Source of the DNA: Phycisphaeraceae bacterium
Lineage (GTDB): Bacteria; Planctomycetota; Phycisphaerae; Phycisphaerales; UBA1924
Length of the DNA stretch: 64,000 nt
Direction of reading: 5' to 3'
Assembly (NCBI GenBank): GCA_019636795.1
Contig: JAHBWW010000003.1
Location: forward strand, 62,001 to 126,000
Shown here: one piece after another, positions 1 through 64,000 of the stretch
How the letters are laid out: each line of letters starts with the position of its first letter
How positions within the stretch are numbered: position 1 is the first letter of the stretch
Translations under genes and position numbers: made by a program
The notes under the pieces: model-generated
What the model saw: the letters and a program-made list of their open reading frames with translations, nothing else
Told to the model about the DNA's origin: nothing
Databases searched by the model: none

Positions 1-41
1 GGGATCGCGGTCATGGCGGTCAAAAGTGCAAGAGTCAGCAT
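1..41 (-). CDS. 5' end of a probable secreted protein (partial)
   Basis: Only the first 13 codons lie in the window. They start with ATG at 41-39 and read MLTLALLTAMTAI, a hydrophobic run that fits the start of a signal peptide or membrane segment. A GGGAG Shine-Dalgarno sequence lies 8 nt upstream of the ATG on the minus strand, which is why I believe the start. The gene is 175 bp downstream of the glycosyltransferase-like gene on the same strand and may belong to that operon or have its own promoter. No function can be assigned from 13 residues. Confidence 0.45.
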   Translation of the reverse strand, partial: MLTLALLTAMTAI

Positions 42-216
42 CGTATTTTCTCCCTATTTCTGATCTGTGTCCGGTTGGCACACAGGCAACCCGGTTTGGG
101 TGCCTTCCTTGACAGCATACCGCGCGCTCCAGTCTGTTCTGAAGACAATTTGTGTGCAAGGAGGTCCGTCGGCGTCCGCGGCGCGTTACAGACCGACGGA
201 GTTTGAAGTATCGGAC

Positions 217-1338
217 TCAGCGGGCCGTTTCGCGGAACGCGACAGCGTCCGAAGTCGTGAGCCATTCGTATCCGTCAAGGACACTTCGCACATGGTTCGT
301 GGCCCGATAGTCGGTGCGGATGCGCTCGCGAGCCGACAAACCGAGGGCTCGCGCCTCGTTCGGAAGTTTGAGCGTGCGGCGGAGTTCAGCGGACCAGATT
401 TCTTCTGACGGGTCGTTGAGCACGCGTGCGGTCTGATCGGGGATCAGGCAAGTTACCAAGGGGTCGGCGTGTGCGATGACGCACATGCCGGCGGCCATGG
501 CATCGAGGAGGAGCGTGCGTTGCTCGCCTCGGTGATCCGGGTAGAGGAGGATGTCGTTGCGGACGACGAGGTCGCGGCGTTCCTCGACGGCATCGATGAG
601 CGAAACGCGATCGAGCAAGCCTGCAGCCTGAGCGAGCTTCCAGATACCGGCCCGGCGTGCGGCGTCGGCGTCGACGAAGAGCATGGCGTCAGGAAATTCG
701 TCGAGTGTGAGGCATGCTCCTCTGAACGCCGCCAAGAATGAAGAGGTATTGCGCCCGCTTCCTGCAAGGACGATGGCTGGCGGCCTCCCAGGTCGCAGCA
801 CCGGATTCGGGCGACTGGGTGCGTGAACCCCCCAAGGCGTCAGACGCACGACAAGCCCAGCACCTTCGCGCAGCAGTGTGCGTTCGATCCCTGGCGAAGA
901 GGTGAAGAACGCCACACGATGATCGCCCGCGACGCGCATGGCACGAGAGCGATCGCTCAGGCCCGCTCGCCAGACCTCAAAGACGACGATGGAGCGCAAG
1001 CGACGGGCGACATCGGATGCCAGCCCCCAGGCAGACCCTCCCATGACATGCACGACGTCTACGGGAACATCGGGGGCACTGGCCAGAATTGAGTCGGCGA
1101 GGCGCTGTGCACGCAACTGTCGCGAGAGCCATGTCCCGCGGCACTCGAACGGAATGACCGGTCCGACAACGTCGAGTTCGACAGCGTGTGCGACTTCTAC
1201 AGGAACTGCCACCTGCGCTCTGACGCCTTCATCGGCCAGCCCTACAAGCAAACGACGGATGAGCGTTCGCTCGCGGCTGACAAAGGGTTCATCGGTGACG
1301 ATCACGACACGCACAGCGCAATGGTATCGGCATGACAT
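217..1338 (-). CDS. GT4-like glycosyltransferase family protein
   Basis: A 373-residue protein with the two-Rossmann-fold look of GT-B glycosyltransferases. The N-terminal half has an early VRVVIVTDEP strand, and the C-terminal half has a nucleotide-sugar binding region followed by YPDHRGEQ and LLLDAMAAGMCVIAH. The last part matches the 'EAMA.G.PVV' element of GT4 enzymes, but the canonical second Glu is Asp and the EX7E spacing is off by one, so activity is uncertain. Starts are possible at ATG 1338 or GTG 1314, the latter giving MRVVIVTDE. It begins 11 nt after the oppD-like stop, so it is very probably cotranscribed with that transporter pair. Donor and acceptor are unknown. It could act on surface glycans. 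Confidence 0.7.
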   Translation of the reverse strand: MSCRYHCAVRVVIVTDEPFVSRERTLIRRLLVGLADEGVRAQVAVPVEVAHAVELDVVGPVIPFECRGTWLSRQLRAQRLADSILASAPDVPVDVVHVMGGSAWGLASDVARRLRSIVVFEVWRAGLSDRSRAMRVAGDHRVAFFTSSPGIERTLLREGAGLVVRLTPWGVHAPSRPNPVLRPGRPPAIVLAGSGRNTSSFLAAFRGACLTLDEFPDAMLFVDADAARRAGIWKLAQAAGLLDRVSLIDAVEERRDLVVRNDILLYPDHRGEQRTLLLDAMAAGMCVIAHADPLVTCLIPDQTARVLNDPSEEIWSAELRRTLKLPNEARALGLSARERIRTDYRATNHVRSVLDGYEWLTTSDAVAFRETAR

Positions 1339-1349
1339 GCGAGCGGACG

Positions 1350-2417
1350 TCAGTTTCGAGGCTGAATGTCGACGGGGGCAATATCGGGAAAACTGCCTTC
1401 ATTCATGTTTGGATCGGCCCAGACACCGACCCAATGCTGTGGCTCAACCTCGAGAAGTGCGGGCGCATTCAAGCCCTCGGGCGGGGTATGCCAGGGCCAC
1501 CAGGGAAGGAATGAACGTCCCTGGTATTCAATCTGCCCGAAGCTTTCTTTATCAGCAATGGTCTGGGCAATGGTTTCGAGGCGGTCGCGCTGCTCGCCGA
1601 GACGAGGGATGCAGGCGAGCAGCCCGCGTGTGTACGGGTGCATGGGTTTATCGAAGAGCACGCGAACGGGTGCGTATTCGACCACCCGACCGGCATACAT
1701 GACACAGACAACATCGGCACGTTCTGCGACAACGCCGAGATCGTGCGTGATAAGCATGATCGCCAAGTCTCGGGATTGCTTGAGGGCACCAAGCAGATCG
1801 AGGATTTGTGCCTGAATGGTGACATCGAGCGCGGTGGTCGGTTCGTCGGCCAGCAATACGCGTGGCTCGCAGGCCAGAGCCATGGCGATCATGACGCGTT
1901 GTCGCATTCCGCCGCTGAACTCGTGCGGGTAAGCCCGAAGTCGTGCCTTTGGATTGGTGATGCCGACATCGGTCAGTGCCTGCGCCGCGACCTCGATCGC
2001 CTGCTTGCGATTGACGTTCTGATGCAGCGTGATCGCTTCGATGATCTGGTCGCCGATGGTGAAGACTGGATTGAGGCTTGTCATCGGCTCTTGAAAGATC
2101 ATGGCGATTTCGCGGCCTCGCACCTCGCGGATTGCTCGATCATCGAGTGCGAGGAGATCGATATGCTGGCCGTTCTGACGCTCGAAGAGAATTCGTCCGC
2201 GATCGAATCGCCCCGGCGGGGTAGGAATGAGGCGAAGCGTGCTCAAGGCTGTGACGGATTTGCCGCACCCCGATTCACCGACGACCGCAAGGGTCTGCCG
2301 CGGGTAGAGGGTCAGTTTGACACCATTGACTGCGGAGACGCGATCGGCTGTGCCATTGGAAAATGACAGAGCGAGGTCTTCGACACGAAGTATCGGGCGG
2401 GCAGCGGTCGCGTTCAT
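1350..2417 (-). CDS. Oligopeptide/dipeptide ABC transporter ATP-binding protein (OppD/DppD type)
   Basis: A 355-residue cytoplasmic ATPase of the peptide/nickel import family. It has Walker A GESGCGKS at residues 47-54, the ABC signature FSGGMRQRV, Walker [13 protein letters not shown] and the H-loop LITHDLGVV. The reading frame stays open to 2813, but I chose ATG 2417 because it gives [15 protein letters not shown], a family-like start, and its ATGA overlaps the stop of the upstream permease gene by 4 bp (translational coupling). The extra upstream codons lie entirely inside the permease gene. The C-terminal 70 residues, after the usual oligopeptide-family end, are Pro- and Trp-rich. The usual OppF, OppB and OppA partners are not adjacent, so they must lie elsewhere or be shared. 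Confidence 0.88.
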
Positions 2418-3694
2418 CGCTTGGCCCTCCGCGGGTCGAAGGCCTCGCGCAGTCCTTCGCCGACGAAGTTGAGCGCGAGCAGCGTCGCGCCGAGCATGAG
2501 GCACGGGAAGAACAGCAACCACCAGTGGCTGCGATGGCGATTGAGCTCTGAAAGCCCATCGGCAGCGAGGTTTCCCCAACTTGGGAGCGGAGGCTTGACC
2601 CCGATGCCAAGAAAACTCAGGAAACTTTCCTGCAAAATAGCCTGCGGCACGGTGAGGGTGGTGTACACAATGATCGGCCCGAGCAGATTCGGGAGCAGGT
2701 GGCGCAGAAAAATCCAATGGACCGGCGCGCCGATAGCGCGTGCAGCTTCGACGAAAGGCTGGGCTTTGAGGCTCAGCACCTGCCCGCGCACGACGCGCGC
2801 CATGGTCAGCCAACTGACGCCTCCGATTGCAAGGAGGAGTGCGAGCACATCGATCCGAGTGCGCTGCCGATTGCTGAGTTCGCCTGTGCCGAATCGGGCC
2901 AGCGCGTCGGCTTCGAACTGTGCCACGCGATCGGGCGAGGCTTGGGGCTCGATAGCAATCTGTCGTTCGATATAGTTGATGCGATCGGCAGTTCGATTCG
3001 AGATGGCTGCCCGCTGAAAGCGATCGATCATGCCATCGGCCGCGACGGCAATGAGGACGACGAGCAGAATATAAGGCAGGCCATAGAGCACATCGACGAT
3101 GCGCATCATCATGGCATCAAGTCGGCCACCGGCGTACCCGGCAGTGGCGCCGTAAAGCGTGCCGATGAGCACGGAAATGAATGCCGCCGCGAGCCCGATA
3201 CCGAGCGAGATCGTGCCTCCTGCGAGGAGTCGAACGCCGAGGCTGCGCCCGAGTGCATCGGAACCGACAACGAATCGTGGCCAGGCATCGCCGAGTCGTT
3301 CAATGATCGCCGCGTTCACGTCGGGATCTGTGGATGCCAGAACGGCATTCGGGGTGAGGCCGAACTGGCGTGCGACGTGCTCGAGTGCGGGCTCGAGGTG
3401 TTCGGGCGGAGCGGTTTCGATCAGTCGGTCGATGGTGTCGGCGTGAGCGGGCCACCACGATGGTTGGACGCGGGCCTGCTGCGGGTTGCCAGCTTCATAG
3501 CGAGCGGTATTGAGGACGGTGCCGTCGGGGGTGCGTGCCCAGCCAAAGGTCCAGGGTGCCGAGATGAAACTCAGCAGCATGATGAGCGTAAGAAACCCGA
3601 TACCGATCATGCCCGCGACGCTGCGGGTCAACGGATTTTCGCGTGCGACGACGGGCGCATTGAGCGTGGGAGTTTGGGTGGCAGACTCGGACAT
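2414..3694 (-). CDS. Oligopeptide/dipeptide ABC transporter permease (OppC/DppC type)
   Basis: A 426-residue inner-membrane permease. The binding-protein-dependent transport EAA loop is clear ([21 protein letters not shown]), followed by the family end LLGIG..PPLPSWG-like sequence and a last helix. Compared with typical OppC (about 300 residues) it is long. Two hydrophilic insertions account for this: about 90 residues after the first helix and about 70 before the EAA loop, the latter rich in Arg, Asp and Glu. Start ATG 3694 (MSESATQTP) is preferred over ATG 3799, which would add an unrelated leader. It overlaps oppD by 4 bp and opens a three-gene operon whose last member is glycosyltransferase-like. 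It diverges from the NfeD-flotillin promoter. Confidence 0.87.
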
Positions 3695-3800
3695 CGCACA
3701 CACGATAGCGACCCGCGAGGCCCGAGCGGGCATCTGTGCAAGGATCGGTGGTGTTTTCCCAAGAGATGAGCGTGCATATGTGCACACGAAGTGGGGCAAC

Positions 3801-3828
3801 CTGACAATCAGGCAATGTGTACGATAAT
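3801..3828 (+). promoter_or_regulatory. Sigma-70-like promoter of the NfeD-flotillin operon
   Basis: A CTGACA -35 hexamer (3801-3806) and a GATAAT -10 hexamer (3823-3828) are separated by 16 bp, each matching consensus at five of six positions. The predicted start of transcription near 3835 precedes the GGAGG ribosome-binding site (3844-3848). It also makes the more upstream in-frame start at 3817 unlikely, because that codon lies inside the promoter. Confidence 0.6.
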
Positions 3829-3855
3829 CGGGCCCATGTGGCCGGAGGTAGTGCC

Positions 3856-4461
3856 ATGTTCGACATGCTCATGAGCGGTTATACGCCGATCTTCAGTCTT
3901 CCCGCATTGGTGGGGACGCTGGTCTTTGGTATCCGCGCGCTGTCGATGCTGATGGGCGGGGACGGCGAACTGGATGCCTCCGCCAACGATGCCGGCGAAG
4001 TGGACGTTGCTGGCGACGGGTCGGACTTTGCGTTCGAAGTCGTTTCGATTCAGTCGATTGCGGCGTTCATGATGGGCGCGGGCTGGGGAGGCCTCGGCGC
4101 GCTCAAGGGCAGCGGACTGTCGCTGCCGATGAGCGTGGCCATCGCGGTGGTCTGCGGGATTGGGATGGTCTGGCTGTTGTACTGGCTCCTGCGCGGCATC
4201 CATGAACTACGCACAAACGGCAACATTTCGATGAGCGACGCAGTTGGGCGGCAGGCGCAGGTGTATGTGACGGTGCCGCCAGCCGGTCAAGGTCGCGGGC
4301 AGATTCAGGTGGTTGTCAAGGATCGTCTGCGGACGATGCCAGCGGTGAGCAATGGGCCCGAGATGCCCCGAAACGTACGAGTCCGCGTGATCAGTGCCAA
4401 TGCAGACAACACCGTTGTCGTCGAGCGAGATGGTGCACACTATTCTGAGGGGGAACGATGA
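3856..4461 (+). CDS. NfeD-like / YqiJ-like membrane protein, flotillin partner
   Basis: A 201-residue membrane protein. The N-terminal part has a hydrophobic segment around MFDMLMSGYTPIFSLPALVGTLVFGI, then an acidic linker, then two hydrophobic helices with a Gly-rich stretch (GAGWGGLGALKGSGLSLP). The C-terminal 70 residues look like the OB-fold of NfeD-type proteins (AVGRQAQVYVTVPPAG, then VRVRVISANADNTVVVER). Start ATG 3856 has GGAGG 7 nt upstream. Its stop overlaps the flotillin start by 4 bp (ATGA). NfeD-like proteins paired with flotillins (YqiJ-YqiK, YuaF-FloT) help place or stabilise the flotillin in the membrane. The role here is inferred from that pairing. Confidence 0.8.
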   Translation: MFDMLMSGYTPIFSLPALVGTLVFGIRALSMLMGGDGELDASANDAGEVDVAGDGSDFAFEVVSIQSIAAFMMGAGWGGLGALKGSGLSLPMSVAIAVVCGIGMVWLLYWLLRGIHELRTNGNISMSDAVGRQAQVYVTVPPAGQGRGQIQVVVKDRLRTMPAVSNGPEMPRNVRVRVISANADNTVVVERDGAHYSEGER

Positions 4462-6083
4462 ATTTCATGAGCATGACCGCATCGAGCAGCGTTGGACTTG
4501 CGCAGGCAACCCAGATCAATACGAGTTTACTCTGGTGGCTGGGCGTGCCGTTTGCGGTGTTTCTGCTGTTGATGTTCGGCGTTCTGGTCGTCAAGACGCT
4601 GTACAAGCGGTGCCCATCGAATCGCATTCTGGTGATTTATGGTCGCGTGGGTGGAGGCCGGGCTGCCAAGTGCCGTCACGGTGGTGGCGAGCTCATCATT
4701 CCGCTGGTGCAGTCGTATGCGTATCTGAGCCTTGAGCCGCTTGTGATCGACATTCCGCTCGAAGGCGCGTTGTCGCTGAACAACATCCGCGTGAATGTTC
4801 CTTCGACGTTTACGGTGGGCATCTCGACCGATCCGGTACTGATGAACAACGCAGCCGAGCGTTTGTTGATGCTTTCGCAGCAGGAAATCCGTAATCAGGC
4901 TCAGGACATCATTCTGGGGCAGTTGCGTCTGGTGATTGCGACCCTTTCGATCGAGGAGATCAACAAGGATCGCGAAAAGTTCATGAACCTCATCAACGAG
5001 AATGTCGCGGGCGAGATCAACAAGATCGGGCTTGAACTGATCAACGTCAACATCCGCGACATCACGGACGAGAGCGGGTATATCCAGGCGATCGGGCAGC
5101 GTGCTGCGGCCGAGGCGATTAATCGCGCAAAGGTTGAAGTGTCGCAGCAGGAACGCGAAGGCGCGGTCGGCGAAGCGATGGCGGTGCGCGAGCGAAATGT
5201 GCGTGTTGCACAGGAAAAGGCACTGGCAGACACCGGGCAGAAGAAGGCTGAGCAGGATCGACGCATTGCGGTGGCGAAACTTGAAGCCGAGGCTATTCGT
5301 GGCGAATCCGAAGCCCAGCGCGACCAGGAGATCGCGGTCGCCGAACGCACGGCCGAAACGGTTGCAGCCGCCAAGCGCGCCGAACAGGAACAGCGTGTGC
5401 AGGTGGCGATGGCCGAAGCAACTGCGGTTGACGGCGAAAATACATCATCGGCCAAGGTTGCGGACTCGAATGCGAAACTGGCCGAGATCCGGGCCGAAGC
5501 GCAACGCCGCGCCGATGTCGCGACGGCAATCGCCAGGCAGAAGATCTATGACGCCGAGCGTACGCAGGAACTCTCACGTCTGGCCAAGGAAAGGGTCGCG
5601 CCCGAGGAGATCGCCAAGCAGTTGGTTGAGATCAAGGCCGAGGCCGAAGCCGAACGTCAGCGGCGCGAGGCTCGGGGTGAAGCGGACGCGATTCTTGCTC
5701 GCTATGAAGCCGAGGCACGCGGCATTCAACAGGTTCTCGAAGCCAAAGCTGAGGGATACCGCAAACTCGTCGAAGCCTGTAGCGAGAATCCGCAAGTGGC
5801 ACCGACACTCCTGATGATCGAGCAGTTGCCGCAACTGATTGCTGAACAGGTCAAGGCGATTGCGAACCTCAAGATCGACAAGATCACCGTGTGGGATAGT
5901 GGTCGAAGTGGATCACAAGTCGAAGGCAAGCCCGGGACGCGCGGTGCGACGGCCGATTTTCTGAGCGGACTGATCGGATCTCTCCCCGCCGTGCACGAAC
6001 TTGCCGAACAGGCTGGAATCGAACTGCCCGGGGCACTGGGCAAGGTCCGCTCAACCCACAATGGCCGGGGATCAGATGAGTAA
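4458..6083 (+). CDS. Flotillin family SPFH-domain protein (YqiK/FloT-like)
   Basis: A 541-residue flotillin. It has one N-terminal membrane segment (roughly residues 20-45, WWLGVPFAVFLLLMFGVLVV), an SPFH/PHB domain with typical flotillin features (a Gly-rich start, YLSLEPLVIDIPLEGALSLNNI, NVNIRDITDESGYI), and then a long Ala/Glu-rich coiled coil with the EA repeats of flotillins. The C-terminal end after the coil (IDKITVWDSG) also matches the family. Flotillins form large oligomers on the membrane and organise fluid or protein-rich patches. It is translationally coupled to the NfeD-like gene (4-bp overlap, with GAGGGGG as a strong ribosome-binding site). It ends 1 bp before the stop of a convergent gene. 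Confidence 0.93.
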   Translation: MNFMSMTASSSVGLAQATQINTSLLWWLGVPFAVFLLLMFGVLVVKTLYKRCPSNRILVIYGRVGGGRAAKCRHGGGELIIPLVQSYAYLSLEPLVIDIPLEGALSLNNIRVNVPSTFTVGISTDPVLMNNAAERLLMLSQQEIRNQAQDIILGQLRLVIATLSIEEINKDREKFMNLINENVAGEINKIGLELINVNIRDITDESGYIQAIGQRAAAEAINRAKVEVSQQEREGAVGEAMAVRERNVRVAQEKALADTGQKKAEQDRRIAVAKLEAEAIRGESEAQRDQEIAVAERTAETVAAAKRAEQEQRVQVAMAEATAVDGENTSSAKVADSNAKLAEIRAEAQRRADVATAIARQKIYDAERTQELSRLAKERVAPEEIAKQLVEIKAEAEAERQRREARGEADAILARYEAEARGIQQVLEAKAEGYRKLVEACSENPQVAPTLLMIEQLPQLIAEQVKAIANLKIDKITVWDSGRSGSQVEGKPGTRGATADFLSGLIGSLPAVHELAEQAGIELPGALGKVRSTHNGRGSDE

Positions 6084-6084
6084 T

Positions 6085-6681
6085 TCAGGCGCTGGGTGCG
6101 AGTGATTCGAGATAGTGGGTCAGGCCACCAAGAAACATCTCGACTGCGATCGCGACGAGCAGCATGCCCATGAGCCGCTCGAGTGCAACGAGACCTCGCT
6201 TGCCGATGCGGGCTGCCACGCGATCGCCTACGAGCAGGATCAGACCAGCCCCCAACCACGCGAGGATCACCGCGCCGACCCACGAAGGCCACGCGCCGGG
6301 ATCGCCACTGCCGATCAGCAGCACCGTCGCCAAAGCCGAAGGCCCTGCAATCATCGGTGTCGCGAGCGGCACGATGAAAGGCTCGCCCGTTGATTCTGCG
6401 TCGAAACTGATCTTGATCGAAGGAAACACCATCGGCAACGCAATCAGGAACAGGATGATCGCGCCCGCAACTGAGAGCGCCGATTCGGAGATATGCAACA
6501 GCCCGAGCAGATGGCGGCCGAGAAACAAGAACACAAGCAGGATTGCGAGAGCAATCAGCAGTTCGCGGACAATCACTCGTCCGCGGCGCTCCGGAGGCAC
6601 ATTCTTGAGTAGGCCCAGGAACACCGGAATCAGTCCGAACGGGTCGATGATCAGAAAGAGCAATATGGCGTTCGAAAGCAT
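6085..6681 (-). CDS. MarC family integral membrane protein
   Basis: A 198-residue protein with about six transmembrane helices, typical MarC length. Family landmarks are the start MLSNAILLFLIIDPFGLIPVFLGLL, VRELLIALAILLVFLFLG, the PLATPMIAGPSALAT loop and the final helix with ERLMGMLLVAIAVEMFLGGL. MarC proteins are conserved inner-membrane proteins whose substrate is not established. The name comes from the mar locus, and a role in antibiotic resistance was not supported later. I use ATG 6681 rather than 6726, because the extra 15 residues are polar and unlike the family. It is convergent with flotillin. Confidence 0.88.
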   Translation of the reverse strand: MLSNAILLFLIIDPFGLIPVFLGLLKNVPPERRGRVIVRELLIALAILLVFLFLGRHLLGLLHISESALSVAGAIILFLIALPMVFPSIKISFDAESTGEPFIVPLATPMIAGPSALATVLLIGSGDPGAWPSWVGAVILAWLGAGLILLVGDRVAARIGKRGLVALERLMGMLLVAIAVEMFLGGLTHYLESLAPSA

Positions 6682-6760
6682 GGCATAAACTCCGGGCTTG
6701 ACTGTACCCGAGCAACAGGCATGCACGCAACCGCAGCCTGAAACGGTCTAGACTCTGAGC

Positions 6761-7333
6761 ATGCAGTTCAACACACTTCATATCGGTGATCTTGCTCCGC
6801 GATTCGCCCTCCCTTCGACCGACGGGAGAACAGTCTCGCTCGATTCATTCAGTGGCCCGTTTGTCGTGTTTTTCACATGCAACCACTGTCCGTATGTCGT
6901 CAACTCCGACGAATCGACAAGGGCGATCGCTGAGAAGTTCGCACAGGTTCCGTTTATCGCGATCAATAGCAACAGTGCTAGCACATATCGCGAGGATGAC
7001 TTCGATCACATGGTCGATCGCATGGCTGAGCATCGCTTTCCATGGATCTACCTGCACGACGTCACGCAGGACATCGCCCGGGCCTATGGCGCGTTGCGCA
7101 CGCCCCACTTTTTCGTCTTCGACCGCGCGAGGCGGCTGGTGTACAAGGGTCGGGCAATCGACACGCCACGAGACCCATCCAAATCCACAACGCACGAACT
7201 CGAGGATGCGCTGGCCGACCTCGTCGCGGGGGTACCCGTTCGCCAGCCCATCACATTACCTGTCGGGTGCAATGTCAAATGGGACGGCAAGGATGCACAC
7301 TGGATGCCCCCCGAGGCGTGCGACGTGAGTTGA
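6761..7333 (+). CDS. Thioredoxin-fold redoxin with CNHCPYV active site
   Basis: A 190-residue cytoplasmic protein of the AhpC/TSA-redoxin type. The active site is C40-N-H-C43 followed by PYV. The rest fits the family: an N-terminal [16 protein letters not shown], an [10 protein letters not shown] strand-turn, [10 protein letters not shown] and the cis-Pro region around [27 protein letters not shown] proteins are common in bacteria but their partner is not known. Thiol-disulfide reductase activity is a reasonable inference. The end contains another Cys ([10 protein letters not shown]), a common ending of this subfamily. A TAGACT sequence at 6750-6755 lies only 5 nt before ATG, so transcription may start close to the start codon. 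Confidence 0.85.
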
Positions 7334-7415
7334 CGCGAAAAATGCACCAACCTTGTTGATTTTCTGCACCGCTCCGGCGATTTTAAGGTACACTCGACGG
7401 CACCCGGAGGCGCTC

Positions 7416-7817
7416 ATGGCGGTCGACTTTGATGTACTCGTAGAAAACGCGCGTTCTGCGCAATCGAAGATCGGGGAGCAGACGCTCTGGAAGGCCGCGT
7501 TCGCTCTCGAACAGTGGTATTTCCTCGGCGTTGGCGAAGGGGACGACCTCCAGCCCTTGTGCGCGGTTGCTGAGGGACACGTTCACTTGCTCGCATTCAC
7601 CGATGAAGACCGGGCACAGGCGATGGCCGATCAGCGTCCTGACAACAAGCCCGCGAGCGTCGTTCACATGGATGTTCAGGACGCTGTCGACTACTGCCAG
7701 GCTCTGGATCAGGGCGAGGAAGTCGCGGGTGTCTTTTTTAACAATGGCGATTATGGCTTCGGGTTGTCGTTGGCGAGCATCGTCGAACGGTATCGTCGCC
7801 ACGCAAAGGACCCGTAA
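7416..7817 (+). CDS. Conserved hypothetical protein, SseB-like in character
   Basis: A 133-residue soluble protein of unknown function. Start ATG 7416 has GGAGG 5 nt upstream (7407-7411), which favours it over the earlier in-frame ATG. The sequence has an alternating helix-strand pattern with the phrases LCAVAEGHVHLLAFTDEDRAQ and VAGVFFNNGDYGFGLSLASI. The 'AFTDEDRA' segment resembles SseB N-terminal domains (which carry 'vFTs.erl'), but the match is weak. No catalytic residues can be named. It is on the same strand as the thioredoxin-fold gene, 82 bp downstream. Confidence 0.65.
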   Translation: MAVDFDVLVENARSAQSKIGEQTLWKAAFALEQWYFLGVGEGDDLQPLCAVAEGHVHLLAFTDEDRAQAMADQRPDNKPASVVHMDVQDAVDYCQALDQGEEVAGVFFNNGDYGFGLSLASIVERYRRHAKDP

Positions 7818-7953
7818 ACGCCACTGAGTGATCAACGAGTCCCGGATGCAGTCTGTTCCACCCTATTCGGCCATCTGTCGCTCTCGATTCTCAGGCTTCG
7901 CATTGATGAATCGGGCCCAGAACAGACGAGAAAAGTGTTTCAAGGAGAACCGC

Positions 7954-10900
7954 ATGCTGCTGACTCATTTCCGTCCCATTCGCTCCAGCAAGCCGGACTT
8001 GCGTGTGCTTGTGCTGCTCGCAGCTGCGTGTTTTCTTGGCTCGCCATCGATCGGCGCGGCCGCCGCACGCGAAGACAAGACCGAAAAGAAAGATGCGTTG
8101 ACACTCGAACGCATATTTCCCGAACGATCGTTCTTCGGCCCCGGCGCAAGCAGCATGACTTTCAGCCATGACGGACGCTTCGCTGCATTTCTGTATCGGC
8201 CGTATCACGAGCGTCGGCACGGCAGCGACCTGTATATTCACGATACGAGCACCGGGCAGACTCGGCGGGTCACAACGGCGAGTCGAATGGCAGAGTTCGA
8301 AGCATCGACACGTCTGGTGGTCGAAGACCGTGAGAAAAAGGCCAAGGCTGCGAATGTGTCGCTGGCTCAACTCGCACGCGAGCAGGCATCGCAACTCGAG
8401 TGGATTGACGATCGGCCGCTCGGCACATGGGAAGGTACAGCGGTCAGCGATGGCGGGCCTATCACGACTGGGAAAACTTCGGTGGTGATCTCCCGCGACA
8501 GGAAGGGCGATCTCGTCGGCGAGCTGAGCGTTGGTCTTGTGAGTCTCACGATCAAGGCGTTGACCTACGACGATGCTGCTTCCGCATTCAAAGGTGCGAT
8601 CGACGACGCGGCACGCAGTGCCAAGGGCGAGTTCGCGTTGTCAATCAAGGACGAAGGAGCCTCAGCCCTGCTTGTGCTGACTGAGCCTGCGCAGACGTTG
8701 ACGTTCCAGTTGACGCGGGCTGCTGCTGAAACGCCGAAGAAGAGGCCTCCGCCAGCGGGTGTGATCGGTGCCATTGGTGAACGTCTGACACTCGGTGATG
8801 TCGTACTCGATGATGATGCGACGGTCAATGATGAAGTTGACGGCCGACCGCCACGGACGCGGGCGCCGCGCTATTCCGGCATCTCGTCCATCGAATGGTC
8901 ACCCAAGTCGCACGAGATGTTGCTGATCTCTGATGGCGAGATTTACCGTCTTGTGTTCGATCTGAATCAGTGGGATGCACCCATCAAGCCTGTCGCAGCA
9001 CAGGCTGCGCAGCCCGACGCCGAAGAACCAGAGTCCCAGAATGACGACGCTACGAATGAGTCTGAGGCAGACTCCACCCCCACCGCCGACGCTCGACCTA
9101 TAGAGGACAACGAGGCAGTCGCAACACCAACCGACTCAGCGACGAGAATAAATGAGCCGAAGTTCGATAAGCCCGTCATCCCGTATCGCGGCGAACTGTC
9201 TCGCCTGACGCGCACCCGCGAGCGAGAAGCAGATGTACAGTACCTGCCCGATGGGTCAGGATACACATACATGCGCTCGGGCTCGCTGCTGCGCGTTTCA
9301 TTCAACGATCACACAATCATGCAGCTCGACCCGGAACTCAAGGACGGCGAGCGCATGGTTGGCTATCGCATCAGCCCCGATCAGAAGCGGCTTGTCTTTC
9401 TGGCCAATCGCGGCGACAGTTACTGGTCCGGCGGCCGACAGGTCACGATTGTCAACTATCGCGATCGCTTCGCGCGCGCGCAAACGGTCACACGCCACAT
9501 GCCCGATGACCCGTGGCCCGAGGCGTACTCGAGCATCTATCTCTATGACCTCGCGGGACACGATAAAGAACGTGGCACGCTCGAACGCGTCTTTACACGC
9601 AGGCTGAGCGGGCCTCGCGATATCATGCGTATCCCCGACTGGTCGCCCGACTCATCACGCATTGCCTTTGCTGCGTTCGATCAGCAGAGCGGGCACGTCA
9701 AGATTCTTGAAGCCGGCTTCGTGGACGCCAACGCCAAGAGCGTGCCTCCCACAACGGTCGATACGCCTCCCGCGAGTGCCGAAAGCGACAAGCCAGCGAC
9801 AGAACCCGAAGAGCCGATCTTCAAGATCGAGAACGCGCGCGTGGTCTATCAGTTTCTGCATCATGGCGGCCCCAATACGCCCGGCATGGTCGCGCCGATG
9901 TATCTGCCCGACAGCCGGCGCATGGTGTTCATCACGGAACTTTCCGGTTTTCGCCATCTGCACTTGCTCGACCCTCGCTATGAAGCCCTCTCGCAGATCA
10001 CAGAGGGACAGTTTGAGGTCTACCCGTTCCATCTGGCTCGCGATCATTCAACACTCTTCGTCACTGCAACCAAGGACGACCCCAATCAGGAGCAGGCGTA
10101 CGCGATCGACCTCGAATCGCGGCAGATGCGCACACTGACAGATCGTCCCGGAGTTTTCGGCAGCGTTGCGGTGCGCGATGACGGCAACTATCTGCTCGCT
10201 CGGTATGTCGATTTCGGAGGCCCCAGCGAACTCGTTGCTATGCGCCCCGGCACCCCCGAGAGTCTGACTGTGCTCACTGATTCTCATCCTGAGGAGGGGC
10301 ACAAACTGACCACAGCCTCGCCCGAATACTTCACCTACGAAAACCGCCATGGCCAGACGATCCACGGGCACATGTTCAAACCAGCCGACTGGACCCCGCA
10401 GGATAAGCGGCCACTGCTGATCTACGTCTATGGCGGACCGCTCGGTGAGCGCAAGATGGCCACCCGCGGCGATTACGCTGCCCCCTCATACTTCTTCGCG
10501 CGATACATGGCCGAGGTGCATGGCTGGGTTGCTGCAACGATCGATCCTCGCGGCGCGTCCGGCTACGGCGCCGTCTTCGAGAAGGCCAACTTCGAGCAGG
10601 TCGGCAAGCCTCAAACCGAAGACCTTGTCGATGGCGCACGTTGGTTCGTCAAGAATCACGGGGTAGATGACAAGAAACTCGCCATGCATGGCTGGTCTTT
10701 CGGCGGCTTCCAGACCCAGATGACGATGTACACCGAGCCGGACGTGTTCGCAGTGGGCATGGCGGGTGCCGGCCCCACCGAATGGCACAACTACAACTCC
10801 TGGTACTCTACTGGAACGATCGGCGCGAACAACCCGGGCAGGACTGACCTCGAGAAGTTCTCGCTTCTCCCGCTGGCCAAGAACCTCAAGGGAAAACTGC

Positions 10901-11178
10901 TTCTTGTCCACGGCGTGGAAGACTCCAACGTGCTCTACCAGGACACTGTGAGAGTCTACCGCGAACTGCTCAAAGCCGGGAAGGAAGTCAATGTCGAACT
11001 CTTCCTCGATCCCACCGGCGGTCACGGGCTCGGTGGTGACGTCAAGACGATCGGGCGGTACCGCAAGTATGAAGACTTCCTGATTCGTCACCTTGGCAAG
11101 GGCACAGCACACATTGCGACGCAGACCGAAGAACAACCAGCGACCGAAGAGGCCCAAGAAGAGCAGCCGACTGAGTGA
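7954..11178 (+). CDS. Secreted prolyl oligopeptidase family (S9) peptidase with propeller insertions
   Basis: A 1074-residue protein. An AAGGAGA ribosome-binding site at 7942 and a clear signal peptide (residues 1-40, DLRVLVLLAAACFLGSPSIGAAAA) choose ATG 7954 over 7828. The N-terminal two-thirds is a WD-like beta-propeller with repeated 'SPDQKRLVFLANRGD', 'SPDSSRIAFAAFD' blades. Two insertions interrupt it: a GTWEG...GDLVGELSVG small beta domain (about residues 150-250) and an acidic Pro/Glu/Thr stretch (about 345-405). The C-terminal 260 residues are the alpha/beta-hydrolase domain: nucleophile Ser in GWSFGG, Asp in LLVHGVEDSNVLY and His in TGGHGLGG complete the triad. It probably cleaves peptides outside the cytoplasm, being DPP4-like or acylaminoacyl-peptidase-like. 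Confidence 0.9.
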   Translation: MLLTHFRPIRSSKPDLRVLVLLAAACFLGSPSIGAAAAREDKTEKKDALTLERIFPERSFFGPGASSMTFSHDGRFAAFLYRPYHERRHGSDLYIHDTSTGQTRRVTTASRMAEFEASTRLVVEDREKKAKAANVSLAQLAREQASQLEWIDDRPLGTWEGTAVSDGGPITTGKTSVVISRDRKGDLVGELSVGLVSLTIKALTYDDAASAFKGAIDDAARSAKGEFALSIKDEGASALLVLTEPAQTLTFQLTRAAAETPKKRPPPAGVIGAIGERLTLGDVVLDDDATVNDEVDGRPPRTRAPRYSGISSIEWSPKSHEMLLISDGEIYRLVFDLNQWDAPIKPVAAQAAQPDAEEPESQNDDATNESEADSTPTADARPIEDNEAVATPTDSATRINEPKFDKPVIPYRGELSRLTRTREREADVQYLPDGSGYTYMRSGSLLRVSFNDHTIMQLDPELKDGERMVGYRISPDQKRLVFLANRGDSYWSGGRQVTIVNYRDRFARAQTVTRHMPDDPWPEAYSSIYLYDLAGHDKERGTLERVFTRRLSGPRDIMRIPDWSPDSSRIAFAAFDQQSGHVKILEAGFVDANAKSVPPTTVDTPPASAESDKPATEPEEPIFKIENARVVYQFLHHGGPNTPGMVAPMYLPDSRRMVFITELSGFRHLHLLDPRYEALSQITEGQFEVYPFHLARDHSTLFVTATKDDPNQEQAYAIDLESRQMRTLTDRPGVFGSVAVRDDGNYLLARYVDFGGPSELVAMRPGTPESLTVLTDSHPEEGHKLTTASPEYFTYENRHGQTIHGHMFKPADWTPQDKRPLLIYVYGGPLGERKMATRGDYAAPSYFFARYMAEVHGWVAATIDPRGASGYGAVFEKANFEQVGKPQTEDLVDGARWFVKNHGVDDKKLAMHGWSFGGFQTQMTMYTEPDVFAVGMAGAGPTEWHNYNSWYSTGTIGANNPGRTDLEKFSLLPLAKNLKGKLLLVHGVEDSNVLYQDTVRVYRELLKAGKEVNVELFLDPTGGHGLGGDVKTIGRYRKYEDFLIRHLGKGTAHIATQTEEQPATEEAQEEQPTE

Positions 11179-11181
11179 TGC

Positions 11182-12768
11182 TCAGCGCGCGACCTCAATC
11201 GCCCGCGTCTCACGCAGCACGGTCACGCGAATCTCCCCAGGGAAGGTCATTTCTTCGCTGACACGCTTGGCGATATTGTGCGCGATCAGGTAGGCCTCAT
11301 CGTCGTTGACGCGATCAGCATCGACCATGACGCGCACCTCGCGACCGGCCTGAATCGCGTAGGCCTCCTGCACGCCAGGCTGATCCATCGCGATGTCCTG
11401 AAGCTCCTGGAGCCTCTGGACATATCGGTCCATCGACTCACGCCTTGCACCAGGGCGTGCGCTGCTCACCGCATCGGCTGCCATCACGATCGGGGTGTAG
11501 AACGTCGTTGAAGGAATATCGGCATGGTGCCCGCCGATGGCGTTGAGCACGGCTTCGTCCTTCTCTCCGAACTGCCTCGCGAAGTCCATGCCGATCTTCG
11601 GGTGCCCGCCTTCCATCTCGTGGTCCATGGCCTTGCCGATGTCGTGCAGGAACCCACATCGCCGCGCCAGCGTCCCATCCAGCCCCAGCATGTCGGCGAT
11701 GATCTGCGAGAGATACGCGACCTCAACCGAATGGCGCAGGACATTTTGCCCATAACTCGTGCGATAGTGCAGCCGGCCCATGGCCTCGACGATCTTCGGG
11801 TGCAGACCCCTCACATTGACTTCAAGTGCAGCTTCCTTGCCGGCCTTGGCAATCTTTTCGTTGATTTCTGATCGCACTTTCTCGACAACTTCTTCGATGC
11901 GTGTCGGATGCATGCGACCGTCGGCGATGAGCCTTTCCAGCGATTCCACAGCGACTGCCTGACGCACTTTGTCAAAACAGGACACGACGATGACGCCGGG
12001 GGTGTCATCGACGATGATGTCAACACCCGTCACCTTCTCGATCGCGCGAATGTTGCGACCCTCGCGGCCGATGATGCGGCCCTTCATGTCGTCGGACGGA
12101 ATCGCGACCGTGCGGACTGTGGATTCCGAGGTGTGCTCGGTCGAATACCGCTGAATGGCCATCAGCGTAATCTCGCGGGCGCGTTCCTTGGCTTTTTCCT
12201 CTGCTTCTTCCGTGATCTTGCGCACAACCTTGGCCACGTCATGCCTGGAGTCGGCTTCGACACGTTCGAGCAGGATATCCCTTGCCTGCTCTTCCGTGAG
12301 TTTGCTGATCTGGCGCAGCATGGAGTTCTGCTCCTCGATCAGGCCTTCTGCCTGCTTTTCCAGTGCGTTGATCTTCGCTTCCCGTTCGGCAAGCTGCTCC
12401 CCAAGTCGGGTGAGTTGCTGGTCCTTGCGCGTCAGCGCTTCTTCCTTGCGATCAAAAACGTCTTCTCGCTTGACGAGGCGACGTTCGTTCTCTTTGAGTT
12501 CGGCTCTGGCCTCTGCGATTTCCGAATCCAGGGCTTGCTTGCGCTCGATCGCCTTCCGTTCCGCTTCGAGACGAATACGCTCGGCTTCGCTCTCGGCGTC
12601 CCGCTTGGCTGCGGCCACGATCGTGCCGGATTCGGCCTTGGCGCCCGCCAGTGTGCGGTTGATGATGAACCGGGCACCGAACACTCCGACCACGATGCCC
12701 AGCGCGATTCCGACCAACCCGAACACGAGGTCAAAGGCTGTGATTTCTGCCCATGTCGCCAATCTCAT
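11182..12768 (-). CDS. rny: Ribonuclease Y
   Basis: A 528-residue membrane-bound endoribonuclease that starts mRNA decay. It has one N-terminal membrane helix (FGLVGIALGIVVGVFGARFII), a long Glu/Arg/Lys-rich coiled coil (about 45-200), a KH RNA-binding domain (MKGRIIGREGRNIRAIEKVTGVDI) and an HD phosphodiesterase domain (CGFLHDIGKAMDHEMEGGHPKIG). The C-terminal part ends EEMTFPGEIRVTVLRETRAIEVAR, typical of the family. Both GTG 12777 and ATG 12768 are possible. ATG 12768 has GAAGGG 8 nt upstream. It converges with the S9 peptidase gene, leaving 3 bp between stops. Confidence 0.96.
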   Translation of the reverse strand: MRLATWAEITAFDLVFGLVGIALGIVVGVFGARFIINRTLAGAKAESGTIVAAAKRDAESEAERIRLEAERKAIERKQALDSEIAEARAELKENERRLVKREDVFDRKEEALTRKDQQLTRLGEQLAEREAKINALEKQAEGLIEEQNSMLRQISKLTEEQARDILLERVEADSRHDVAKVVRKITEEAEEKAKERAREITLMAIQRYSTEHTSESTVRTVAIPSDDMKGRIIGREGRNIRAIEKVTGVDIIVDDTPGVIVVSCFDKVRQAVAVESLERLIADGRMHPTRIEEVVEKVRSEINEKIAKAGKEAALEVNVRGLHPKIVEAMGRLHYRTSYGQNVLRHSVEVAYLSQIIADMLGLDGTLARRCGFLHDIGKAMDHEMEGGHPKIGMDFARQFGEKDEAVLNAIGGHHADIPSTTFYTPIVMAADAVSSARPGARRESMDRYVQRLQELQDIAMDQPGVQEAYAIQAGREVRVMVDADRVNDDEAYLIAHNIAKRVSEEMTFPGEIRVTVLRETRAIEVAR

Positions 12769-13056
12769 ATGCGACACCCTTCCGCAGGCCGGCGCCTTCC
12801 CGCGCTTGCCTGCTCAAGGCCGAACCGGATCTGGACGCTTCGCTGCGTCCGTCAATCCCGCCGCAATGTCGCTGGATCAGATCACTATACCGAGGTCCCC
12901 GCCGATGACCGTTGGGCGCGGTTCTGACTTGGAGTGCCCGGTTCCGGGTAGTCCAATGCCCGAAACAGGCATAAATCCAAACATGACTCGAAGAAACCCA
13001 CTAGCGTCATCCATGCACCCGAGGCTTTTGTCCCGGTGAGGTGAATCTGATTGCGA

Positions 13057-13081
13057 CATCGGCGACTGAGTCCTGCCGATG
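13057..13081. other. Stem-loop (7-bp stem, CATCGGC/GCCGATG)
   Basis: CATCGGC at 13057-13063 pairs with GCCGATG at 13075-13081, and GAC/GTC can extend the helix inward with a 2-nt bulge. It sits 4 nt before the next, larger structure. Confidence 0.4.
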
Positions 13082-13085
13082 TTTG

Positions 13086-13136
13086 TACTATCCCGGATCA
13101 GGCCACGCCGCCTGACCCGCTTGCGTTCAGATAGTA
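13086..13136. other. Nested inverted repeat, possible structured RNA
   Basis: An outer 7-bp pair TACTATC (13086-13092)/GATAGTA (13130-13136) encloses an inner helix: CGG-A-TCAGGC (13094-13103) pairs with GCCTGA-C-CCG (13110-13119), ten positions with one mismatch, with loop CACGCC. Such a long nested structure between divergent promoters could be a small RNA or a protein-binding site. Neither is proven. Confidence 0.35.
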
Positions 13137-13306
13137 TAACCAAGTTCTGATCTGGCACCAAGTCTCATGAGGCGTCGAGTACAATCCCGCCGTAACCTGT
13201 CTGGAAGACTCGCTGCGTGTTTTTGACACCATTCCTCGCAGGGATGAACCCGGTCTGACCGAAACAGGTAGTGCTGAGACGCATTTCACCCTTTGGGATC
13301 CCAAGC

Positions 13307-14146
13307 ATGAGTACACGTATTTTCCGTTTGCTGATTGTCGGACTGATCATCCTGACCACCCCTTATTTGGGTGGGTGTGGTAAACGTTACGCCAAGCAGT
13401 CGCTTCGACCGGATGGGTTGTCCACACGATACTCCGATCATCTGCCGATTCGAGGCGAAGTGGTCGATGGGTCGAAGCCCGTGGCCATCGACATCGAAAA
13501 CCTGAACGGTTCGGTCACCGTCAAGGTGGATGACAAGTACGACAAGGCGTTTGTCTATGCCCGTGCGCAATGGCGGGGGAAGTACTCCAAGGCCGAGTGG
13601 GAATCACTCCGAAACGAGGAATGTGTGGTGGCAGAGCACGTCATCGAGGACGGCAACTCGATCCTGCGTGTGCTGAGTCAGGCTTCGCCCGAAACGGACC
13701 CGCCGGCGTGGGTGCAGATCACGGTGCTGATGCCATCGTGTGATGGGGTGTTCATTCGCAATGCGGGCGGGCCGGTGCTGGTCGTCGGATCGGGCGGGGC
13801 GCACACGATCGAGAGCGGATTTGATCGTGGGAGTGGCGGTCACGTCGAAGTGCGAACGGGACGCAAGATCGTCGATCCCATCAGTCTGCGCACTTCGGAT
13901 GGAAACGTGGACCTGATTCTCGCGCCCAACTCGGGTGGGACGGTTGATCTTCAGACCGATCGAGGCCGCGCTATTTTCGGTTCGGCGTTCGGGCGTACGA
14001 CATCGGTGCGTGCCGAATCCAAGCGATGGAGCGGGGTGTGGAACGCGCAATCGAACCCGATCTCGTTGCAAACTCTGAGAGGCACGGCTGTGCTGCGTGT
14101 GACGAAAAACCCGGAGATGCACTCGACGGGGCAGAGGCTGCGGTGA
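13307..14146 (+). CDS. Lipoprotein with DUF4097-like beta-solenoid domain
   Basis: A 279-residue exported lipoprotein. The signal peptide (FRLLIVGLIILTTPYLGGC) ends in an LGGC lipobox, so Cys24 should be lipidated. The mature part is built from short beta strands: IDIENLNGSVTVKVDDKYDKAFVYARAQW, LRTSDGNVDLILAPNSGGTVDLQTDRG and VRAESKRW, the 'i.n.nG.v.v' pattern of DUF4097-type putative adhesin domains. Their biochemical role is not established. ATG 13307 is chosen because it starts the signal peptide. A perfect 12-bp palindrome lies at 13293-13304, just before the start. It converges on yggS with 21 bp between stops. Confidence 0.78.
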   Translation: MSTRIFRLLIVGLIILTTPYLGGCGKRYAKQSLRPDGLSTRYSDHLPIRGEVVDGSKPVAIDIENLNGSVTVKVDDKYDKAFVYARAQWRGKYSKAEWESLRNEECVVAEHVIEDGNSILRVLSQASPETDPPAWVQITVLMPSCDGVFIRNAGGPVLVVGSGGAHTIESGFDRGSGGHVEVRTGRKIVDPISLRTSDGNVDLILAPNSGGTVDLQTDRGRAIFGSAFGRTTSVRAESKRWSGVWNAQSNPISLQTLRGTAVLRVTKNPEMHSTGQRLR

Positions 14147-14167
14147 CCGAGGGTTGGAGCGTGACAG

Positions 14168-15034
14168 TCAGGTGCTGGCGGTTTCTTCTTCCGTAAGGTC
14201 GTTGGCGTCTTCGGGATCTTCTGCGTGCTCGGATGGGCCGAAGATCGCGGTACCGACGCGGACGATGTTGGCACCTTCCTCGATGGCAACTTCGAAGTCG
14301 TTTGACATTCCCATCGAGAGTAGATTGAAGCGTCCGTCACCGATGCCGGCTTTGCGAATTTCCTCGAAGAGATCGGCACAACGCGAGAAGACTGGGCGTG
14401 CGTGCTGCGGATCATCGTAGTGCGGAGCCATAGTCATGAGGCCCCGGACGCGAACATTGAGCATGGTGGAGAGTTGTTCTGCCAAGGGCATGGCTGCGGG
14501 AACGGGGCATCCGAATTTTGAGACCTCACCAGAACAGTTGACCTGAATGAGAACGTCGATCGGGACTTCGCGTCGATCGGCAACACTCTGGAGTTCTTCG
14601 GCGAGTCGCAGGCTGTCGATGGATTGAATGAGACGAGTGTGTTCGAGTGCCTTGCGGACTTTGTTGCGTTGAAGGTGTCCGATGAGGTGCCAGCGTGCGG
14701 GGCCGTGGAGTGTGCCATCGCCTGCGGGTTTGCCGGAGACGAGGATCTTGCCAGCCTGAGAGCCACCGCTCGATTCGCGTGTGCGTTCGAGAACGCGGAG
14801 GCGTTCGAACCATTCGCGGACGATTGATGCTCGCTGTGCAAGTTGCTGGACGCGGTTTTCTCCAAAGTCGCGGTGTCCCAGTTCGAGGAGAGTGCGAATC
14901 TGTTCAGGGTTGGCGTTCTTGGTGACGGCCACGAGAAAGATATCTTCAGGCTTGCGGCCTGTGCGAGCTGCAGCGACCGCGATGCGTCGCTTGACTTCCT
15001 CGAAACGTTGCTGGAGCGTTGGGTTCTGGTCCAT
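14168..15034 (-). CDS. YggS/PLPBP family pyridoxal-phosphate homeostasis protein
   Basis: A 288-residue TIM-barrel PLP-binding protein that buffers pyridoxal 5'-phosphate and affects amino-acid metabolism. Lys39 in FLVAVTKNA should form the Schiff base. Other family landmarks are LELGHRDFGENRVQQL, RWHLIGHLQRNKVR, IQSIDSLRLAEEL, VLIQVNCSGEVSKFG, GLMTMAP, LSMGMSNDFEVAIEEGANIVRVGTAIFG. Two features differ from the typical 230-residue form: an insertion of about 35 residues before the RWHLIGHLQ motif, and an acidic 15-residue tail (EDPEDANDLTEEE). It diverges from the peroxiredoxin gene. Confidence 0.93.
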   Translation of the reverse strand: MDQNPTLQQRFEEVKRRIAVAAARTGRKPEDIFLVAVTKNANPEQIRTLLELGHRDFGENRVQQLAQRASIVREWFERLRVLERTRESSGGSQAGKILVSGKPAGDGTLHGPARWHLIGHLQRNKVRKALEHTRLIQSIDSLRLAEELQSVADRREVPIDVLIQVNCSGEVSKFGCPVPAAMPLAEQLSTMLNVRVRGLMTMAPHYDDPQHARPVFSRCADLFEEIRKAGIGDGRFNLLSMGMSNDFEVAIEEGANIVRVGTAIFGPSEHAEDPEDANDLTEEETAST

Positions 15035-15132
15035 GATGCCGAGACCGATTCAGAATTCGTGTTGGAACAACCGTAGAATACGCGACTTCGAGGCGAGATC
15101 CAACCGGGCACGTTTTGCACAAGGAATTCAAT

Positions 15133-15624
15133 GTGAGGAACGAACACCTTACCCCGCGACAGACGGTGCTGATGCCGGGCGATGCGGCCCCCGATTTTTC
15201 GCTGATGGACCAGGACCGCAAGACGCGGAAGCTGTCTGAACTGGTCGGGAAGAAAGGGGTGATGCTGTGCTTTTTCCCGTTCGCGTTCACATCGGTGTGT
15301 GCGAGCGAGATGGAGTGCGTGGCGTCCGAATTGTCCAGAGCGCGCGAGACCGGGCTGGAAGTCGTGGGGATTTCGTGCGACAGTTTCGCAGCACTCAAGG
15401 CATGGGCGGATCAGTTGGGGCTCAAGCAGGTGCTGCTGGCCGATCTGCACCGGGAGGTCTGCCGGGCGTATGGGCTGTACTGGGCGGATATGAATGTCGC
15501 GCATCGCGGGACGGTTGTTGTGGAGAAAGTTGGGGGGCAGTTGAAAGTGAAATGGTCCGAAGCAAGAGAGCCTGGTCAGGCAATGGACTTTGACAGCATG
15601 TTGGCACACGCCGGGGTGGCATAA
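15133..15624 (+). CDS. Peroxiredoxin (AhpE/BCP-like)
   Basis: A 163-residue thiol peroxidase that reduces hydrogen peroxide and organic peroxides. Peroxidatic Cys56 lies in FPFAFTSVCASEM, with the usual Pro and Thr ahead of it. An N-terminal GDAAPDFSLMDQDRKTRKLSEL and the later RGTVVVEK region complete the fold. A second Cys (VGISCDS) is present, but I cannot tell whether it resolves the disulfide. The start is GTG 15133 with AAGGA 7 nt upstream. The TTG at 15115 lacks a ribosome-binding site. It lies 47 bp upstream of gpmI, on the same strand, and may be cotranscribed with it. Confidence 0.9.
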   Translation: MRNEHLTPRQTVLMPGDAAPDFSLMDQDRKTRKLSELVGKKGVMLCFFPFAFTSVCASEMECVASELSRARETGLEVVGISCDSFAALKAWADQLGLKQVLLADLHREVCRAYGLYWADMNVAHRGTVVVEKVGGQLKVKWSEAREPGQAMDFDSMLAHAGVA

Positions 15625-15671
15625 GTTCTCGATTTTGGACGCGGACTACCTGAACAGGGGAAGGATTTAGA

Positions 15672-17297
15672 GTGGCACAGACGCCGATGGTGTTGATTAT
15701 TCGTGATGGCTGGGGCGAAAATCCGAACTCGGAACATGATGTGTTCAATGCGGTGAAACTGGCGAGGACGCCGGTGTCCGATCGTCTGATGACCGAGTGG
15801 CCCAGCACACTGATCAAGACAAGCGGGGAAGATGTGGGATTGCCCGCGGGGACGATGGGCAATTCGGAGGTCGGGCACCAGAATATCGGCGCGGGGAGAG
15901 TGGTCGATCAGGAATCGGTTGCGATCACGAAGGCGTGCCGGGGCGGGCTGGAAAAGAACGAGGTCATTGCCAAGGCAATCGGCCAAGCCAAGGCAAAGAA
16001 GCGATCGGTCCACCTGATGGGGATTTGCTCGGATGCGGGAGTGCATGGCCTGCTGGAGCACCTGTACGCGGTCCTGCACGCATGCAAGACGCTGGGCCAG
16101 CCCGGGGATCGGGTGTTCGTGCATCTATTCACGGACGGGCGTGATACAGGGCCGTTCTCGGGGATTGAGTTCGCGGGGCAGGTTGAAAGAGCGTGCACGG
16201 AGATCGGGGTCGGCCGGATCGCGTCGGTGATCGGGCGGTACTTTGCGATGGATCGCGACAATCGCTGGGAGCGTGTGCAGAAGGCGTATGACTGCCTGAC
16301 GGGGCGCGGCCAGGTGCAGCGGTCGAAGTCGGCAACTGAAGCGATCAGGGCGTACTACGACACTCCGGCGGCTGCAAACCTCAAGGGCGATGAGTACATC
16401 CCCCCCACAGTCATTGCGGCGGATGATGCCGAGGCGCACGCGACGCGCATCAGCAACGATGACACTGTGATTTTCTACAACTATCGCGGGGATAGGCCTC
16501 GCGAAATCTCGGCTGCGTTTGTGTTTCCCGATGAGGCGTGGGCGAAGGTCAAGCCGTCGCCAGACTCGGGGCGGATCGGATTTGATCGGGGCGAGCGGCT
16601 GAGGGTGTGTTATGTGACGATGACGGCGTATTGGGAGGAACTTGCGGGGCATGTGAAGGTCGCGTTTCCCAAGCCGCCCAAGATGGTAAACATTGCGGGA
16701 GAGCATCTTTCGAAGGCGGGGTTGACACAGTTTCGATGTGCGGAGTCTGAGAAATATCCGCATGTCACGTTTTTCTTCAATGACTACCGGGATGCGCCAT
16801 TCGAAGGTGAACATCGGGAAAACCCGCAGAGTCCGAAGGTATCGACGTACGACCAGAAGCCGGAGATGGCTGCCCGGGAGGTTTGCGAGGCTGTGCTTCG
16901 TCGGCTAGATGCTGCGGATTGCGAGGCGTTCATCGTTGTCAACTTTGCCAACGGCGATATGGTCGGGCACACGGGCAATCTGGAGGCGACCGTCCGGGCT
17001 TGCGAAGTGGTCGATGAGTGCGTCGGAAAGATTGTGGACAAGACGCTGGCGCGAGGCGGCGCGTTGATCGTGACTGCGGACCACGGCAACGCGGAGCAGA
17101 TGTGGGATCCGTTGTCGAATACTCCGCACACAGCACACACAACGTATGACGTGCCGATGATCGTGGTGGGCGAGGCGTTTCGAGGTGCGAAACTCAAAGC
17201 CGGGGGTCGGCTTGCGGACCTGGTCCCCACCGCCTTGGCGATGATGGGGCTTGAGAAGCCGGCCGAGATGACGGGGATCTCGCTGATTGATCGGTGA
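15672..17297 (+). CDS. gpmI: 2,3-bisphosphoglycerate-independent phosphoglycerate mutase
   Basis: A 541-residue glycolytic enzyme interconverting 3- and 2-phosphoglycerate. The two-metal alkaline-phosphatase-type active site is visible: IIRDGWGENP at the start, Ser65 in GNSEVGHQNIGAGR as the phosphoserine, later VVNFANGDMVGHTGNLEA and VTADHGNAEQM. The length matches family members (about 510-550). The start is GTG 15672, with AAGGA 7 nt upstream. No catalytic residue appears lost. The N-terminal half contains the VHLMGICSDAGVHG, FTDGRDT and GRYFAMDRDNRWERV motifs. Confidence 0.97.
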   Translation: MAQTPMVLIIRDGWGENPNSEHDVFNAVKLARTPVSDRLMTEWPSTLIKTSGEDVGLPAGTMGNSEVGHQNIGAGRVVDQESVAITKACRGGLEKNEVIAKAIGQAKAKKRSVHLMGICSDAGVHGLLEHLYAVLHACKTLGQPGDRVFVHLFTDGRDTGPFSGIEFAGQVERACTEIGVGRIASVIGRYFAMDRDNRWERVQKAYDCLTGRGQVQRSKSATEAIRAYYDTPAAANLKGDEYIPPTVIAADDAEAHATRISNDDTVIFYNYRGDRPREISAAFVFPDEAWAKVKPSPDSGRIGFDRGERLRVCYVTMTAYWEELAGHVKVAFPKPPKMVNIAGEHLSKAGLTQFRCAESEKYPHVTFFFNDYRDAPFEGEHRENPQSPKVSTYDQKPEMAAREVCEAVLRRLDAADCEAFIVVNFANGDMVGHTGNLEATVRACEVVDECVGKIVDKTLARGGALIVTADHGNAEQMWDPLSNTPHTAHTTYDVPMIVVGEAFRGAKLKAGGRLADLVPTALAMMGLEKPAEMTGISLIDR

Positions 17298-17335
17298 GGG
17301 TTTCCGAGCGGGCAAGACCTCGCTATCCTGTTGCC

Positions 17336-17977
17336 ATGCTCATTCTTTCAGTAATGATGATGATTGGGATGTCAACGAGCGATCCGCAGGGCGACAGCGG
17401 TTCTGTGGCGGTCGATTCGAGGTTGGAGACCGGAACGATCGCGTTTGATTTGCAGAAGGCCGGACCAGCGTTTCTTGAACCGGGGCATACGCGACTGACG
17501 TTCGGTGGAGGAGTGGCGTGGGCACTTGAAAGCGACGACGAATCGACGGATTACAACGTCTTCGTGACGTGGAGCCGATTTCTCGTGCAGGACATCGAGA
17601 TTCGGCTCGAGGGCGGGCTGTGGTACTTCGATCAGGAAGGTGATACGGCGTTTGGATTCAATCCGAGTTTCACGTTTCGATGGCATTTGATCAAATCCGA
17701 CCCATGGACGATCTTTTCCGACCCATGGACGATCTTTGCGGATGCGGGGATCGGTGTGTTGCTGGCGAGCGACGATGTGCCGTCAGGTGGGACGAGTTTC
17801 AATTTCATGCCGCGGGCGGGTGGTGGTGTGACATATCGGCTCAATGACGTTGGGCATCGGCTTGAGCTTGGCGTGCGGTGGCACCATGTTTCCAACGCGC
17901 GTGTAACGGGCGACAGCAACAATCCGGATCGCGACGGTGTGATGGTGTATGCCGGATTCAGCATCCCGTTCAACTGA
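17336..17977 (+). CDS. PagL-like lipid A 3-O-deacylase / acyloxyacyl-hydrolase-related outer-membrane protein
   Basis: A 213-residue protein with an N-terminal hydrophobic signal (MLILSVMMMIGMS) and amphipathic beta strands ending in an aromatic residue (MVYAGFSIPFN), as in small outer-membrane barrels. The HHVSNARVTGDSNNPDRDG segment matches the H-x-S-N-A...NP..G signature of PagL-type lipid A deacylases, with the catalytic His and Ser present. The third catalytic acidic residue may be the Asp of DRDG, which is uncertain. It overlaps an internal 21-bp tandem duplication (17696-17737) that adds seven residues. ATG 17336 is chosen over 17294 because it starts the signal sequence. Confidence 0.65.
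   Translation: MLILSVMMMIGMSTSDPQGDSGSVAVDSRLETGTIAFDLQKAGPAFLEPGHTRLTFGGGVAWALESDDESTDYNVFVTWSRFLVQDIEIRLEGGLWYFDQEGDTAFGFNPSFTFRWHLIKSDPWTIFSDPWTIFADAGIGVLLASDDVPSGGTSFNFMPRAGGGVTYRLNDVGHRLELGVRWHHVSNARVTGDSNNPDRDGVMVYAGFSIPFN
17696..17737 (+). repeat. Perfect 21-bp tandem duplication inside the PagL-like gene
   Basis: The unit at 17696-17716 (starting TCCGACCCATGG, ending GATCTTT) is repeated exactly at 17717-17737. It keeps the reading frame and yields two consecutive SDPWTIF heptapeptides. Absence of any mismatch between the copies suggests a recent event or an unstable tract. Confidence 0.9.
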
Positions 17978-17998
17978 AGTGTGTGATGGGGCAATGTA

Positions 17999-18964
17999 TC
18001 AGCCGGCGTCTGCGAGGCGCGGTGTAGCCATGCTATCGAGATCCCTCACGACGATGCGGTTGCGCCCGGATCGTTTGGCCTGATAGAGGGACTTGTCGGC
18101 TTCTTCGATCCACTTCCATGGCTCGATCGCGGTCGAACCAGAGGCCCCGGCGATGCCCATTGAGGTGGTGACGAGCCGCTCGGGGTGCTTGGGCCAACGC
18201 AGCTGTTCGAAACGGGTACGGATACGTTCACAAAGTTCGGAGGCCTGCTTTGGCGAGGTCTCGGGCATGATGACGGCGAATTCTTCGCCACCATAGCGGC
18301 ACACAATGTCGGTCTGCCGGACTTCCTTGAGCATGAGGCGTGCGAGCGTCTGGATGACGGTGTCTCCAGCGGGATGGCCGTAGGTGTCGTTGATGGACTT
18401 GAAGTGATCGATGTCGACCATGGCCAGTGAAAGCGGGCTGCCATAGCGAATGTTGCGTGCGTGTTCTGCTGCCCATTGTGCATCGAAGTGGGCTCTGTTC
18501 CACAGGCCGCTGAGTCCGTCGACTTGTGCCCGCTGTGCGAGCATGTTGAGGAGCGAACTGAATCGAATGGCTGCGCGAACTCGCGCTCGAAGTTCTGCAA
18601 GATTGAAGGGCTTAGTCACATAGTCTGATGCGCCAAGATCGAAGGCGGTGACCTTGTCGTCGCTCCCGGTGCGGCCAGAGAGAACAATCACGGGAATTTC
18701 GTGGAGAGTGGAGTCGTCCTTGAGGCTGCGAAGAACTTCGAACCCGTCCATTTTTTCCATCTGAAGGTCGAGAATGATGACGGCGGGGCGCAATGCACGG
18801 GCGAGTGCGAGACCTTCTTCGCCAGTAAAGGTGGTCACGAGATCGAGAGACTCGGAGCGCAGGCGTGCCTGAAGCAGACGATGAATATCGGCGCAATCGT
18901 CGATGAGGAGCACGACGGGTTTGATCTCGTCGTGGGCGTGTTGTTCGGGGCCGACTGTGTGCAT
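17999..18964 (-). CDS. Response regulator with GGDEF domain (PleD-like diguanylate cyclase)
   Basis: A 321-residue cytoplasmic signalling protein that should make cyclic di-GMP when phosphorylated. The receiver domain covers about residues 15-135, with the acidic pocket D22-D23 and phosphoacceptor D66 (ILDLQMEKMDG), and Lys in VTKPFN. The GGDEF domain follows, with the active-site sequence GGEEF (226-230), preceded by an RxxD inhibitory site at R217-D220, the standard five residues before it. So the enzyme should be active and product-inhibited. It starts 24 nt after the stop of the Hpt gene, a natural partner for phosphotransfer. No DNA-binding domain is present. Confidence 0.93.
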   Translation of the reverse strand: MHTVGPEQHAHDEIKPVVLLIDDCADIHRLLQARLRSESLDLVTTFTGEEGLALARALRPAVIILDLQMEKMDGFEVLRSLKDDSTLHEIPVIVLSGRTGSDDKVTAFDLGASDYVTKPFNLAELRARVRAAIRFSSLLNMLAQRAQVDGLSGLWNRAHFDAQWAAEHARNIRYGSPLSLAMVDIDHFKSINDTYGHPAGDTVIQTLARLMLKEVRQTDIVCRYGGEEFAVIMPETSPKQASELCERIRTRFEQLRWPKHPERLVTTSMGIAGASGSTAIEPWKWIEEADKSLYQAKRSGRNRIVVRDLDSMATPRLADAG

Positions 18965-18988
18965 GCGAGCACCGCCGATGCAAGAGAC

Positions 18989-19336
18989 TCAGGTGTGGCG
19001 AACGCCGGCGACAGCGTGAGAACAGAGAGCAACGAGCTCGCGGAACTGGTGCTCGACGCCATCAAGAGCGTCGGACTGGACTGGACGATCGCGAAGTGGG
19101 GATTCGAGTTCGCCCGCTGCGATCCCGATGCTCTCGAACCCGAACCCGGCTGCGGAGCCCTTGAGTTGGTGTGCGAGTCGGCGGAGCGAGCCGAGATCGG
19201 CGGAGTTCCACGCTTGTTCGAGTGCGGCTACACGTTGCGGCAGTTCCTGGATGAAGAGACCGATAAGTTCCTTCATCTCGGGATCATCGGCAAAGGTACT
19301 GGTAATCGGATCGCGCCGGAATGCGTCTTGGCCCAT
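18989..19336 (-). CDS. Hpt-domain phosphotransfer protein
   Basis: A 115-residue stand-alone histidine phosphotransfer domain. Phosphorylatable His56 lies in RRLAHQLKGSAAGFGF, the standard Hpt motif, and the four-helix bundle pattern is intact. ATG 19336 (MGQDAFRRDP) is chosen because it gives the usual domain length. The frame is open to 19420 but the added residues are unlike the family. It is immediately upstream of the receiver-GGDEF gene and likely passes phosphoryl groups from an unlinked hybrid kinase to it, by family knowledge. It lies 96 bp downstream of phoU. Confidence 0.87.
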   Translation of the reverse strand: MGQDAFRRDPITSTFADDPEMKELIGLFIQELPQRVAALEQAWNSADLGSLRRLAHQLKGSAAGFGFESIGIAAGELESPLRDRPVQSDALDGVEHQFRELVALCSHAVAGVRHT

Positions 19337-19432
19337 GCTGAGACCTCCCTCATCAATGTCTTCGGCATTGCAGCCTACCGAGTTGATGGGAGACCAGCAA
19401 AAGGAATCGGCGTGATGCACGCCTGTAACGAT

Positions 19433-20146
19433 TCAGGATGCAGGGTCGCGGCGCTTAGAGTGGCGAACAATAACGCCTGTCGCGAGATACACGACGTCCT
19501 CGGCAATGTTGGCCATGAGATCACCAACACGCTCGAGTTCTCGGCCGATGCGGTAGGCCAGGAGGGCGTGTTGCACGGCTGAGACATCGCGTTCGATCCA
19601 TTCTCGGACTTCCTCGAAGAGTTTTCGGTCGAGGTCATCGATGACTTTGTCACCCGAGATGAGCATCCGGGCGGCATCGACGTCTTCATTGAGCACGGCG
19701 CGGAGGAGGTTGTGGCACATGGCCGGGACGCGATCCCCCATGTCACGCAGGGCGGTGGGCCAGGGAATATCGGAAGAATTCTCAAGTCTTCTCGTGATCT
19801 TGGCAATTGAGGACGCGTGGTCGGCGACGCGCTCGACATCCTCGTTGACCTTGAGGCAGAAAGTGAGCACGCGAAAGTCGTGAGCGAACGGCTGCCGAAG
19901 GGTCATCAGACGCAGGCACTCCTGCTCGATGGCCACTTCTTCTTCATCGACCCGGTCTTCCTGTCGGCGCACGTCGGCGGCCTGTTCGTGATTGCCGGTC
20001 CAGAGTGCTGTCAGAGAAGACTCGAGCATCGCAATGGCATATGAGGCTTCAGTCACCAGACGGCGACGCAGGCGCAGCAGCTCTCGTTGGAGCATCGAAT
20101 CGCCATCGCGTGAAGTCCCGAATTGACCAAAAGCCTCAGCAGCCAT
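19433..20146 (-). CDS. PhoU family protein
   Basis: A 237-residue all-alpha protein with two three-helix PhoU repeats. Each repeat carries the metal-binding E/D-x3-D pattern: VNEDVERVADHASSI in the first and GRELERVGDLMANIAEDVVY in the second. PhoU proteins tune phosphate uptake through the PhoR-PhoB system and the Pst transporter. Neither pst nor pho two-component genes are nearby, so a free-standing regulator is inferred. The start is ATG 20146, with GAGAGG upstream; TTG 20152 is also possible. It may lead an operon into the Hpt and diguanylate cyclase genes. Confidence 0.88.
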   Translation of the reverse strand: MAAEAFGQFGTSRDGDSMLQRELLRLRRRLVTEASYAIAMLESSLTALWTGNHEQAADVRRQEDRVDEEEVAIEQECLRLMTLRQPFAHDFRVLTFCLKVNEDVERVADHASSIAKITRRLENSSDIPWPTALRDMGDRVPAMCHNLLRAVLNEDVDAARMLISGDKVIDDLDRKLFEEVREWIERDVSAVQHALLAYRIGRELERVGDLMANIAEDVVYLATGVIVRHSKRRDPAS

Positions 20147-20256
20147 GAGCAACGCCTCTCTCCAGCACTCAGCAAGGAACCCTACGCGATGGAAAATGTC
20201 ACAAGAGTGATCCTATGCGCAGATTTAACACTTATCGGCGCTGCAGCGATGGGAAC

Positions 20257-23200
20257 TCAAACTTTCGGCTGAATCGGGGGGTTCAATCTGTGCCTGAGAA
20301 TCCGGAGGAGGGTTTCGGGCGCGAGGTGATTGGGCGGAAGACGAAGATAGATTTCGGACAATGGTTCGCCGCTGATATCCCGAGCATTGGTTTGGGCGAG
20401 TTCGGGACCGATGACTCGGACGGTTCCCTGCCCGGTACGGAGCAATGCGGCTGCGGGTTCTGGGTTTGACGAAAGAAGGACAACATCCTGCCCGCGTATG
20501 GTGAGCGTACGGATATCGACAGCGGCCGCCGCCACGCGAAGTTCTGCGAGCTCGAGTAAGTTTTCGACCTGCGTAGGCGGTGTGCCGTACGCGGCTTCGA
20601 GGTCAGTGCGGACGATCTCGATTTCGGCGCGTGTAGGGGCGATGGCGATGCGTCGGTAGGCTTCGAGGCGACGCACGTCGGACGGAATGTAATGGCGTGG
20701 TATAAGACCAGACACTCCGATTTCAACGGTTGTGGCGCTTGGAGGCTCAATGGCGCGGCCATGCGTGAGTTCCTGAACGGCTTGTTCGAGCAGGCGGCAG
20801 AACATCTCGTACCCAACAGCGGCGATGTGTCCGGATTGCTCGGCACCGAGAATGTTGCCAGCGCCGCGAATCTCAAGGTCGCGCATGGCAATCTTGAACC
20901 CTGCACCGAGCATCGAGTATTGCTCGATGGCCTTGAGTCGCTTCTGAGCCACCTCACGCACCGTTCGTTCTGGGGAAAGAAGCAGATAGCAGTATGCGCG
21001 ATGCTTATAGCGTCCGACTCGGCCTCGGAGTTGGTGGAGATCGGCCAGACCGAAACGGTCTGCATCGTTGATGATCATGGTATTGGCGGTCGGATTGTCG
21101 ATGCCAGATTCGATGATGGTGGTGGAGACGAGAATGTCGGCCTGGCGACGCATGAACTTGAGCATAACTTCTTCGAGTTCGCCCGGCGGCATCTGTCCGT
21201 GGCCTACGACAATGCGAGCACCAGGGGCCAAACGCTGCACTTCGCCAGCGACGCTGTTGATGTTGTGAACTCGGTTGTGGACGAAGTAGACCTGGCCTTC
21301 GCGCGCCAGTTCGCGTGCAATGGCTCGTGCGATGCGCTCGGAGTTATATGGGATGACTTCGGTGACGATGGCGCGGCGGTCGAGCGGAGGAGTCGAGAGG
21401 CTTGAGATGTCGCGCAGGCCGAGCATAGCCATGTGAAGCGTGCGCGGGATCGGAGTGGCCGAAAGGGTGAGCACGTCAACGAGCATGCGCAATTGGAGCA
21501 GGCGTTCCTTGTGTTCGACGCCGAAGCGTTGTTCTTCGTCGATGATGACCAGTCCGAGGTCGGCGAATCGGACGTCCTTTGATAAAAGGCGATGCGTGCC
21601 GATGACGACATCGATCTCACCCTTGCGCAGACGCATGAGTGTGTCATTGATTTCTTTCGTGGTCTTGAAGCGGCTGAGGGACTCTACGCGAAACGGATAA
21701 TCGCGAAATCGGCTCGAAAAAGTGCGTTCATGTTGCTCGGCAAGGACGGTTGTGGGGACAAGCACAGCAACCTGCTTGCCGAACTCACAGGCCTTGAATG
21801 CAGCGCGGATGGCCAGTTCGGTCTTGCCGAAACCAACGTCGCCACAAAGGAGGCGATCCATCGGGCGCGGGGACTGCATGTCGCGTTTGATCTCCCCTAC
21901 TGCTGCGAGCTGGTCTTCGGTTTCCTGGTACGGAAACTCTGCTTCAAACTCCTGTTGCCATGGCGTGTCGGCAGCGTACTGGATTCCGGGAAGATGCTCG
22001 CGTGCGGCACGAACACGCAAGAGTTCGGCAGCCAGATCGCGGACAGAATCTGCCACGCGTTCTTTCTGGTTTTTCCATTTGACGCCGCCGATGGTCGAGA
22101 GCGGAGGCTTGCCGCTGAATCCGCCGACGTATTTCTGAACCTTGTCGATCTGAGTGCACGGAACGTGGAGGCGAGAGGAACTGGCGAACTCGAGAGTCAT
22201 GTACTCCTCGCGTTCGGACTTTGGAGGCTCGGGCTGACCCGGGAGGCGTCGAGGTTTGAGCAATTGCAGGCCGACGAAGAGGGCAATGCCGTGATCGGCG
22301 TGGACGACGTAATCACCGACAGAAAAGCCGAGAAAGGTGTCGGTTGCGCGCGACTGGCGAAGTTTGGCGCCGCGGCGGCGGGCATCGAAGCGATGCAGAA
22401 GTTCGTGGTATGGCAAAACAGCGACACGATTCGGCTCTTCAATCACAAAGCCACGATGTACATACCGATCGATGCTCACGATCGCGGGTCGATTCGGAAT
22501 GTGCTCAGCCAGGAGTTCGACAAATCGGGACTTCTCGCCTTCGTTCTGGCACGCGATGACGACTTGCGATTCCTCTGCGAGTCGGCCCAGATCTGCAAAG
22601 GCTTCTGGTGTGTCCTGAGCGATTGGAGGAAGCGACTCGAAGGGGAGTTGGATGCGGACGTCGGCGGAGGAGGCACCGCCCGAAAACTGATTGACTTCGA
22701 TGAGCAACGCGCTGTGCTGTTCGAGACGTGAGAGAACAGCCGGGGGGCCGAAGATCCCGCGGCCGTCGGTGACGCGCTCGAAGTAACCTCTGGCCTGTTC
22801 GACGATTTCGAGTGTCTCGGCAAGCATGGCCACGAGAGTGGGCGGTAGGATGTCCACAAAGCACACGCCTTCGCAGTGCAGAGCCTTATGTGCGTCGGGT
22901 GTGACGATGTTGACGGATTGAATTTGCCGATCGGAGCCAAGGGTGTCGAGATCGACTTCGTTGATGCGTTCGATCTCGTCGCCGAAGAAGTCGAGACGAA
23001 TGGGGGTTCCGGAGGCTGCCGGGGTGAAGATATCGAGGATTCCTCCTCGGACGGCAAAGTCGCCTTGTTCTTCGATTGCGTCGGTGCGACGATAACCAAC
23101 ACTGACAAGCCACGTGCAGAACTCGGTCTGGTCAAGCGGCTGGCCAACGCGAATGGTGCGGACAAGAGATTCCATTGCGCCTTCGGTCGGGACGGACTGC

Positions 23201-23622
23201 ATCAGCGCCTGGATCGACGCGACGAGCACGCACGGTTTGTCTGGCAGAATTGCCGATGCAGTACGGACGGCCAATAGCCGTTCGGCGAGCAGGTCGGCGT
23301 GGACCGACTCTTCGCCTGCGAGAACTTCCATAGCCGGAAGTTTGAGGACCGGGCACGAATTGGGGTCGTCGGCAAGTTCATCGAGCACTTCATCGGCATC
23401 GTCGAGGTGTGCTGTGACGAGTAATACGGGTACACCGAGTGAGAGTGCGAGAGAGGCCGCGAGGAAGGTCGTGGAGGAACCTGCGACACCGGTAGCCACG
23501 CAGCGTCTGCCGGCGCGCACCTGCCCTGCGAGGTTCGAGACCTTTGGTGCCGTGCTGATGATCTTGATGATGTCCATACTGAACAAGAGTGCTTCGAGCG
23601 GGCAGGCTCGATGCGAAGACAT
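20257..23622 (-). CDS. mfd: Transcription-repair coupling factor Mfd
   Basis: An approximately 1,121-residue ATP-dependent translocase that removes stalled RNA polymerase and recruits UvrA. Seen in order: a UvrB-like N-terminal part, an RNA-polymerase-interacting domain (VGDYVVHADHGIALFVGLQLL), and the two RecA-like motor domains with Walker A LLCGDVGFGKTE, DEEQRF box and LSATPIPRTLHMAML. The TRG motif region (LRGRVGR) and the C-terminal D7 domain follow. Start ATG 23622 forms a TAATG overlap with the stop of the upstream gene, which argues for coupling. ATG 23577 is the alternative and gives MDIIKIISTAP. Neither has a clear ribosome-binding site. Confidence 0.96.
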   Translation of the reverse strand: MSSHRACPLEALLFSMDIIKIISTAPKVSNLAGQVRAGRRCVATGVAGSSTTFLAASLALSLGVPVLLVTAHLDDADEVLDELADDPNSCPVLKLPAMEVLAGEESVHADLLAERLLAVRTASAILPDKPCVLVASIQALMQSVPTEGAMESLVRTIRVGQPLDQTEFCTWLVSVGYRRTDAIEEQGDFAVRGGILDIFTPAASGTPIRLDFFGDEIERINEVDLDTLGSDRQIQSVNIVTPDAHKALHCEGVCFVDILPPTLVAMLAETLEIVEQARGYFERVTDGRGIFGPPAVLSRLEQHSALLIEVNQFSGGASSADVRIQLPFESLPPIAQDTPEAFADLGRLAEESQVVIACQNEGEKSRFVELLAEHIPNRPAIVSIDRYVHRGFVIEEPNRVAVLPYHELLHRFDARRRGAKLRQSRATDTFLGFSVGDYVVHADHGIALFVGLQLLKPRRLPGQPEPPKSEREEYMTLEFASSSRLHVPCTQIDKVQKYVGGFSGKPPLSTIGGVKWKNQKERVADSVRDLAAELLRVRAAREHLPGIQYAADTPWQQEFEAEFPYQETEDQLAAVGEIKRDMQSPRPMDRLLCGDVGFGKTELAIRAAFKACEFGKQVAVLVPTTVLAEQHERTFSSRFRDYPFRVESLSRFKTTKEINDTLMRLRKGEIDVVIGTHRLLSKDVRFADLGLVIIDEEQRFGVEHKERLLQLRMLVDVLTLSATPIPRTLHMAMLGLRDISSLSTPPLDRRAIVTEVIPYNSERIARAIARELAREGQVYFVHNRVHNINSVAGEVQRLAPGARIVVGHGQMPPGELEEVMLKFMRRQADILVSTTIIESGIDNPTANTMIINDADRFGLADLHQLRGRVGRYKHRAYCYLLLSPERTVREVAQKRLKAIEQYSMLGAGFKIAMRDLEIRGAGNILGAEQSGHIAAVGYEMFCRLLEQAVQELTHGRAIEPPSATTVEIGVSGLIPRHYIPSDVRRLEAYRRIAIAPTRAEIEIVRTDLEAAYGTPPTQVENLLELAELRVAAAAVDIRTLTIRGQDVVLLSSNPEPAAALLRTGQGTVRVIGPELAQTNARDISGEPLSEIYLRLPPNHLAPETLLRILRHRLNPPIQPKV

Positions 23623-24164
23623 TATTCGAAGACGATCAGGTCTTCGAGGCGTTCGAGTGTGCGGGGGCCGATGCCCCGTACACGGTCAAGATCGGAGAGG
23701 GTTCGGAATCGGCCGCGCATGCGTTCTTCGATGATTCGCTGGGAGAGTGCGGGCCCGATTCCTGGCAGGAGTTCGAGCTCTCGCTGTGTGGCTGTGTTGA
23801 CATTGATGCGAAGTGGAACCGGAGAACTGCCAATGGGGGGCGGCAGTTGCTCGGGTATCTCGGGCGCTGGAGTTGTAGTGGCCTGAATGGGCGGTGCCGA
23901 TTGTTGAGGTGAAACGGGTTGCTCGACAGGGGTGGCGATCTGTTGCTGAGCCGGAGGTTGCTGAGGCGGGGCATCGGGGATGGGTGCGGGTGAGCGTGAG
24001 GCAAGCACAGGCGGCAGCGGCACCTGGTATGCGGGTGCGGGCGCTGGCGAGCGACTTCCGACAAGCGCCCATGCCGAACCCATCACCGCCAGACCTGCGA
24101 CAAAGCAAGCAATGTACTTGCAGAGCACCATGGTCGAACTGTGTGTCGAGTTCAAAGATGTCAT
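23622..24164 (-). CDS. ComEA-like helix-hairpin-helix protein
   Basis: A 180-residue exported or membrane-anchored DNA-binding protein. It has an N-terminal hydrophobic segment (about 13-36, VLCKYIACFVAGLAVMGSAWALV), a Pro/Gln/Ala-rich linker (about 40-115) and a C-terminal double helix-hairpin-helix domain: INVNTATQRELELLPGIGPALSQRIIEER and LDRVRGIGPRTLERLEDLIVF. ComEA binds DNA in competence and in other contexts. No other competence genes are in the window, so the role is uncertain. Its stop overlaps the mfd start (TAATG), so the two are probably translated from one mRNA. Confidence 0.85.
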   Translation of the reverse strand: MTSLNSTHSSTMVLCKYIACFVAGLAVMGSAWALVGSRSPAPAPAYQVPLPPVLASRSPAPIPDAPPQQPPAQQQIATPVEQPVSPQQSAPPIQATTTPAPEIPEQLPPPIGSSPVPLRINVNTATQRELELLPGIGPALSQRIIEERMRGRFRTLSDLDRVRGIGPRTLERLEDLIVFE

Positions 24165-24191
24165 GGATCTAGTGTAACGTCTGGGGGGTGG

Positions 24192-26066
24192 TCAGTGAGC
24201 AACGGGTTTACCGCCGAGGACTGAATAATCTTCGAGTCCGCGCGGGGGGCGTTCGTTCTCGAGGGCATCGCGGAGTTCAACGATGCGTTCGACGATGACT
24301 TTGGGGTGGCCGCTGACCGAGATCAGGCCGCCTCGGGGCATCTCGGCGGGCTGGGGAAGGTCATACAGCTCGTGCCAGCAGACGCTCTGAATGAATGGTT
24401 TGGAAAGGGCGATGGCCAAAACTGAGGTGGCCCAGTCGGCCTGGACCTGCTCGGTCCAGGGCTTGCGCCACGAGCCGGGATTTCGGTCAGCCAGTTCGGG
24501 GTGGCCGACGGATTCTGGCGTTGCGCTAGGGGCACCAACTGCGGTCAGGCTGATCGGTTTTTCGAGCATCGCGCATCGATCAAGCATGGCAGAGAACTCC
24601 ATAAGATCGCGCACGGATTGGCCCTGTTCGGGCTGCCCCATCTGCACGCGCAGGCCGAATGAATCGACCATGATGCCCGATTGCGTGAGCATGTCGGCGT
24701 AGAGCAGAGGCGGAAGCGAGCGGCGTGAACCTGTGTAGTACTCGCCCCACGGATGCGTGAGTTCGACCTGGATTCGTGCGGCCGGGTGCAGTTTGCGCAC
24801 CACCATCACGCAGATGCGGGTCAGGTCCATCATCTGGTCGAACGTCAACGCGAAGTTCGTGTTTGCGTGCAAGCCCGAAACAATGGTCCAGCGTGCGATG
24901 GTGCGGCGATATCGCGTCACGACATTCTTGACGTGCTCGTACACGAGTTCGCGCAGTGTCTCGTAGTCATTCTCCCAGATATAGAGCCAATCGGGAACCG
25001 AACAGGGTCGAAGATCGACGACTGGTCCGGCGACAACAGGGAGTTTTGCCTTGCGCACGGCCCATTCGATCCAGCGGTCTGTGTTCTGAAAAAGGTACCG
25101 GCCTTCGGTTGGTTCCATCTCAGCCCATCGCATGGGCATGGTGACGAACTCGGAACACTTGAGGGCGACATCCTGGGCGGTGTCGAAGAAGGCTCCGGGG
25201 GAGATTGCGCAGCCGAGTGCGGGGCGCATGGGCAGGATGACGCCGACGCGGTTGGGGGAAATTACGGTTGCGACGACACCTCGTGCGGTGCGGTCGGCCG
25301 AACCGCCGGGTTGATCTTCGAGTGCCTGACGGTGCAGTTGCCCGGACATGCGAGGCCCGAACTCCGTCGCGGCGTTGAGTAGAGCGAGTCGTTCGCTGGC
25401 ATCGATGGCGAGCCAAAGAGCGCGCAGCGCAAGGCGATTGGCGTCGGCCGAGTAGCCGAATGTGGCGGAGGTTCCTTCGCTGTTGTCGCCAAGACCGTGC
25501 CTCTGGGCGACGAGGGCATCGGTGAATGTGAGCCTTGCCTGTTCAAAGAGCTGCATGATCTGGTGATCGCGCGGGAGGTCGAAGAGTTGCCAGTCCTCGA
25601 GTTTGTAGAGAAACAACATGAGGCGATGGCGTGCGAGTTCGAGCGTGAGGAGATATGGCTCGTCGCGTTCGGGAAGCAAGCAGGTCTGGAGCGTGAGAAC
25701 CCCCAGAGCGGTCAGACGGTCGAAAGACATGACTTCGGCTTCGGGAGATGGCGCGGCTTCGCCAAGGGCTTGAGCACCCTGAGCTCGACGGGCACGCTCG
25801 GCACGGATTTTTTCCCGAAACGCCTTTTCGTCGAGCATTTCGTCGCCGCTGCGGGTGGGCGCGAGTTTGTGCAGGACCGCCGAATCGAGGGCGATTTGCA
25901 TGGACAGGCCGGCAGCCTCGATATTGGGCTTGATGCAACGGATCAAACCATCCTCAAAGCGAATATCCCCCGCAACCGGAGAATTGTCGGGGCCGACAAG
26001 ATGGGCGTGGCGCACTGCGAGCGTGGTCGCGGGAAGGTCGCCATCGAAAACTACGAAACTCAGCAT
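24192..26066 (-). CDS. GH10-like (xylanase-fold) protein with substituted catalytic residues
   Basis: A 624-residue protein. The N-terminal 280 residues are an uncharacterised region. The C-terminal half resembles glycoside hydrolase family 10: FVTMPMRWAEMEPTEGRYLFQNTDRWIEWA (about 307-336) fits the substrate-end 'ENEMKW..iEP..G.f.f..aD' strand, then PVVAG..V..R..VPDWL, and WTIVSGLHAN (393-402) and KPISLTAVGAP (503-513). In active enzymes the WD(V)VNE and TELD motifs supply acid/base and nucleophile Glu. Here the aligned positions are Gly and Ala. No signal peptide is evident at ATG 26066. The gene is 110 bp from the divergent purC. A non-catalytic role or carbohydrate binding is possible. 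Confidence 0.68.
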   Translation of the reverse strand: MLSFVVFDGDLPATTLAVRHAHLVGPDNSPVAGDIRFEDGLIRCIKPNIEAAGLSMQIALDSAVLHKLAPTRSGDEMLDEKAFREKIRAERARRAQGAQALGEAAPSPEAEVMSFDRLTALGVLTLQTCLLPERDEPYLLTLELARHRLMLFLYKLEDWQLFDLPRDHQIMQLFEQARLTFTDALVAQRHGLGDNSEGTSATFGYSADANRLALRALWLAIDASERLALLNAATEFGPRMSGQLHRQALEDQPGGSADRTARGVVATVISPNRVGVILPMRPALGCAISPGAFFDTAQDVALKCSEFVTMPMRWAEMEPTEGRYLFQNTDRWIEWAVRKAKLPVVAGPVVDLRPCSVPDWLYIWENDYETLRELVYEHVKNVVTRYRRTIARWTIVSGLHANTNFALTFDQMMDLTRICVMVVRKLHPAARIQVELTHPWGEYYTGSRRSLPPLLYADMLTQSGIMVDSFGLRVQMGQPEQGQSVRDLMEFSAMLDRCAMLEKPISLTAVGAPSATPESVGHPELADRNPGSWRKPWTEQVQADWATSVLAIALSKPFIQSVCWHELYDLPQPAEMPRGGLISVSGHPKVIVERIVELRDALENERPPRGLEDYSVLGGKPVAH

Positions 26067-26078
26067 GCTGGACCCTGG

Positions 26079-26094
26079 CCTCCGCCTTTGGAGG
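26079..26094 (-). promoter_or_regulatory. Hairpin able to hide the ribosome-binding site of the GH10-like gene
   Basis: On the minus strand CCTCC (26094-26090) and GGAGG (26083-26079) are separated by six bases, so the mRNA can fold to bury the GGAGG. That GGAGG is 12 nt before ATG 26066, a little far for an ideal site; AGGG lies closer. The effect is inferred only. Confidence 0.4.
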
Positions 26095-26175
26095 ATGGAA
26101 ACTGTACGATCGTGCCCCGGCTTGGGCGAGTCGGAACCGCAATGACTTTCGGGCAGGGGGAATCGGCGGATACCA

Positions 26176-27159
26176 TTGGCCGTGAGCAACTCTCCCCCCA
26201 CCGAAAACACCAGTGTTCGCGGAACAGACCTGCGCCTTTCAGGGCGTGCCGAGGGAAAGGTACGCGACGTCTACCACCTTCCGCCAGGAACGATCGCGGA
26301 ACGGGCTAGTCTGCTGCTGGTGGCATCGGATCGGATCTCGGCCTTTGACGTGGTGATGCCGTCACCGATTCCTGGAAAAGGGATCCTCCTGACGGAAATA
26401 GCGACATTCTGGCTTCGGATGATCGAGTCGGCGGGGCTTTGCCGAACTCACCTGATCTCGACGGACGCGGGGCTGATTCCTGAGTCAGCATTCGATGGGG
26501 CGAGCGTGACGCGGGCGGACCTGCATGGACGGAGCATGATCGGTCAGCGGTGCCGTGTTGTGCCGATCGAGTGTGTGGTGCGTGGATACCTTGAAGGCTC
26601 GGGATGGAAGGACTATCGGCACACGGGTGGGATTTGTGGCGTAGAACTGCCGCGTGGGCTTCAGCAGTGCGAAAGACTCCCGCACCCGATTTTCACGCCT
26701 GCGACCAAGGCTGAACGAGGGACACACGATGAGAATGTCTCGTTTGAGCAAGCCTGTGCCGCGGTCGGGCGGGAGTTGATGGAACGATTGCGCGATGTTT
26801 CACTGGCGATATATGCGATGGCATCGGCACACGCTGAGAAACGAGGCATCATCATTGCGGATACGAAGTTTGAGTTCGGATTGCCGGTCGATGAGGCCGG
26901 GCGCATTATTGATGATGAGCCGATGTTGATCGATGAAGCATTGACGCCCGATAGTTCACGCTTCTGGCCTGAAGCGCATTACCGCCCGGGTGGGCCACAG
27001 AAGAGTTTTGACAAGCAGTTCCTGCGTGAGTATCTCGAAACGCTTGTCGAGAGCGGTCGTTGGGACAAGAGCCCACCGGGCCCACGGCTTCCTGAAGATG
27101 TCGTGCAAGGAACGCTCGAACGCTATCGCGAAGCGCGAGACAGACTTGTGTACAGTTGA
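26176..27159 (+). CDS. purC: Phosphoribosylaminoimidazole-succinocarboxamide synthase
   Basis: A 327-residue enzyme of purine synthesis that joins CAIR with aspartate using ATP. Family landmarks are GRAEGKVRDVYHLP (phosphate-binding N-terminus), LLVASDRISAFDVVMPSPIPGKG, the substrate loop CRVVPIECVVRGYLEGSGWKDY, PIFTPATKAERGTHDENVSFEQ, GIIIADTKFEFGLP and DEALTPDSSRFWPEAHYRPGGPQKSFDKQFLREYLE. The length is that of the larger monofunctional form. The start is TTG 26176 or GTG 26182, three codons apart. It diverges from the GH10-like gene and converges with the repeat-protein gene downstream. Confidence 0.97.
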   Translation: MAVSNSPPTENTSVRGTDLRLSGRAEGKVRDVYHLPPGTIAERASLLLVASDRISAFDVVMPSPIPGKGILLTEIATFWLRMIESAGLCRTHLISTDAGLIPESAFDGASVTRADLHGRSMIGQRCRVVPIECVVRGYLEGSGWKDYRHTGGICGVELPRGLQQCERLPHPIFTPATKAERGTHDENVSFEQACAAVGRELMERLRDVSLAIYAMASAHAEKRGIIIADTKFEFGLPVDEAGRIIDDEPMLIDEALTPDSSRFWPEAHYRPGGPQKSFDKQFLREYLETLVESGRWDKSPPGPRLPEDVVQGTLERYREARDRLVYS

Positions 27160-27168
27160 GGCTGGGCG

Positions 27169-29139
27169 TTACTTCTGCTCGACATTGAGAGAGTCGCGGA
27201 AGGCCAGTTCCTGAGCCTCGCGTTGGCGAATGGCTATGCGAAACTCGGCCATGCCAGGAGGCTCGGGAAAGAGCGTCGAAAAGGGCTCGGACTCGCCTTT
27301 GGCATGCATCTGCTTGACCACGTCCTCGTATGTCGAGACGAGCGAGTCATATGCGTATTGCTTCAGATCGTTCGGAGCGAGTTGGTAGAGCAGTTCGGCA
27401 TCGGTCAGAGATAGAGCGTTGAATGTGAGCACAAAGACGATGCCGGCAAAGTACCTGAAGTCTCGGGGAAGGTACTCCATTCGAGCGGTTGTGCCACTGG
27501 CGACCATCGGGCGATACTGCTTGACCATGTAGTATTCGTGGGCCTTTGCAGCATACTCAAGCCCGCCGCGGAATCGGTCGGCATCTCCCGCCAGAAGCCA
27601 GGCGTAGGCCTGCTGGAGTGAGGCAAAGGTCTCCTGCCGAGCAACATTGGGGGAATCCCAGCGATCGTTCAGATTTGAAAGTACGAACTCTTCGATTGGT
27701 CTTGAGTACTGCACCGAGCGGTTCGGATCGTTGATGTTCTGGCCTTCGAATGTGCGCAGGCGTTCGTACCAGCGTTCGGCTTCGGCCACCTGCCCGCGAC
27801 GAAAGTACATGGACACAACGTCCTGCATGAAGTTTTCGTAGCCGGTCGCGTACGGTGTGAGAGCGCGGCGACGACGGTCCTCGAAGACACCACCCAGTCG
27901 AACGATTTGTTCGTGTAGATCGCCATAGGACTCGGAAAAGTAGACGTTGGGCATCGCGAGATAGACACCTTCGCCACCGCTCTTGAACTCGAGGTAGTTG
28001 AAGTACACCTCACCGCCGCGCCAGAGTTCGGCAAGAGACTGCATGATCATGCGGTTGGTGTTCACAAAGTCGAACGCGGTGGCGTTTTCGAGACTGACGC
28101 GTTCCTCGCCCCGTTCGACACCCAGAGCGGACCAGTAGAGTGCGTGAGCCATGGGATGACGCCAGTCGATGGGGCCCCACCGACGGGTGAGACGTTCCAT
28201 CGTGTGCGGATTCATGTTGAAATCGTCGATGATGACACGTTTGCGGGCGTGTGCGATGAACACATCCCAGGCCTGCTCGTACTGTGGATCTGCGAGAAGC
28301 TCGGCGAATGCCTTGTTTTTGTCCCCCCACTCGCTGACATAGAGCCCTCGCAGTGGAGAGCCTACGAGTTCGCTGTGAAATGTGTACCTCGTCAGCAACT
28401 CGCGATAGGACTCGAATCCGACGCGGGATTCGATCTGGGCGATGAGTGCAGCTGCATTTGGTGATCGCGCGATTACACCCGCTCTTGAATCGGGCGCCTC
28501 GACAATGACACGGATCCAGTTGGCGAAGAGATTGATGACATCTTCGCGTGACTGCGAGTCGGCCAAGCGGACAAGTGGCGGACGCCCGAGAATCTCGGTC
28601 CATTCTGCCGCGACCTTTCGCTTATAGAACTGGCTCGAATCGTCTGTATAGCCGCCGATTTTGTGGATATAGATCCACGAAAGTTCCTTGTAGAGAAGCA
28701 TCTCATTAGGGTTGTACTTGATGCCTTCATCGCGGAGGAGGCGAATTCCAGCCTGAACCCACTGCCAGCGCTCTTCCGGAGTCTGCGTGACGACTGAGAT
28801 GTTGTAGGCCATGTTCCAGGCGTGGAATGCCCACACACGCGGAAAACGAGGTTGAAGGCGAGTGATGGCCTTGGAGAGTTCGATCGCCTCGTAGTACTTG
28901 CCCTGTTCCTTGAGCTCGTTGGCGCGGATCCAGAGAATGTTGACGAACAGGCCTCGGAACGCGCCCATCGCGATGCCCAGCGCAACCTGCGGCGGATCAC
29001 CTTCTTCGACGCGATCGGTATACGAGAGTTTGTGCTGTCCGACCGAGCCGGCGAGTTGGTACGAGAACCCCGCCGAGACGCTGAGTCCGAGCAAAACGCA
29101 CCCGATGGCGATGATCCTGATGATGAGGCCGGAGTTCAC
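27169..29139 (-). CDS. Membrane-anchored repeat protein of the SPFH-ABC operon
   Basis: A 656-residue protein of unknown function. It has one N-terminal membrane helix (about 3-25, GLIIRIIAIGCVLLGLSVSAGFSY), so the rest faces outside or sits in the periplasm. The remainder is helical with TPR-like phrases such as ELKEQGKYYEAIELSKAITRLQPRFPRVWAFHAWNMAYNI and MYFRRGQVAEAERWYERL. GTG 29139 is chosen because AAGGA lies 9 nt upstream; the open frame starts at TTG 29160. The stop of the upstream permease gene is 21 nt away. Its position at the end of the operon suggests it works with the ABC permease, perhaps as a scaffold. Confidence 0.75.
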   Translation of the reverse strand: MNSGLIIRIIAIGCVLLGLSVSAGFSYQLAGSVGQHKLSYTDRVEEGDPPQVALGIAMGAFRGLFVNILWIRANELKEQGKYYEAIELSKAITRLQPRFPRVWAFHAWNMAYNISVVTQTPEERWQWVQAGIRLLRDEGIKYNPNEMLLYKELSWIYIHKIGGYTDDSSQFYKRKVAAEWTEILGRPPLVRLADSQSREDVINLFANWIRVIVEAPDSRAGVIARSPNAAALIAQIESRVGFESYRELLTRYTFHSELVGSPLRGLYVSEWGDKNKAFAELLADPQYEQAWDVFIAHARKRVIIDDFNMNPHTMERLTRRWGPIDWRHPMAHALYWSALGVERGEERVSLENATAFDFVNTNRMIMQSLAELWRGGEVYFNYLEFKSGGEGVYLAMPNVYFSESYGDLHEQIVRLGGVFEDRRRRALTPYATGYENFMQDVVSMYFRRGQVAEAERWYERLRTFEGQNINDPNRSVQYSRPIEEFVLSNLNDRWDSPNVARQETFASLQQAYAWLLAGDADRFRGGLEYAAKAHEYYMVKQYRPMVASGTTARMEYLPRDFRYFAGIVFVLTFNALSLTDAELLYQLAPNDLKQYAYDSLVSTYEDVVKQMHAKGESEPFSTLFPEPPGMAEFRIAIRQREAQELAFRDSLNVEQK

Positions 29140-29160
29140 GAGATCATCCTTTGCACACAA

Positions 29161-31077
29161 TCAACCTTGACCCGAATACACCGCCAACTGGCGCTTGCGG
29201 AAGATTGCGACGCCTATGGCGTAGAGTACGAATGTGACGATGCTGAGCACGACAACTGCAACCGCAACGGTCTGCCACGACATGATGCGACCCTGAACGA
29301 GGCGATCGACCGGGCGAAGTTCCGAATACACGCTGAAAAATCTGGCGACGATGGTCGAAACGATTGCAGCGAGTTGCTTGAGCAGGACTTCCTTTCCTGA
29401 GTGGTCGGTAGTACTGAAGGATTCCATCGACTTGGTGAGGAATCCTGCAGATTCGGCCATCAGGAAGACGGAAATGGCTACGAGCGAAGCGACAGAGAAA
29501 CTGAGAAATGTCGCCGCCCAGATCGAGAGCATCGCCAGAAATGCCAGTTTGATCCACAGCACGCCGGCGACTCGGACGAAGTTTATCTGAAATCCACTTG
29601 CTCGGTAGGCGATTTCGATGCCGCCTGGTGGGAACGTGATGGTGGCGGGGTTGGGGGTGATGAAGGGCACGCCATCTGGTGTTACGCGCAACTCGCCGTT
29701 GTAGACGCGAATACTCAGTTCGCCGGGGTTTTCATGTGCGGGCTGGCCGATGTACTCGGGCGAGAGCGTGATCGTGTGATTGATGCCAAGAGCGGTGCGT
29801 CGGGTGATGATCTGCCCGGTGGGCATGAGGAACGAGAGGATGTAGAACTCGTCGGGGCGATTTCCGGCTGCATCAACCCGATAGCGAAGCGTGATCGGCA
29901 GATCGCGAGCCTTGGCGCGTTCGAGCCCGGTGAACGTGTACATCTCGCCAACCATCTCATTGATCGGGTCGATCGATCGATACGATTGCACGAGGCTCTT
30001 GAAGAGATCACTTTGGACCTTGGCTCGCTCGGCCGGATACGTGGCGAACTCCGGATTGAGCACTCGCTCGCGGCGAATGAACTCCTCGACCGCTTCAAGA
30101 AAGTCTGGATCTGAGGGCGAATACGGATTGACAGGATCAACGCGACGGACAGCGGTGAGCACCTGCGTTTCGAGAATGAGGCGGTCTTCTGAAACACCAC
30201 CATCGGCGGCAACATACGCCTGGACTTCGCCATACGCCGGCTGCGAGCGGAGGTACTCGACGAACAGAAAAATGCCGGTGCAGCAGACCGACAGCAGGAC
30301 TCCCTGAAGCGCGACAATACCAATCCATTTGCCGAGGAGATACTTCCACGCAGGTACGGGCTTGGTCATGGTCTGCCAGATGACGCGAGTGCGTTGCTCG
30401 TTGCTGAGCGTGGTAACGCCGAATACGAGAGTGAGCACCGCGATCAGCCAGAACGAGCCGCCGGTGCTGTACTGAAGGAAAGACTGGAGGCGGTATCGCA
30501 GCGGCTGCCCGGAGTCGAGCACACCCGGGAGCGCGGCAAGGCCGAAAATCAGCAGGACGATGAAGACGAGCGAGACTCGCATGCGTACCGCTTCGGCGAG
30601 GACGTTGCGCGCTATAGCCATCACTGGCCCAGGCCCGGAGAGCAGAATGCGCACGCCCTGCATCAATGCAGTGAACGAAGCCGTGAGTGCAACGATGCCG
30701 ATGAGCAGCCTGGCGTAGATTGCGGTGCTGCTGTACATCGAAAGCGGCCAAGCCAAGCCAAGCGCAAAAAGCAGCAAACCCAGATACGTCAAACCGAGCC
30801 CGAGCCACACGACAATACAGGCGACGATCGCGATGGATCCGACAAGCACGCCAAAGCCCGAAACACTCTGTGATCTTTCGAGCAGTTGGCCGATGATGCG
30901 AGCGGTCTCTTCGGAGGCTCCGGGCGCAAGGCCCGTCGCTGTTCCGGATGTGACAGAAACGGCGTACCACCCAAACACGGCCACTGAAGTAATGAACACA
31001 AGGGCCGTCGCGAGGATCTTGAACAGACGCGACTGCTGCACGCGATCAATCTGGCTCCAGCGGTCTTTGAGACTCAC
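29161..31077 (-). CDS. ABC-2-like transporter permease with large extracytoplasmic domain
   Basis: A 638-residue membrane protein. Helices include LFKILATALVFITSVAVFGWYAV (19-41), two in the 75-120 region, then FLQYSTGGSFWLIAVLTLVFGVTTLSNEQRTR, IWQTMTKPVPAWKYLLGKWIGIVALQG and a C-terminal pair ending VAVVVLSIVTFVLYAIGVAIF. The 'TMTKPVPAWKYLLGKWIG' segment is like ABC-2 permeases, which mark the cytoplasmic end of a helix with 'l.kP......l.gK'. A roughly 240-residue hydrophilic region between helices is probably extracytoplasmic. The GTG start overlaps the ATPase stop by 4 bp. It likely forms an exporter with that ATPase. The substrate is unknown. Confidence 0.8.
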   Translation of the reverse strand: MSLKDRWSQIDRVQQSRLFKILATALVFITSVAVFGWYAVSVTSGTATGLAPGASEETARIIGQLLERSQSVSGFGVLVGSIAIVACIVVWLGLGLTYLGLLLFALGLAWPLSMYSSTAIYARLLIGIVALTASFTALMQGVRILLSGPGPVMAIARNVLAEAVRMRVSLVFIVLLIFGLAALPGVLDSGQPLRYRLQSFLQYSTGGSFWLIAVLTLVFGVTTLSNEQRTRVIWQTMTKPVPAWKYLLGKWIGIVALQGVLLSVCCTGIFLFVEYLRSQPAYGEVQAYVAADGGVSEDRLILETQVLTAVRRVDPVNPYSPSDPDFLEAVEEFIRRERVLNPEFATYPAERAKVQSDLFKSLVQSYRSIDPINEMVGEMYTFTGLERAKARDLPITLRYRVDAAGNRPDEFYILSFLMPTGQIITRRTALGINHTITLSPEYIGQPAHENPGELSIRVYNGELRVTPDGVPFITPNPATITFPPGGIEIAYRASGFQINFVRVAGVLWIKLAFLAMLSIWAATFLSFSVASLVAISVFLMAESAGFLTKSMESFSTTDHSGKEVLLKQLAAIVSTIVARFFSVYSELRPVDRLVQGRIMSWQTVAVAVVVLSIVTFVLYAIGVAIFRKRQLAVYSGQG

Positions 31078-32306
31078 CGGCTAGGCTCCTCGTCTGCGTC
31101 GTCGGAATCAACCAGCGAGTCGATCAAACTTCGATCAACCTGCGGCTGCGGAGCGGTTCGCGCTTCATGTTGCTCAACGGGTGATGACACTTCGGGCTCC
31201 GGCTCTGACATCAGGTCGCTGATAAGCGAGTCTGATTCATCGGTTGCTTGTTCGCTGACGTCCCGACTTCTGCTCTGCTCGAACGCCTCATCAACACTCG
31301 ACGGGCTGGGCTCGTCGCGGGTAAGGCTTGCGATGAGTTCATCGCCTTCGGGCGTCGAATCAGCGCGGAGAAATGCAGCAGTTTCCCCGCCGTGCATCGC
31401 TCCCGAAGTCGATGCCTTCTCAGCCTGAGCACGCTCTACGATGCCAAGGAAGAGTTCTTCGAGTTTTTGACGTGGCTTGGTGACGCGGCGAATGGACTTG
31501 TCGCCGGAAGACCGCCGACGGATGATCGCGTCGATTTCGGAGATAGTCTGATCGTCGAGCTCGTCGGTCTCGATGGTCGTGAGGTTTTTGCGCGTCAGGA
31601 GTTTGTCACACGTGCCCTCATCGCGGATACGCCCGCCATAGAGAATGACCATGCGGTTGACAACATCCTCAACATCTGCCAGAAGGTGGCTCGAAAGAAT
31701 GATCGTCTTGCCTCGACGACCAAGCTCCAGGATGAGATCCTTGACTTGCCGGGTGCCGATCGGATCCAGGCCGGTGGTGGGTTCGTCGAGAATGAGCAGA
31801 TCGGGATCGTTGATGAGTGCCTGTGCAAGGCCTATGCGGCGCTGCATGCCTTTGGAGTACTCTCGCACGGGGCGAAACTGAGCATGCGTGAGGCCCACCA
31901 TGTCGAGCAGTTCATCGATGCGGCGGTGGCGTACTGAGCGATCAAGATTGAAAAGTTTGCCATAGTAATCGAGGGTCTCGCGCGCATTGAGAAACTGGTA
32001 CAGATATGACTCTTCTGGCAGATATCCGATACGACGCTTGGTGCGGACATCGGTCGGGAGGTTCCCGAACACAACGGCACGGCCCGAAGTCGGCTTGAGC
32101 AAACCCAGAAGCAACTTGATCGTCGTGCTCTTCCCAGAACCGTTTGGACCGAGAAGCCCAAAGATTTCGCGGGGCATGACGTTGAACGTGACGCCATCGA
32201 CTGCGCGAGCGCGATCGCGCAGCCAGAAGTCCTTGAAGACCTTGGAGAGCCTCATGCACTCGACAACAGGCTTGGACTTTTTGGCTTCGCCGGCTACTTC
32301 AACCAT
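31074..32306 (-). CDS. ABC transporter ATP-binding protein with acidic C-terminal tail
   Basis: A 410-residue protein. Its N-terminal 290 residues are a standard ATPase: Walker A GPNGSGKS (53-60), signature YSKGMQRRIGLAQAL, Walker B LLILDEPTTGLDP, H-loop LSSHLLADVE. The rest (about 295-410) is a hydrophilic tail rich in Ser, Glu and Asp that ends in PSR. It has no recognisable domain and may bind partners. The CcmA/DrrA-like ATPase module belongs to exporter-type systems that pair with ABC-2 permeases. AGGAG lies 9 nt before ATG 32306. The stop overlaps the downstream permease start (GTGA). It is 27 bp downstream of the third SPFH gene. Confidence 0.92.
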   Translation of the reverse strand: MVEVAGEAKKSKPVVECMRLSKVFKDFWLRDRARAVDGVTFNVMPREIFGLLGPNGSGKSTTIKLLLGLLKPTSGRAVVFGNLPTDVRTKRRIGYLPEESYLYQFLNARETLDYYGKLFNLDRSVRHRRIDELLDMVGLTHAQFRPVREYSKGMQRRIGLAQALINDPDLLILDEPTTGLDPIGTRQVKDLILELGRRGKTIILSSHLLADVEDVVNRMVILYGGRIRDEGTCDKLLTRKNLTTIETDELDDQTISEIDAIIRRRSSGDKSIRRVTKPRQKLEELFLGIVERAQAEKASTSGAMHGGETAAFLRADSTPEGDELIASLTRDEPSPSSVDEAFEQSRSRDVSEQATDESDSLISDLMSEPEPEVSSPVEQHEARTAPQPQVDRSLIDSLVDSDDADEEPSR

Positions 32307-32333
32307 GCTTGCATGCTCCTGGCATTCGTCCGC

Positions 32334-33722
32334 TTAACCTCCGAGTTCTGGTACTTGCTGACGACTGAATCGCTCTGCCTCGATTTCCTGAATGCGACGG
32401 CGCTGCTGCTCTTCGGTCTGTCGCCGCTTGAGATCACTGTACATTTGTTTCATGATTTCGGGGTCGGCGTTGATGATGAGCTGAACCCCCATCGCATCAG
32501 GAATCATCATGGTCTGTACAAAGTCCCTGGCAGTGAACTCGTTGTAGGCCGTCACCCAATCGCGATACATCATCAGCGACGGATTGGCCGCAAACTGCTC
32601 CTGCTTGGCCAGGAAGATGCGAAGGTCAGCCTCTGCCGTTTCACGCAACTGATTCCCCTGCGAACGGGCCTTGGCCAGGATTTCCGTCACTTGCCCAGAC
32701 GCCAGACCTGCCGGGTAGGTTTCACCCTCGAACTCAACCGCACGCCCTTCCATGATGTCATTGATCGAGGCCATTACCGCTTCGGCTCGCTCGGCGTCGC
32801 GGGTTTCGATCGCTTCCTCATACTTGCGAATCAAGCCGACCAAAGCGTCGGCCGCCGCGCCGGCGATCGACCGCTTTACCGTGTCACCCTCGCGCCCGGC
32901 CTGCTCGCGGGCTTGACTGGCATTGCTGACCGCAGCCTGCACACTCTCAAACGCGGGCCGGAGTGTCAGAGGAGCAGTCTTGCGATAGAGCGTTACCTTG
33001 TCGATATCGATGCCCGAGTTCATCTGGTCGAGCATGTCCTGCGCGACGAGTTTGATGCGAGCAACAATCGAGCCTTCGTCGCTGTCAGCCTGCTTGAGAA
33101 GGTCATCGATCGTGATCTGTGCCATGACCCGCACAATGCCTCGCTTGACGGCCGCAGCGACGATTCGCTGTTCATCCTCGGGCAGGATGCTCTCGGCGTA
33201 CACGCGGTGCCGTACGCGGCGGTAGTCAACCTTCCATTGCGCATGAGCAATGTTCAGATCGCCCGTGACGAGCGACCCGTCTCGCTCGGGAGAGATCTGT
33301 GGCAGGCCCTGTATCTGGTCGATGGGAGTCTCGTAGTTGGTCCCGACATACGGCCAAAACTCGCCGAGCAGACCGAGAGTAGTGTGCGCAGCATTGACCT
33401 TGACCATCTCGCCGATGGGGAACGGGAAGCTCAGGTGCAGGCCCGGTTCGAGTTGGTCGGCGGTGGGCTTGCCAAAGATGAGAGGCACGCCGCGCTCGTT
33501 CTCTTCGATGCGCTGCATGCCGCTAAAAATGAAGAGAATGGCCAACCCGACCATCGCAACCTGTACGATGCGGTAGGTGATGCGCAGCGCGTCGGCGAGC
33601 GACTGGTTCGCCGGGTCCATCATCTGTTCAGTGGTCTCGGTCGCCCCGCGCAGCTGGACCGACGCCGTCCGACGCAGCCCGGTGCTCGTTGGCTCACGCA
33701 TGATCGGATCCTGCTCGCTCAT
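32334..33722 (-). CDS. SPFH/band 7 protein (HflK-like), third of three in the operon
   Basis: A 462-residue protein with a cytoplasmic N-terminus, one membrane helix (about 50-68, VQVAMVGLAILFIFSGM), and an SPFH domain that begins NERGVPLIFGKPTADQLEPGLHLSFPFPIGEMVKVNAA. The C-terminal coiled coil is Glu/Arg-rich (AIETRDAERAEAVM, LKRRQTEEQQRRRIQEIEAERFSRQQ). HflK/HflC of other bacteria assemble around the FtsH protease, and this may too. It is translationally coupled to the previous SPFH gene by an ATGA overlap. No ftsH is nearby in the window. Confidence 0.87.
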   Translation of the reverse strand: MSEQDPIMREPTSTGLRRTASVQLRGATETTEQMMDPANQSLADALRITYRIVQVAMVGLAILFIFSGMQRIEENERGVPLIFGKPTADQLEPGLHLSFPFPIGEMVKVNAAHTTLGLLGEFWPYVGTNYETPIDQIQGLPQISPERDGSLVTGDLNIAHAQWKVDYRRVRHRVYAESILPEDEQRIVAAAVKRGIVRVMAQITIDDLLKQADSDEGSIVARIKLVAQDMLDQMNSGIDIDKVTLYRKTAPLTLRPAFESVQAAVSNASQAREQAGREGDTVKRSIAGAAADALVGLIRKYEEAIETRDAERAEAVMASINDIMEGRAVEFEGETYPAGLASGQVTEILAKARSQGNQLRETAEADLRIFLAKQEQFAANPSLMMYRDWVTAYNEFTARDFVQTMMIPDAMGVQLIINADPEIMKQMYSDLKRRQTEEQQRRRIQEIEAERFSRQQVPELGG

Positions 33723-34735
33723 TCGGCCGCTCCTCGCGATTGCAGGCCCATGTCCAGGTCCATTGCCGGAAAGTCAACCGGCAACTTGCCAGGTGCGAGG
33801 TCACGCAGCGCTGACGGGCTGAACAGTCGCATGCCGAAATCACGCACCGACAGCACGAGGGTGACGCGACGGGCAAGAATCTCGCGCATCATGTCAACAT
33901 TCTGAATGAAGATGGCCAGTTCAGGATGGGTGTTTTGTGCAGCAAGATATTGAGCTGCTTCCTGCTCGCCACGCGCGATGATCTCCTTGGCGCGGCTTTC
34001 GGCAAACGCGCGAATGCGCTGCGCATCGGCATCGGCTGAGGCTTTGACCGCGCGGGCAATGGCTTGCCCCTCGCTTGAATACTCGGTTGCAAGGCGAGCG
34101 CGATTCTCCTTCATGCGCTCCAGCACGTTCTTGGTCGTCTCTTCAGGCAGCACGATGCGGTCGATTCCAACCATGGTGACTTCGATGCCATATTCCACCA
34201 GACTTTCACCGGCCTCGCTTTGACCCGTGATGAGCTCGAAGACGGCAGACTCGAGCTGCGGCAGTCTGGAAGCACCCGCACGCTCGGCAAACAGTTCGTT
34301 CATGCGATACTTGCTGGTCTCGCCAAGGGCGCTGCGCAGTCTCGAACGAAGCATGTCCTCAGCCTGGCGAAAGTGATCGCTCGAACGGTTGCCGGCAGAA
34401 CTGAACCTCCGATAGAACGCAAGTGGGTCTGAAACGCGATAGGTCGCAAACCCTTCCACGATAATCTGGAAATTGTCCGCCGTCTGCTGCGTCTCGCTGC
34501 GAGCCTGCAGAAAACGCTGCCGAGTGTCGTACTTGGTAACCGACTGAATCGGGTATGGCCACTTGAACCTGAACCCGGGTTCTGACGCGCGTGTCGCGTC
34601 ATCATTGGCCGCGCCGAAGGTCGTAAGGACAGCGGCTTCGGTGAACCTCACGCTATAAGAGATGGTGAACGAGATCAGTGCGGCCAGAAAGACCGCAACC
34701 ACGCCCCACACCAATGGAAACTTCGCTCTGTTCAC
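33719..34735 (-). CDS. SPFH/band 7 protein (HflC-like), second of three in the operon
   Basis: A 338-residue protein with an N-terminal membrane helix (about 8-28, PLVWGVVAVFLAALISFTISY) and an SPFH domain: RFTEAAVLTTFG, EPGFRFKWPYPIQSVTKYDTRQRFLQA. The C-terminal part includes the HflC-like helix ASADADAQRIRAFAESRAKEIIARGEQEAAQYLA, typical of the modulator family. The size equals that of ordinary HflC proteins (about 300-350). Its stop overlaps the next gene by 4 bp, and 55 bp separate it from the first SPFH gene. I infer an SPFH hetero-oligomer made of this protein and its two neighbours. Confidence 0.9.
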   Translation of the reverse strand: MNRAKFPLVWGVVAVFLAALISFTISYSVRFTEAAVLTTFGAANDDATRASEPGFRFKWPYPIQSVTKYDTRQRFLQARSETQQTADNFQIIVEGFATYRVSDPLAFYRRFSSAGNRSSDHFRQAEDMLRSRLRSALGETSKYRMNELFAERAGASRLPQLESAVFELITGQSEAGESLVEYGIEVTMVGIDRIVLPEETTKNVLERMKENRARLATEYSSEGQAIARAVKASADADAQRIRAFAESRAKEIIARGEQEAAQYLAAQNTHPELAIFIQNVDMMREILARRVTLVLSVRDFGMRLFSPSALRDLAPGKLPVDFPAMDLDMGLQSRGAAE

Positions 34736-34790
34736 TGTTCGGACTCCTGGCTTGATCGATGATTCTGGTCGTGTCGAATGTCAGTCTTGG

Positions 34791-36869
34791 TCATTGCGGC
34801 GCTCCTGCGCTCGGATCGAAAATGTTGGTCGTGCCCTGGTCTTCGAGTTGGAAGCGAATCCACGCGAGTTCTTCCGGGACGACATAGACGCGGGCGTCTT
34901 TCATGGCTTCACGCAGTGCTGCGAAGTACTGTTTGGCACGGTAGAGTTCAGGCGCTGCGTTGTAGGAGGCAACCTGCCCCTGATGCAAGGCTGCAAGCCC
35001 GCGTTCGTGCATGTGCCGCGTCCAACGCTGCGCACTGGCCTGAATGATTCGGGCACCCATCTGCCCGCCGGCCTGCTCGAGTTCATGCTGGATACGCACT
35101 CGAATCGCAGCCAGTTCTTCATCAGCTCCGCCTGATCGCGAACTCACGTCGAGTTCGTCGAGCATCGCTGCAATCCGTTCAGCCCGCCCGACAGAACCCG
35201 CGGTTCTAGACAAGACTTCGATCTTGTAGCGCTGCGCATCTTCGATCGCGGCTTCGCGTCGCTGCTTCTCCTGAACCACACCTTCGAAGTGGATTGCAAC
35301 AGCCTGTGGCGGATGAACGCCTTCAGCCCCGACGAAGAGAATCTCAATGCCTGCGCCCTTGCCCCCATTGAGTTGGCTGTACGCCTCATCGAGCCGCTGA
35401 CGCAGATCGGCAGCAATGCGTGTTCTGCTTGCCCCCAGAACGTCATCAATCGTGAGCGTCGACAAGTACCTCATTACCTCGCGGCGACCGATACCTTTGA
35501 GAATCTCGTCGCGGGCTGCAGGCGATGCGAACTGGTCGTACAACTCGACATTCGTAATCGTGTAATGAAGCGGCACCTCGACCGCGACCAGAGATGGATC
35601 GATCCCTCCTTCGGAGCGTCCCGCTCGCTGAGTGGATGTCTGCACGATCATGAGCGACTCGTTCAGAGCGTGCGCAGTCGTCCAGAGGATGGGCTTATTG
35701 TCGTTTGTTGGCGGATTCGAACCGAGATGGATCACTCGGACGCCTGACGCGGTACGAATGATCTCGCCCTTCGACTCGCTGTGATCATCGCCGTAGTGAA
35801 CACGCTGGTATTCGGGAATCTCGACCGTACTGATAGGCCATGGCCACTTCATGGTCAGACCAGGCCCGACATCGCGACGCGAGATTTCTCCCCATGTCAA
35901 AATCATTGCCCGCTGATGAGGTTGAATGACGACAAACGAGGTCAGCAGCCACGTCGTGCCCACCGCGAGGACCAGGAGAATCAGCACCCATCGGCTCAGA
36001 AGGCGATAGAACCAAGTGCCCGCGACATCGACGCCGAACTGGTAGTTGATTGCTTCGCCGATCGACTCGGCAATCTTGTCCGGAGCAGCAAGGAACCCGA
36101 GAACGCGCGAATCAAACGCAGCCCGCGGATCTTCGCCTGGGCGACGAGGGCGGTACAGATTCAGCGCGAAACTGAAGATGACCTCCAGCCCAAGCACCAG
36201 CATCCCGAGCGGAAAGATCACCGGCAGATAGCGCAGGACGATGTCTTCCTTGGTGGCATACGCAATAAAGTGCGCCAACGCCAGGGCCAGGCCGAAGAGC
36301 GCGCTCCCGACCGCAAACGCCGCTCCGCCGCGCAGACTCGACCAGACACGCTGCTTGGCCATGCCTGCGACAAAGCGTGCAAAGACAAAGCCCACAAACG
36401 CGGTACCAATGCCGATCGAGATACCCCAGCCGGGCAACTTGGCAAAGACTGCGTCATCCGCTTCCACCAGACTACGCCCCGACGTGAGTCGCAGCCATCC
36501 AAACCCCAGCAGAAGTGCAGCGATCAAAAGGCTCACGCCCGGCACGAAGAACTTCTGCATCGCCGCAAGCCTCTGGGCGGCCGGACGCAGTTCTCCCTCC
36601 GATGAATCGAACGCGCTCGAAGCCCCACTCTTGCCGATCGCTTCGATCTCGAGGTCTTCGAGGCGTTCGCGACGATGCAGATCGAACATCAGTCCGAGCG
36701 TTGCCCACGCCAGCAACCCGATGCCAAGGTGCATCGCCGCGGTCAGTGCCGCGTGATCCTGCCCGTACTGGCTATAGATCAGGAACACCAGCGTCAGGAG
36801 CAACTGAATCAGGAAGCCCGTGATCGAAACTGTTGTTCCACGCCGGTAAGTCAGATAGTCGGCTTTCAT
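34791..36869 (-). CDS. SPFH/band 7 protein fused to a multi-helix membrane module (HflK-like), first of three
   Basis: A 692-residue fusion that is unusual for HflK. It has about seven predicted membrane helices (roughly 13-33, 43-62, 108-127, 147-170, 181-205, 213-236, 294-315) before an SPFH domain starting VIQPHQRAMILTWGEISRRDVGPGLTMKWPWPISTVEIPEY. A C-terminal coiled coil follows (EKQRREAAIEDAQRYKIEVLSRTAG, with AGIIQ-like and AALHQGQVASYNAAPELYRAKQYFAAL). Ordinary HflK has one helix. ATG 36869 has GAGGTGA upstream on the minus strand. This is the first gene of the operon, preceded by an 18-bp palindrome (36898-36915). Confidence 0.85.
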   Translation of the reverse strand: MKADYLTYRRGTTVSITGFLIQLLLTLVFLIYSQYGQDHAALTAAMHLGIGLLAWATLGLMFDLHRRERLEDLEIEAIGKSGASSAFDSSEGELRPAAQRLAAMQKFFVPGVSLLIAALLLGFGWLRLTSGRSLVEADDAVFAKLPGWGISIGIGTAFVGFVFARFVAGMAKQRVWSSLRGGAAFAVGSALFGLALALAHFIAYATKEDIVLRYLPVIFPLGMLVLGLEVIFSFALNLYRPRRPGEDPRAAFDSRVLGFLAAPDKIAESIGEAINYQFGVDVAGTWFYRLLSRWVLILLVLAVGTTWLLTSFVVIQPHQRAMILTWGEISRRDVGPGLTMKWPWPISTVEIPEYQRVHYGDDHSESKGEIIRTASGVRVIHLGSNPPTNDNKPILWTTAHALNESLMIVQTSTQRAGRSEGGIDPSLVAVEVPLHYTITNVELYDQFASPAARDEILKGIGRREVMRYLSTLTIDDVLGASRTRIAADLRQRLDEAYSQLNGGKGAGIEILFVGAEGVHPPQAVAIHFEGVVQEKQRREAAIEDAQRYKIEVLSRTAGSVGRAERIAAMLDELDVSSRSGGADEELAAIRVRIQHELEQAGGQMGARIIQASAQRWTRHMHERGLAALHQGQVASYNAAPELYRAKQYFAALREAMKDARVYVVPEELAWIRFQLEDQGTTNIFDPSAGAPQ

Positions 36870-36897
36870 CTGTACCGATCACCTCGCTCGATGGGGC

Positions 36898-36915
36898 AAC
36901 GATCGACCGATCGTT
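36898..36915. promoter_or_regulatory. 18-bp perfect palindrome, operator candidate for the SPFH operon
   Basis: AACGATCGACCGATCGTT has 8-bp perfect arms around a 2-bp centre, 28 bp upstream of the first SPFH start. The symmetry suits a dimeric regulator; none is identifiable in the window. Confidence 0.45.
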
Positions 36916-36961
36916 CACGCCCGTGTCCACTGCCATCCCCAGACTCAAACACATGCTGCAA

Positions 36962-36983
36962 CTGCGCGGAGAACCCCGCGCAG
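36962..36983. other. GC-rich hairpin (8-bp stem)
   Basis: CTGCGCGG (36962-36969) pairs perfectly with CCGCGCAG (36976-36983) across a 6-nt loop. It abuts the first 14-bp direct repeat. It could be a terminator-like or regulatory structure; no run of T follows. Confidence 0.4.
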
Positions 36984-37027
36984 TCTATTCTCGCCCGATA
37001 CCGGACGGCGGGGGTCTATTCTCGCCC
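36983..37027. repeat. Pair of 14-bp direct repeats
   Basis: GTCTATTCTCGCCC occurs at 36983-36996 and again at 37014-37027, a 31-bp period (about three helical turns). Same-face spacing is typical of tandem regulator sites. I found no third copy. Confidence 0.6.
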
Positions 37028-37309
37028 TACTAACCCGCGGTTTCCACAATTTGCCCTCAACAACCCAAACATGAATCGACTCCCATGCCTTCCCGCGTTT
37101 GAATTCCTTGATCTGCGTCGAACCCAGTATGGCGATATCTGCTATACACTGTCTCACGGGCTGCTTCAAGGCCATAGCTTTGTCGACTGGCGCGATGCTG
37201 CAACATTTGTACGGCCTCACATCCCCCGAGTTCGCGCCTGATCCCAGATCTGAGGATACCATCGCCTCAATCGCCAGGCCGGTGATGACCCCGTTGCACT
37301 GAATCCCTC

Positions 37310-38665
37310 ATGACTGCCTCGCTGACCATCGCCCGCAACACTTTGACCGAAAGCCTGCGCCAGCCGGTCGTCTTTCTCCTCGTCATCACATCGGGCGTCC
37401 TTCAGTTGTTCAGCGTCTGGTGGTCGGCGTATTCAATGGGGTACCGGAACGAGCCGGGCGATGTCACAAGCGATGACAAGCTCCTCTTCGACATCGGGCT
37501 GAGCACCATCTTCGTCTGTGGCATGCTCCTGGCTGCCTTCATCGCCACGGCCGTTCTCTCCCGCGAGATCGAGAACAAGACCGTCCTCACAATGGTGTCC
37601 AAACCCCTCTCTCGCACCAGCATTGTCATCGGCAAGTTCCTCGGAGTCGCCGCGGCGGTATTGATCGCCGTCGTGATCATGCTCGTGTTTCTCATGCTCG
37701 CGCTGCGGCATGGCGTGATGAGCACCGCTGCCGACGAAATCGACATGCCAGTGCTCGTCTTCGGGTTTGGCGCCGTGATGCTGTCGCTGCTCATCGGGGC
37801 AGGCGCAAACTTTCTTTATGGCTGGTCATTTCCACAAACCACTGTGGTCTCGATGCTTCCCCTAAGTCTGATCGCGTATTTCGGTGTCCTGGCGATCAGT
37901 GAAAAATGGCAGGTTCAGCCCCTCACCACCGATTTCAAGTCTCAGGTCGCCATTTCATGCGCCGCGCTCACAATGGCCATTCTTGTCATGACAGCGATAG
38001 CCATTGCTGCGTCCACACGCCTCGGCCAGGTCATGACCATCGTTGTTTGTGCCGGCGCATTCATGCTCGGGCTGCTGAGCAACCACCTCTTCGGCCGACA
38101 CGCATTCAAGAATGCACCAATTGCTTCAGTCGCCTTTGCCTACCCGATCCTTCCCGACCAAACTGCGCTCACACGCATCGGCGATTCATACACCGTAGTG
38201 CTCGTGACACCACCAAACGTCGAACTCAGGCCCGGCATGCAGTTTCTCTACGGCCCCACCCCGAACGGGCTGGGGCTGGCGGGGCCGTATACCGCAGAGT
38301 TGCAAGGGACCGATCTCCACAGTAATCCAGTCTTCCCGGCGAACACACCCTCGGGGCTCGTCGTTTCCGCCATCGATGATCTGACTCTCACAATTCGTCA
38401 CATCGGTTCGCGCCCGAGTTCCGTTCGCAGGCCACCACAGTCCGGCGACTTTGTTTTTCTCGAACCCACACGTGTCAATCCCGTAGCCGCCGTCTGCTGG
38501 GCGGTACTGCCCAACATGCACTTCTTCTGGCTTGTCGACGCAGTATCACAGGCCAAGAACATCCCAATTTCTCATCTGTTTTTGATCATCGGGTACGGCC
38601 TTACACAGATACTCACATATCTGGCACTCGCTGTGGCACTGTTCCAGACACGCGACGTCGGATGA
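37310..38665 (+). CDS. ABC-2-type transporter permease, divergent from the SPFH-ABC operon
   Basis: A 451-residue membrane protein. It begins MTASLTIARNTLTESLRQPVVFLLVI, the standard ABC-2 start, and carries ENKTVLTMVSKPLSRTSIVIGKFLGV, with the 'l.kPlsR....GK' element of such permeases. About nine hydrophobic segments are visible, with an extracytoplasmic loop (about 285-375) between helices. It probably pairs with the ATPase at 31074-32306, since no other ABC ATPase is near; that is inference. ATG 37310 is the first start and has a weak upstream ribosome-binding site. It converges with the FliO-like gene. Confidence 0.85.
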   Translation: MTASLTIARNTLTESLRQPVVFLLVITSGVLQLFSVWWSAYSMGYRNEPGDVTSDDKLLFDIGLSTIFVCGMLLAAFIATAVLSREIENKTVLTMVSKPLSRTSIVIGKFLGVAAAVLIAVVIMLVFLMLALRHGVMSTAADEIDMPVLVFGFGAVMLSLLIGAGANFLYGWSFPQTTVVSMLPLSLIAYFGVLAISEKWQVQPLTTDFKSQVAISCAALTMAILVMTAIAIAASTRLGQVMTIVVCAGAFMLGLLSNHLFGRHAFKNAPIASVAFAYPILPDQTALTRIGDSYTVVLVTPPNVELRPGMQFLYGPTPNGLGLAGPYTAELQGTDLHSNPVFPANTPSGLVVSAIDDLTLTIRHIGSRPSSVRRPPQSGDFVFLEPTRVNPVAAVCWAVLPNMHFFWLVDAVSQAKNIPISHLFLIIGYGLTQILTYLALAVALFQTRDVG

Positions 38666-38692
38666 CGCACACAAGCATCTGGGCATCGGTGT

Positions 38693-39208
38693 TCACGCGG
38701 CTCGTGAATCGGGCCTGTGCGGACGGGTTTTGGAACCCTTCGATTGCGAGATCGAACCAGGCGGGCGAACGCTCGGCGTGCTGCGCGCGAGTTTCTGCTC
38801 GATCTGCACACTCGGCTTCCTCGATCCGCAACCCATGCGGATCGCAAGCCTCTCGGCTGCCGCAATGACTTGCTTGCTCTCTCCGGCTTGTCCCAACTCG
38901 CTCAATCCTGCCAGAAACGCCGACCGACTGAGCAGCAGAGCCGCTGGGCAATCTTCGTGCTGTGTACTTCTTGCCATGGCGCATAGGGCTTTGCGATCTC
39001 GCGTGCTCAGCCCCAACCGCCCACCGAGAAGGTGAAGCGTCGTTTCACCGAAGCCTCGTTTGGCTCGCCGTCGAATGGCCAGTGCAATGATCGCACTCGA
39101 CACCAGCACAATCACAAGTGCGATGATGATCGCAACGCTCTGCGAAGAAACCAGAGGCTCAGCCGCCGGAGCGGCACTCGGATCAAAGAGCGTAATGGCG
39201 TTCCTCAC
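38693..39208 (-). CDS. Small single-helix membrane protein, FliO-like in layout
   Basis: A 171-residue protein. A hydrophobic helix (about 24-45, VAIIIALVIVLVSSAIIALAI) is followed by RRRAKRGF, which suggests the C-terminus is cytoplasmic. The cytoplasmic part contains ETTLHLLGGRLGLSTRDRKALCAMARSTQHEDCPAALLLSRSAF, reminiscent of FliO-like or helix-turn-helix layouts, but I do not recognise the family. The GTG start overlaps the upstream HEAT-repeat stop by 4 bp (GTGA), so the two genes are coupled. No flagellar genes surround it. Confidence 0.6.
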   Translation of the reverse strand: MRNAITLFDPSAAPAAEPLVSSQSVAIIIALVIVLVSSAIIALAIRRRAKRGFGETTLHLLGGRLGLSTRDRKALCAMARSTQHEDCPAALLLSRSAFLAGLSELGQAGESKQVIAAAERLAIRMGCGSRKPSVQIEQKLARSTPSVRPPGSISQSKGSKTRPHRPDSRAA

Positions 39209-41388
39209 CGTCGGGCTCCTGTCATGGTCGATGAGTGATCCGCCAAGGCCTGCACTCGACTCCCGGAACGCATTTCACCGAGTAGTCGTCGGGCGCAACG
39301 TGTAGCACGATTGCGTACAACCTCGTCGTCTTCGCGGGATGCCATTGCTGCGACTCGTCGGCACAAACCATCCCACGACGCTCCCACTCGGTCGCGCCCA
39401 CACCCGGAAAGCGAACGCTCGGCAAGCCAAAGCCCTGCCAAACGATGCAACGGCCGATCGTCGCTCAGCAGCGACGCAAGCCCGTCGATACCCGATGAGT
39501 CCCGCGAGTCTGTGTTTCCCGCTGCGGATTGTTCAATCACACATCGAAGCGCGTTGGCACGCACTCGATGATGCTCGTCGGACTTGAGTTCTGCGATCGC
39601 GGCTTGCAAAAGCACCTGGGGCTGAAGGTGCGTCACCCGAGCCAATGATTCAACCGCGTTCGCCCGAACTCGGGGATCGAGCTGGGCCAGTCCAGCGATC
39701 AGCACTTCGCGCGCTGCGGGTGTATCTATATCGCCGAGCGCCGCGACGATGGTCGCCGCAACCCGAGCATCCGTGCGATTGCTCTCAAACATCGCGATCA
39801 GTGTCGGCTCAAACGTCAGCACCAGCTTGAGTGTTCTTGTGAGCAGGATCGCTTCGATCTGTTCATGCCCCTTGCTGCGCTCGATGCGCCGAGCGAGTGC
39901 GCCGAGAAACTCCTGTCGATTTCCCTTGAGCCATTGCCTCGCAGCAAGCCGTGACTCGGCAGAGCGGGAAACGAACGGGTTGAGCCTGCGCGCGTCGCCG
40001 CGCGCAATCGCCCGCACGCACGGATGTTGCGATCGCACTAGAGCGCTCGTTGTGCGCAAGCGATGCTGGTCGCTCGTACGCAACGGCCAGCGCACCCATT
40101 CCCGCACCCCAGCAGGCGATCTCATCAGGGCAGCCGACCGCGCCAGTCGTTCGTCCACATCAAACGCGAAGTTGACTTGCTCGCGAGCCTCCGCCCGGCG
40201 CAAGTACGCCCATCGCACCCAGGGATGCGGGTCGCACAAGCCCCCATCAGCGAGAGTCGCTCGCGCTGCTGGCGAAACTTGAACACTCTCGGCAAAGTTT
40301 GCAAGGTATCGCCGAGCGACCGGAGACAACTGCTCCCTCTGGGCGAGCGTTGGCAGTGCTTCGCCAGGATTGGGCTCCTCGCCATGTACACCACGACGTG
40401 ATTTCACCTTCAGGGCCGACAGTGCCTGACAACGCTTCGGGCTGGCCAGCAGGTAGCCGCACTTGAGCACGAGTTCGTGCTCACGCAGCGTTGTCGCTCT
40501 CCCGAGGCGGTCGAGCGCAGAAACCCTCAATCCTTCGGTTCCAAGCCAGCGCCAAGCCCGCTCCCGAACAATCGGCGACTGCCCGCGACGCAGAATGGCA
40601 CGTATACCCGATTGGCCCGGATGCTCAGGGTTCCTGCACATCGATTCCAGGCGAGCCAGCACCACGCCTTGTCCATGACCCGGCCCCTGCGCCAAAACCA
40701 GCCCCGCGAGCATCACCTCACGTTGCTGGTGCTCACCGAATTGTTCGCAGGCGTCGACGATCGCCACGATCACCTTCGAGTCATCGGTCGGTGCCAAAGA
40801 GCCTTGGCACCCGTACTGCTTGAAATCTGGTGCGAAGTCCGGATCGTCCGCAATGTGCATCATTCGAGTCAGGCGGCCAACAAGTGCTGTCGCTGCTCGC
40901 TTCGAGATATCCCTGTCCGGATGTGCCAGAATCAGTCGCGCAAGATCCAACGAGACATCATCGTGATGACTCGACACCCAATCAGCAACCGCTTCCGGGT
41001 GCTTCTCGACGGCTGCAAGAAGGGCGTCGCGCACCGCGTCACTTGGCAAGGTACGCACCATCTCTCGAATCCGAGGATCCAGACGGCTCCAACAGCTCAC
41101 CACTTCGGTGAGCAGCCGAGTGCGCTCCGCCACATCATCAAGTGACCAAGGCCAGGTTGCCCAGGCGTGCCTCAGTGCTAAGAACCACGAAAAGCGCCGA
41201 GGAGGTGCCACTAGACAGTCAACCGCAACCGTCGCCAAGTCAGTTTTTTCCGCAGCGTGAGCAATGCGCATCGCATCAGAAAGCAGTCGAAACACCCACG
41301 TTTGGGGGATTCTTGCGACCACTTTGCGAATAGAGTCAATAGAAAATTCTCCTTGACTCGATTTTTTAGTTCTTGGTAAAGTATGCAC
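39205..41388 (-). CDS. HEAT-like repeat protein of unknown function
   Basis: A 727-residue, mostly helical protein of the HEAT-repeat type. Repeated 'D..VR..A...L' elements are seen, for instance LDPRVRANAVESLARVTHL, EHHRVRANALRCVIEQ and DARVAATIVAALGDIDTPAAREVLIAGL. There is no signal peptide and no enzyme motif. The start is GTG 41388. An AAGGAG site lies downstream at about codon 13, ahead of an ATT codon 8 nt later, so an alternative internal start is possible. It is coupled to the small membrane protein gene. Such proteins usually serve as scaffolds. Confidence 0.75.
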   Translation of the reverse strand: MHTLPRTKKSSQGEFSIDSIRKVVARIPQTWVFRLLSDAMRIAHAAEKTDLATVAVDCLVAPPRRFSWFLALRHAWATWPWSLDDVAERTRLLTEVVSCWSRLDPRIREMVRTLPSDAVRDALLAAVEKHPEAVADWVSSHHDDVSLDLARLILAHPDRDISKRAATALVGRLTRMMHIADDPDFAPDFKQYGCQGSLAPTDDSKVIVAIVDACEQFGEHQQREVMLAGLVLAQGPGHGQGVVLARLESMCRNPEHPGQSGIRAILRRGQSPIVRERAWRWLGTEGLRVSALDRLGRATTLREHELVLKCGYLLASPKRCQALSALKVKSRRGVHGEEPNPGEALPTLAQREQLSPVARRYLANFAESVQVSPAARATLADGGLCDPHPWVRWAYLRRAEAREQVNFAFDVDERLARSAALMRSPAGVREWVRWPLRTSDQHRLRTTSALVRSQHPCVRAIARGDARRLNPFVSRSAESRLAARQWLKGNRQEFLGALARRIERSKGHEQIEAILLTRTLKLVLTFEPTLIAMFESNRTDARVAATIVAALGDIDTPAAREVLIAGLAQLDPRVRANAVESLARVTHLQPQVLLQAAIAELKSDEHHRVRANALRCVIEQSAAGNTDSRDSSGIDGLASLLSDDRPLHRLAGLWLAERSLSGCGRDRVGASWDGLCRRVAAMASREDDEVVRNRATRCARRLLGEMRSGSRVQALADHSSTMTGARR

Positions 41389-41630
41389 TTACGACTCGCC
41401 AGTCACTTGTTTGAACAGATTATCCAAGAAGTTGTGGACACAAGGCTCCCATTGTCGATATATTGTGGCAAGGTGCCCACGCCTCCAAATTCGGGATCTG
41501 CTGCCTTCGCTATTGATCACCCGTGTCCGCGATTGAGTTTCGGCTTGCCGTCGCGTTCGGGACCAAAATCGGGGGTAAGGAATCGGCAGCCCGACAGAAG
41601 CGCGAAGTATGCCGAGCACGGAGCCGCCGC

Positions 41631-42185
41631 ATGTTGAACCCCACCGTCCGAATGAACTCCCTCCAAACGTACCAACTGCTCCTCTACAACAAGGCTTTAC
41701 ACCCTGAACTGTTCCAACTGCGCGACCGAAGGGTGGTCAGTGGCACCGGATTCGAGCTCGAGGCCTGGATCATGCCGGGAAGGCACCTGCTTCGCTTTGC
41801 GCTGAACAGCGCGGCCTGCGTGTGCGAACTCGTGACGGATCGGGAAGAAGAAATTCCCGAAGCAGGTGTCGTCGCGGGATTTTTCTGTGCCGGTGAGCGG
41901 GATTTTGATAGGGATTTTGCCCTCCAGGGCATCAACTACATGACAACGGTGCAGACCGAGCAGTTGAATGACAACATCTTCCATTCGACCCTGGATGAGA
42001 TGAGGGAGTTTGCGGCTTCGGCCGAGGCACTGACGCACGCTTGGTCGGACGAAACTGGGCCATGCCTCTCGGTGCTGGACTTGCAGCGATACGCACGGGA
42101 GATTCACGCGCAGAGTTATCACTTGATTTCAAACGGGCGCATCGTGCTGAGAACACAGACGATCTTCGAACGGCATGGGCGTTAG
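41631..42185 (+). CDS. Conserved hypothetical protein
   Basis: A 184-residue soluble protein with no recognised family. It is predominantly mixed alpha/beta, with LQTYQLLLYNKALHPELFQLRDRRVV near the start and LRFALNSAACVCELVTDREEEIPEAGVVAGFFCAGERDFDRDF in the middle. The pattern resembles small bacterial proteins of the DUF2617 type, but I cannot confirm it. ATG 41631 has GGAG 7 nt upstream; ATG 41652 is the alternative. It lies 242 bp from the divergent HEAT-repeat gene. Confidence 0.6.
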   Translation: MLNPTVRMNSLQTYQLLLYNKALHPELFQLRDRRVVSGTGFELEAWIMPGRHLLRFALNSAACVCELVTDREEEIPEAGVVAGFFCAGERDFDRDFALQGINYMTTVQTEQLNDNIFHSTLDEMREFAASAEALTHAWSDETGPCLSVLDLQRYAREIHAQSYHLISNGRIVLRTQTIFERHGR

Positions 42186-42277
42186 TTGTCGGCTCGGGTG
42201 GTCTGCCAGTGCTATGCTTGTGCATGATTCAAGCGACGGTTACAGTGCGCACAGGTTCGATGATTCGAATTAGCCAG

Positions 42278-42313
42278 CCCCGCTAGACGATCATGCCGAT
42301 CGGCTGTGCGGGG
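42278..42313 (+). other. Nested hairpin in the ileS leader
   Basis: CCCCGC (42278-42283) pairs with GCGGGG (42308-42313), and within it CGATC pairs with GATCG around a 5-nt loop, leaving a small internal loop. It lies 97 bp before the ileS ATG. It lacks a T tract, so it may be a leader structure or a weak terminator of the upstream hypothetical gene. It is not a T-box, whose long specifier stems and Gly-Cys box are absent. Confidence 0.4.
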
Positions 42314-42409
42314 CGTGTGCCCGTTGCGTGTTTCTGACCCCCACTTCAAGTAGAGATTACTGCCCGACGGCGTGGGCCTGCGGGCGGTCATTGACAGGAT
42401 GACGACACC

Positions 42410-45400
42410 ATGAGTGAAAAAAGCGCACCGAGCGCGCAAAGCAGCGCCCGCGACTACAAGAAATCGCTGAATCTGCCAACGACAACATTCGCGATGAAGG
42501 CGAATCTCGTGCAGAACGAACCGGCGAGCCAGAAGCGATGGGAGCAGGAAGGGCTGTACGGGCGGCTGCGCGCACAAGGCACGGGCAAGTCGCGCGGAAC
42601 TTTCAACTTTCACGACGGTCCCCCCTACGCAAATGGTTCGATCCATCTCGGGCACCTGATGAACAAGTGCCTGAAGGATTTTGTCGTGCGTACTCGGACG
42701 ATGATGGGCTATGACTGCCCCTATGTGCCGGGGTGGGATTGTCACGGCCTGCCGATCGAGCACAAGGTGATGACCGAACTTGTCGAGAGTGGCAAGGCAG
42801 CCAAACTCGATACGCTGGCGGACGATGTGCGACGAATGGCGATCCGACGTGAGTGCCAGAAGTATGCGGAGAAGTTTCAGAAGTTGCAGGCGTCGCAGAT
42901 GAAGCGACTCCTCACACTGGCTGACTACGACAAGCCCTACCTGACAATGTCGCCAGACTATGAAGGGGCGACGCTGGAGGTGCTGGCCGAACTTCTCAAG
43001 CAAGGCCTCGTCTATCGCGCCCTCAAACCCGTCCATTGGTCCATCGCCAACGAAACCGCCCTCGCCGAAGCCGAACTCGAATATCAGGACCGCGAAGACC
43101 TGTCGGTCTATGTTGATTTTGAAGCCCTCGACGCAGGCAAGGTCTACGACGCCTTCAACCTCAGCGCCGACGATCGCCCCACCCAGACACCGAGTTTCAT
43201 GATCTGGACAACGACGCCCTGGACGCTTCCGGCCAATGTTGCGGTTGCGGTGCAGGAGAAGGCGGAGTATGCCCTGGTTCGTGTTGATGGCAACATTACC
43301 GTGCTCGCCGCGGATCTGGTCGAGCGCGTGACGAAAAACGCCGGGGCTGAAGCCGTCGAAGTGCTGGCCGTCACCCGCGGCGAAAAACTCCTCGGCCTGC
43401 GATACAAGCATCCATTCGTCACGCGAGTACCCGAATGTGGACTCGGACACATCTGTAGCGTCGAAGTCGTCTGGTCGCTCGTCAGCGCCGACTATGTGAC
43501 GCTCGAAGACGGCACGGGGCTCGTGCATACAGCACCAGGTCACGGTGCCGAGGATTATCAGACGGGGCTCAAGCATGGGCTGCCGATCTATTGCCCGGTG
43601 CTGGGCAATGGTCGCTATGACGACACAGCCCCGGAGCACTTGCGCGGCGTGAGCATCTGGGATGCCAACGAATCAATCGCCAAACAGTTGCGCGATAGCG
43701 GCCACCTCTTCCACAGCGAGCGCTTTTCGCACTCGTATCCGCACGACTGGCGCAGCAAAACCCCCGTCATCTTCCGCTGCACCGAGCAATGGTTCGTCAG
43801 CGTCGAGAAGCCGTCGCGCCATTGCGATTTGTCGCTCCGTCAGCTTGCTTTACGATGTGTCGACATCAACGAGATCGAGGATCGCGGATTGCAATATCCC
43901 GAGGCTCGCGCGACGCTCGATTCCCGCAAAGAGCGCCGAGCGGCCGAGCAGGCCGAAACTCGACAATTACAGGAAGAACTCGCTTCCGGCGAGGATGAGA
44001 GTCGCCCTCTCGACCCATCGCAAAAACGGGACTTGTTTCGTGGCATCAAAGATGTGCGATGCGTGACATTCATCCCCGCCTGGGGCCGCAACCGCATGCG
44101 CGGCATGCTGGAGAGTCGCCCCGACTGGTGCATCAGTCGTCAGCGTGCGTGGGGGTTGCCGATCCCGGCGTTCGAGTTCGAGAATGGCGAGGTGCTGATG
44201 ACCGAGGCCTCGACTCGAGCGGTGGCGCGCGTGTTTCGGGCGAAGGGTTCGGACTCATGGTTCCAGTTGTCGCCGGCAGAGTTACTCGCCGACTATGACT
44301 CCAAGGCCGATGTCGACGCGCCCGAGTCGGTGCGATCCGGCGAGGTGCGCCTCGAGAGCGCGCGCAAAGGCGGCGACATCCTCGACGTCTGGTTCGAATC
44401 CGGGTCATCGTGGAATGCGGTGATGCGCGAGCGCTTCGGCGATGCTGCATTCCCGACCGATCTGTATCTCGAAGGCTCCGACCAGCATCGCGGCTGGTTT
44501 CAATTGTCGCTGCTCACGAGCCTGGGCGCGCAGGGTGTCGCGCCGTTCAAGACGCTGCTGACACACGGGTTCATGGTCGACAAGGACGGCCGCAAACTGA
44601 GCAAGAGCGCCGGACACACCATCGAGAGCCTGTTCGAGCATTATGGCGCCGACGTGATGCGATGGTGGGTGTGCAGCCTGAGTTATGAAAACGATGTCAA
44701 AGTCGATGACGAGTTCTTCAAACTGGCGGGCGAGAGTTATCGCAAGGTGCGCAATACGCTGCGCTTCATGCTGAGCAATCTCAACGACATTGACGCCTCT
44801 TCCGTCGCGCCGACCCTGGCCTCGATCGAGCCGACCTCGCTCGATGCGTGGGTGCTGGCCGAATTTGACGCGCTGGCCGGGCGCGTGATCGGGGCGTACG
44901 AGCGGTATGACTTCCGCGCGGCGCATGCGGCGCTGTATGACTTCTGCAATGACACCCTCAGCGCGGTGTACTTGGCTGCGGTCAAAGATCGGCTGTACTG
45001 CGATCGCATCGATGCCCCGCGGCGGAGGCGGACGCAGGCGACGCTGCACGCTCTGACCGACGGCCTCTGCCGCCTGCTCGCGCCGGTGATGTGTCACACG
45101 GCTGATGAAGCGTACGGCGCTCTGTACAAGGGCGCTGGCGATGCGTGTGTACATACGCGCGAGTTCCTGGCGTCTGTTGGCGTGAAGGCCCATGTTGCGT
45201 GGGCCGATGTGCTGCGGCTGCGCGATGAGGTGATGCTCGCTCTCGAAGCCGCGAAGAAGACCGGTCTGGACAACCCGCTTGATGCGTGGGTCGAAGTTGG
45301 TGCAGGCTCGTCGGGTGAGGCGAGCGCATGGGACACTCTTGCACACTTCGACCCTGCCGATCTGGCCGACCTCTGCGGCGTCAGCCGCGTCATGGTGCAA

Positions 45401-45568
45401 CCGGGCGGCAAGAGTCTGCGCATCATCAACGCGCGCGAGCGCTTTGAAGCGGGCGATGCCTCGGCGGCACGCTGCGAACGCTCATGGAAGCGCGACGGCA
45501 CTGTGCGTGAGCGATCTGACGGCGGGATGCTCTCTGATCGTGATGCGCAGGCGGTAGGTCAGGCATAA
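42410..45568 (+). CDS. ileS: Isoleucyl-tRNA synthetase (IleS1 type)
   Basis: A 1052-residue class I synthetase charging tRNA-Ile. The HIGH motif is HLGH (about 79-82, in GSIHLGHLMN), and the KMSKS motif is KLSKS (about 726-730). The DGPPYANGSIH and GYDCPYVPGWDCHGLPIEHKVM signatures place it with bacterial IleS1, while IleS2 has PHYGH. A CP1 editing domain (TPSFMIWTTTPWTLPANVAVAV, ADYVTLEDGTGLVHTAPGHG) is present. It carries an extra insert of about 70 residues (DINEIEDRGLQYPEARATLDSRKERRAAEQ) before the catalytic CISRQRAWGLPIPAF. The C-terminal zinc knuckle looks decayed (see findings). Confidence 0.97.
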   Translation: MSEKSAPSAQSSARDYKKSLNLPTTTFAMKANLVQNEPASQKRWEQEGLYGRLRAQGTGKSRGTFNFHDGPPYANGSIHLGHLMNKCLKDFVVRTRTMMGYDCPYVPGWDCHGLPIEHKVMTELVESGKAAKLDTLADDVRRMAIRRECQKYAEKFQKLQASQMKRLLTLADYDKPYLTMSPDYEGATLEVLAELLKQGLVYRALKPVHWSIANETALAEAELEYQDREDLSVYVDFEALDAGKVYDAFNLSADDRPTQTPSFMIWTTTPWTLPANVAVAVQEKAEYALVRVDGNITVLAADLVERVTKNAGAEAVEVLAVTRGEKLLGLRYKHPFVTRVPECGLGHICSVEVVWSLVSADYVTLEDGTGLVHTAPGHGAEDYQTGLKHGLPIYCPVLGNGRYDDTAPEHLRGVSIWDANESIAKQLRDSGHLFHSERFSHSYPHDWRSKTPVIFRCTEQWFVSVEKPSRHCDLSLRQLALRCVDINEIEDRGLQYPEARATLDSRKERRAAEQAETRQLQEELASGEDESRPLDPSQKRDLFRGIKDVRCVTFIPAWGRNRMRGMLESRPDWCISRQRAWGLPIPAFEFENGEVLMTEASTRAVARVFRAKGSDSWFQLSPAELLADYDSKADVDAPESVRSGEVRLESARKGGDILDVWFESGSSWNAVMRERFGDAAFPTDLYLEGSDQHRGWFQLSLLTSLGAQGVAPFKTLLTHGFMVDKDGRKLSKSAGHTIESLFEHYGADVMRWWVCSLSYENDVKVDDEFFKLAGESYRKVRNTLRFMLSNLNDIDASSVAPTLASIEPTSLDAWVLAEFDALAGRVIGAYERYDFRAAHAALYDFCNDTLSAVYLAAVKDRLYCDRIDAPRRRRTQATLHALTDGLCRLLAPVMCHTADEAYGALYKGAGDACVHTREFLASVGVKAHVAWADVLRLRDEVMLALEAAKKTGLDNPLDAWVEVGAGSSGEASAWDTLAHFDPADLADLCGVSRVMVQPGGKSLRIINARERFEAGDASAARCERSWKRDGTVRERSDGGMLSDRDAQAVGQA

Positions 45569-45598
45569 AAGACAACGCCCGAATACACGGTGCGAGCA

Positions 45599-46753
45599 TT
45601 ACTCATATGTACCCTCGCTCGCCTCACGAACTCGCCGATATACCAGTTCCACATCATCACCCAGCCTCTTGGTAGACACCAAATTGAACCGCCTCCCCTC
45701 GGCAAGTGATGATGCCACGCGGCCAGAAGCAACCGACTTCGCCAGGTCATCGCCCAACAGCATTGGAGCAACATACACCACCGCTTCATCCACAAGATCC
45801 AGTTCAAAGAGGGACCCCAGAAGCCCCGGTCCCGACTCGACCAGTACGCGGCTCACGTCGCATCGCGTTGCCAGCGTCTCGAAAAGCAGCGGAAGATGCA
45901 GGCCTCGGACATCTTCGGGCACGCCCAGCAGCCACACGCCAGCCGCCTCGAGCGCTTCGCGTCTTGCCGCGACGATATCGGCCACGATCAGTTCCTTGGC
46001 GCACGCGACGATAGTCGGGTGCTGCCTGGCGGATTGCACGAGCAGGCTCTGAGGGTTGATCGTCAGATCGCGATCAATCACGACGCGCTGCGCGACCCGT
46101 CGTATATGCACACCACGCGCCGTCAGGAGCGGATCATCAGCTTCGACTGTACCCATTCCTGTCAGTATCGCGTCAACCCTGGCCCGCAATTGGTGCACGC
46201 GACGCCGCGACCGCTCGTTGCTGATCCACTGGCTCTGGCCCGTGCGCGTCGCGATGCGACCGTCGATTGTCTGAGCCCACTTGGCGATGATCCACGGCAA
46301 ATTTTTCTGAGTGCGCTTCACGAAAGCATCACTTGCAGCAATGGCCGCCATGCTTGCGTCACTCTGCCGCACGCGCACGCCAGCATCACGCAGGATCGCG
46401 GCGCCGCCGCCCGAAATTTCTCCAGGGTCGGGCCGCGCATACACCACCTCGGCGATTCCAGCTTCGATCACCGCTTCTGTGCACGGTGGCTGTTTGCCGG
46501 TATGGCAGCAAGGCTCAAGCGTGATGTACATCGTGCTCCCGCGTGGATCGTGCCCACGGGCGCGACAGTTGGCAAGAGCCTCACGTTCGGCGTGCAGACC
46601 GCCGAAGCGACGATGATGCCCGAGCCCGATGAGGCGCCCATCCGGCGCGACGATTACCGCACCGACCATTGGGTTCGGCTCGACAAGCCCCTCTCCCCGC
46701 CGCGCCAGCCGCGCCGCCAGATTGAGCATTGTTTTGTCCGGGTCATGGTGCAT
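45599..46753 (-). CDS. ribD: Bifunctional riboflavin biosynthesis deaminase/reductase
   Basis: A 384-residue fusion of the two enzymes that convert the first pyrimidine intermediate of riboflavin. The N-terminal deaminase (about 1-145) binds zinc through H54-A-E56 and C82, C91 (PCCHTGKQPPC), with the start EPNPMVGAVIV. The C-terminal reductase (about 155-384) has KWAQTIDGRIATRTGQSQWISNERSRR, with VLVESGPGLLGSLFE. Length and layout equal standard RibD. ATG 46753 is used; M9 (MLNLAAR) is possible. It starts 11 nt after the stop of the RNase HII-like gene, so the two genes are probably cotranscribed. Confidence 0.95.
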   Translation of the reverse strand: MHHDPDKTMLNLAARLARRGEGLVEPNPMVGAVIVAPDGRLIGLGHHRRFGGLHAEREALANCRARGHDPRGSTMYITLEPCCHTGKQPPCTEAVIEAGIAEVVYARPDPGEISGGGAAILRDAGVRVRQSDASMAAIAASDAFVKRTQKNLPWIIAKWAQTIDGRIATRTGQSQWISNERSRRRVHQLRARVDAILTGMGTVEADDPLLTARGVHIRRVAQRVVIDRDLTINPQSLLVQSARQHPTIVACAKELIVADIVAARREALEAAGVWLLGVPEDVRGLHLPLLFETLATRCDVSRVLVESGPGLLGSLFELDLVDEAVVYVAPMLLGDDLAKSVASGRVASSLAEGRRFNLVSTKRLGDDVELVYRRVREASEGTYE

Positions 46754-46764
46754 ACCACAGGAGC

Positions 46765-47712
46765 CTACGCCTTGCGCACGAGCACCGCCCGGGTGGGCTC
46801 ATCAAGCCCTGCTTCCGCGAGCCACCGCCGCGCATCCTGCACATACCCTGCCGTCGGCCTCAGCCCCGGCACGCGGGAGCTCCAGTATCGGTTGAACCGG
46901 GCCATTGCCAGTTCACGCACCAGTTTGGCCGTCATCGACGCCAGCGCCACCGGCATGTGTGCGTTCTCTGCCTCGGGCTGAAAACTCACGATTGTCCGGT
47001 CGTCGAGCGCGTAACGGCTCACACGATCGGCTTCCTCAAGCACGCTCGCGGTGCCTCGCCCAGCAAGATCCGACACCGTCCGTACATACTTCTGGCGTCC
47101 GCCTTGCCGATCACACACGATGCGCACGTGCGACTCGCCCGCGTGCTGCAGAACGCGCTCGATCAACCGCCGCAGTGCAAACTCTGTCGTCGCCGCCTTA
47201 GTCCCGTGCCTCTCGATGAGTGTGTTGTACGGCTGCTCGGGCAGTGTCAGGCACCACAGCCCGACCAGTCGCACGCCGGCATCACGCCCTGCTCGCAAAA
47301 GCATGTTGGCGTCGATGCGCAGCGCATCGGCCAACCCGGCACGAGGAAGCGTTCTCTCTTGATCCGCATACCACGCCTCGTCACCAAGGCGCACACCCAG
47401 TGCGTTGAAGAGGTCCGCATCGCTCGTTGGCATTTCGAGCCACGCGCCCAGATGCGACAACACGCCACGCTCCAGATGCACAAGCGGATCGACAGAGCCC
47501 GAGTTGGACAGCTTCAGCTTCTTGGAGTCCGCAATCGGGATCCTCGTGCCCGCTCCTCTCGCCTGGCGAGTGACCGCCCGCGAGAGCAGTGTCCATAAAT
47601 CCGGTGCGGTGTCGCCGGGCTGCCAACCTTCTACTTCATAGGCTGCCAGCGCAACACACAAAGGCCCGAGCATCGGACCATACCCCGCCTCGTCGATGCC
47701 GCAGTACAACAC
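46765..47712 (-). CDS. RNase HII-like protein with altered substrate-recognition motif
   Basis: A 315-residue protein with RNase H fold. GIDEAGYGPMLGPL gives catalytic Asp-Glu (D7, E8). Later IADSKKLK, VCDRQGGRQKYV and the LASMTAKLVRELAMARFNRYW segment with its PTAGYVQDARRWLAEAG end match RNase HII landmarks. In true RNase HII the motif is DEAGRGP; Tyr replaces Arg, which normally belongs to the GRG loop that senses the ribonucleotide. An insert of about 100 residues separates the first and second motifs. GTG 47712 is used, with GGGAG 7 nt upstream. TTG 47829 would add 39 dissimilar residues. It precedes ribD. Confidence 0.75.
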   Translation of the reverse strand: MLYCGIDEAGYGPMLGPLCVALAAYEVEGWQPGDTAPDLWTLLSRAVTRQARGAGTRIPIADSKKLKLSNSGSVDPLVHLERGVLSHLGAWLEMPTSDADLFNALGVRLGDEAWYADQERTLPRAGLADALRIDANMLLRAGRDAGVRLVGLWCLTLPEQPYNTLIERHGTKAATTEFALRRLIERVLQHAGESHVRIVCDRQGGRQKYVRTVSDLAGRGTASVLEEADRVSRYALDDRTIVSFQPEAENAHMPVALASMTAKLVRELAMARFNRYWSSRVPGLRPTAGYVQDARRWLAEAGLDEPTRAVLVRKA

Positions 47713-47911
47713 ACCCACGCTCCCATCGTAAGCCCCATCATTCGGCCGTTCTTGCGCTTCGAAGTCCCCCCATCGGGGCAAGCCCCCGCACACTCCGACC
47801 AATCCGTACGGTCGTTGCCGCCGATTCAACCCTGCAAGTTCATCATCCGCCTTGATTTGCCGATCCGGTCTGAGTCCGCAACTTTGCGAGCACCAGCCAC
47901 GGAGTCACACC

Positions 47912-50311
47912 ATGAAGAAAAACATCACCAAGTTCCACCCGTCAGCACCGCATTTCCGAAGCACTTCGACCATTATCATCACCACGCTGGTCAGTGCTTT
48001 GGCCGCCACGATGAGCGGGTGCCAATCCCGCAGTCAGAGCACGACTTCATCCAGTGCCGAACTAACCGCTGCTGCCGCCCAGGCGTCAGTCCAGATTTCC
48101 GAAGACCTGATCGCTGGTCGTTACACCGATCAGGATTACCTTCGCGATGGTCGGGCGGCGCAGGCTCCCGTCGCGTGGGTGGTCTCGGCTGTTGGTGAAA
48201 CTGACAGTCAGCGTCTCCAGCGTGCCACCGCAGAGGCCGCACGCATCCAAGCCGCTGCCAATCGCGCGGCTGCCATCGCAGCCGCCAACAGTCAACTGGC
48301 GCAAGCCGAGTCCATGCTCGAGGTCGCCCGGGCCGATGCCGACTTCCAGCGTGTGACCCAGACAACCCGCGCCCGGCAGGTTCTCGACAGCGTGCACGCC
48401 GAGCGAGCCTCGCTCGATGCTCATCGTGTTCGCCATCATGCCGATCGCCATGCTTCGCTCGAGTCGTGGTTCGCTGAAGCAGATCGGCTGCGCACGGCTG
48501 GCGATGCCGCGTGGGAAATTGCCCAGGCCGAGCACGCTGCGATGCTCGCCCAGATCACCCTTGCATACGCCCAGGGCATGGCACAAGCCGAGCAACTCGA
48601 GTTCGCAGCCAGTGCAGCAACAGAGCGAGGCGAGAGCCAGTCGCTGGCTCTGCGTGCTCGCGCCGAATCGCTCCGACAGCAGGCCATTGCTACATCCGCA
48701 GAAATGGATGCCAAGGTCGCCGAGCGCGAAGCCTTTGCTCGAACCGCATATGAAACCCAGCAGCACCTCGCTGCCACCGCCTGCGCCCGCGCCGAAGCCA
48801 CAGCACAAACACTTCGCGCCCAGGCCGAAACACTCAGTGAGTCGGCCATTGAGCAGACCTTTCGATCAGCCACATCATTCGCGGAAACACAACGCGAAAA
48901 GACACGGATCGAAGCGCAGCGCATGCGCGACACCGCGACCGAACAACTCCGAGGTCTGAGCGCACAACTGACACGCGATCGGCTCGACATTCAATCATCG
49001 CTCAAGGATTCGGCCATCGTCCATCAGCACACGCTCGACGAGATCGCATCTGAAGAGCGGCTTGTTCGCCTCCAAGCCTCCATCCGCCTTGCCCGAATGG
49101 CCGAAATGGAGTCGGATCTGGCGTCAGACACTGCAATCTCAAGCACCGCCCGTGATGAACGTGCCAATGAGATCATCAGGCTCCGTCTCGAAGCCGAAAC
49201 GACCCGCGATCGCGCACTGGCGCAGTGCGAGATCCGCCGCATTGACTCACAGAACTGGCTCAAGAGCACACACGCGCAGGCGGCCGAGGCGGAAACACGA
49301 CTGGCGCTGATCGAGCAGGAATCGGCGGTGCGTATCAAGACCCTCTATGACAACGCCGAGTCGCTGCTGGCGCGTGCTGCGGTTACCTATGACCAAGCCA
49401 TGGTCTCTGCTCACTCGATTCGCGAGGAATCGCGTGCCCGTGCGGTCGAACTCAGCATTCAGGCCGATGCGATTCTGGCTTCAGCAGCGATCGAGCAACA
49501 GCAGCACAGTGACAGCGCGATTCTTCAGCGCGATCAGGCTCAGCGCGAAGCGGCTTCGCTGCGTACGCAGCAGCAGGCCACGCTGGGCAAGGCTCAAGCC
49601 GAGGCAGACGACCTTCTGGCTCAGGCCAAGACCATCAGTTCGGAAGGGAATTTTCACGCGACTGCGCTGCGCGCCCGTGCGGCGGCGGTGACTGCGGCGC
49701 TCAATGCCGATCTCGCGGCACAGCGGCAGGGTGCGGCTTCGTATCTGGCGACGGCTCGGGCCAACTTCAATGAAGCGGCCCTGGTCGCCAACAGCCTGAC
49801 CGAACTTGCGCAGGCTCGTGCGACGGAACTTGACGCGGCGTTTACGGCGCGCATGGCGCGAACCGAAGCACAGATCCGCCAGTCGATCGCCGATGCCGAT
49901 CGTGCGCGTGCGGTTGCCTTGGCCGAAGTCGAGCGTGCCTGGGCCGAAGCGAATGCGGCGATGATCGAACTTGCTGCGGAGAACGAACTCCGCCGCGCTC
50001 ACGCCACGGCCAAGGAGCAGATCATGCTTGCGTTCGTTGAACAGCAGCATGCGCACGCCGACGCCCGTGAATCGGCGACGGCGGCGACGTTTCAGGCCCG
50101 CCTGGCGTCGCTTCAAGCCCAGCGTGACCGTGCGTACGCCGAGATTTTCCTGAGCGAGCAGCAGCAGAAACTCGCGCACGTCAGTGCTGGTGGCGAGTTT
50201 GATCTCGCCGACGCGGCGCTGGCACGGATTCATGCGGCGGTGCGGGCGATGGCTGATGTGGCCCCGACGGAGGAAGCATCAGGATCGGTCGCGACTGTGC
50301 CGATCGACTGA
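47912..50311 (+). CDS. Large Ala/Glu-rich coiled-coil lipoprotein
   Basis: A 799-residue protein of unrecognised family. ATG 47912 (MKKNITK) begins a signal peptide with hydrophobic core IIITTLVSALAATMSGC; Cys37 could be lipidated, though Met at -3 departs from the usual lipobox. Nearly all the rest is one long helical coil rich in Ala, Glu, Gln and Arg (QAEAERQ... and AEHAAMLAQITLAYAQGMAQAEQLEFAA), with heptad-like hydrophobic spacing and few Gly or Pro. The end, APTEEASGSVATVPID, is short and disordered. It could be a periplasmic spacer or tether between membrane layers. A terminator candidate follows at 50346-50390. Confidence 0.7.
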   Translation: MKKNITKFHPSAPHFRSTSTIIITTLVSALAATMSGCQSRSQSTTSSSAELTAAAAQASVQISEDLIAGRYTDQDYLRDGRAAQAPVAWVVSAVGETDSQRLQRATAEAARIQAAANRAAAIAAANSQLAQAESMLEVARADADFQRVTQTTRARQVLDSVHAERASLDAHRVRHHADRHASLESWFAEADRLRTAGDAAWEIAQAEHAAMLAQITLAYAQGMAQAEQLEFAASAATERGESQSLALRARAESLRQQAIATSAEMDAKVAEREAFARTAYETQQHLAATACARAEATAQTLRAQAETLSESAIEQTFRSATSFAETQREKTRIEAQRMRDTATEQLRGLSAQLTRDRLDIQSSLKDSAIVHQHTLDEIASEERLVRLQASIRLARMAEMESDLASDTAISSTARDERANEIIRLRLEAETTRDRALAQCEIRRIDSQNWLKSTHAQAAEAETRLALIEQESAVRIKTLYDNAESLLARAAVTYDQAMVSAHSIREESRARAVELSIQADAILASAAIEQQQHSDSAILQRDQAQREAASLRTQQQATLGKAQAEADDLLAQAKTISSEGNFHATALRARAAAVTAALNADLAAQRQGAASYLATARANFNEAALVANSLTELAQARATELDAAFTARMARTEAQIRQSIADADRARAVALAEVERAWAEANAAMIELAAENELRRAHATAKEQIMLAFVEQQHAHADARESATAATFQARLASLQAQRDRAYAEIFLSEQQQKLAHVSAGGEFDLADAALARIHAAVRAMADVAPTEEASGSVATVPID

Positions 50312-50345
50312 ACTAGCGATCATGCCGCTGGCGTAAACAATGCCT

Positions 50346-50390
50346 CAACGCCTGAAGCATCGCCATGAGCTTTGGGCGTTGATGCGTTTT
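50346..50390 (+). terminator. Rho-independent terminator candidate
   Basis: CAACGCC (50346-50352) pairs with GGCGTTG (50375-50381) and AAGC with GCTT inside it, with symmetric 2-nt internal loops and a 10-nt apical loop. It is followed by TTTT at 50387-50390. It lies 35 bp after the stop of the coiled-coil lipoprotein. Confidence 0.6.
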
Positions 50391-50400
50391 GTGCGGTGGT

Positions 50401-51858
50401 TTATCCCGCCCGACGATCGTCGCGGTCTTCGATGCCCAGCGCCTTCATCTTCTTGTAGAGCGTCGTGCGGTTGATTTCGAGGTCTTCGGCTGTCTTCTGG
50501 CGGTTCCAGTCGTTGGCTTCGAGTGCTTTGAGGATGATGCGCCGCTCGGGGTCCTTGAGCGCTTCGAGCAGTGGCATCGGCACCCATGCGGTGTCGGAGT
50601 CATCGGCGCTGGCGCGAGAGCGTCCGGTCAGTGCCCGCAGCATGCCTTGGTCTGTTCCCTCTGCAACATGAGGCGGAAGATCGGAGACTTCGATTCTGGC
50701 TGCTCGCGTGAGCACAGCGGCCCGCTCGACAATGTTCTGGAGTTCACGCACATTTCCGGGGTAGGAGTAGCGTCGCAGGGCGAGCATGGCTTCATCGCTG
50801 AAACCGACGAGGGTCTTGCCGAGTTGTTCGGCATGGACCTGGAGAAAGTGCTCGGCGAGCATCGGAATGTCGCTGACGCGCTCGCGCAGCGGGGGGAGTT
50901 CGATCTTGACGACATTGATGCGGTAGTAGAGGTCCTGGCGGAAGTGGCCTTGCGCAACGAGTTCTTCGAGGGGCTGGTTGCTGGCGAGGATGACGCGGGC
51001 GTCGACTTCGATGGTCTGTGTTGTGCCGACGGGTTCGAAGCGCCGTTCCTGGAGGACGCGAAGGAGTTTGAGCTGCATGCCGGGGCTTGCGCTGTTGATC
51101 TCGTCGAGGAAGATGGTTCCGCCATCGGCAGCGAGGAAGCGTCCGACCTTGTCGGCGTGTGCGCCGGTGAAGGCGCCTTTGACGTGGCCGAAGAGTTCAG
51201 ATTCGAGGAGTGTTTCGGGGATTGAGCCGCAACTGATCTCGACGAATGGTTTGGAGCGGCGCGGGCTCTGCTGGTGGATCGCGCCGGCGATGAGGCTCTT
51301 GCCGGTGCCGCTTTCTCCGGTCATGAGGACGGTGGTTTTGCTGGGGGCGACGGATTCGACCAGTTCGTAGATGCGCTGCATCCGGTGGTCCATGCCGATG
51401 ATGCTGCCCAGCGCGTAGCGGCCGTCGAGGCGGCGTTTGAGTGTGCGGTTTTCTTCGACGAGTTTCTGCTGTCGCGTTGCGCGTTCGAGGGCGAGTTTGA
51501 GTTCTTCGTCGATGACGGGCTTGGTGAGGAAGTCGACAGCGCCGAGGCGGAGCGATTCGACCGCGGCCTCGACGGTGCCGTAGCCGGTGAGCATGACGAC
51601 GACGACGGCGGGGTGCTTTCGGCCGATTTCGCGGAGGAGTTCCATCCCGCCCATGCCGGGCAGCGAGACATCGCTGATGACGATTCGGATCGGATCGGTT
51701 CCGCGTGCCGTATCGCGACCGTGTTCTTCGGCGACGGCGAGCGTCGCGAGGGCTTCGGTGGCGTTGTATGCACTGAGCGCGGCGTAGCCCTCGCTGGACA
51801 GGTATTCGCACAGCGAGTCGGCGACGATGGGGTCATCATCGACGACGAGCACGCGCAT
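50401..51858 (-). CDS. Sigma-54-dependent response regulator (NtrC family)
   Basis: A 485-residue transcription activator. The receiver domain has D63 as phosphoacceptor (VISDVSLPGMGG), with an extra loop of about 15 residues ahead of it. The central AAA+ domain has Walker A GESGTGKS, the GAFTGA loop that contacts sigma-54 (GHVKGAFTGAHADK), Walker B GTIFLDEINSAS and an intact R finger region. A C-terminal Fis-type helix-turn-helix (about 440-478, NDWNRQKTAEDLEINRTTLYKKMKALGI) binds DNA. ATG 51858 is used; the open frame reaches 52008, but those codons lie inside the kinase gene. Its start is 2 nt from the kinase stop, forming a two-component pair. Confidence 0.94.
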   Translation of the reverse strand: MRVLVVDDDPIVADSLCEYLSSEGYAALSAYNATEALATLAVAEEHGRDTARGTDPIRIVISDVSLPGMGGMELLREIGRKHPAVVVVMLTGYGTVEAAVESLRLGAVDFLTKPVIDEELKLALERATRQQKLVEENRTLKRRLDGRYALGSIIGMDHRMQRIYELVESVAPSKTTVLMTGESGTGKSLIAGAIHQQSPRRSKPFVEISCGSIPETLLESELFGHVKGAFTGAHADKVGRFLAADGGTIFLDEINSASPGMQLKLLRVLQERRFEPVGTTQTIEVDARVILASNQPLEELVAQGHFRQDLYYRINVVKIELPPLRERVSDIPMLAEHFLQVHAEQLGKTLVGFSDEAMLALRRYSYPGNVRELQNIVERAAVLTRAARIEVSDLPPHVAEGTDQGMLRALTGRSRASADDSDTAWVPMPLLEALKDPERRIILKALEANDWNRQKTAEDLEINRTTLYKKMKALGIEDRDDRRAG

Positions 51859-51860
51859 GC

Positions 51861-52700
51861 TCACGTCTGGCCTCCGATCGTGTGCTCGCCACGCGCCAAT
51901 TCCGGGTAACTGACGCGCAGCACCGCGCCGGGGCGTGCCTGGCCGGCGCGCTCGGGCCTGCGTGTGAGCGCGATGGTGCCGCCCAGTTCGTGTGCGATGC
52001 TTGCGCACACCGCAAGCCCGATGCCGCGGACGCCGGGCTTGGTGGAGTAGTTGGGCTGAAACACACGATCGGCCTCTGCGGGCAGGCCGATCCCGTCGTC
52101 GGCTATTTCAATGGTGACCTGCCGTCGCCCGCTGCTGGCCGCCTCGCCGACCTGGCTGCTGATCTCGATCAGTCCACCCGAGCTTCCCATCGCCAGCGCT
52201 GCTTCGATCGCATCGAGCGCATTGACAAGCCCGTTGAGCACGACGCTGTACATCGGTCCGCTGGGCATCTGTCCGGCCGCGTCGTCGAGCGACAACTCGA
52301 CCATGACGCCCAGTTCCTCCGCCCGCGGCATCATGACGGCAACCGCATGTTCGATGGTCTCGCCCAGACGCGGCCCCAGCGGACCACCGAGCATGGGTGA
52401 GCCGAGCGAGAGGTGCTTGCTGCGGAGTGCGGCGTTGACCAGGTCGGCCATGCGCACGAGTGCTGCACGCACGGTGTCGAGTTGGCGCCGGGCGGCTTCG
52501 ACGGGATCGGTCTCGGCGCGGGCCAGGTTGCGATCGGCAATGGCGAGCCAGCGCATGGAACCGTCGAGGAGGTTGCTCAGTTCGTGGGCCAGGCGTGTGA
52601 CGTCATCGGCCGCGCGCGGGCTTCGCTTCGAGGTGGGGTTGGGGCCGAGCGAATCGTGTGGCGTTCGCTCACCGTGTTCGTTGTCGCCTGTGGGCATCAT
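51861..52700 (-). CDS. Sensor histidine kinase without an obvious input domain
   Basis: A 279-residue soluble kinase. H39 sits in RLAHELSNLLDGSMRW (H box). The ATP-binding HATPase region has the N box (SVVLNGLVNALDAIEAA), the G1 box (IADDGIGLP) and the G2-like GVRGIGLAVCASIAHELGG. There are no transmembrane helices and no PAS, HAMP or GAF domain, so the signal must come by protein contact or from an unidentified N-terminal interaction. It pairs with the downstream NtrC-type regulator gene, with the stop 2 nt from the regulator start. It diverges from the DUF3303 gene. Confidence 0.9.
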   Translation of the reverse strand: MMPTGDNEHGERTPHDSLGPNPTSKRSPRAADDVTRLAHELSNLLDGSMRWLAIADRNLARAETDPVEAARRQLDTVRAALVRMADLVNAALRSKHLSLGSPMLGGPLGPRLGETIEHAVAVMMPRAEELGVMVELSLDDAAGQMPSGPMYSVVLNGLVNALDAIEAALAMGSSGGLIEISSQVGEAASSGRRQVTIEIADDGIGLPAEADRVFQPNYSTKPGVRGIGLAVCASIAHELGGTIALTRRPERAGQARPGAVLRVSYPELARGEHTIGGQT

Positions 52701-52791
52701 TGTGGGGTGTCATCGACCGAATGTCCCTGCGGCTCCACTGCGGCCGTTGCCGCGACGCAACAAAGCCAGGAATCGGCAGATTGTGCGCGAT

Positions 52792-52808
52792 TCGTTCCGT
52801 AGGAACGA
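52792..52808. other. Perfect hairpin (7-bp stem, GTA loop)
   Basis: TCGTTCC pairs with GGAACGA around GTA. No T tract follows it on either strand that I can see. It could be an operator or RNA structure. Confidence 0.35.
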
Positions 52809-52930
52809 GTGAGCTACGCCCTCTTGCGCAGAGGAGTCGAAGATCGATCCTGAATGACACAGATTTGCGTCCGCATAACGCCAAACCACGATGGTGAGCC
52901 AATAAACGCAACGGACCTTCGCTTAGCTTC

Positions 52931-52948
52931 GTGTGTAAAATTACGCAC
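52931..52948. promoter_or_regulatory. Imperfect palindrome upstream of the DUF3303 gene
   Basis: GTGTGTAAAATTACGCAC has eight complementary positions of nine (one T-G mismatch) and an AA centre, about 110 bp before the DUF3303 start. Operator use is inferred from symmetry only. Confidence 0.3.
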
Positions 52949-53059
52949 CCAGCAGCATCAGTTGCAGATCCACACGGTGGTTCACACGCCTCAGCACGCT
53001 ACTTGCAAGTCACTGTCACCCTCAGGCAGCAGCATACGCTCAGCAAGGAGGCGTACGCG

Positions 53060-53320
53060 ATGAGTCAGTTGTACATGGTGGTGGAAAGGTTCAAGGATGC
53101 CGCAGCCGTCTATGCGCGGTTTGGCGAGCAGGGTCGCCTGCTGCCGCCTGGGGTCGAGTACATCCAGAGCTGGGTGGACGAACAGAGAACGGTGTGTTTT
53201 CAGGTGATGCGTGCCGACAGGCTCGAACTGCTTGAAGCATGGATGCGAGCGTGGGATGACCTTGTCGTGTTCGAGGTGTGGCCCGTGACGGGTTCGGCCG
53301 AGGCTGCGCAGAAAATGTGA
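53060..53320 (+). CDS. DUF3303 family protein
   Basis: An 86-residue small soluble protein. MSQLYMVVERFKD...FGEQGRLLPPGVEYIQSWVDEQRTVCFQVMRADRLELLEAWMRAWDDLVVFEVWPV is the DUF3303 pattern: an early 'm.M.v.e.F', a 'lP.Gv..l.sWv' middle and a W-rich end. The family resembles small ferredoxin-like dimeric alpha/beta-barrel proteins. Function is not established. ATG 53060 has AAGGAG 10 nt upstream; the open frame extends to 52931 but without resemblance. Confidence 0.88.
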   Translation: MSQLYMVVERFKDAAAVYARFGEQGRLLPPGVEYIQSWVDEQRTVCFQVMRADRLELLEAWMRAWDDLVVFEVWPVTGSAEAAQKM

Positions 53321-53482
53321 GACCCGGGGCAGCGCTCGATGATCGATGCGCATGCACCTTGGGCACTGCACGGAGAAGTGGAAATTGGTCAAACCTGGCC
53401 CGCACCCCCCCGGATCGGAGGCGGCGCGGGCATGCCCCCCCGAACTATGACGACATCATGTCCGCTTCACTCTCTCTTCAGT

Positions 53483-54988
53483 TCACCCCCCGACCGGTGC
53501 AAGCATCGCGTCGATCGGGATGCCTAGTTTTTCAGCGACGCGGCGGCCGTAGTCTTCATCGGCGCGGAAGAAGTGGCAGACCTGGCGCATCTGGACTTCC
53601 CTGCGGGCCTGGCCGAGGACGCCGGCGATGCGCGTGGCCAAGCGGTCGCGGTGGGCGTCGTCGAACATGCGGTACAGGTTGCCGGGCTGGGTGAAGTCGT
53701 CGTGATCGACGGTCGAGTCGTAGCGGTCGACCACGGCCTGACCAAGATCCCATGCGGGATCAGAGAAGTGTTCATTGGGCTGGGGCGTGCCGGAGCGCGT
53801 GTTGGGCCAGTAGTTGGGGGCGTTGCCGTAAGTCTCGGCGGTCGCTCCCTGACCGTCACGCATGTAGTGCATCACGGGGCAGCGGGGCTTGTTGACGGGA
53901 ATCTGATGGTGATTGACACCCACGCGGTGCAGGTGCGTGTCGGCGTATGACATCAGGCGGGCCTGGAGCATCTTGTCGGGACTGGGCCCGATGCCGGGGA
54001 CGAGGGCGGAGGGTTTGAAAGCCGCCTGCTCGACCTCGGCGTGGTAGTTCTCCGGGTTGCGGTTGAGTTCCATCTGCCCCACTTCGATCAGCGGGAAGTC
54101 GCCATGCGGCCAGACCTTGGTCAGGTCGAACGGGTTCCAGCCGGTCTTCTTCGACCAGGCTTCGGCCTGCTGCTGAGTCATGACCTGGATCTTGAGCGTC
54201 CATGAAGGAAACTCGCCCTTCTCAATCGCCGTGAACAGGTCGCGCTGATGGCTCTCGCGGTCGGAGCCGACGACCTCGGCCGCGTGATCGTCCATCCAGT
54301 TTTTGATGCCCTGATTCGATTTGAAATGGAACTTGCACCAGACGCGCTCGCCCGCAGCATTGATGAGGCTGTAGGTGTGGCTGCCGAAGCCGTGGATCGT
54401 GCGATAGGAAGCGGGCAGGCCGCGATCGCTGAAGAGAATCGTGACCTGATGCAGGCTCTCGGGGCACTGGCTCCAGAAGTCCCACTGCATGTCCATGTCG
54501 CGGAGGTTGGTCTTCGGGTCGCGCTTCTGCGTGTGGATGAAGTTGGCGAACTTGTAGGGGTCGCGGACGAAGAAGACGGGCGTGTTGTTGCCGACCATGT
54601 CCCAGTTGCCCTCATCGGTGTAGAACTTGATGGCAAAGCCCCGGACATCGCGCTCAGCGTCGGCAGCGCCGCGTTCCCCGGCGACAGTGCTGAAGCGGAG
54701 GAAGAGTTCGGTCTTCTTGCCGACCTTGGAGAAGATCGAGGCCTTGGTGTATTTTGTGATGTCATGAGTGACGGTGAACGTGCCGTACGCACCGGAGCCC
54801 TTGGCATGCACGACGCGCTCGGGGATGCGCTCGCGGTTGAAGTGCTGCATCTGTTCGAGCAGGGCGACATCCTGCATGAGCAGAGGCCCGCGCGGCCCGG
54901 CGGTCAGGGCGTGCTGGCGGGCGATCGGGGCCCCTTCGGCGGTGGTGAGAACGGGGCAGTTGGCGGAATCATTGGGCTTGGTGGTCAT
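53483..54988 (-). CDS. Heme catalase (clade 3, small subunit)
   Basis: A 501-residue monofunctional catalase that dismutates hydrogen peroxide. Active-site residues are visible: distal His in [13 protein letters not shown], Asn in [16 protein letters not shown], and proximal heme ligand Tyr in [55 protein letters not shown] is the conserved family core. The size matches the small-subunit class (about 480-510 residues). ATG 54988 (MTTKPND) is preferred over 55015. A palindrome at 55050-55066, 62 bp upstream, is a candidate operator. It diverges from the halogenase-like gene. Confidence 0.96.
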
Positions 54989-55049
54989 GTGGTGAGATCC
55001 TGCAATGGTGGGCACTGGTGAACAGAGTCAATAAAACGTGAAAAGTCAC

Positions 55050-55066
55050 TTTGGAATAGTTCTAAA
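55050..55066. promoter_or_regulatory. Palindromic operator candidate upstream of the catalase
   Basis: On the minus strand it reads TTTAGAACTATTCCAAA, a symmetric TTT-x-GAA-xxx-TTC-x-AAA box of 17 bp. Fur-family peroxide regulators of the PerR type use AT-rich 15-19-bp palindromes ahead of catalase genes. The match to the PerR consensus is partial, so the regulator is unknown. Confidence 0.45.
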
Positions 55067-55212
55067 TTAAAGGCACAAATGCTATCCTCTTCAATCCCCT
55101 GAAAGAGGTGGTTTCGACAACCGCGATACCCCCTTTGCCATGATCCGGCACAAAATATGGCATTGAGTGCGAAATCTGGATCAGTATACTTGCGGCTCAA
55201 CCTCGCCATGGG

Positions 55213-55247
55213 CAAATGCCGATCAGTGCTTGGTTGCAAGGCATTTG
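55213..55247 (+). other. 5'-UTR hairpin beside the ribosome-binding site of the halogenase-like gene
   Basis: CAAATGCC (55213-55220) pairs perfectly with GGCATTTG (55240-55247) around a 19-nt loop that contains TTGCAA. The 3' arm abuts the GGGGG ribosome-binding site (55248-55252) just before ATG 55257, so folding could limit ribosome access. Confidence 0.5.
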
Positions 55248-55256
55248 GGGGGCTTT

Positions 55257-57050
55257 ATGGCGACAGGCAATGGCAGTGCGAATCTGAGTTTTGACGTGGC
55301 GATCATCGGGGGCGGGCCGGCGGGCACCACGGCGGCGACGATGCTGCGCAAGTATTCACCGGACTTGAAGGTGCTGTTGGTCGAGAAGGAAAAGTTTCCA
55401 CGTGACCACATCGGCGAGAGCCAGTTGGCGTCCATCGGTGCGGTGCTGCACGAGATGGGCGTGTGGGACAAGGTCGAGGCGGCGGGGTTTCCGATCAAGA
55501 TCGGGGCGTCGTACACCTGGGGCCGCGACAATGACCGGTGGGACTTCAACTTTTATCCGCCGGAGAAGTGGGTCGATGAACCGAGGCCGGGCAAGTTTGA
55601 GGGGCAGCGGACTTCGGTGGCGTTTCAGGTGGATCGGTCGATCTTCGACACGATTCTGTTGCGTCACGCCGAATCAGTCGGGGTGACGGTGCGTGAGGAG
55701 ACAGCGGTCGAAGAGGTGCTGTGCACGGGCGATCGCGTTGATGGGCTCAAGCTTTCGAGTGGCGAGACGGTGACGGCACGGTGGTACATTGACGCTTCGG
55801 GCGTTGTGGGGATTCTGCGTCGGGCGCTGGGGATCGGCGCGGATGTCGTCAAGGAACTGCGCAACATCGCGATCTGGGATTACTGGCGCAATGCCAAGTG
55901 GGCAATCAGAATCGGCACGGGCGCAACGCGCGTGCAGATCCGCAGTCTGCCATATGGCTGGATCTGGTTTATCCCGCTGGGTCCTGAGCGGACGAGCATC
56001 GGGCTGGTGACGCCGGTGGATCACTATCGCACATCGTCAAAGTCGCCCGAGGATTTGTATCTGGACGCAGTGCGTGAGCAGCCTGAGGTCGCATCGCTGC
56101 TCGAGGGGGCCGAGCGTGAAGGAACGATTCGTTCGTGCAAGGACTGGTCGCAGTTGAGTGATCGGGTCATCGGCGAAAACTGGTTGCTGGTCGGAGAGAC
56201 GTGCGGCTTTGCCGACCCGATTCTCTCGGCGGGCATGTCGCTGGCGCATGCGTCGGGGCGTGATGCGGCGTACACGATCATGGAGCTTGACCGGGGCGAG
56301 CACGATGCGAAGTGGCTGCGCGAGCGGTACAACGATTGCAACCGCGCTAACGTGCGCCAGCACATCCGCTTTGCGCAGTACTGGTATTCAGCCAACAGTT
56401 GTTTTACGGAACTGCGTGACAACTGCCAGGCGATCGCGGCAGAAGCGGGGCTCAAACTCTCGCCACAGGCAGCGTGGGCGTGGTTGAGCCAAGGTGGTTT
56501 TGCGACCGAGCACCCGGGGGTTCCGTCGGCGGGCACGTTTGACGTGTCGTTGTCGCGGCAGCTCATCGGGCTGTTTTCGGGCGATGGGCATACGAAGCCC
56601 GACTACCTGATGAACGGGCACAATAAGTTCACGCTCAACCTGACGGGGGCGACTGCGGGGGTGATGGGGTTCCTGCATGAAGGCCGCATTCAGAGAGTCG
56701 AGTGCTATGAGCGTGCGGGGCATCGTCTGCCGAAACTGGGCTATTACGATCTGGTGATTCAGACGCTCAAGCAGACTTCGGATGCCCAGACGATGGTCAA
56801 CATGTTGAGCGCTGAACTTCAACGCAAGAACCCGAGCGCCCCGCCACAGGTACACCGCAGCCAGATGGCGCTGTGTCTGTCGGCGCTTGAGACGATGCTC
56901 GATGAGTATTGGGTGACGCGGGCGATCAACCGGCGCAAGCCTCTGCTCCAAGTGTCGCACGAGGGGACGGCCCTGTTGCGAACGGCCAAGGAAGACCGCG
57001 ATGCGCTATCGGGAGAAACGGTGTCGCGGATCGAATCGAACATCGATTGA
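55257..57050 (+). CDS. Flavin-dependent halogenase-like FAD oxidoreductase
   Basis: A 597-residue flavoprotein. It has the GxGxxG-type FAD motif (AIIGGGPAGTTAATML, about 18-33) and the tryptophan-halogenase/geranylgeranyl-reductase fold. HIGESQLASIGAVL follows, and Lys81 in FPIKIGASYTWG lies where the catalytic Lys of flavin halogenases lies (Lys79 in PrnA). The halogenase WxWxIP signature is present as GWIWFIPLG (about 233-241). Both landmarks support halogenation rather than simple oxidation, but the substrate is unknown and no flavin reductase is adjacent. ATG 55257 is chosen over 55167 because MATGNGS begins the domain. Confidence 0.82.
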   Translation: MATGNGSANLSFDVAIIGGGPAGTTAATMLRKYSPDLKVLLVEKEKFPRDHIGESQLASIGAVLHEMGVWDKVEAAGFPIKIGASYTWGRDNDRWDFNFYPPEKWVDEPRPGKFEGQRTSVAFQVDRSIFDTILLRHAESVGVTVREETAVEEVLCTGDRVDGLKLSSGETVTARWYIDASGVVGILRRALGIGADVVKELRNIAIWDYWRNAKWAIRIGTGATRVQIRSLPYGWIWFIPLGPERTSIGLVTPVDHYRTSSKSPEDLYLDAVREQPEVASLLEGAEREGTIRSCKDWSQLSDRVIGENWLLVGETCGFADPILSAGMSLAHASGRDAAYTIMELDRGEHDAKWLRERYNDCNRANVRQHIRFAQYWYSANSCFTELRDNCQAIAAEAGLKLSPQAAWAWLSQGGFATEHPGVPSAGTFDVSLSRQLIGLFSGDGHTKPDYLMNGHNKFTLNLTGATAGVMGFLHEGRIQRVECYERAGHRLPKLGYYDLVIQTLKQTSDAQTMVNMLSAELQRKNPSAPPQVHRSQMALCLSALETMLDEYWVTRAINRRKPLLQVSHEGTALLRTAKEDRDALSGETVSRIESNID

Positions 57051-57061
57051 GCAGGGGCCGA

Positions 57062-57079
57062 GTGGTCGATTACGACCAC
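57062..57079. other. Perfect hairpin (7-bp stem, ATTA loop)
   Basis: GTGGTCG-ATTA-CGACCAC lies 12 bp after the stop of the halogenase-like gene. It lacks a following T run, so it could be a processing or weak termination structure. Confidence 0.4.
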
Positions 57080-57171
57080 AGGGTGAAGACTGCGATGACG
57101 TGATGATGTGAGGCGTCCAGCCTATGTGCCTTCTTTACGCGCCTACTCGGGGCACGAAGTGGGCGGTTGCG

Positions 57172-57203
57172 CCAAACCTAAACCATCTGAGGTTTGGTCA
57201 TTT
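57172..57203 (+). terminator. Hairpin terminator-like element
   Basis: CCAAACCT (57172-57179) pairs perfectly with AGGTTTGG (57190-57197) across a 10-nt loop, followed by TCATTT. The T run is short, so termination is plausible but not certain. It separates the halogenase-like transcript from the next promoter. Confidence 0.4.
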
Positions 57204-57215
57204 GGGCAATGGGGG

Positions 57216-57244
57216 TTGACGGAATCGTCAATTCGCTGTAGTCT
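57216..57244 (+). promoter_or_regulatory. Promoter with palindromic -35 upstream of the metalloprotease
   Basis: TTGACG (57216-57221) and TAGTCT (57239-57244) are 17 bp apart, an optimal spacing. The -35 sits in a perfect inverted repeat, TTGACG-GAAT-CGTCAA (57216-57231), so a dimeric regulator bound there would cover it. The gene's GAGGGG ribosome-binding site and ATG 57290 follow 46 bp downstream. Confidence 0.45.
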
Positions 57245-57289
57245 GGATGCGACGCGAGCGCCGGCGGGCGGTTGCGGTGAGGGGAAACC

Positions 57290-58984
57290 ATGATGAACAG
57301 CGTTCGGTGGAGCTTTGGGGCTTGCCTGGTGTGGTGTGCGATTGCTGCAGCCGGTGGCGGCGAGGATCGCCCGGCAGCGGTGTTTGCGACGGCAGCGGTC
57401 GAGCCGATCGGGCAGAGCGTGGTGCATGAGCCGACGACGAAGAGAGCTCGTGCGATCGATGCCGACATGGCGCTGATGGACGGGGCCTTGATGAGGTCGG
57501 TTGTGCGGCTGAATCTGTTTGATGATGTGGATCTGCGCGTCACGATCGATCGGCACGAGGATCGCGGGCTGCATCGCTACACATGGACCGGGCGCGTGCT
57601 GAGCGAGCCGGGCGGTTCGTTTGTGCTCGTGGTCGAGGTGGACGCGATCATGGGGGCGGTATGGCTTGATGATGATCGGGTGTTTGAAGTGCGCTCCGAC
57701 GCGACTGGGCAGGTCTGGGCCGTCGAACTCGATGGGATGGCGTTCGATCCGTGCGCGACGGATCATGAGCATTGCATCCATGCGCCGCGCGAGGCTTTGG
57801 ACGATGAACTCGGGCTGCGCGGCAGTGTGTGCGCCGACGACGGATCGATCGTTGACGTGATGGTGGTGTACACGCCAGCGGCGCGGTCGGGGGCTGGAGG
57901 AACAAACGCGATCAGGGCGCTCGCCGAGTCGGCGGTGGCGGCGACGAACAACGCGTATGCGAACAGCCAGATCAATCCTCGGCTGCGGCTGGTGTACCTT
58001 GACGAAATCGAATACACCGAAACGGGAAACTTGAGCACCGACCTGAGCCGATTGCGGAGTTCGACCGACGGGCACATGGACGCGGTCCACGCGATCCGCA
58101 ACAGCGTACGAGCTGACATGGTGGCGCTGCTGACCAACACCGGCAGCGCGTGCGGCGTGGCGTATCTGATGACGAATCTTTCGACTGGGTTTGCTTCTTC
58201 GGCGTTCTCGGTCACGCGGCGGTCGTGTGCAGTAGGCAACCTGACCTTTGCGCACGAACTGGGGCACAACATGGGGAGCTCACACGACCGCGATAACGCG
58301 GGGTCGGCATTGTATTCGTATTCGTACGGGAGCCGGTGGTATTCGACAAATGGAACACACAACCGCTCGGTGATGGCCTACTCGCCTGGGACACGGCGGG
58401 CGCATTTTTCGAATCCGGATGTGCTCTATGGCGGGAACCCGACTGGTGTGCCGGTGGGCCAGCCGAATCCGACGGACAACGCGCGGTCGATCAACAACGC
58501 CGCGCTGACGATCTCAAACTGGCGCAATGGCGGGACGCCGCCGACGATGGTCTTGCACCCGCAGGGAGTCGAAGTTGAACTTGGTGCGAATGTCCTGCTC
58601 GTGACGGCTGCAAGCGGGCTGGGGCCGATCGAATACCGTTGGGAACACGATGGCGAGCCTGTGGTCGATGACGGACGCATCAGCGGAGCGACGACGCCGG
58701 TGCTGCTGATCGCGAATGCGGTGGGCGGAGATGCGGGCGTATATCGGGCGATTGCAAGCAATGCGTGCGGACCGACGATGTCGAACGCGGCGATCGTGAC
58801 GGTGGTGTCCGCGCCGTGTGCGGTTGATCTCAATGGTGATGGGGCGCTCGATTTCTTTGATGTGAACGTGTTTCTCGGCGCATTTTCCGAGGGCGACCTG
58901 AGTGCCGATTTCAATGGCGACGGCGTGCTGGATTTCTTCGACGTGTCGGCGTTCCTCGCGGCGTTTGCTGCGGGATGCGTGTAG
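57290..58984 (+). CDS. Secreted zinc metalloprotease with Ig-like and GC-type dockerin-like C-terminus
   Basis: A 564-residue exported protein. Signal peptide (SFGACLVWCAIAAAGG) leads into an N-terminal propeptide-like region (about 60-185). The catalytic domain has HELGHNMGSSHD (about 323-334), the HExxHxxGxxH metzincin zinc site, and a later SVMAYS Met-turn. An Ig-like domain follows (about 415-505, VTAASGLGPIEYRWEHDGEPVV...AGVYRAIASNACG). The end is two calcium-loop repeats, DLNGDGALDFFDVNVFLGAF and DFNGDGVLDFFDVSAFLAAF, closing with Gly-Cys, a layout typical of Phycisphaerales secreted proteins. No cohesin gene is seen here. Confidence 0.9.
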   Translation: MMNSVRWSFGACLVWCAIAAAGGGEDRPAAVFATAAVEPIGQSVVHEPTTKRARAIDADMALMDGALMRSVVRLNLFDDVDLRVTIDRHEDRGLHRYTWTGRVLSEPGGSFVLVVEVDAIMGAVWLDDDRVFEVRSDATGQVWAVELDGMAFDPCATDHEHCIHAPREALDDELGLRGSVCADDGSIVDVMVVYTPAARSGAGGTNAIRALAESAVAATNNAYANSQINPRLRLVYLDEIEYTETGNLSTDLSRLRSSTDGHMDAVHAIRNSVRADMVALLTNTGSACGVAYLMTNLSTGFASSAFSVTRRSCAVGNLTFAHELGHNMGSSHDRDNAGSALYSYSYGSRWYSTNGTHNRSVMAYSPGTRRAHFSNPDVLYGGNPTGVPVGQPNPTDNARSINNAALTISNWRNGGTPPTMVLHPQGVEVELGANVLLVTAASGLGPIEYRWEHDGEPVVDDGRISGATTPVLLIANAVGGDAGVYRAIASNACGPTMSNAAIVTVVSAPCAVDLNGDGALDFFDVNVFLGAFSEGDLSADFNGDGVLDFFDVSAFLAAFAAGCV

Positions 58985-59022
58985 TTGCGAATCGCGGTGG
59001 ATGAAGCGCGAGTTTGGCCGGT

Positions 59023-60459
59023 TCAATCGGAAAGGCCTCTGCCTCTGCGGTTCGTCTGGGGAGGTGGCGGCTTGCGAAGGACCGGCTGTGGAGTAACTTC
59101 TGGCAAGGCGGTTTCATCGCGTGCCATGGAAAGAAGCGTTTCAGTAGACATCAGCAATACGGTGCCTGATCGCGCAACGATGGCGACCTGCTGGCTGTCT
59201 GATGAAAACGCAGTGAGAGGTGCATACGAAAGCGGCACGATGCCTATGAGTTGAGTCGATTCGAGATCGACCACGCCGAGGCCGCCAACGATGCGTCCTC
59301 CCTCGCGACGGCTCGAAGCCCCGCTCAGGGCATAGCGTCCATCGGGCGAAACGGTAACCTGCGGCTGGTGCGCTTGCCCTTGGCTTGCGTCGAGCGGGCG
59401 CTCGTGTGCGGGTAGTCCGCCGGGGCCGGGTGGGCTTGCCACTGACGGGACGGTCCACCGCACGGGCGTGATCTGCGCGGCAGCAACGCTGGCGCGGATC
59501 ATCAGTCGTTCGCCGGACTTGACGACGGCGTCGTGCGACGGGTACGCGTACATGGTGTCGTTGTCAGCCAACCATGTGAACGCGGGCACAAACGCGTGTC
59601 GCCGCGACGCGCCGGTGTCGAGCACTGCCAGCACAGTGCCGCGGGAAACATCCCAGACGATGATCGTACCTGTACGCACATACGCAGCGAGTTTCGCACC
59701 GTCCGGGGAGAAAGCGAGCCATCCGATTCCGAGGCTGTCGGTCGTGTCTGTCTTTTCAAAGTCGCGAGGCCCGATCGTGCGATCAGTCAGCGGAGATTCG
59801 AGCACACGCTGAACAGCGCCGCTGCGCGGATCGCCAATGGCAACGCGGTCAATAGTCACGGGCATTTTCGCGCCTTCTGGCAGTCGCGCGCGCAGAGTCG
59901 CGAGGAAGCGGGTGCTGTTGCGAGGCAGTTCGGCGTATGCCGCTGCATATGCGGAGCCATCAGGGGCGATATCGACAAGCGTAACAGCCATGATTTCGCC
60001 TTGCCCGGGTCGCTGCCGGCCTTGAGCCGAATATGGGGCAGATGGCAGAGGTCCTTTCCAGTCGCCGCGCGAACGCCCGGTTGCTGCGTCAATCAGAATT
60101 TGTGTCGGGGCGATCTCGGCGGACTGCGGCGTTGTGATGCCAAGGAACATGGTGCCCGTGCTGGACATCACTGATGATGTGAAAGTGTGCGCGTTGCCCG
60201 ACGGCTGGAGCCGCCCAGTGCGTACATCAAATGACCAGAGCAGGCCGAAATCAGACAAACAGAACGCGTTGCCTCGCGGGCTGAAGGCAGCCCGCATCCA
60301 TGCTCCATCGCCGTAGGGTGAGAAATTCCAAGACCGCACGCCTTCTGGCAGTGTTGGTTGCCCATGTGCAGGAGCACCGAATGCAATGGTGACCAACGAC
60401 ACTGAGATTGCTATGAAGGCCAGGGCGAAAACAGCCGGCAAGTCGCGAACTCCGATCAT
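59023..60459 (-). CDS. Secreted WD40-like beta-propeller protein
   Basis: A 478-residue exported protein. The signal peptide (LPAVFALAFIAISVSLVTIAFGAPAHG) precedes blade-like repeats: SPRGNAFCLSDFGLLWSFDVRTGRL, IGWLAFSPDGAKLAAYVRTGTIIVWDVSRGTVLAVLDTG, and VTVSPDGRYALSGASS. WD-like 'SPDG..L......i.vWD' signatures occur repeatedly, so a beta-propeller for protein or ligand binding is inferred. The tail is Pro-rich and basic (VLRKPPPPQTNRRGRGLSD). AAGGAG precedes ATG 60459. It lies 109 bp downstream of the SulP gene on the same strand. Confidence 0.8.
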   Translation of the reverse strand: MIGVRDLPAVFALAFIAISVSLVTIAFGAPAHGQPTLPEGVRSWNFSPYGDGAWMRAAFSPRGNAFCLSDFGLLWSFDVRTGRLQPSGNAHTFTSSVMSSTGTMFLGITTPQSAEIAPTQILIDAATGRSRGDWKGPLPSAPYSAQGRQRPGQGEIMAVTLVDIAPDGSAYAAAYAELPRNSTRFLATLRARLPEGAKMPVTIDRVAIGDPRSGAVQRVLESPLTDRTIGPRDFEKTDTTDSLGIGWLAFSPDGAKLAAYVRTGTIIVWDVSRGTVLAVLDTGASRRHAFVPAFTWLADNDTMYAYPSHDAVVKSGERLMIRASVAAAQITPVRWTVPSVASPPGPGGLPAHERPLDASQGQAHQPQVTVSPDGRYALSGASSRREGGRIVGGLGVVDLESTQLIGIVPLSYAPLTAFSSDSQQVAIVARSGTVLLMSTETLLSMARDETALPEVTPQPVLRKPPPPQTNRRGRGLSD

Positions 60460-60568
60460 GGATATTGCTCCTTTCCAACGAGACTATACGATTCATCGAA
60501 CAAATGCAATTGAGATAAGCATTCGAGGTACAACTGCAACGACATAAGGCTGCAAGGCATCTGGTCCA

Positions 60569-62410
60569 CTAGATCGCTGTCTGATCGAAGACCGAAGGGC
60601 TCTCGTCGTGGCCTGTGTTGAGCAGCGAGCGTGCTCGAACCAGGGCGTCGTCAAGGTTTTCGAACATGTTGTCGAGCCCGATCTCGTCGTCGAGCCCCAC
60701 TCGCGCAAGCTCGAACATCGGATGCGCGTGCACCCCGCCGAGCAGCAGTGTCGTCCCGCGACGCCGGCACTTGGCGTGAAACTCACGCAGCGCGTTGAGG
60801 CCCGTCGCATCAATGTGTGGCACATAGCGCATCCGCAAGATGATGATCTTCGGTGGCCTCTGCAATTGATCGAGCGCAAGCTGCAACTTGTTCGCCACGC
60901 CAAAGAAGAATGGGCCGTTGATTTCGTAGACCACCACATCAGGAGGAACTGCGAGATCCTCGACTCGGCCGGGGTCTTTAGGGTCCGGAGCCTCGGTGTC
61001 GATGCCGCCGATCGTGTCATCAAGCCCGCGCACGGTCGTGATCTGCGTCATTCTCTGCATGAACAGCAGCGATGCGAGGACCACTCCAGTGCCGATCGCA
61101 ATCGTCAGATCGAAAATCACGGTCAGCCCGAATGTGGTGAGCAGCACGAGCACATCGGGCTTAGGTCCCATCAGCAGCCGACGAAAATTCTCCAGATCGC
61201 TGACCTTCCACGCCACCATCACCAGCACTGCGGCGAGCGACGCCAGCGGAATTGCCTTGGCTAGTGGTGCAAGCGCGAGCATGAACAGCAGGATGAACAG
61301 CGCGTGCAGAATCCCAGCCACCGGCGTCTTGCCTCCGCTGCGAATGTTCGCCGCGGTTCGCGCGATCGCCCCGGTCGCTGGCAGGCCAAAAAACAACACA
61401 CTGGCGATGTTTGCCGAACCCTGTGCGACGAGTTCCTGATCAGATCGATGCCGCGAGCCTGTCATGCCGTCAGCCACAACTGCCGAAAGCAGACTCTCGA
61501 TCGCGCCCAGAAATGCGATCGCGGTTGCAGCGGGTATGAGTGCTCGCACCATGTCGAGCGTGATCGTGGGCAATTGAGGCCTGGGAAGATTTGATGGAAT
61601 CCCGCCAAAGCGCGTCCCGATTGTTTCCACCATCGGCCGAACATGCACGCCGTCATAGACCACAGTCGCGCTCGACCACCCCATCAGTTTAACAACGATC
61701 GCACTCAGCCCCACAGCCACAATCGCAGCCGGCACGCGCGGAGCTAACTTGGGCAGTCGCGCCAGAATCAGCAGCGATCCGAGGGCGATGCCCACCGAGT
61801 ACAGGTTGAACGTGTGACGATTCGCCCAGAAGATCTCGAGTTTCCCGATGAACTCGGCCGGCACCGACGCCACGCCGCCCTCAGGCGTCAGCAGCGCAAG
61901 CCCGAAGAAGTCTTTGATCTGCGACGTCATGATCACCACGCCGATCCCCGCGGTGAACCCCGCGACAACCGGATACGGCACGAACTTGATCACACCCCCG
62001 AATCGAAACAGGCCCAGCAGTATCAGAATCACCCCCGCCATGCATGTCGCCAGCACCAGCCCCGCATACCCATGCGCAGCGCAGATCGCAAACACAAGCG
62101 GCATGAACGCCGCCGTAGGCCCCCCGATCTGATACCTCGAACCGCCCAGAATCGAAATTATCGCCCCCGCTACCACCGCCGTGAACAACCCCATCGCCGG
62201 AGGCGTCAGCCACGGATGAATCGCTGCCAGTTCATCCGCGACGTTCTGCGGAATACTCGCGATGCCCAGCGCCATCGCGAGCGGCAAGGCAATGACCGCC
62301 ACCGTCAAACCCGCACCAAAATCCGAAACAAATGTCCGAGTGCCATACCCTTCACGCAGACAGGTGACCAACTTGGGGGTATGACGATCGCGCCATGAAA
62401 CACGCGTCAC
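60569..62410 (-). CDS. SulP family anion transporter with STAS domain
   Basis: A 613-residue inner-membrane transporter for sulfate or bicarbonate-type anions. The SulP core is clear (FGAGLTVAVIALPLAMALGIAS, GGSRYQIGGPTAAFMPLVF, GFTAGIGVVIMTSQIKDFFGL, IPAATAIAFLGAIESLLSAVVADGMTGSRHRSDQELVAQGSANIASVLFFGLPATGAIARTAANI). A C-terminal STAS domain (about 490-590) has PHIDATGLNALREF, with Thr at the phospho-acceptor position of the family. GTG 62410 is used with GGGAG nearby; the open frame reaches 62491 in unlike sequence. The exact substrate cannot be read from the sequence. Confidence 0.92.
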   Translation of the reverse strand: MTRVSWRDRHTPKLVTCLREGYGTRTFVSDFGAGLTVAVIALPLAMALGIASIPQNVADELAAIHPWLTPPAMGLFTAVVAGAIISILGGSRYQIGGPTAAFMPLVFAICAAHGYAGLVLATCMAGVILILLGLFRFGGVIKFVPYPVVAGFTAGIGVVIMTSQIKDFFGLALLTPEGGVASVPAEFIGKLEIFWANRHTFNLYSVGIALGSLLILARLPKLAPRVPAAIVAVGLSAIVVKLMGWSSATVVYDGVHVRPMVETIGTRFGGIPSNLPRPQLPTITLDMVRALIPAATAIAFLGAIESLLSAVVADGMTGSRHRSDQELVAQGSANIASVLFFGLPATGAIARTAANIRSGGKTPVAGILHALFILLFMLALAPLAKAIPLASLAAVLVMVAWKVSDLENFRRLLMGPKPDVLVLLTTFGLTVIFDLTIAIGTGVVLASLLFMQRMTQITTVRGLDDTIGGIDTEAPDPKDPGRVEDLAVPPDVVVYEINGPFFFGVANKLQLALDQLQRPPKIIILRMRYVPHIDATGLNALREFHAKCRRRGTTLLLGGVHAHPMFELARVGLDDEIGLDNMFENLDDALVRARSLLNTGHDESPSVFDQTAI

Positions 62411-62548
62411 GGGGGCTCCCTTCCGGCCTGGATTCAGGCCAAGGCAGCGCGCATTGTAGGCGGCACTCGAACCCGCACCGGCATAAGGCACAACAGACTC
62501 ACATCACGCCCGCGCACATTCCGGTATCCTCGGGCCACGGAGACCTCC

Positions 62549-63289
62549 ATGCTCATCCTCGCCAACCTGCTCATCTGCGCCCTGTTCGTAGGCTGGCTCA
62601 TCAACCGTTACGACCTCTATGACAAGGAGCCTTGGTACATGCTCCTTCTGGCTGTCATCCTCGGCACTGCGTTCATGCACCTGTCCCTCGACCCTCAGGT
62701 CTGGTCTATCACGATCCTGTATCCACACCTGTCATTTGCTCAATCGCTCGCCCTTGTAGCTGCAACACACGAGGAACTTGCCAAACTTCTCGCGGTCATT
62801 CTCATTGCAACCATCTTTCGCGGCGTCTTCAAAGATCCAATGGACGGCCTCATCTACGGCTCGATGGTCGGCATCGGAGCCGCGATCGACGAATCCTTCG
62901 GCCTGCTCTCAGAACTCGAAGGACCGCTCCCGCCATCCGAAGTCGTCCGCATTTTCGGCCACGCCATCTTCGGCGGCATCACCGGATTCGGCATCGGGCT
63001 CTACGTCATCGGGCACCATCGCCGCCATGCGTTTCTCGCCCTCACTCTCTCGGCCTCGATGCTGCTGCACTATCTCTGGGATCTCGCCACCGTCGAACTC
63101 GTCGAGCCATCACAAACCGCATCGTTCTCATGCTGCATGATCATGCTCTGCGGCCTTGCAATCTATGGTCGACTCATCTGCGTCGCCCAATATCACTCGC
63201 GTAAACGCTTCAACCCCGATCATCATCACCGCCTCTTCGGCTGGCCTATCTCACTTGTCCTCAAGCCACCGCGCTCACCATCGCCCTGA
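62549..63289 (+). CDS. PrsW-family intramembrane metalloprotease
   Basis: A 246-residue integral membrane protease with about eight helices. Catalytic motifs of PrsW-type proteases are seen: E75-E76-x-x-K79 in THEELAKLL, D114-E115 in GIGAAIDESFGLL, H138 in IFGHAIFGGITGFGIG, and LHYLWDLATVE near the end. PrsW cleaves anti-sigma factors in other bacteria. No anti-sigma gene is adjacent, so the target is unknown. The C-terminal 40 residues are polar with a His-rich stretch (NPDHHHRLFGWP). It diverges from SulP and converges on the hybrid kinase gene. Confidence 0.9.
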   Translation: MLILANLLICALFVGWLINRYDLYDKEPWYMLLLAVILGTAFMHLSLDPQVWSITILYPHLSFAQSLALVAATHEELAKLLAVILIATIFRGVFKDPMDGLIYGSMVGIGAAIDESFGLLSELEGPLPPSEVVRIFGHAIFGGITGFGIGLYVIGHHRRHAFLALTLSASMLLHYLWDLATVELVEPSQTASFSCCMIMLCGLAIYGRLICVAQYHSRKRFNPDHHHRLFGWPISLVLKPPRSPSP

Positions 63290-63301
63290 CATTCCGGCAT
63301 T

Positions 63302-64000
63302 TCACGCCGCCGCTCCGCGCCCGCCTTCACTGGCCTTATTCATCATCCAACTCCGGCACGTTTCAATCAACTCTTCCCTGCGTATCGGCTTGCTGGCGTA
63401 ATCATCGCACCCAACTTCCATACACCTTTGCCGGTCCTCAGCCATCGCATGCGCCGTCAGGGCCACGACCGGAATTCTGTCTCCACGCTCACGCAACGTT
63501 CGCACCAGCGTGTAACCATCCATCTCCGGCATCTGAATATCCGTCAGCAGCAGATCAAACGGGTTCCCCTCCTGCACTGCTTCTTCGAGAATTTGCAAAG
63601 CAATGGCACCATTGTCCGCAATCACTACCTCCGCCCCCGCACGCCTCAGATGGAACGAAATCAGTCGTTGATTGTCGATCCCGTCTTCCGCCAGCAGAAT
63701 CCGCCCGCTCAACAACTCCGCCACATGCGCAGTCGCCTTCGCCTCCTGCGTCGGCTCCGCAGCCTCAAACGCACTGAAATTTTCAACCAGTACAGACCCT
63801 TGAACTTCGATCAGCGGCAACTCCATGACAAAACACGATCCCTTCCCGGCCTCCGTCCACTCCAGCCAAACATCCCCACCCATCAAGTCTGCTAACCTGC
63901 GCGAGATGACAAGTCCCAAGCCGGTCCCGCCGTGTTTGCGTGTGATCGAACTGTCCGCCTGCGCAAAAGGCTCAAACAAACGAGAAGCCTGCTCCTCGCT
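63302..64000 (-). CDS. Hybrid sensor histidine kinase, C-terminal part (partial)
   Basis: The window ends inside this gene; the frame continues to base 64000 and beyond, with no stop. The visible part has the end of the HATPase domain ([31 protein letters not shown], with F and G2 boxes) and then a C-terminal receiver domain (about residues 100-218 of the visible part). Its phosphoacceptor is in [12 protein letters not shown], with [32 protein letters not shown] closing the fold. So it is a hybrid kinase of the type that passes phosphate to an Hpt domain; the orphan Hpt at 18989-19336 is a conceivable but unproven partner. N-terminal sensing domains lie outside the window. Confidence 0.93.

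Follow-up and report, generated by a model that had tools for sequence, protein, structure and literature searches.

SPFH proteins are best known for forming cages around FtsH-type proteases or for organising membrane microdomains. Ordinary HflK has one transmembrane (TM) helix just before its SPFH domain, and HflK and HflC, which in E. coli form a cage (PDB 7vhq and 7wi3), modulate FtsH. In transporters of the CDF (SLC30) family, [HD]xxxD pairs in TM2 and TM5 hold the metal at a tetrahedral site. A set of SPFH genes linked to metal transport has been reported in Pseudomonas aeruginosa, in which PA2434-PA2439 encode the P1B ATPase HmtA and three HflK/HflC-family proteins and are upregulated on zinc depletion (PMC4542158, PMC11761036). 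Zinc-responsive regulation by Zur has been reported for P. aeruginosa only (PMC4542158). Strain PA14 contains one operon with three SPFH genes, PaFlo5-7, and Pseudomonas has such a trio besides canonical hflKC; the P. aeruginosa trio is reported to occur in P. knackmussii too (PMC13086221). Judging from its gene numbers, the PaFlo5-7 operon appears to be the PA2434-PA2439 hmtA cluster.

Here we describe a related locus in a 64,000-nucleotide stretch of DNA from a Phycisphaeraceae bacterium (hereafter the window), where an HflK-like protein, protein A, carries an additional membrane module. An earlier note on this DNA had drawn attention to the module; the more important point, which the note had missed, is that the protein A gene opens a run of three SPFH genes within a conserved transporter cluster. 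The folds involved and part of the gene cassette are known, and the fusion and its genomic setting are, as far as we found, undescribed. Our literature search returned no paper that links SPFH with CDF proteins or describes the planctomycete cluster, and we found no description of the module in the papers on the P. aeruginosa hmtA cluster.

Domain architecture of protein A

The open reading frame of protein A is intact and begins with an ATG at position 36869 (Table 1). The earlier note had described an HflK-like SPFH protein with some six additional helices and a further helix before the SPFH domain, and on this hydropathy, the family average and AlphaFold2 agree. Hydropathy peaks lie at residues 13-31, 44-62, 108-126, 150-168, 185-203 and 217-235, which gives six module helices within the first 240 residues, not fewer than four, and a seventh peak lies directly ahead of the SPFH domain at 297-315. 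The identical seven peaks were found when hydropathy was averaged over 30 homologs. The loops at 63-107, 170-184 and 236-296 are rich in lysine and arginine, consistent with a cytoplasmic N terminus and an SPFH domain on the outer side. AlphaFold2, run without templates on the full-length protein (pLDDT 80.3) and on the module alone (pLDDT 91.7, pTM 0.87), placed the module helices at 5-36, 39-80, 96-136, 146-170, 179-206 and 210-239, followed by two linker helices at 255-261 and 263-278. A sequencing or annotation artefact is ruled out by full-length homologs across the whole order: protein A had a match in 60 of 60 relatives searched, mostly full-length, and its start (MKADYLTYRR) and helices are common to these relatives. 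No Pfam or NCBIfam model spans residues 1-290, and the module recurs in 63 of the 64 genomes sampled from the class and in 30 others of the phylum.

Table 1. Features of the SPFH-transporter cluster, in positions of the window.
Feature	Position	Strand	Assignment or evidence
Protein A (692 aa)	34791..36869	-	Pseudo-CDF membrane module (probable non-transporting CDF derivative), linker, TM7, HflK-like SPFH/coiled coil
Protein A, residues 1-246	36132..36869	-	Six-TM module, CDF (SLC30) fold, without metal site
Protein A, residues 247-294	35988..36131	-	Conserved cytoplasmic linker
Protein A, residues 295-313	35931..35987	-	TM7, counterpart of the single TM helix of ordinary HflK
Protein A, residues 314-657	34899..35930	-	Periplasmic SPFH domain and long helices, HflK-like
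Protein B (338 aa), HflC-like SPFH	33719..34735	-	Band_7 8.5e-25; NCBIfam hflC 85.1 bits (cut-off 134.4)
Protein C (462 aa), second HflK-like SPFH	32334..33722	-	NCBIfam hflK 77.5 bits (cut-off 159.4)
ABC-2 type transporter ATPase (410 aa)	31074..32306	-	ABC_tran 5.2e-30
ABC-2 permease (638 aa)	29161..31077	-	ABC2_membrane_2 2.5e-7
TPR-like protein (663 aa), N-terminal membrane anchor	27169..29160	-	TPR_14 5.5e-4; family alignment
Second ABC-2 permease (451 aa), divergent	37310..38665	+	ABC2_membrane_2 1.6e-12

The remainder of protein A resembles HflK and HflC in having an SPFH domain followed by long helices on the periplasmic side, with one TM helix just before it. Pfam Band_7 matched residues 314-547 (E 1.6e-9), and the best PDB sequence match of the SPFH part was HflK (1.2e-26). 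Structural alignment with HflK chain 7vhq_E gave Z 14.4 over 221 residues at 25% identity, with a high rmsd of 42.7 that is probably due to the long helices being oriented differently. Unlike HflK, with its single TM helix, protein A has seven, since it adds six TM helices and a conserved cytoplasmic linker. It scored 59.5 bits with the NCBIfam hflK model (TIGR01933), below the cut-off of 159.4, and we rejected its assignment as a canonical HflK equivalog. All three proteins fall under the NCBIfam equivalog cut-offs, A and C scoring best with hflK and B with hflC.

A CDF fold without the metal site

We compared the module with known structures using VIA-align and found that the top 36 PDB entries were all CDF zinc/manganese transporters, including YiiP, SLC30A10, ZnT1, ZnT3, ZnT7, ZnT4 and ZnT8. 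The match to YiiP had Z 19.7 and an rmsd of 2.9 over 204 aligned residues, and the next, unrelated entry had Z 7.7; the full-length model gave a similar CDF outcome, and Foldseek's own E-values for the module were modest (best 0.014). For profile-profile comparison, an alignment of 101 modules was set against a profile built from the CDFs of the same genome and its relatives. In hhalign's local mode with this 101-row alignment the score was 47.7-49 over approximately 190 columns that extend across the six helices; controls made by reversal or column shuffling, or taken from unrelated membrane proteins, scored no higher than 25.9. With global mode and a narrow alignment, scores were weak. Pfam Cation_efflux (E<=1) matched 4 of 29 homologous modules, the best at 4.6e-6, and did not match protein A of the window; the curated cut-off was not reached. 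Because the structural match and the independent profile-profile comparison point the same way, we conclude that the module descends from the TM domain of a CDF transporter.

The module thus shares with YiiP, ZnT1, ZnT3, ZnT7 and SLC30A10 a six-TM fold, a cytoplasmic N terminus and a weak but significant profile homology. Unlike these proteins, it lacks the HxxxD/DxxxD motifs and the C-terminal domain, and it is fused to a seventh TM helix and an SPFH domain. None of the 101 aligned module members has the [HD]xxxD pairs with which TM2 and TM5 form the CDF metal site. In place of the cytoplasmic ferredoxin-like C-terminal domain, which some short CDFs likewise lack, approximately 55 residues precede TM7, and these form helices only, with no strands. 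Because the metal site is absent from the 101 members and the C-terminal domain is missing, the module is, judging from its sequence, probably a non-transporting CDF derivative, and we rejected its assignment as an active CDF, as it has no metal motif. A binding, docking or structural role would fit better than metal transport.

Other residues are strongly conserved. All 101 members have glutamate 229, which lies within the membrane in TM6, and R165 (TM4) and Q22 (TM1) vary little or not at all within the order. Conservation along protein A is highest in the linker together with residues 239-242 (YRPR); this stretch includes FDSR, YQFG and W286 and can be written as the motif PR.AFDSR..GF...P..IAESIGEAINYQFG...WFY. 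Linker residues S254, Y276, Q277, G279 and W286 are invariant or almost so throughout the phylum.

An SPFH trio in a conserved transporter cluster

The gene for protein A is the first of six co-directional genes, in the order A, B, C, ABC ATPase, ABC-2 permease and TPR protein, which are separated by short gaps or overlap by 4 nt; such overlaps join the genes of C and B and those of the ABC-2 permease and the ABC ATPase. A second, divergent ABC-2 permease adjoins the protein A gene in nearly all named loci that reach that far. Predicted TM helices of the first ABC-2 permease are separated by a large soluble segment (approximately 230 residues, about 273-502), which is a candidate contact site for the periplasmic SPFH part. 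Elsewhere in the window (3817-6083, plus strand), a flotillin-like SPFH protein of 541 residues is encoded behind a 214-residue membrane protein that, by eye, resembles an NfeD/YqiJ-type partner.

A scan of genome contigs identified 283 relatives. In the best 80 of these, which form our named loci, the order and strands of the cluster from the second permease to the TPR protein are constant as far as the contigs reach, with median gaps between genes of a few to tens of nucleotides. Nearly all of these 80 are from Planctomycetota; two Nostoc records and one filed as 'Cyanobacteria' are probably mislabelled or contaminant contigs. The two loci filed as Nostoc (L113 and L114) carry the Phycisphaerales cluster at 39% identity. 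Among 20 distant loci there was a single exception to cluster conservation, L164, which has a lone protein A homolog (9984-11987, minus strand) with no B, C or ABC genes nearby. In planctomycetes without the trio, the second permease, ABC ATPase, ABC-2 permease and TPR genes are contiguous (L201-L204, L209 and L210). Of 391 genomes sampled from the phylum, 289 had a match to the TPR protein profile, and many of these matches covered the N-terminal part only.

Most relatives that belong neither to the window's own family nor to those nearby have a P1B metal ATPase gene within the cluster, flanked by C and the ABC ATPase, or adjoining it, immediately past the second permease. Because the core ABC-2 cluster is contiguous in planctomycetes that lack the trio, the trio and the P1B ATPase appear to be a cassette that was inserted into a pre-existing ABC-2 cluster. 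The cluster in the window contains no P1B ATPase gene; a probable ortholog is encoded outside the window (G000:C2:5909-8119, locus L211), with the DKTGT and GDGIND motifs intact and CPC replaced by CPT. Orthologs are 58-81% identical among sampled members of the window's family, and none of the 30 listed from the own and nearby families keeps CPC (they have CPT, CPS, CPA, CPG, VPA or APS), whereas CPC is kept in the five operon-linked members examined, from two other families of the order. Proteins of the former type are, by their motifs, P1B-like ATPases that have lost the metal motif.

Outside Planctomycetota, our view of the spread comes from plasmid records and papers. On plasmids of Paraburkholderia, Burkholderia, Rhizobium and Klebsiella, genes for HflK-like, HflC-like and SPFH proteins and a P-type ATPase form a stand-alone operon, in one case near zinc-ABC-transporter genes. 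In the HflK-like proteins of the plasmids, five to six hydrophobic segments precede the last TM helix, and the region from TM4 to the linker shows homology to the planctomycete module (hhalign E 4.5e-8); compared with the CDF profile alone, the proteobacterial module gave a weak match that was not significant. The gene order of the plasmid operons, HflK-like, HflC-like and third SPFH, is that of the planctomycete trio and is found in the window from 36869 to 32334. As in P. aeruginosa PA2434-PA2439, compared by reported gene content, three SPFH genes occur with a P1B ATPase in planctomycetes. Unlike the hmtA-type operons, however, the planctomycete trio sits inside an ABC-2 transporter cluster, and the P1B gene of the window's family lies outside the cluster and has lost CPC. 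As to whether the module marks a well-known HflK subgroup, protein A does belong to a recurrent cassette of an SPFH trio and a P1B ATPase with reported gene content (PMC4542158, PMC11761036), but the module itself is, as far as we found, undescribed there.

Possible clients of the SPFH assembly

The domain architecture, fold, metal-site loss, gene cluster and cassette relation to the P1B ATPase are computed observations, and we infer that A, B and C form a hetero-oligomer with a scaffold role and transport ATPases as clients. With moderate confidence, we favour a reading in which the SPFH proteins form a heteromer that organises transport ATPases, with the pseudo-CDF as its anchor. Protein A would be the HflK-type subunit of a heteromer with the HflC-like B and the HflK-like C, and its CDF-derived domain, with metal site and C-terminal domain lost, would serve as a membrane docking or anchoring element. 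The three proteins would assemble on the periplasmic face of the inner membrane into a ring or dome like that of HflK and HflC around FtsH. Its clients would originally have been the P1B ATPase linked to the trio, with the ABC-2 transporter of the cluster as a further client in planctomycetes; the pseudo-CDF and the invariant cytoplasmic linker may hold the client within the assembly or tune its activity. The adjacency of the trio and transporter genes is no proof of physical association. A more specific version can be put forward only tentatively: A, B and C might form a chamber around the P-type ATPase, the ABC-2 exporter or both, rather than around a protease, with the demetallated CDF as a built-in membrane adaptor, and in Phycisphaerales the CDF module and the P1B ATPase, both once metal transporters, might have lost their metal ligands and now serve another, non-metal substrate.

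The main rival to a transporter-organising assembly is that the trio is the planctomycete HflKC, which binds FtsH and restrains it, the TM module being a lineage-specific decoration and the ABC neighbours functionally unlinked. This would agree with the genome, which has five Band_7 proteins, none of HflK/C type apart from the trio, and a single FtsH encoded elsewhere, and with the best scores of A and C being to hflK and that of B to hflC. However, the planctomycete cluster has three SPFH genes, not two; its HflK-like and HflC-like genes are adjacent, as in hflKC, but the genes linked to them are those of the ABC-2 transporter and the P1B ATPase rather than FtsH or hfq/hflX, and the same transporter genes recur inside the cluster across the class and beyond. 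Moreover, in Proteobacteria the trio and a P1B ATPase make up an operon of their own, Pseudomonas has its trio on top of canonical hflKC (PMC13086221), and A, B and C all score below the equivalog cut-offs. We regard action on FtsH as unlikely.

The function of the module itself can also be read differently. The earlier note had suggested that it could sense lipid or house a transported substrate; the observation in the note is confirmed and its interpretation partly supported. The link to transport stands in that the fold is of the CDF transporter type; an active transporter, moving metal through a rearranged site or another ion, with the SPFH dome as its periplasmic compartment, would also fit the CPC-bearing P1B ATPases linked to the cluster in most relatives that are of neither the own nor a nearby family, the intramembrane E229 invariant in all 101 members, and the near-invariance of R165 and Q22 in the order. 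Against it, no member has [HD]xxxD in TM2 or TM5 or a C-terminal metal-sensing domain, and the P1B partner in the window's family is likewise without CPC in all 30 listed orthologs; we consider substrate transport by the module improbable. A lipid or sterol sensor was suggested by a weak profile match to the sterol-sensing region of NPC1L1 (E 0.002), but this was lost with a broader profile, and every top structural match is a CDF, which makes such a role highly improbable.

An assembly that organises transport ATPases, if correct, would give SPFH proteins a different and testable kind of client, in a trio that is strictly ordered throughout a phylum, linked to transport ATPases and fused to a degenerate metal-transporter domain. 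The comparison joins the Pseudomonas hmtA-cluster SPFH genes, induced by zinc starvation and barely studied, to the planctomycete system and provides them with a domain-level and evolutionary context.
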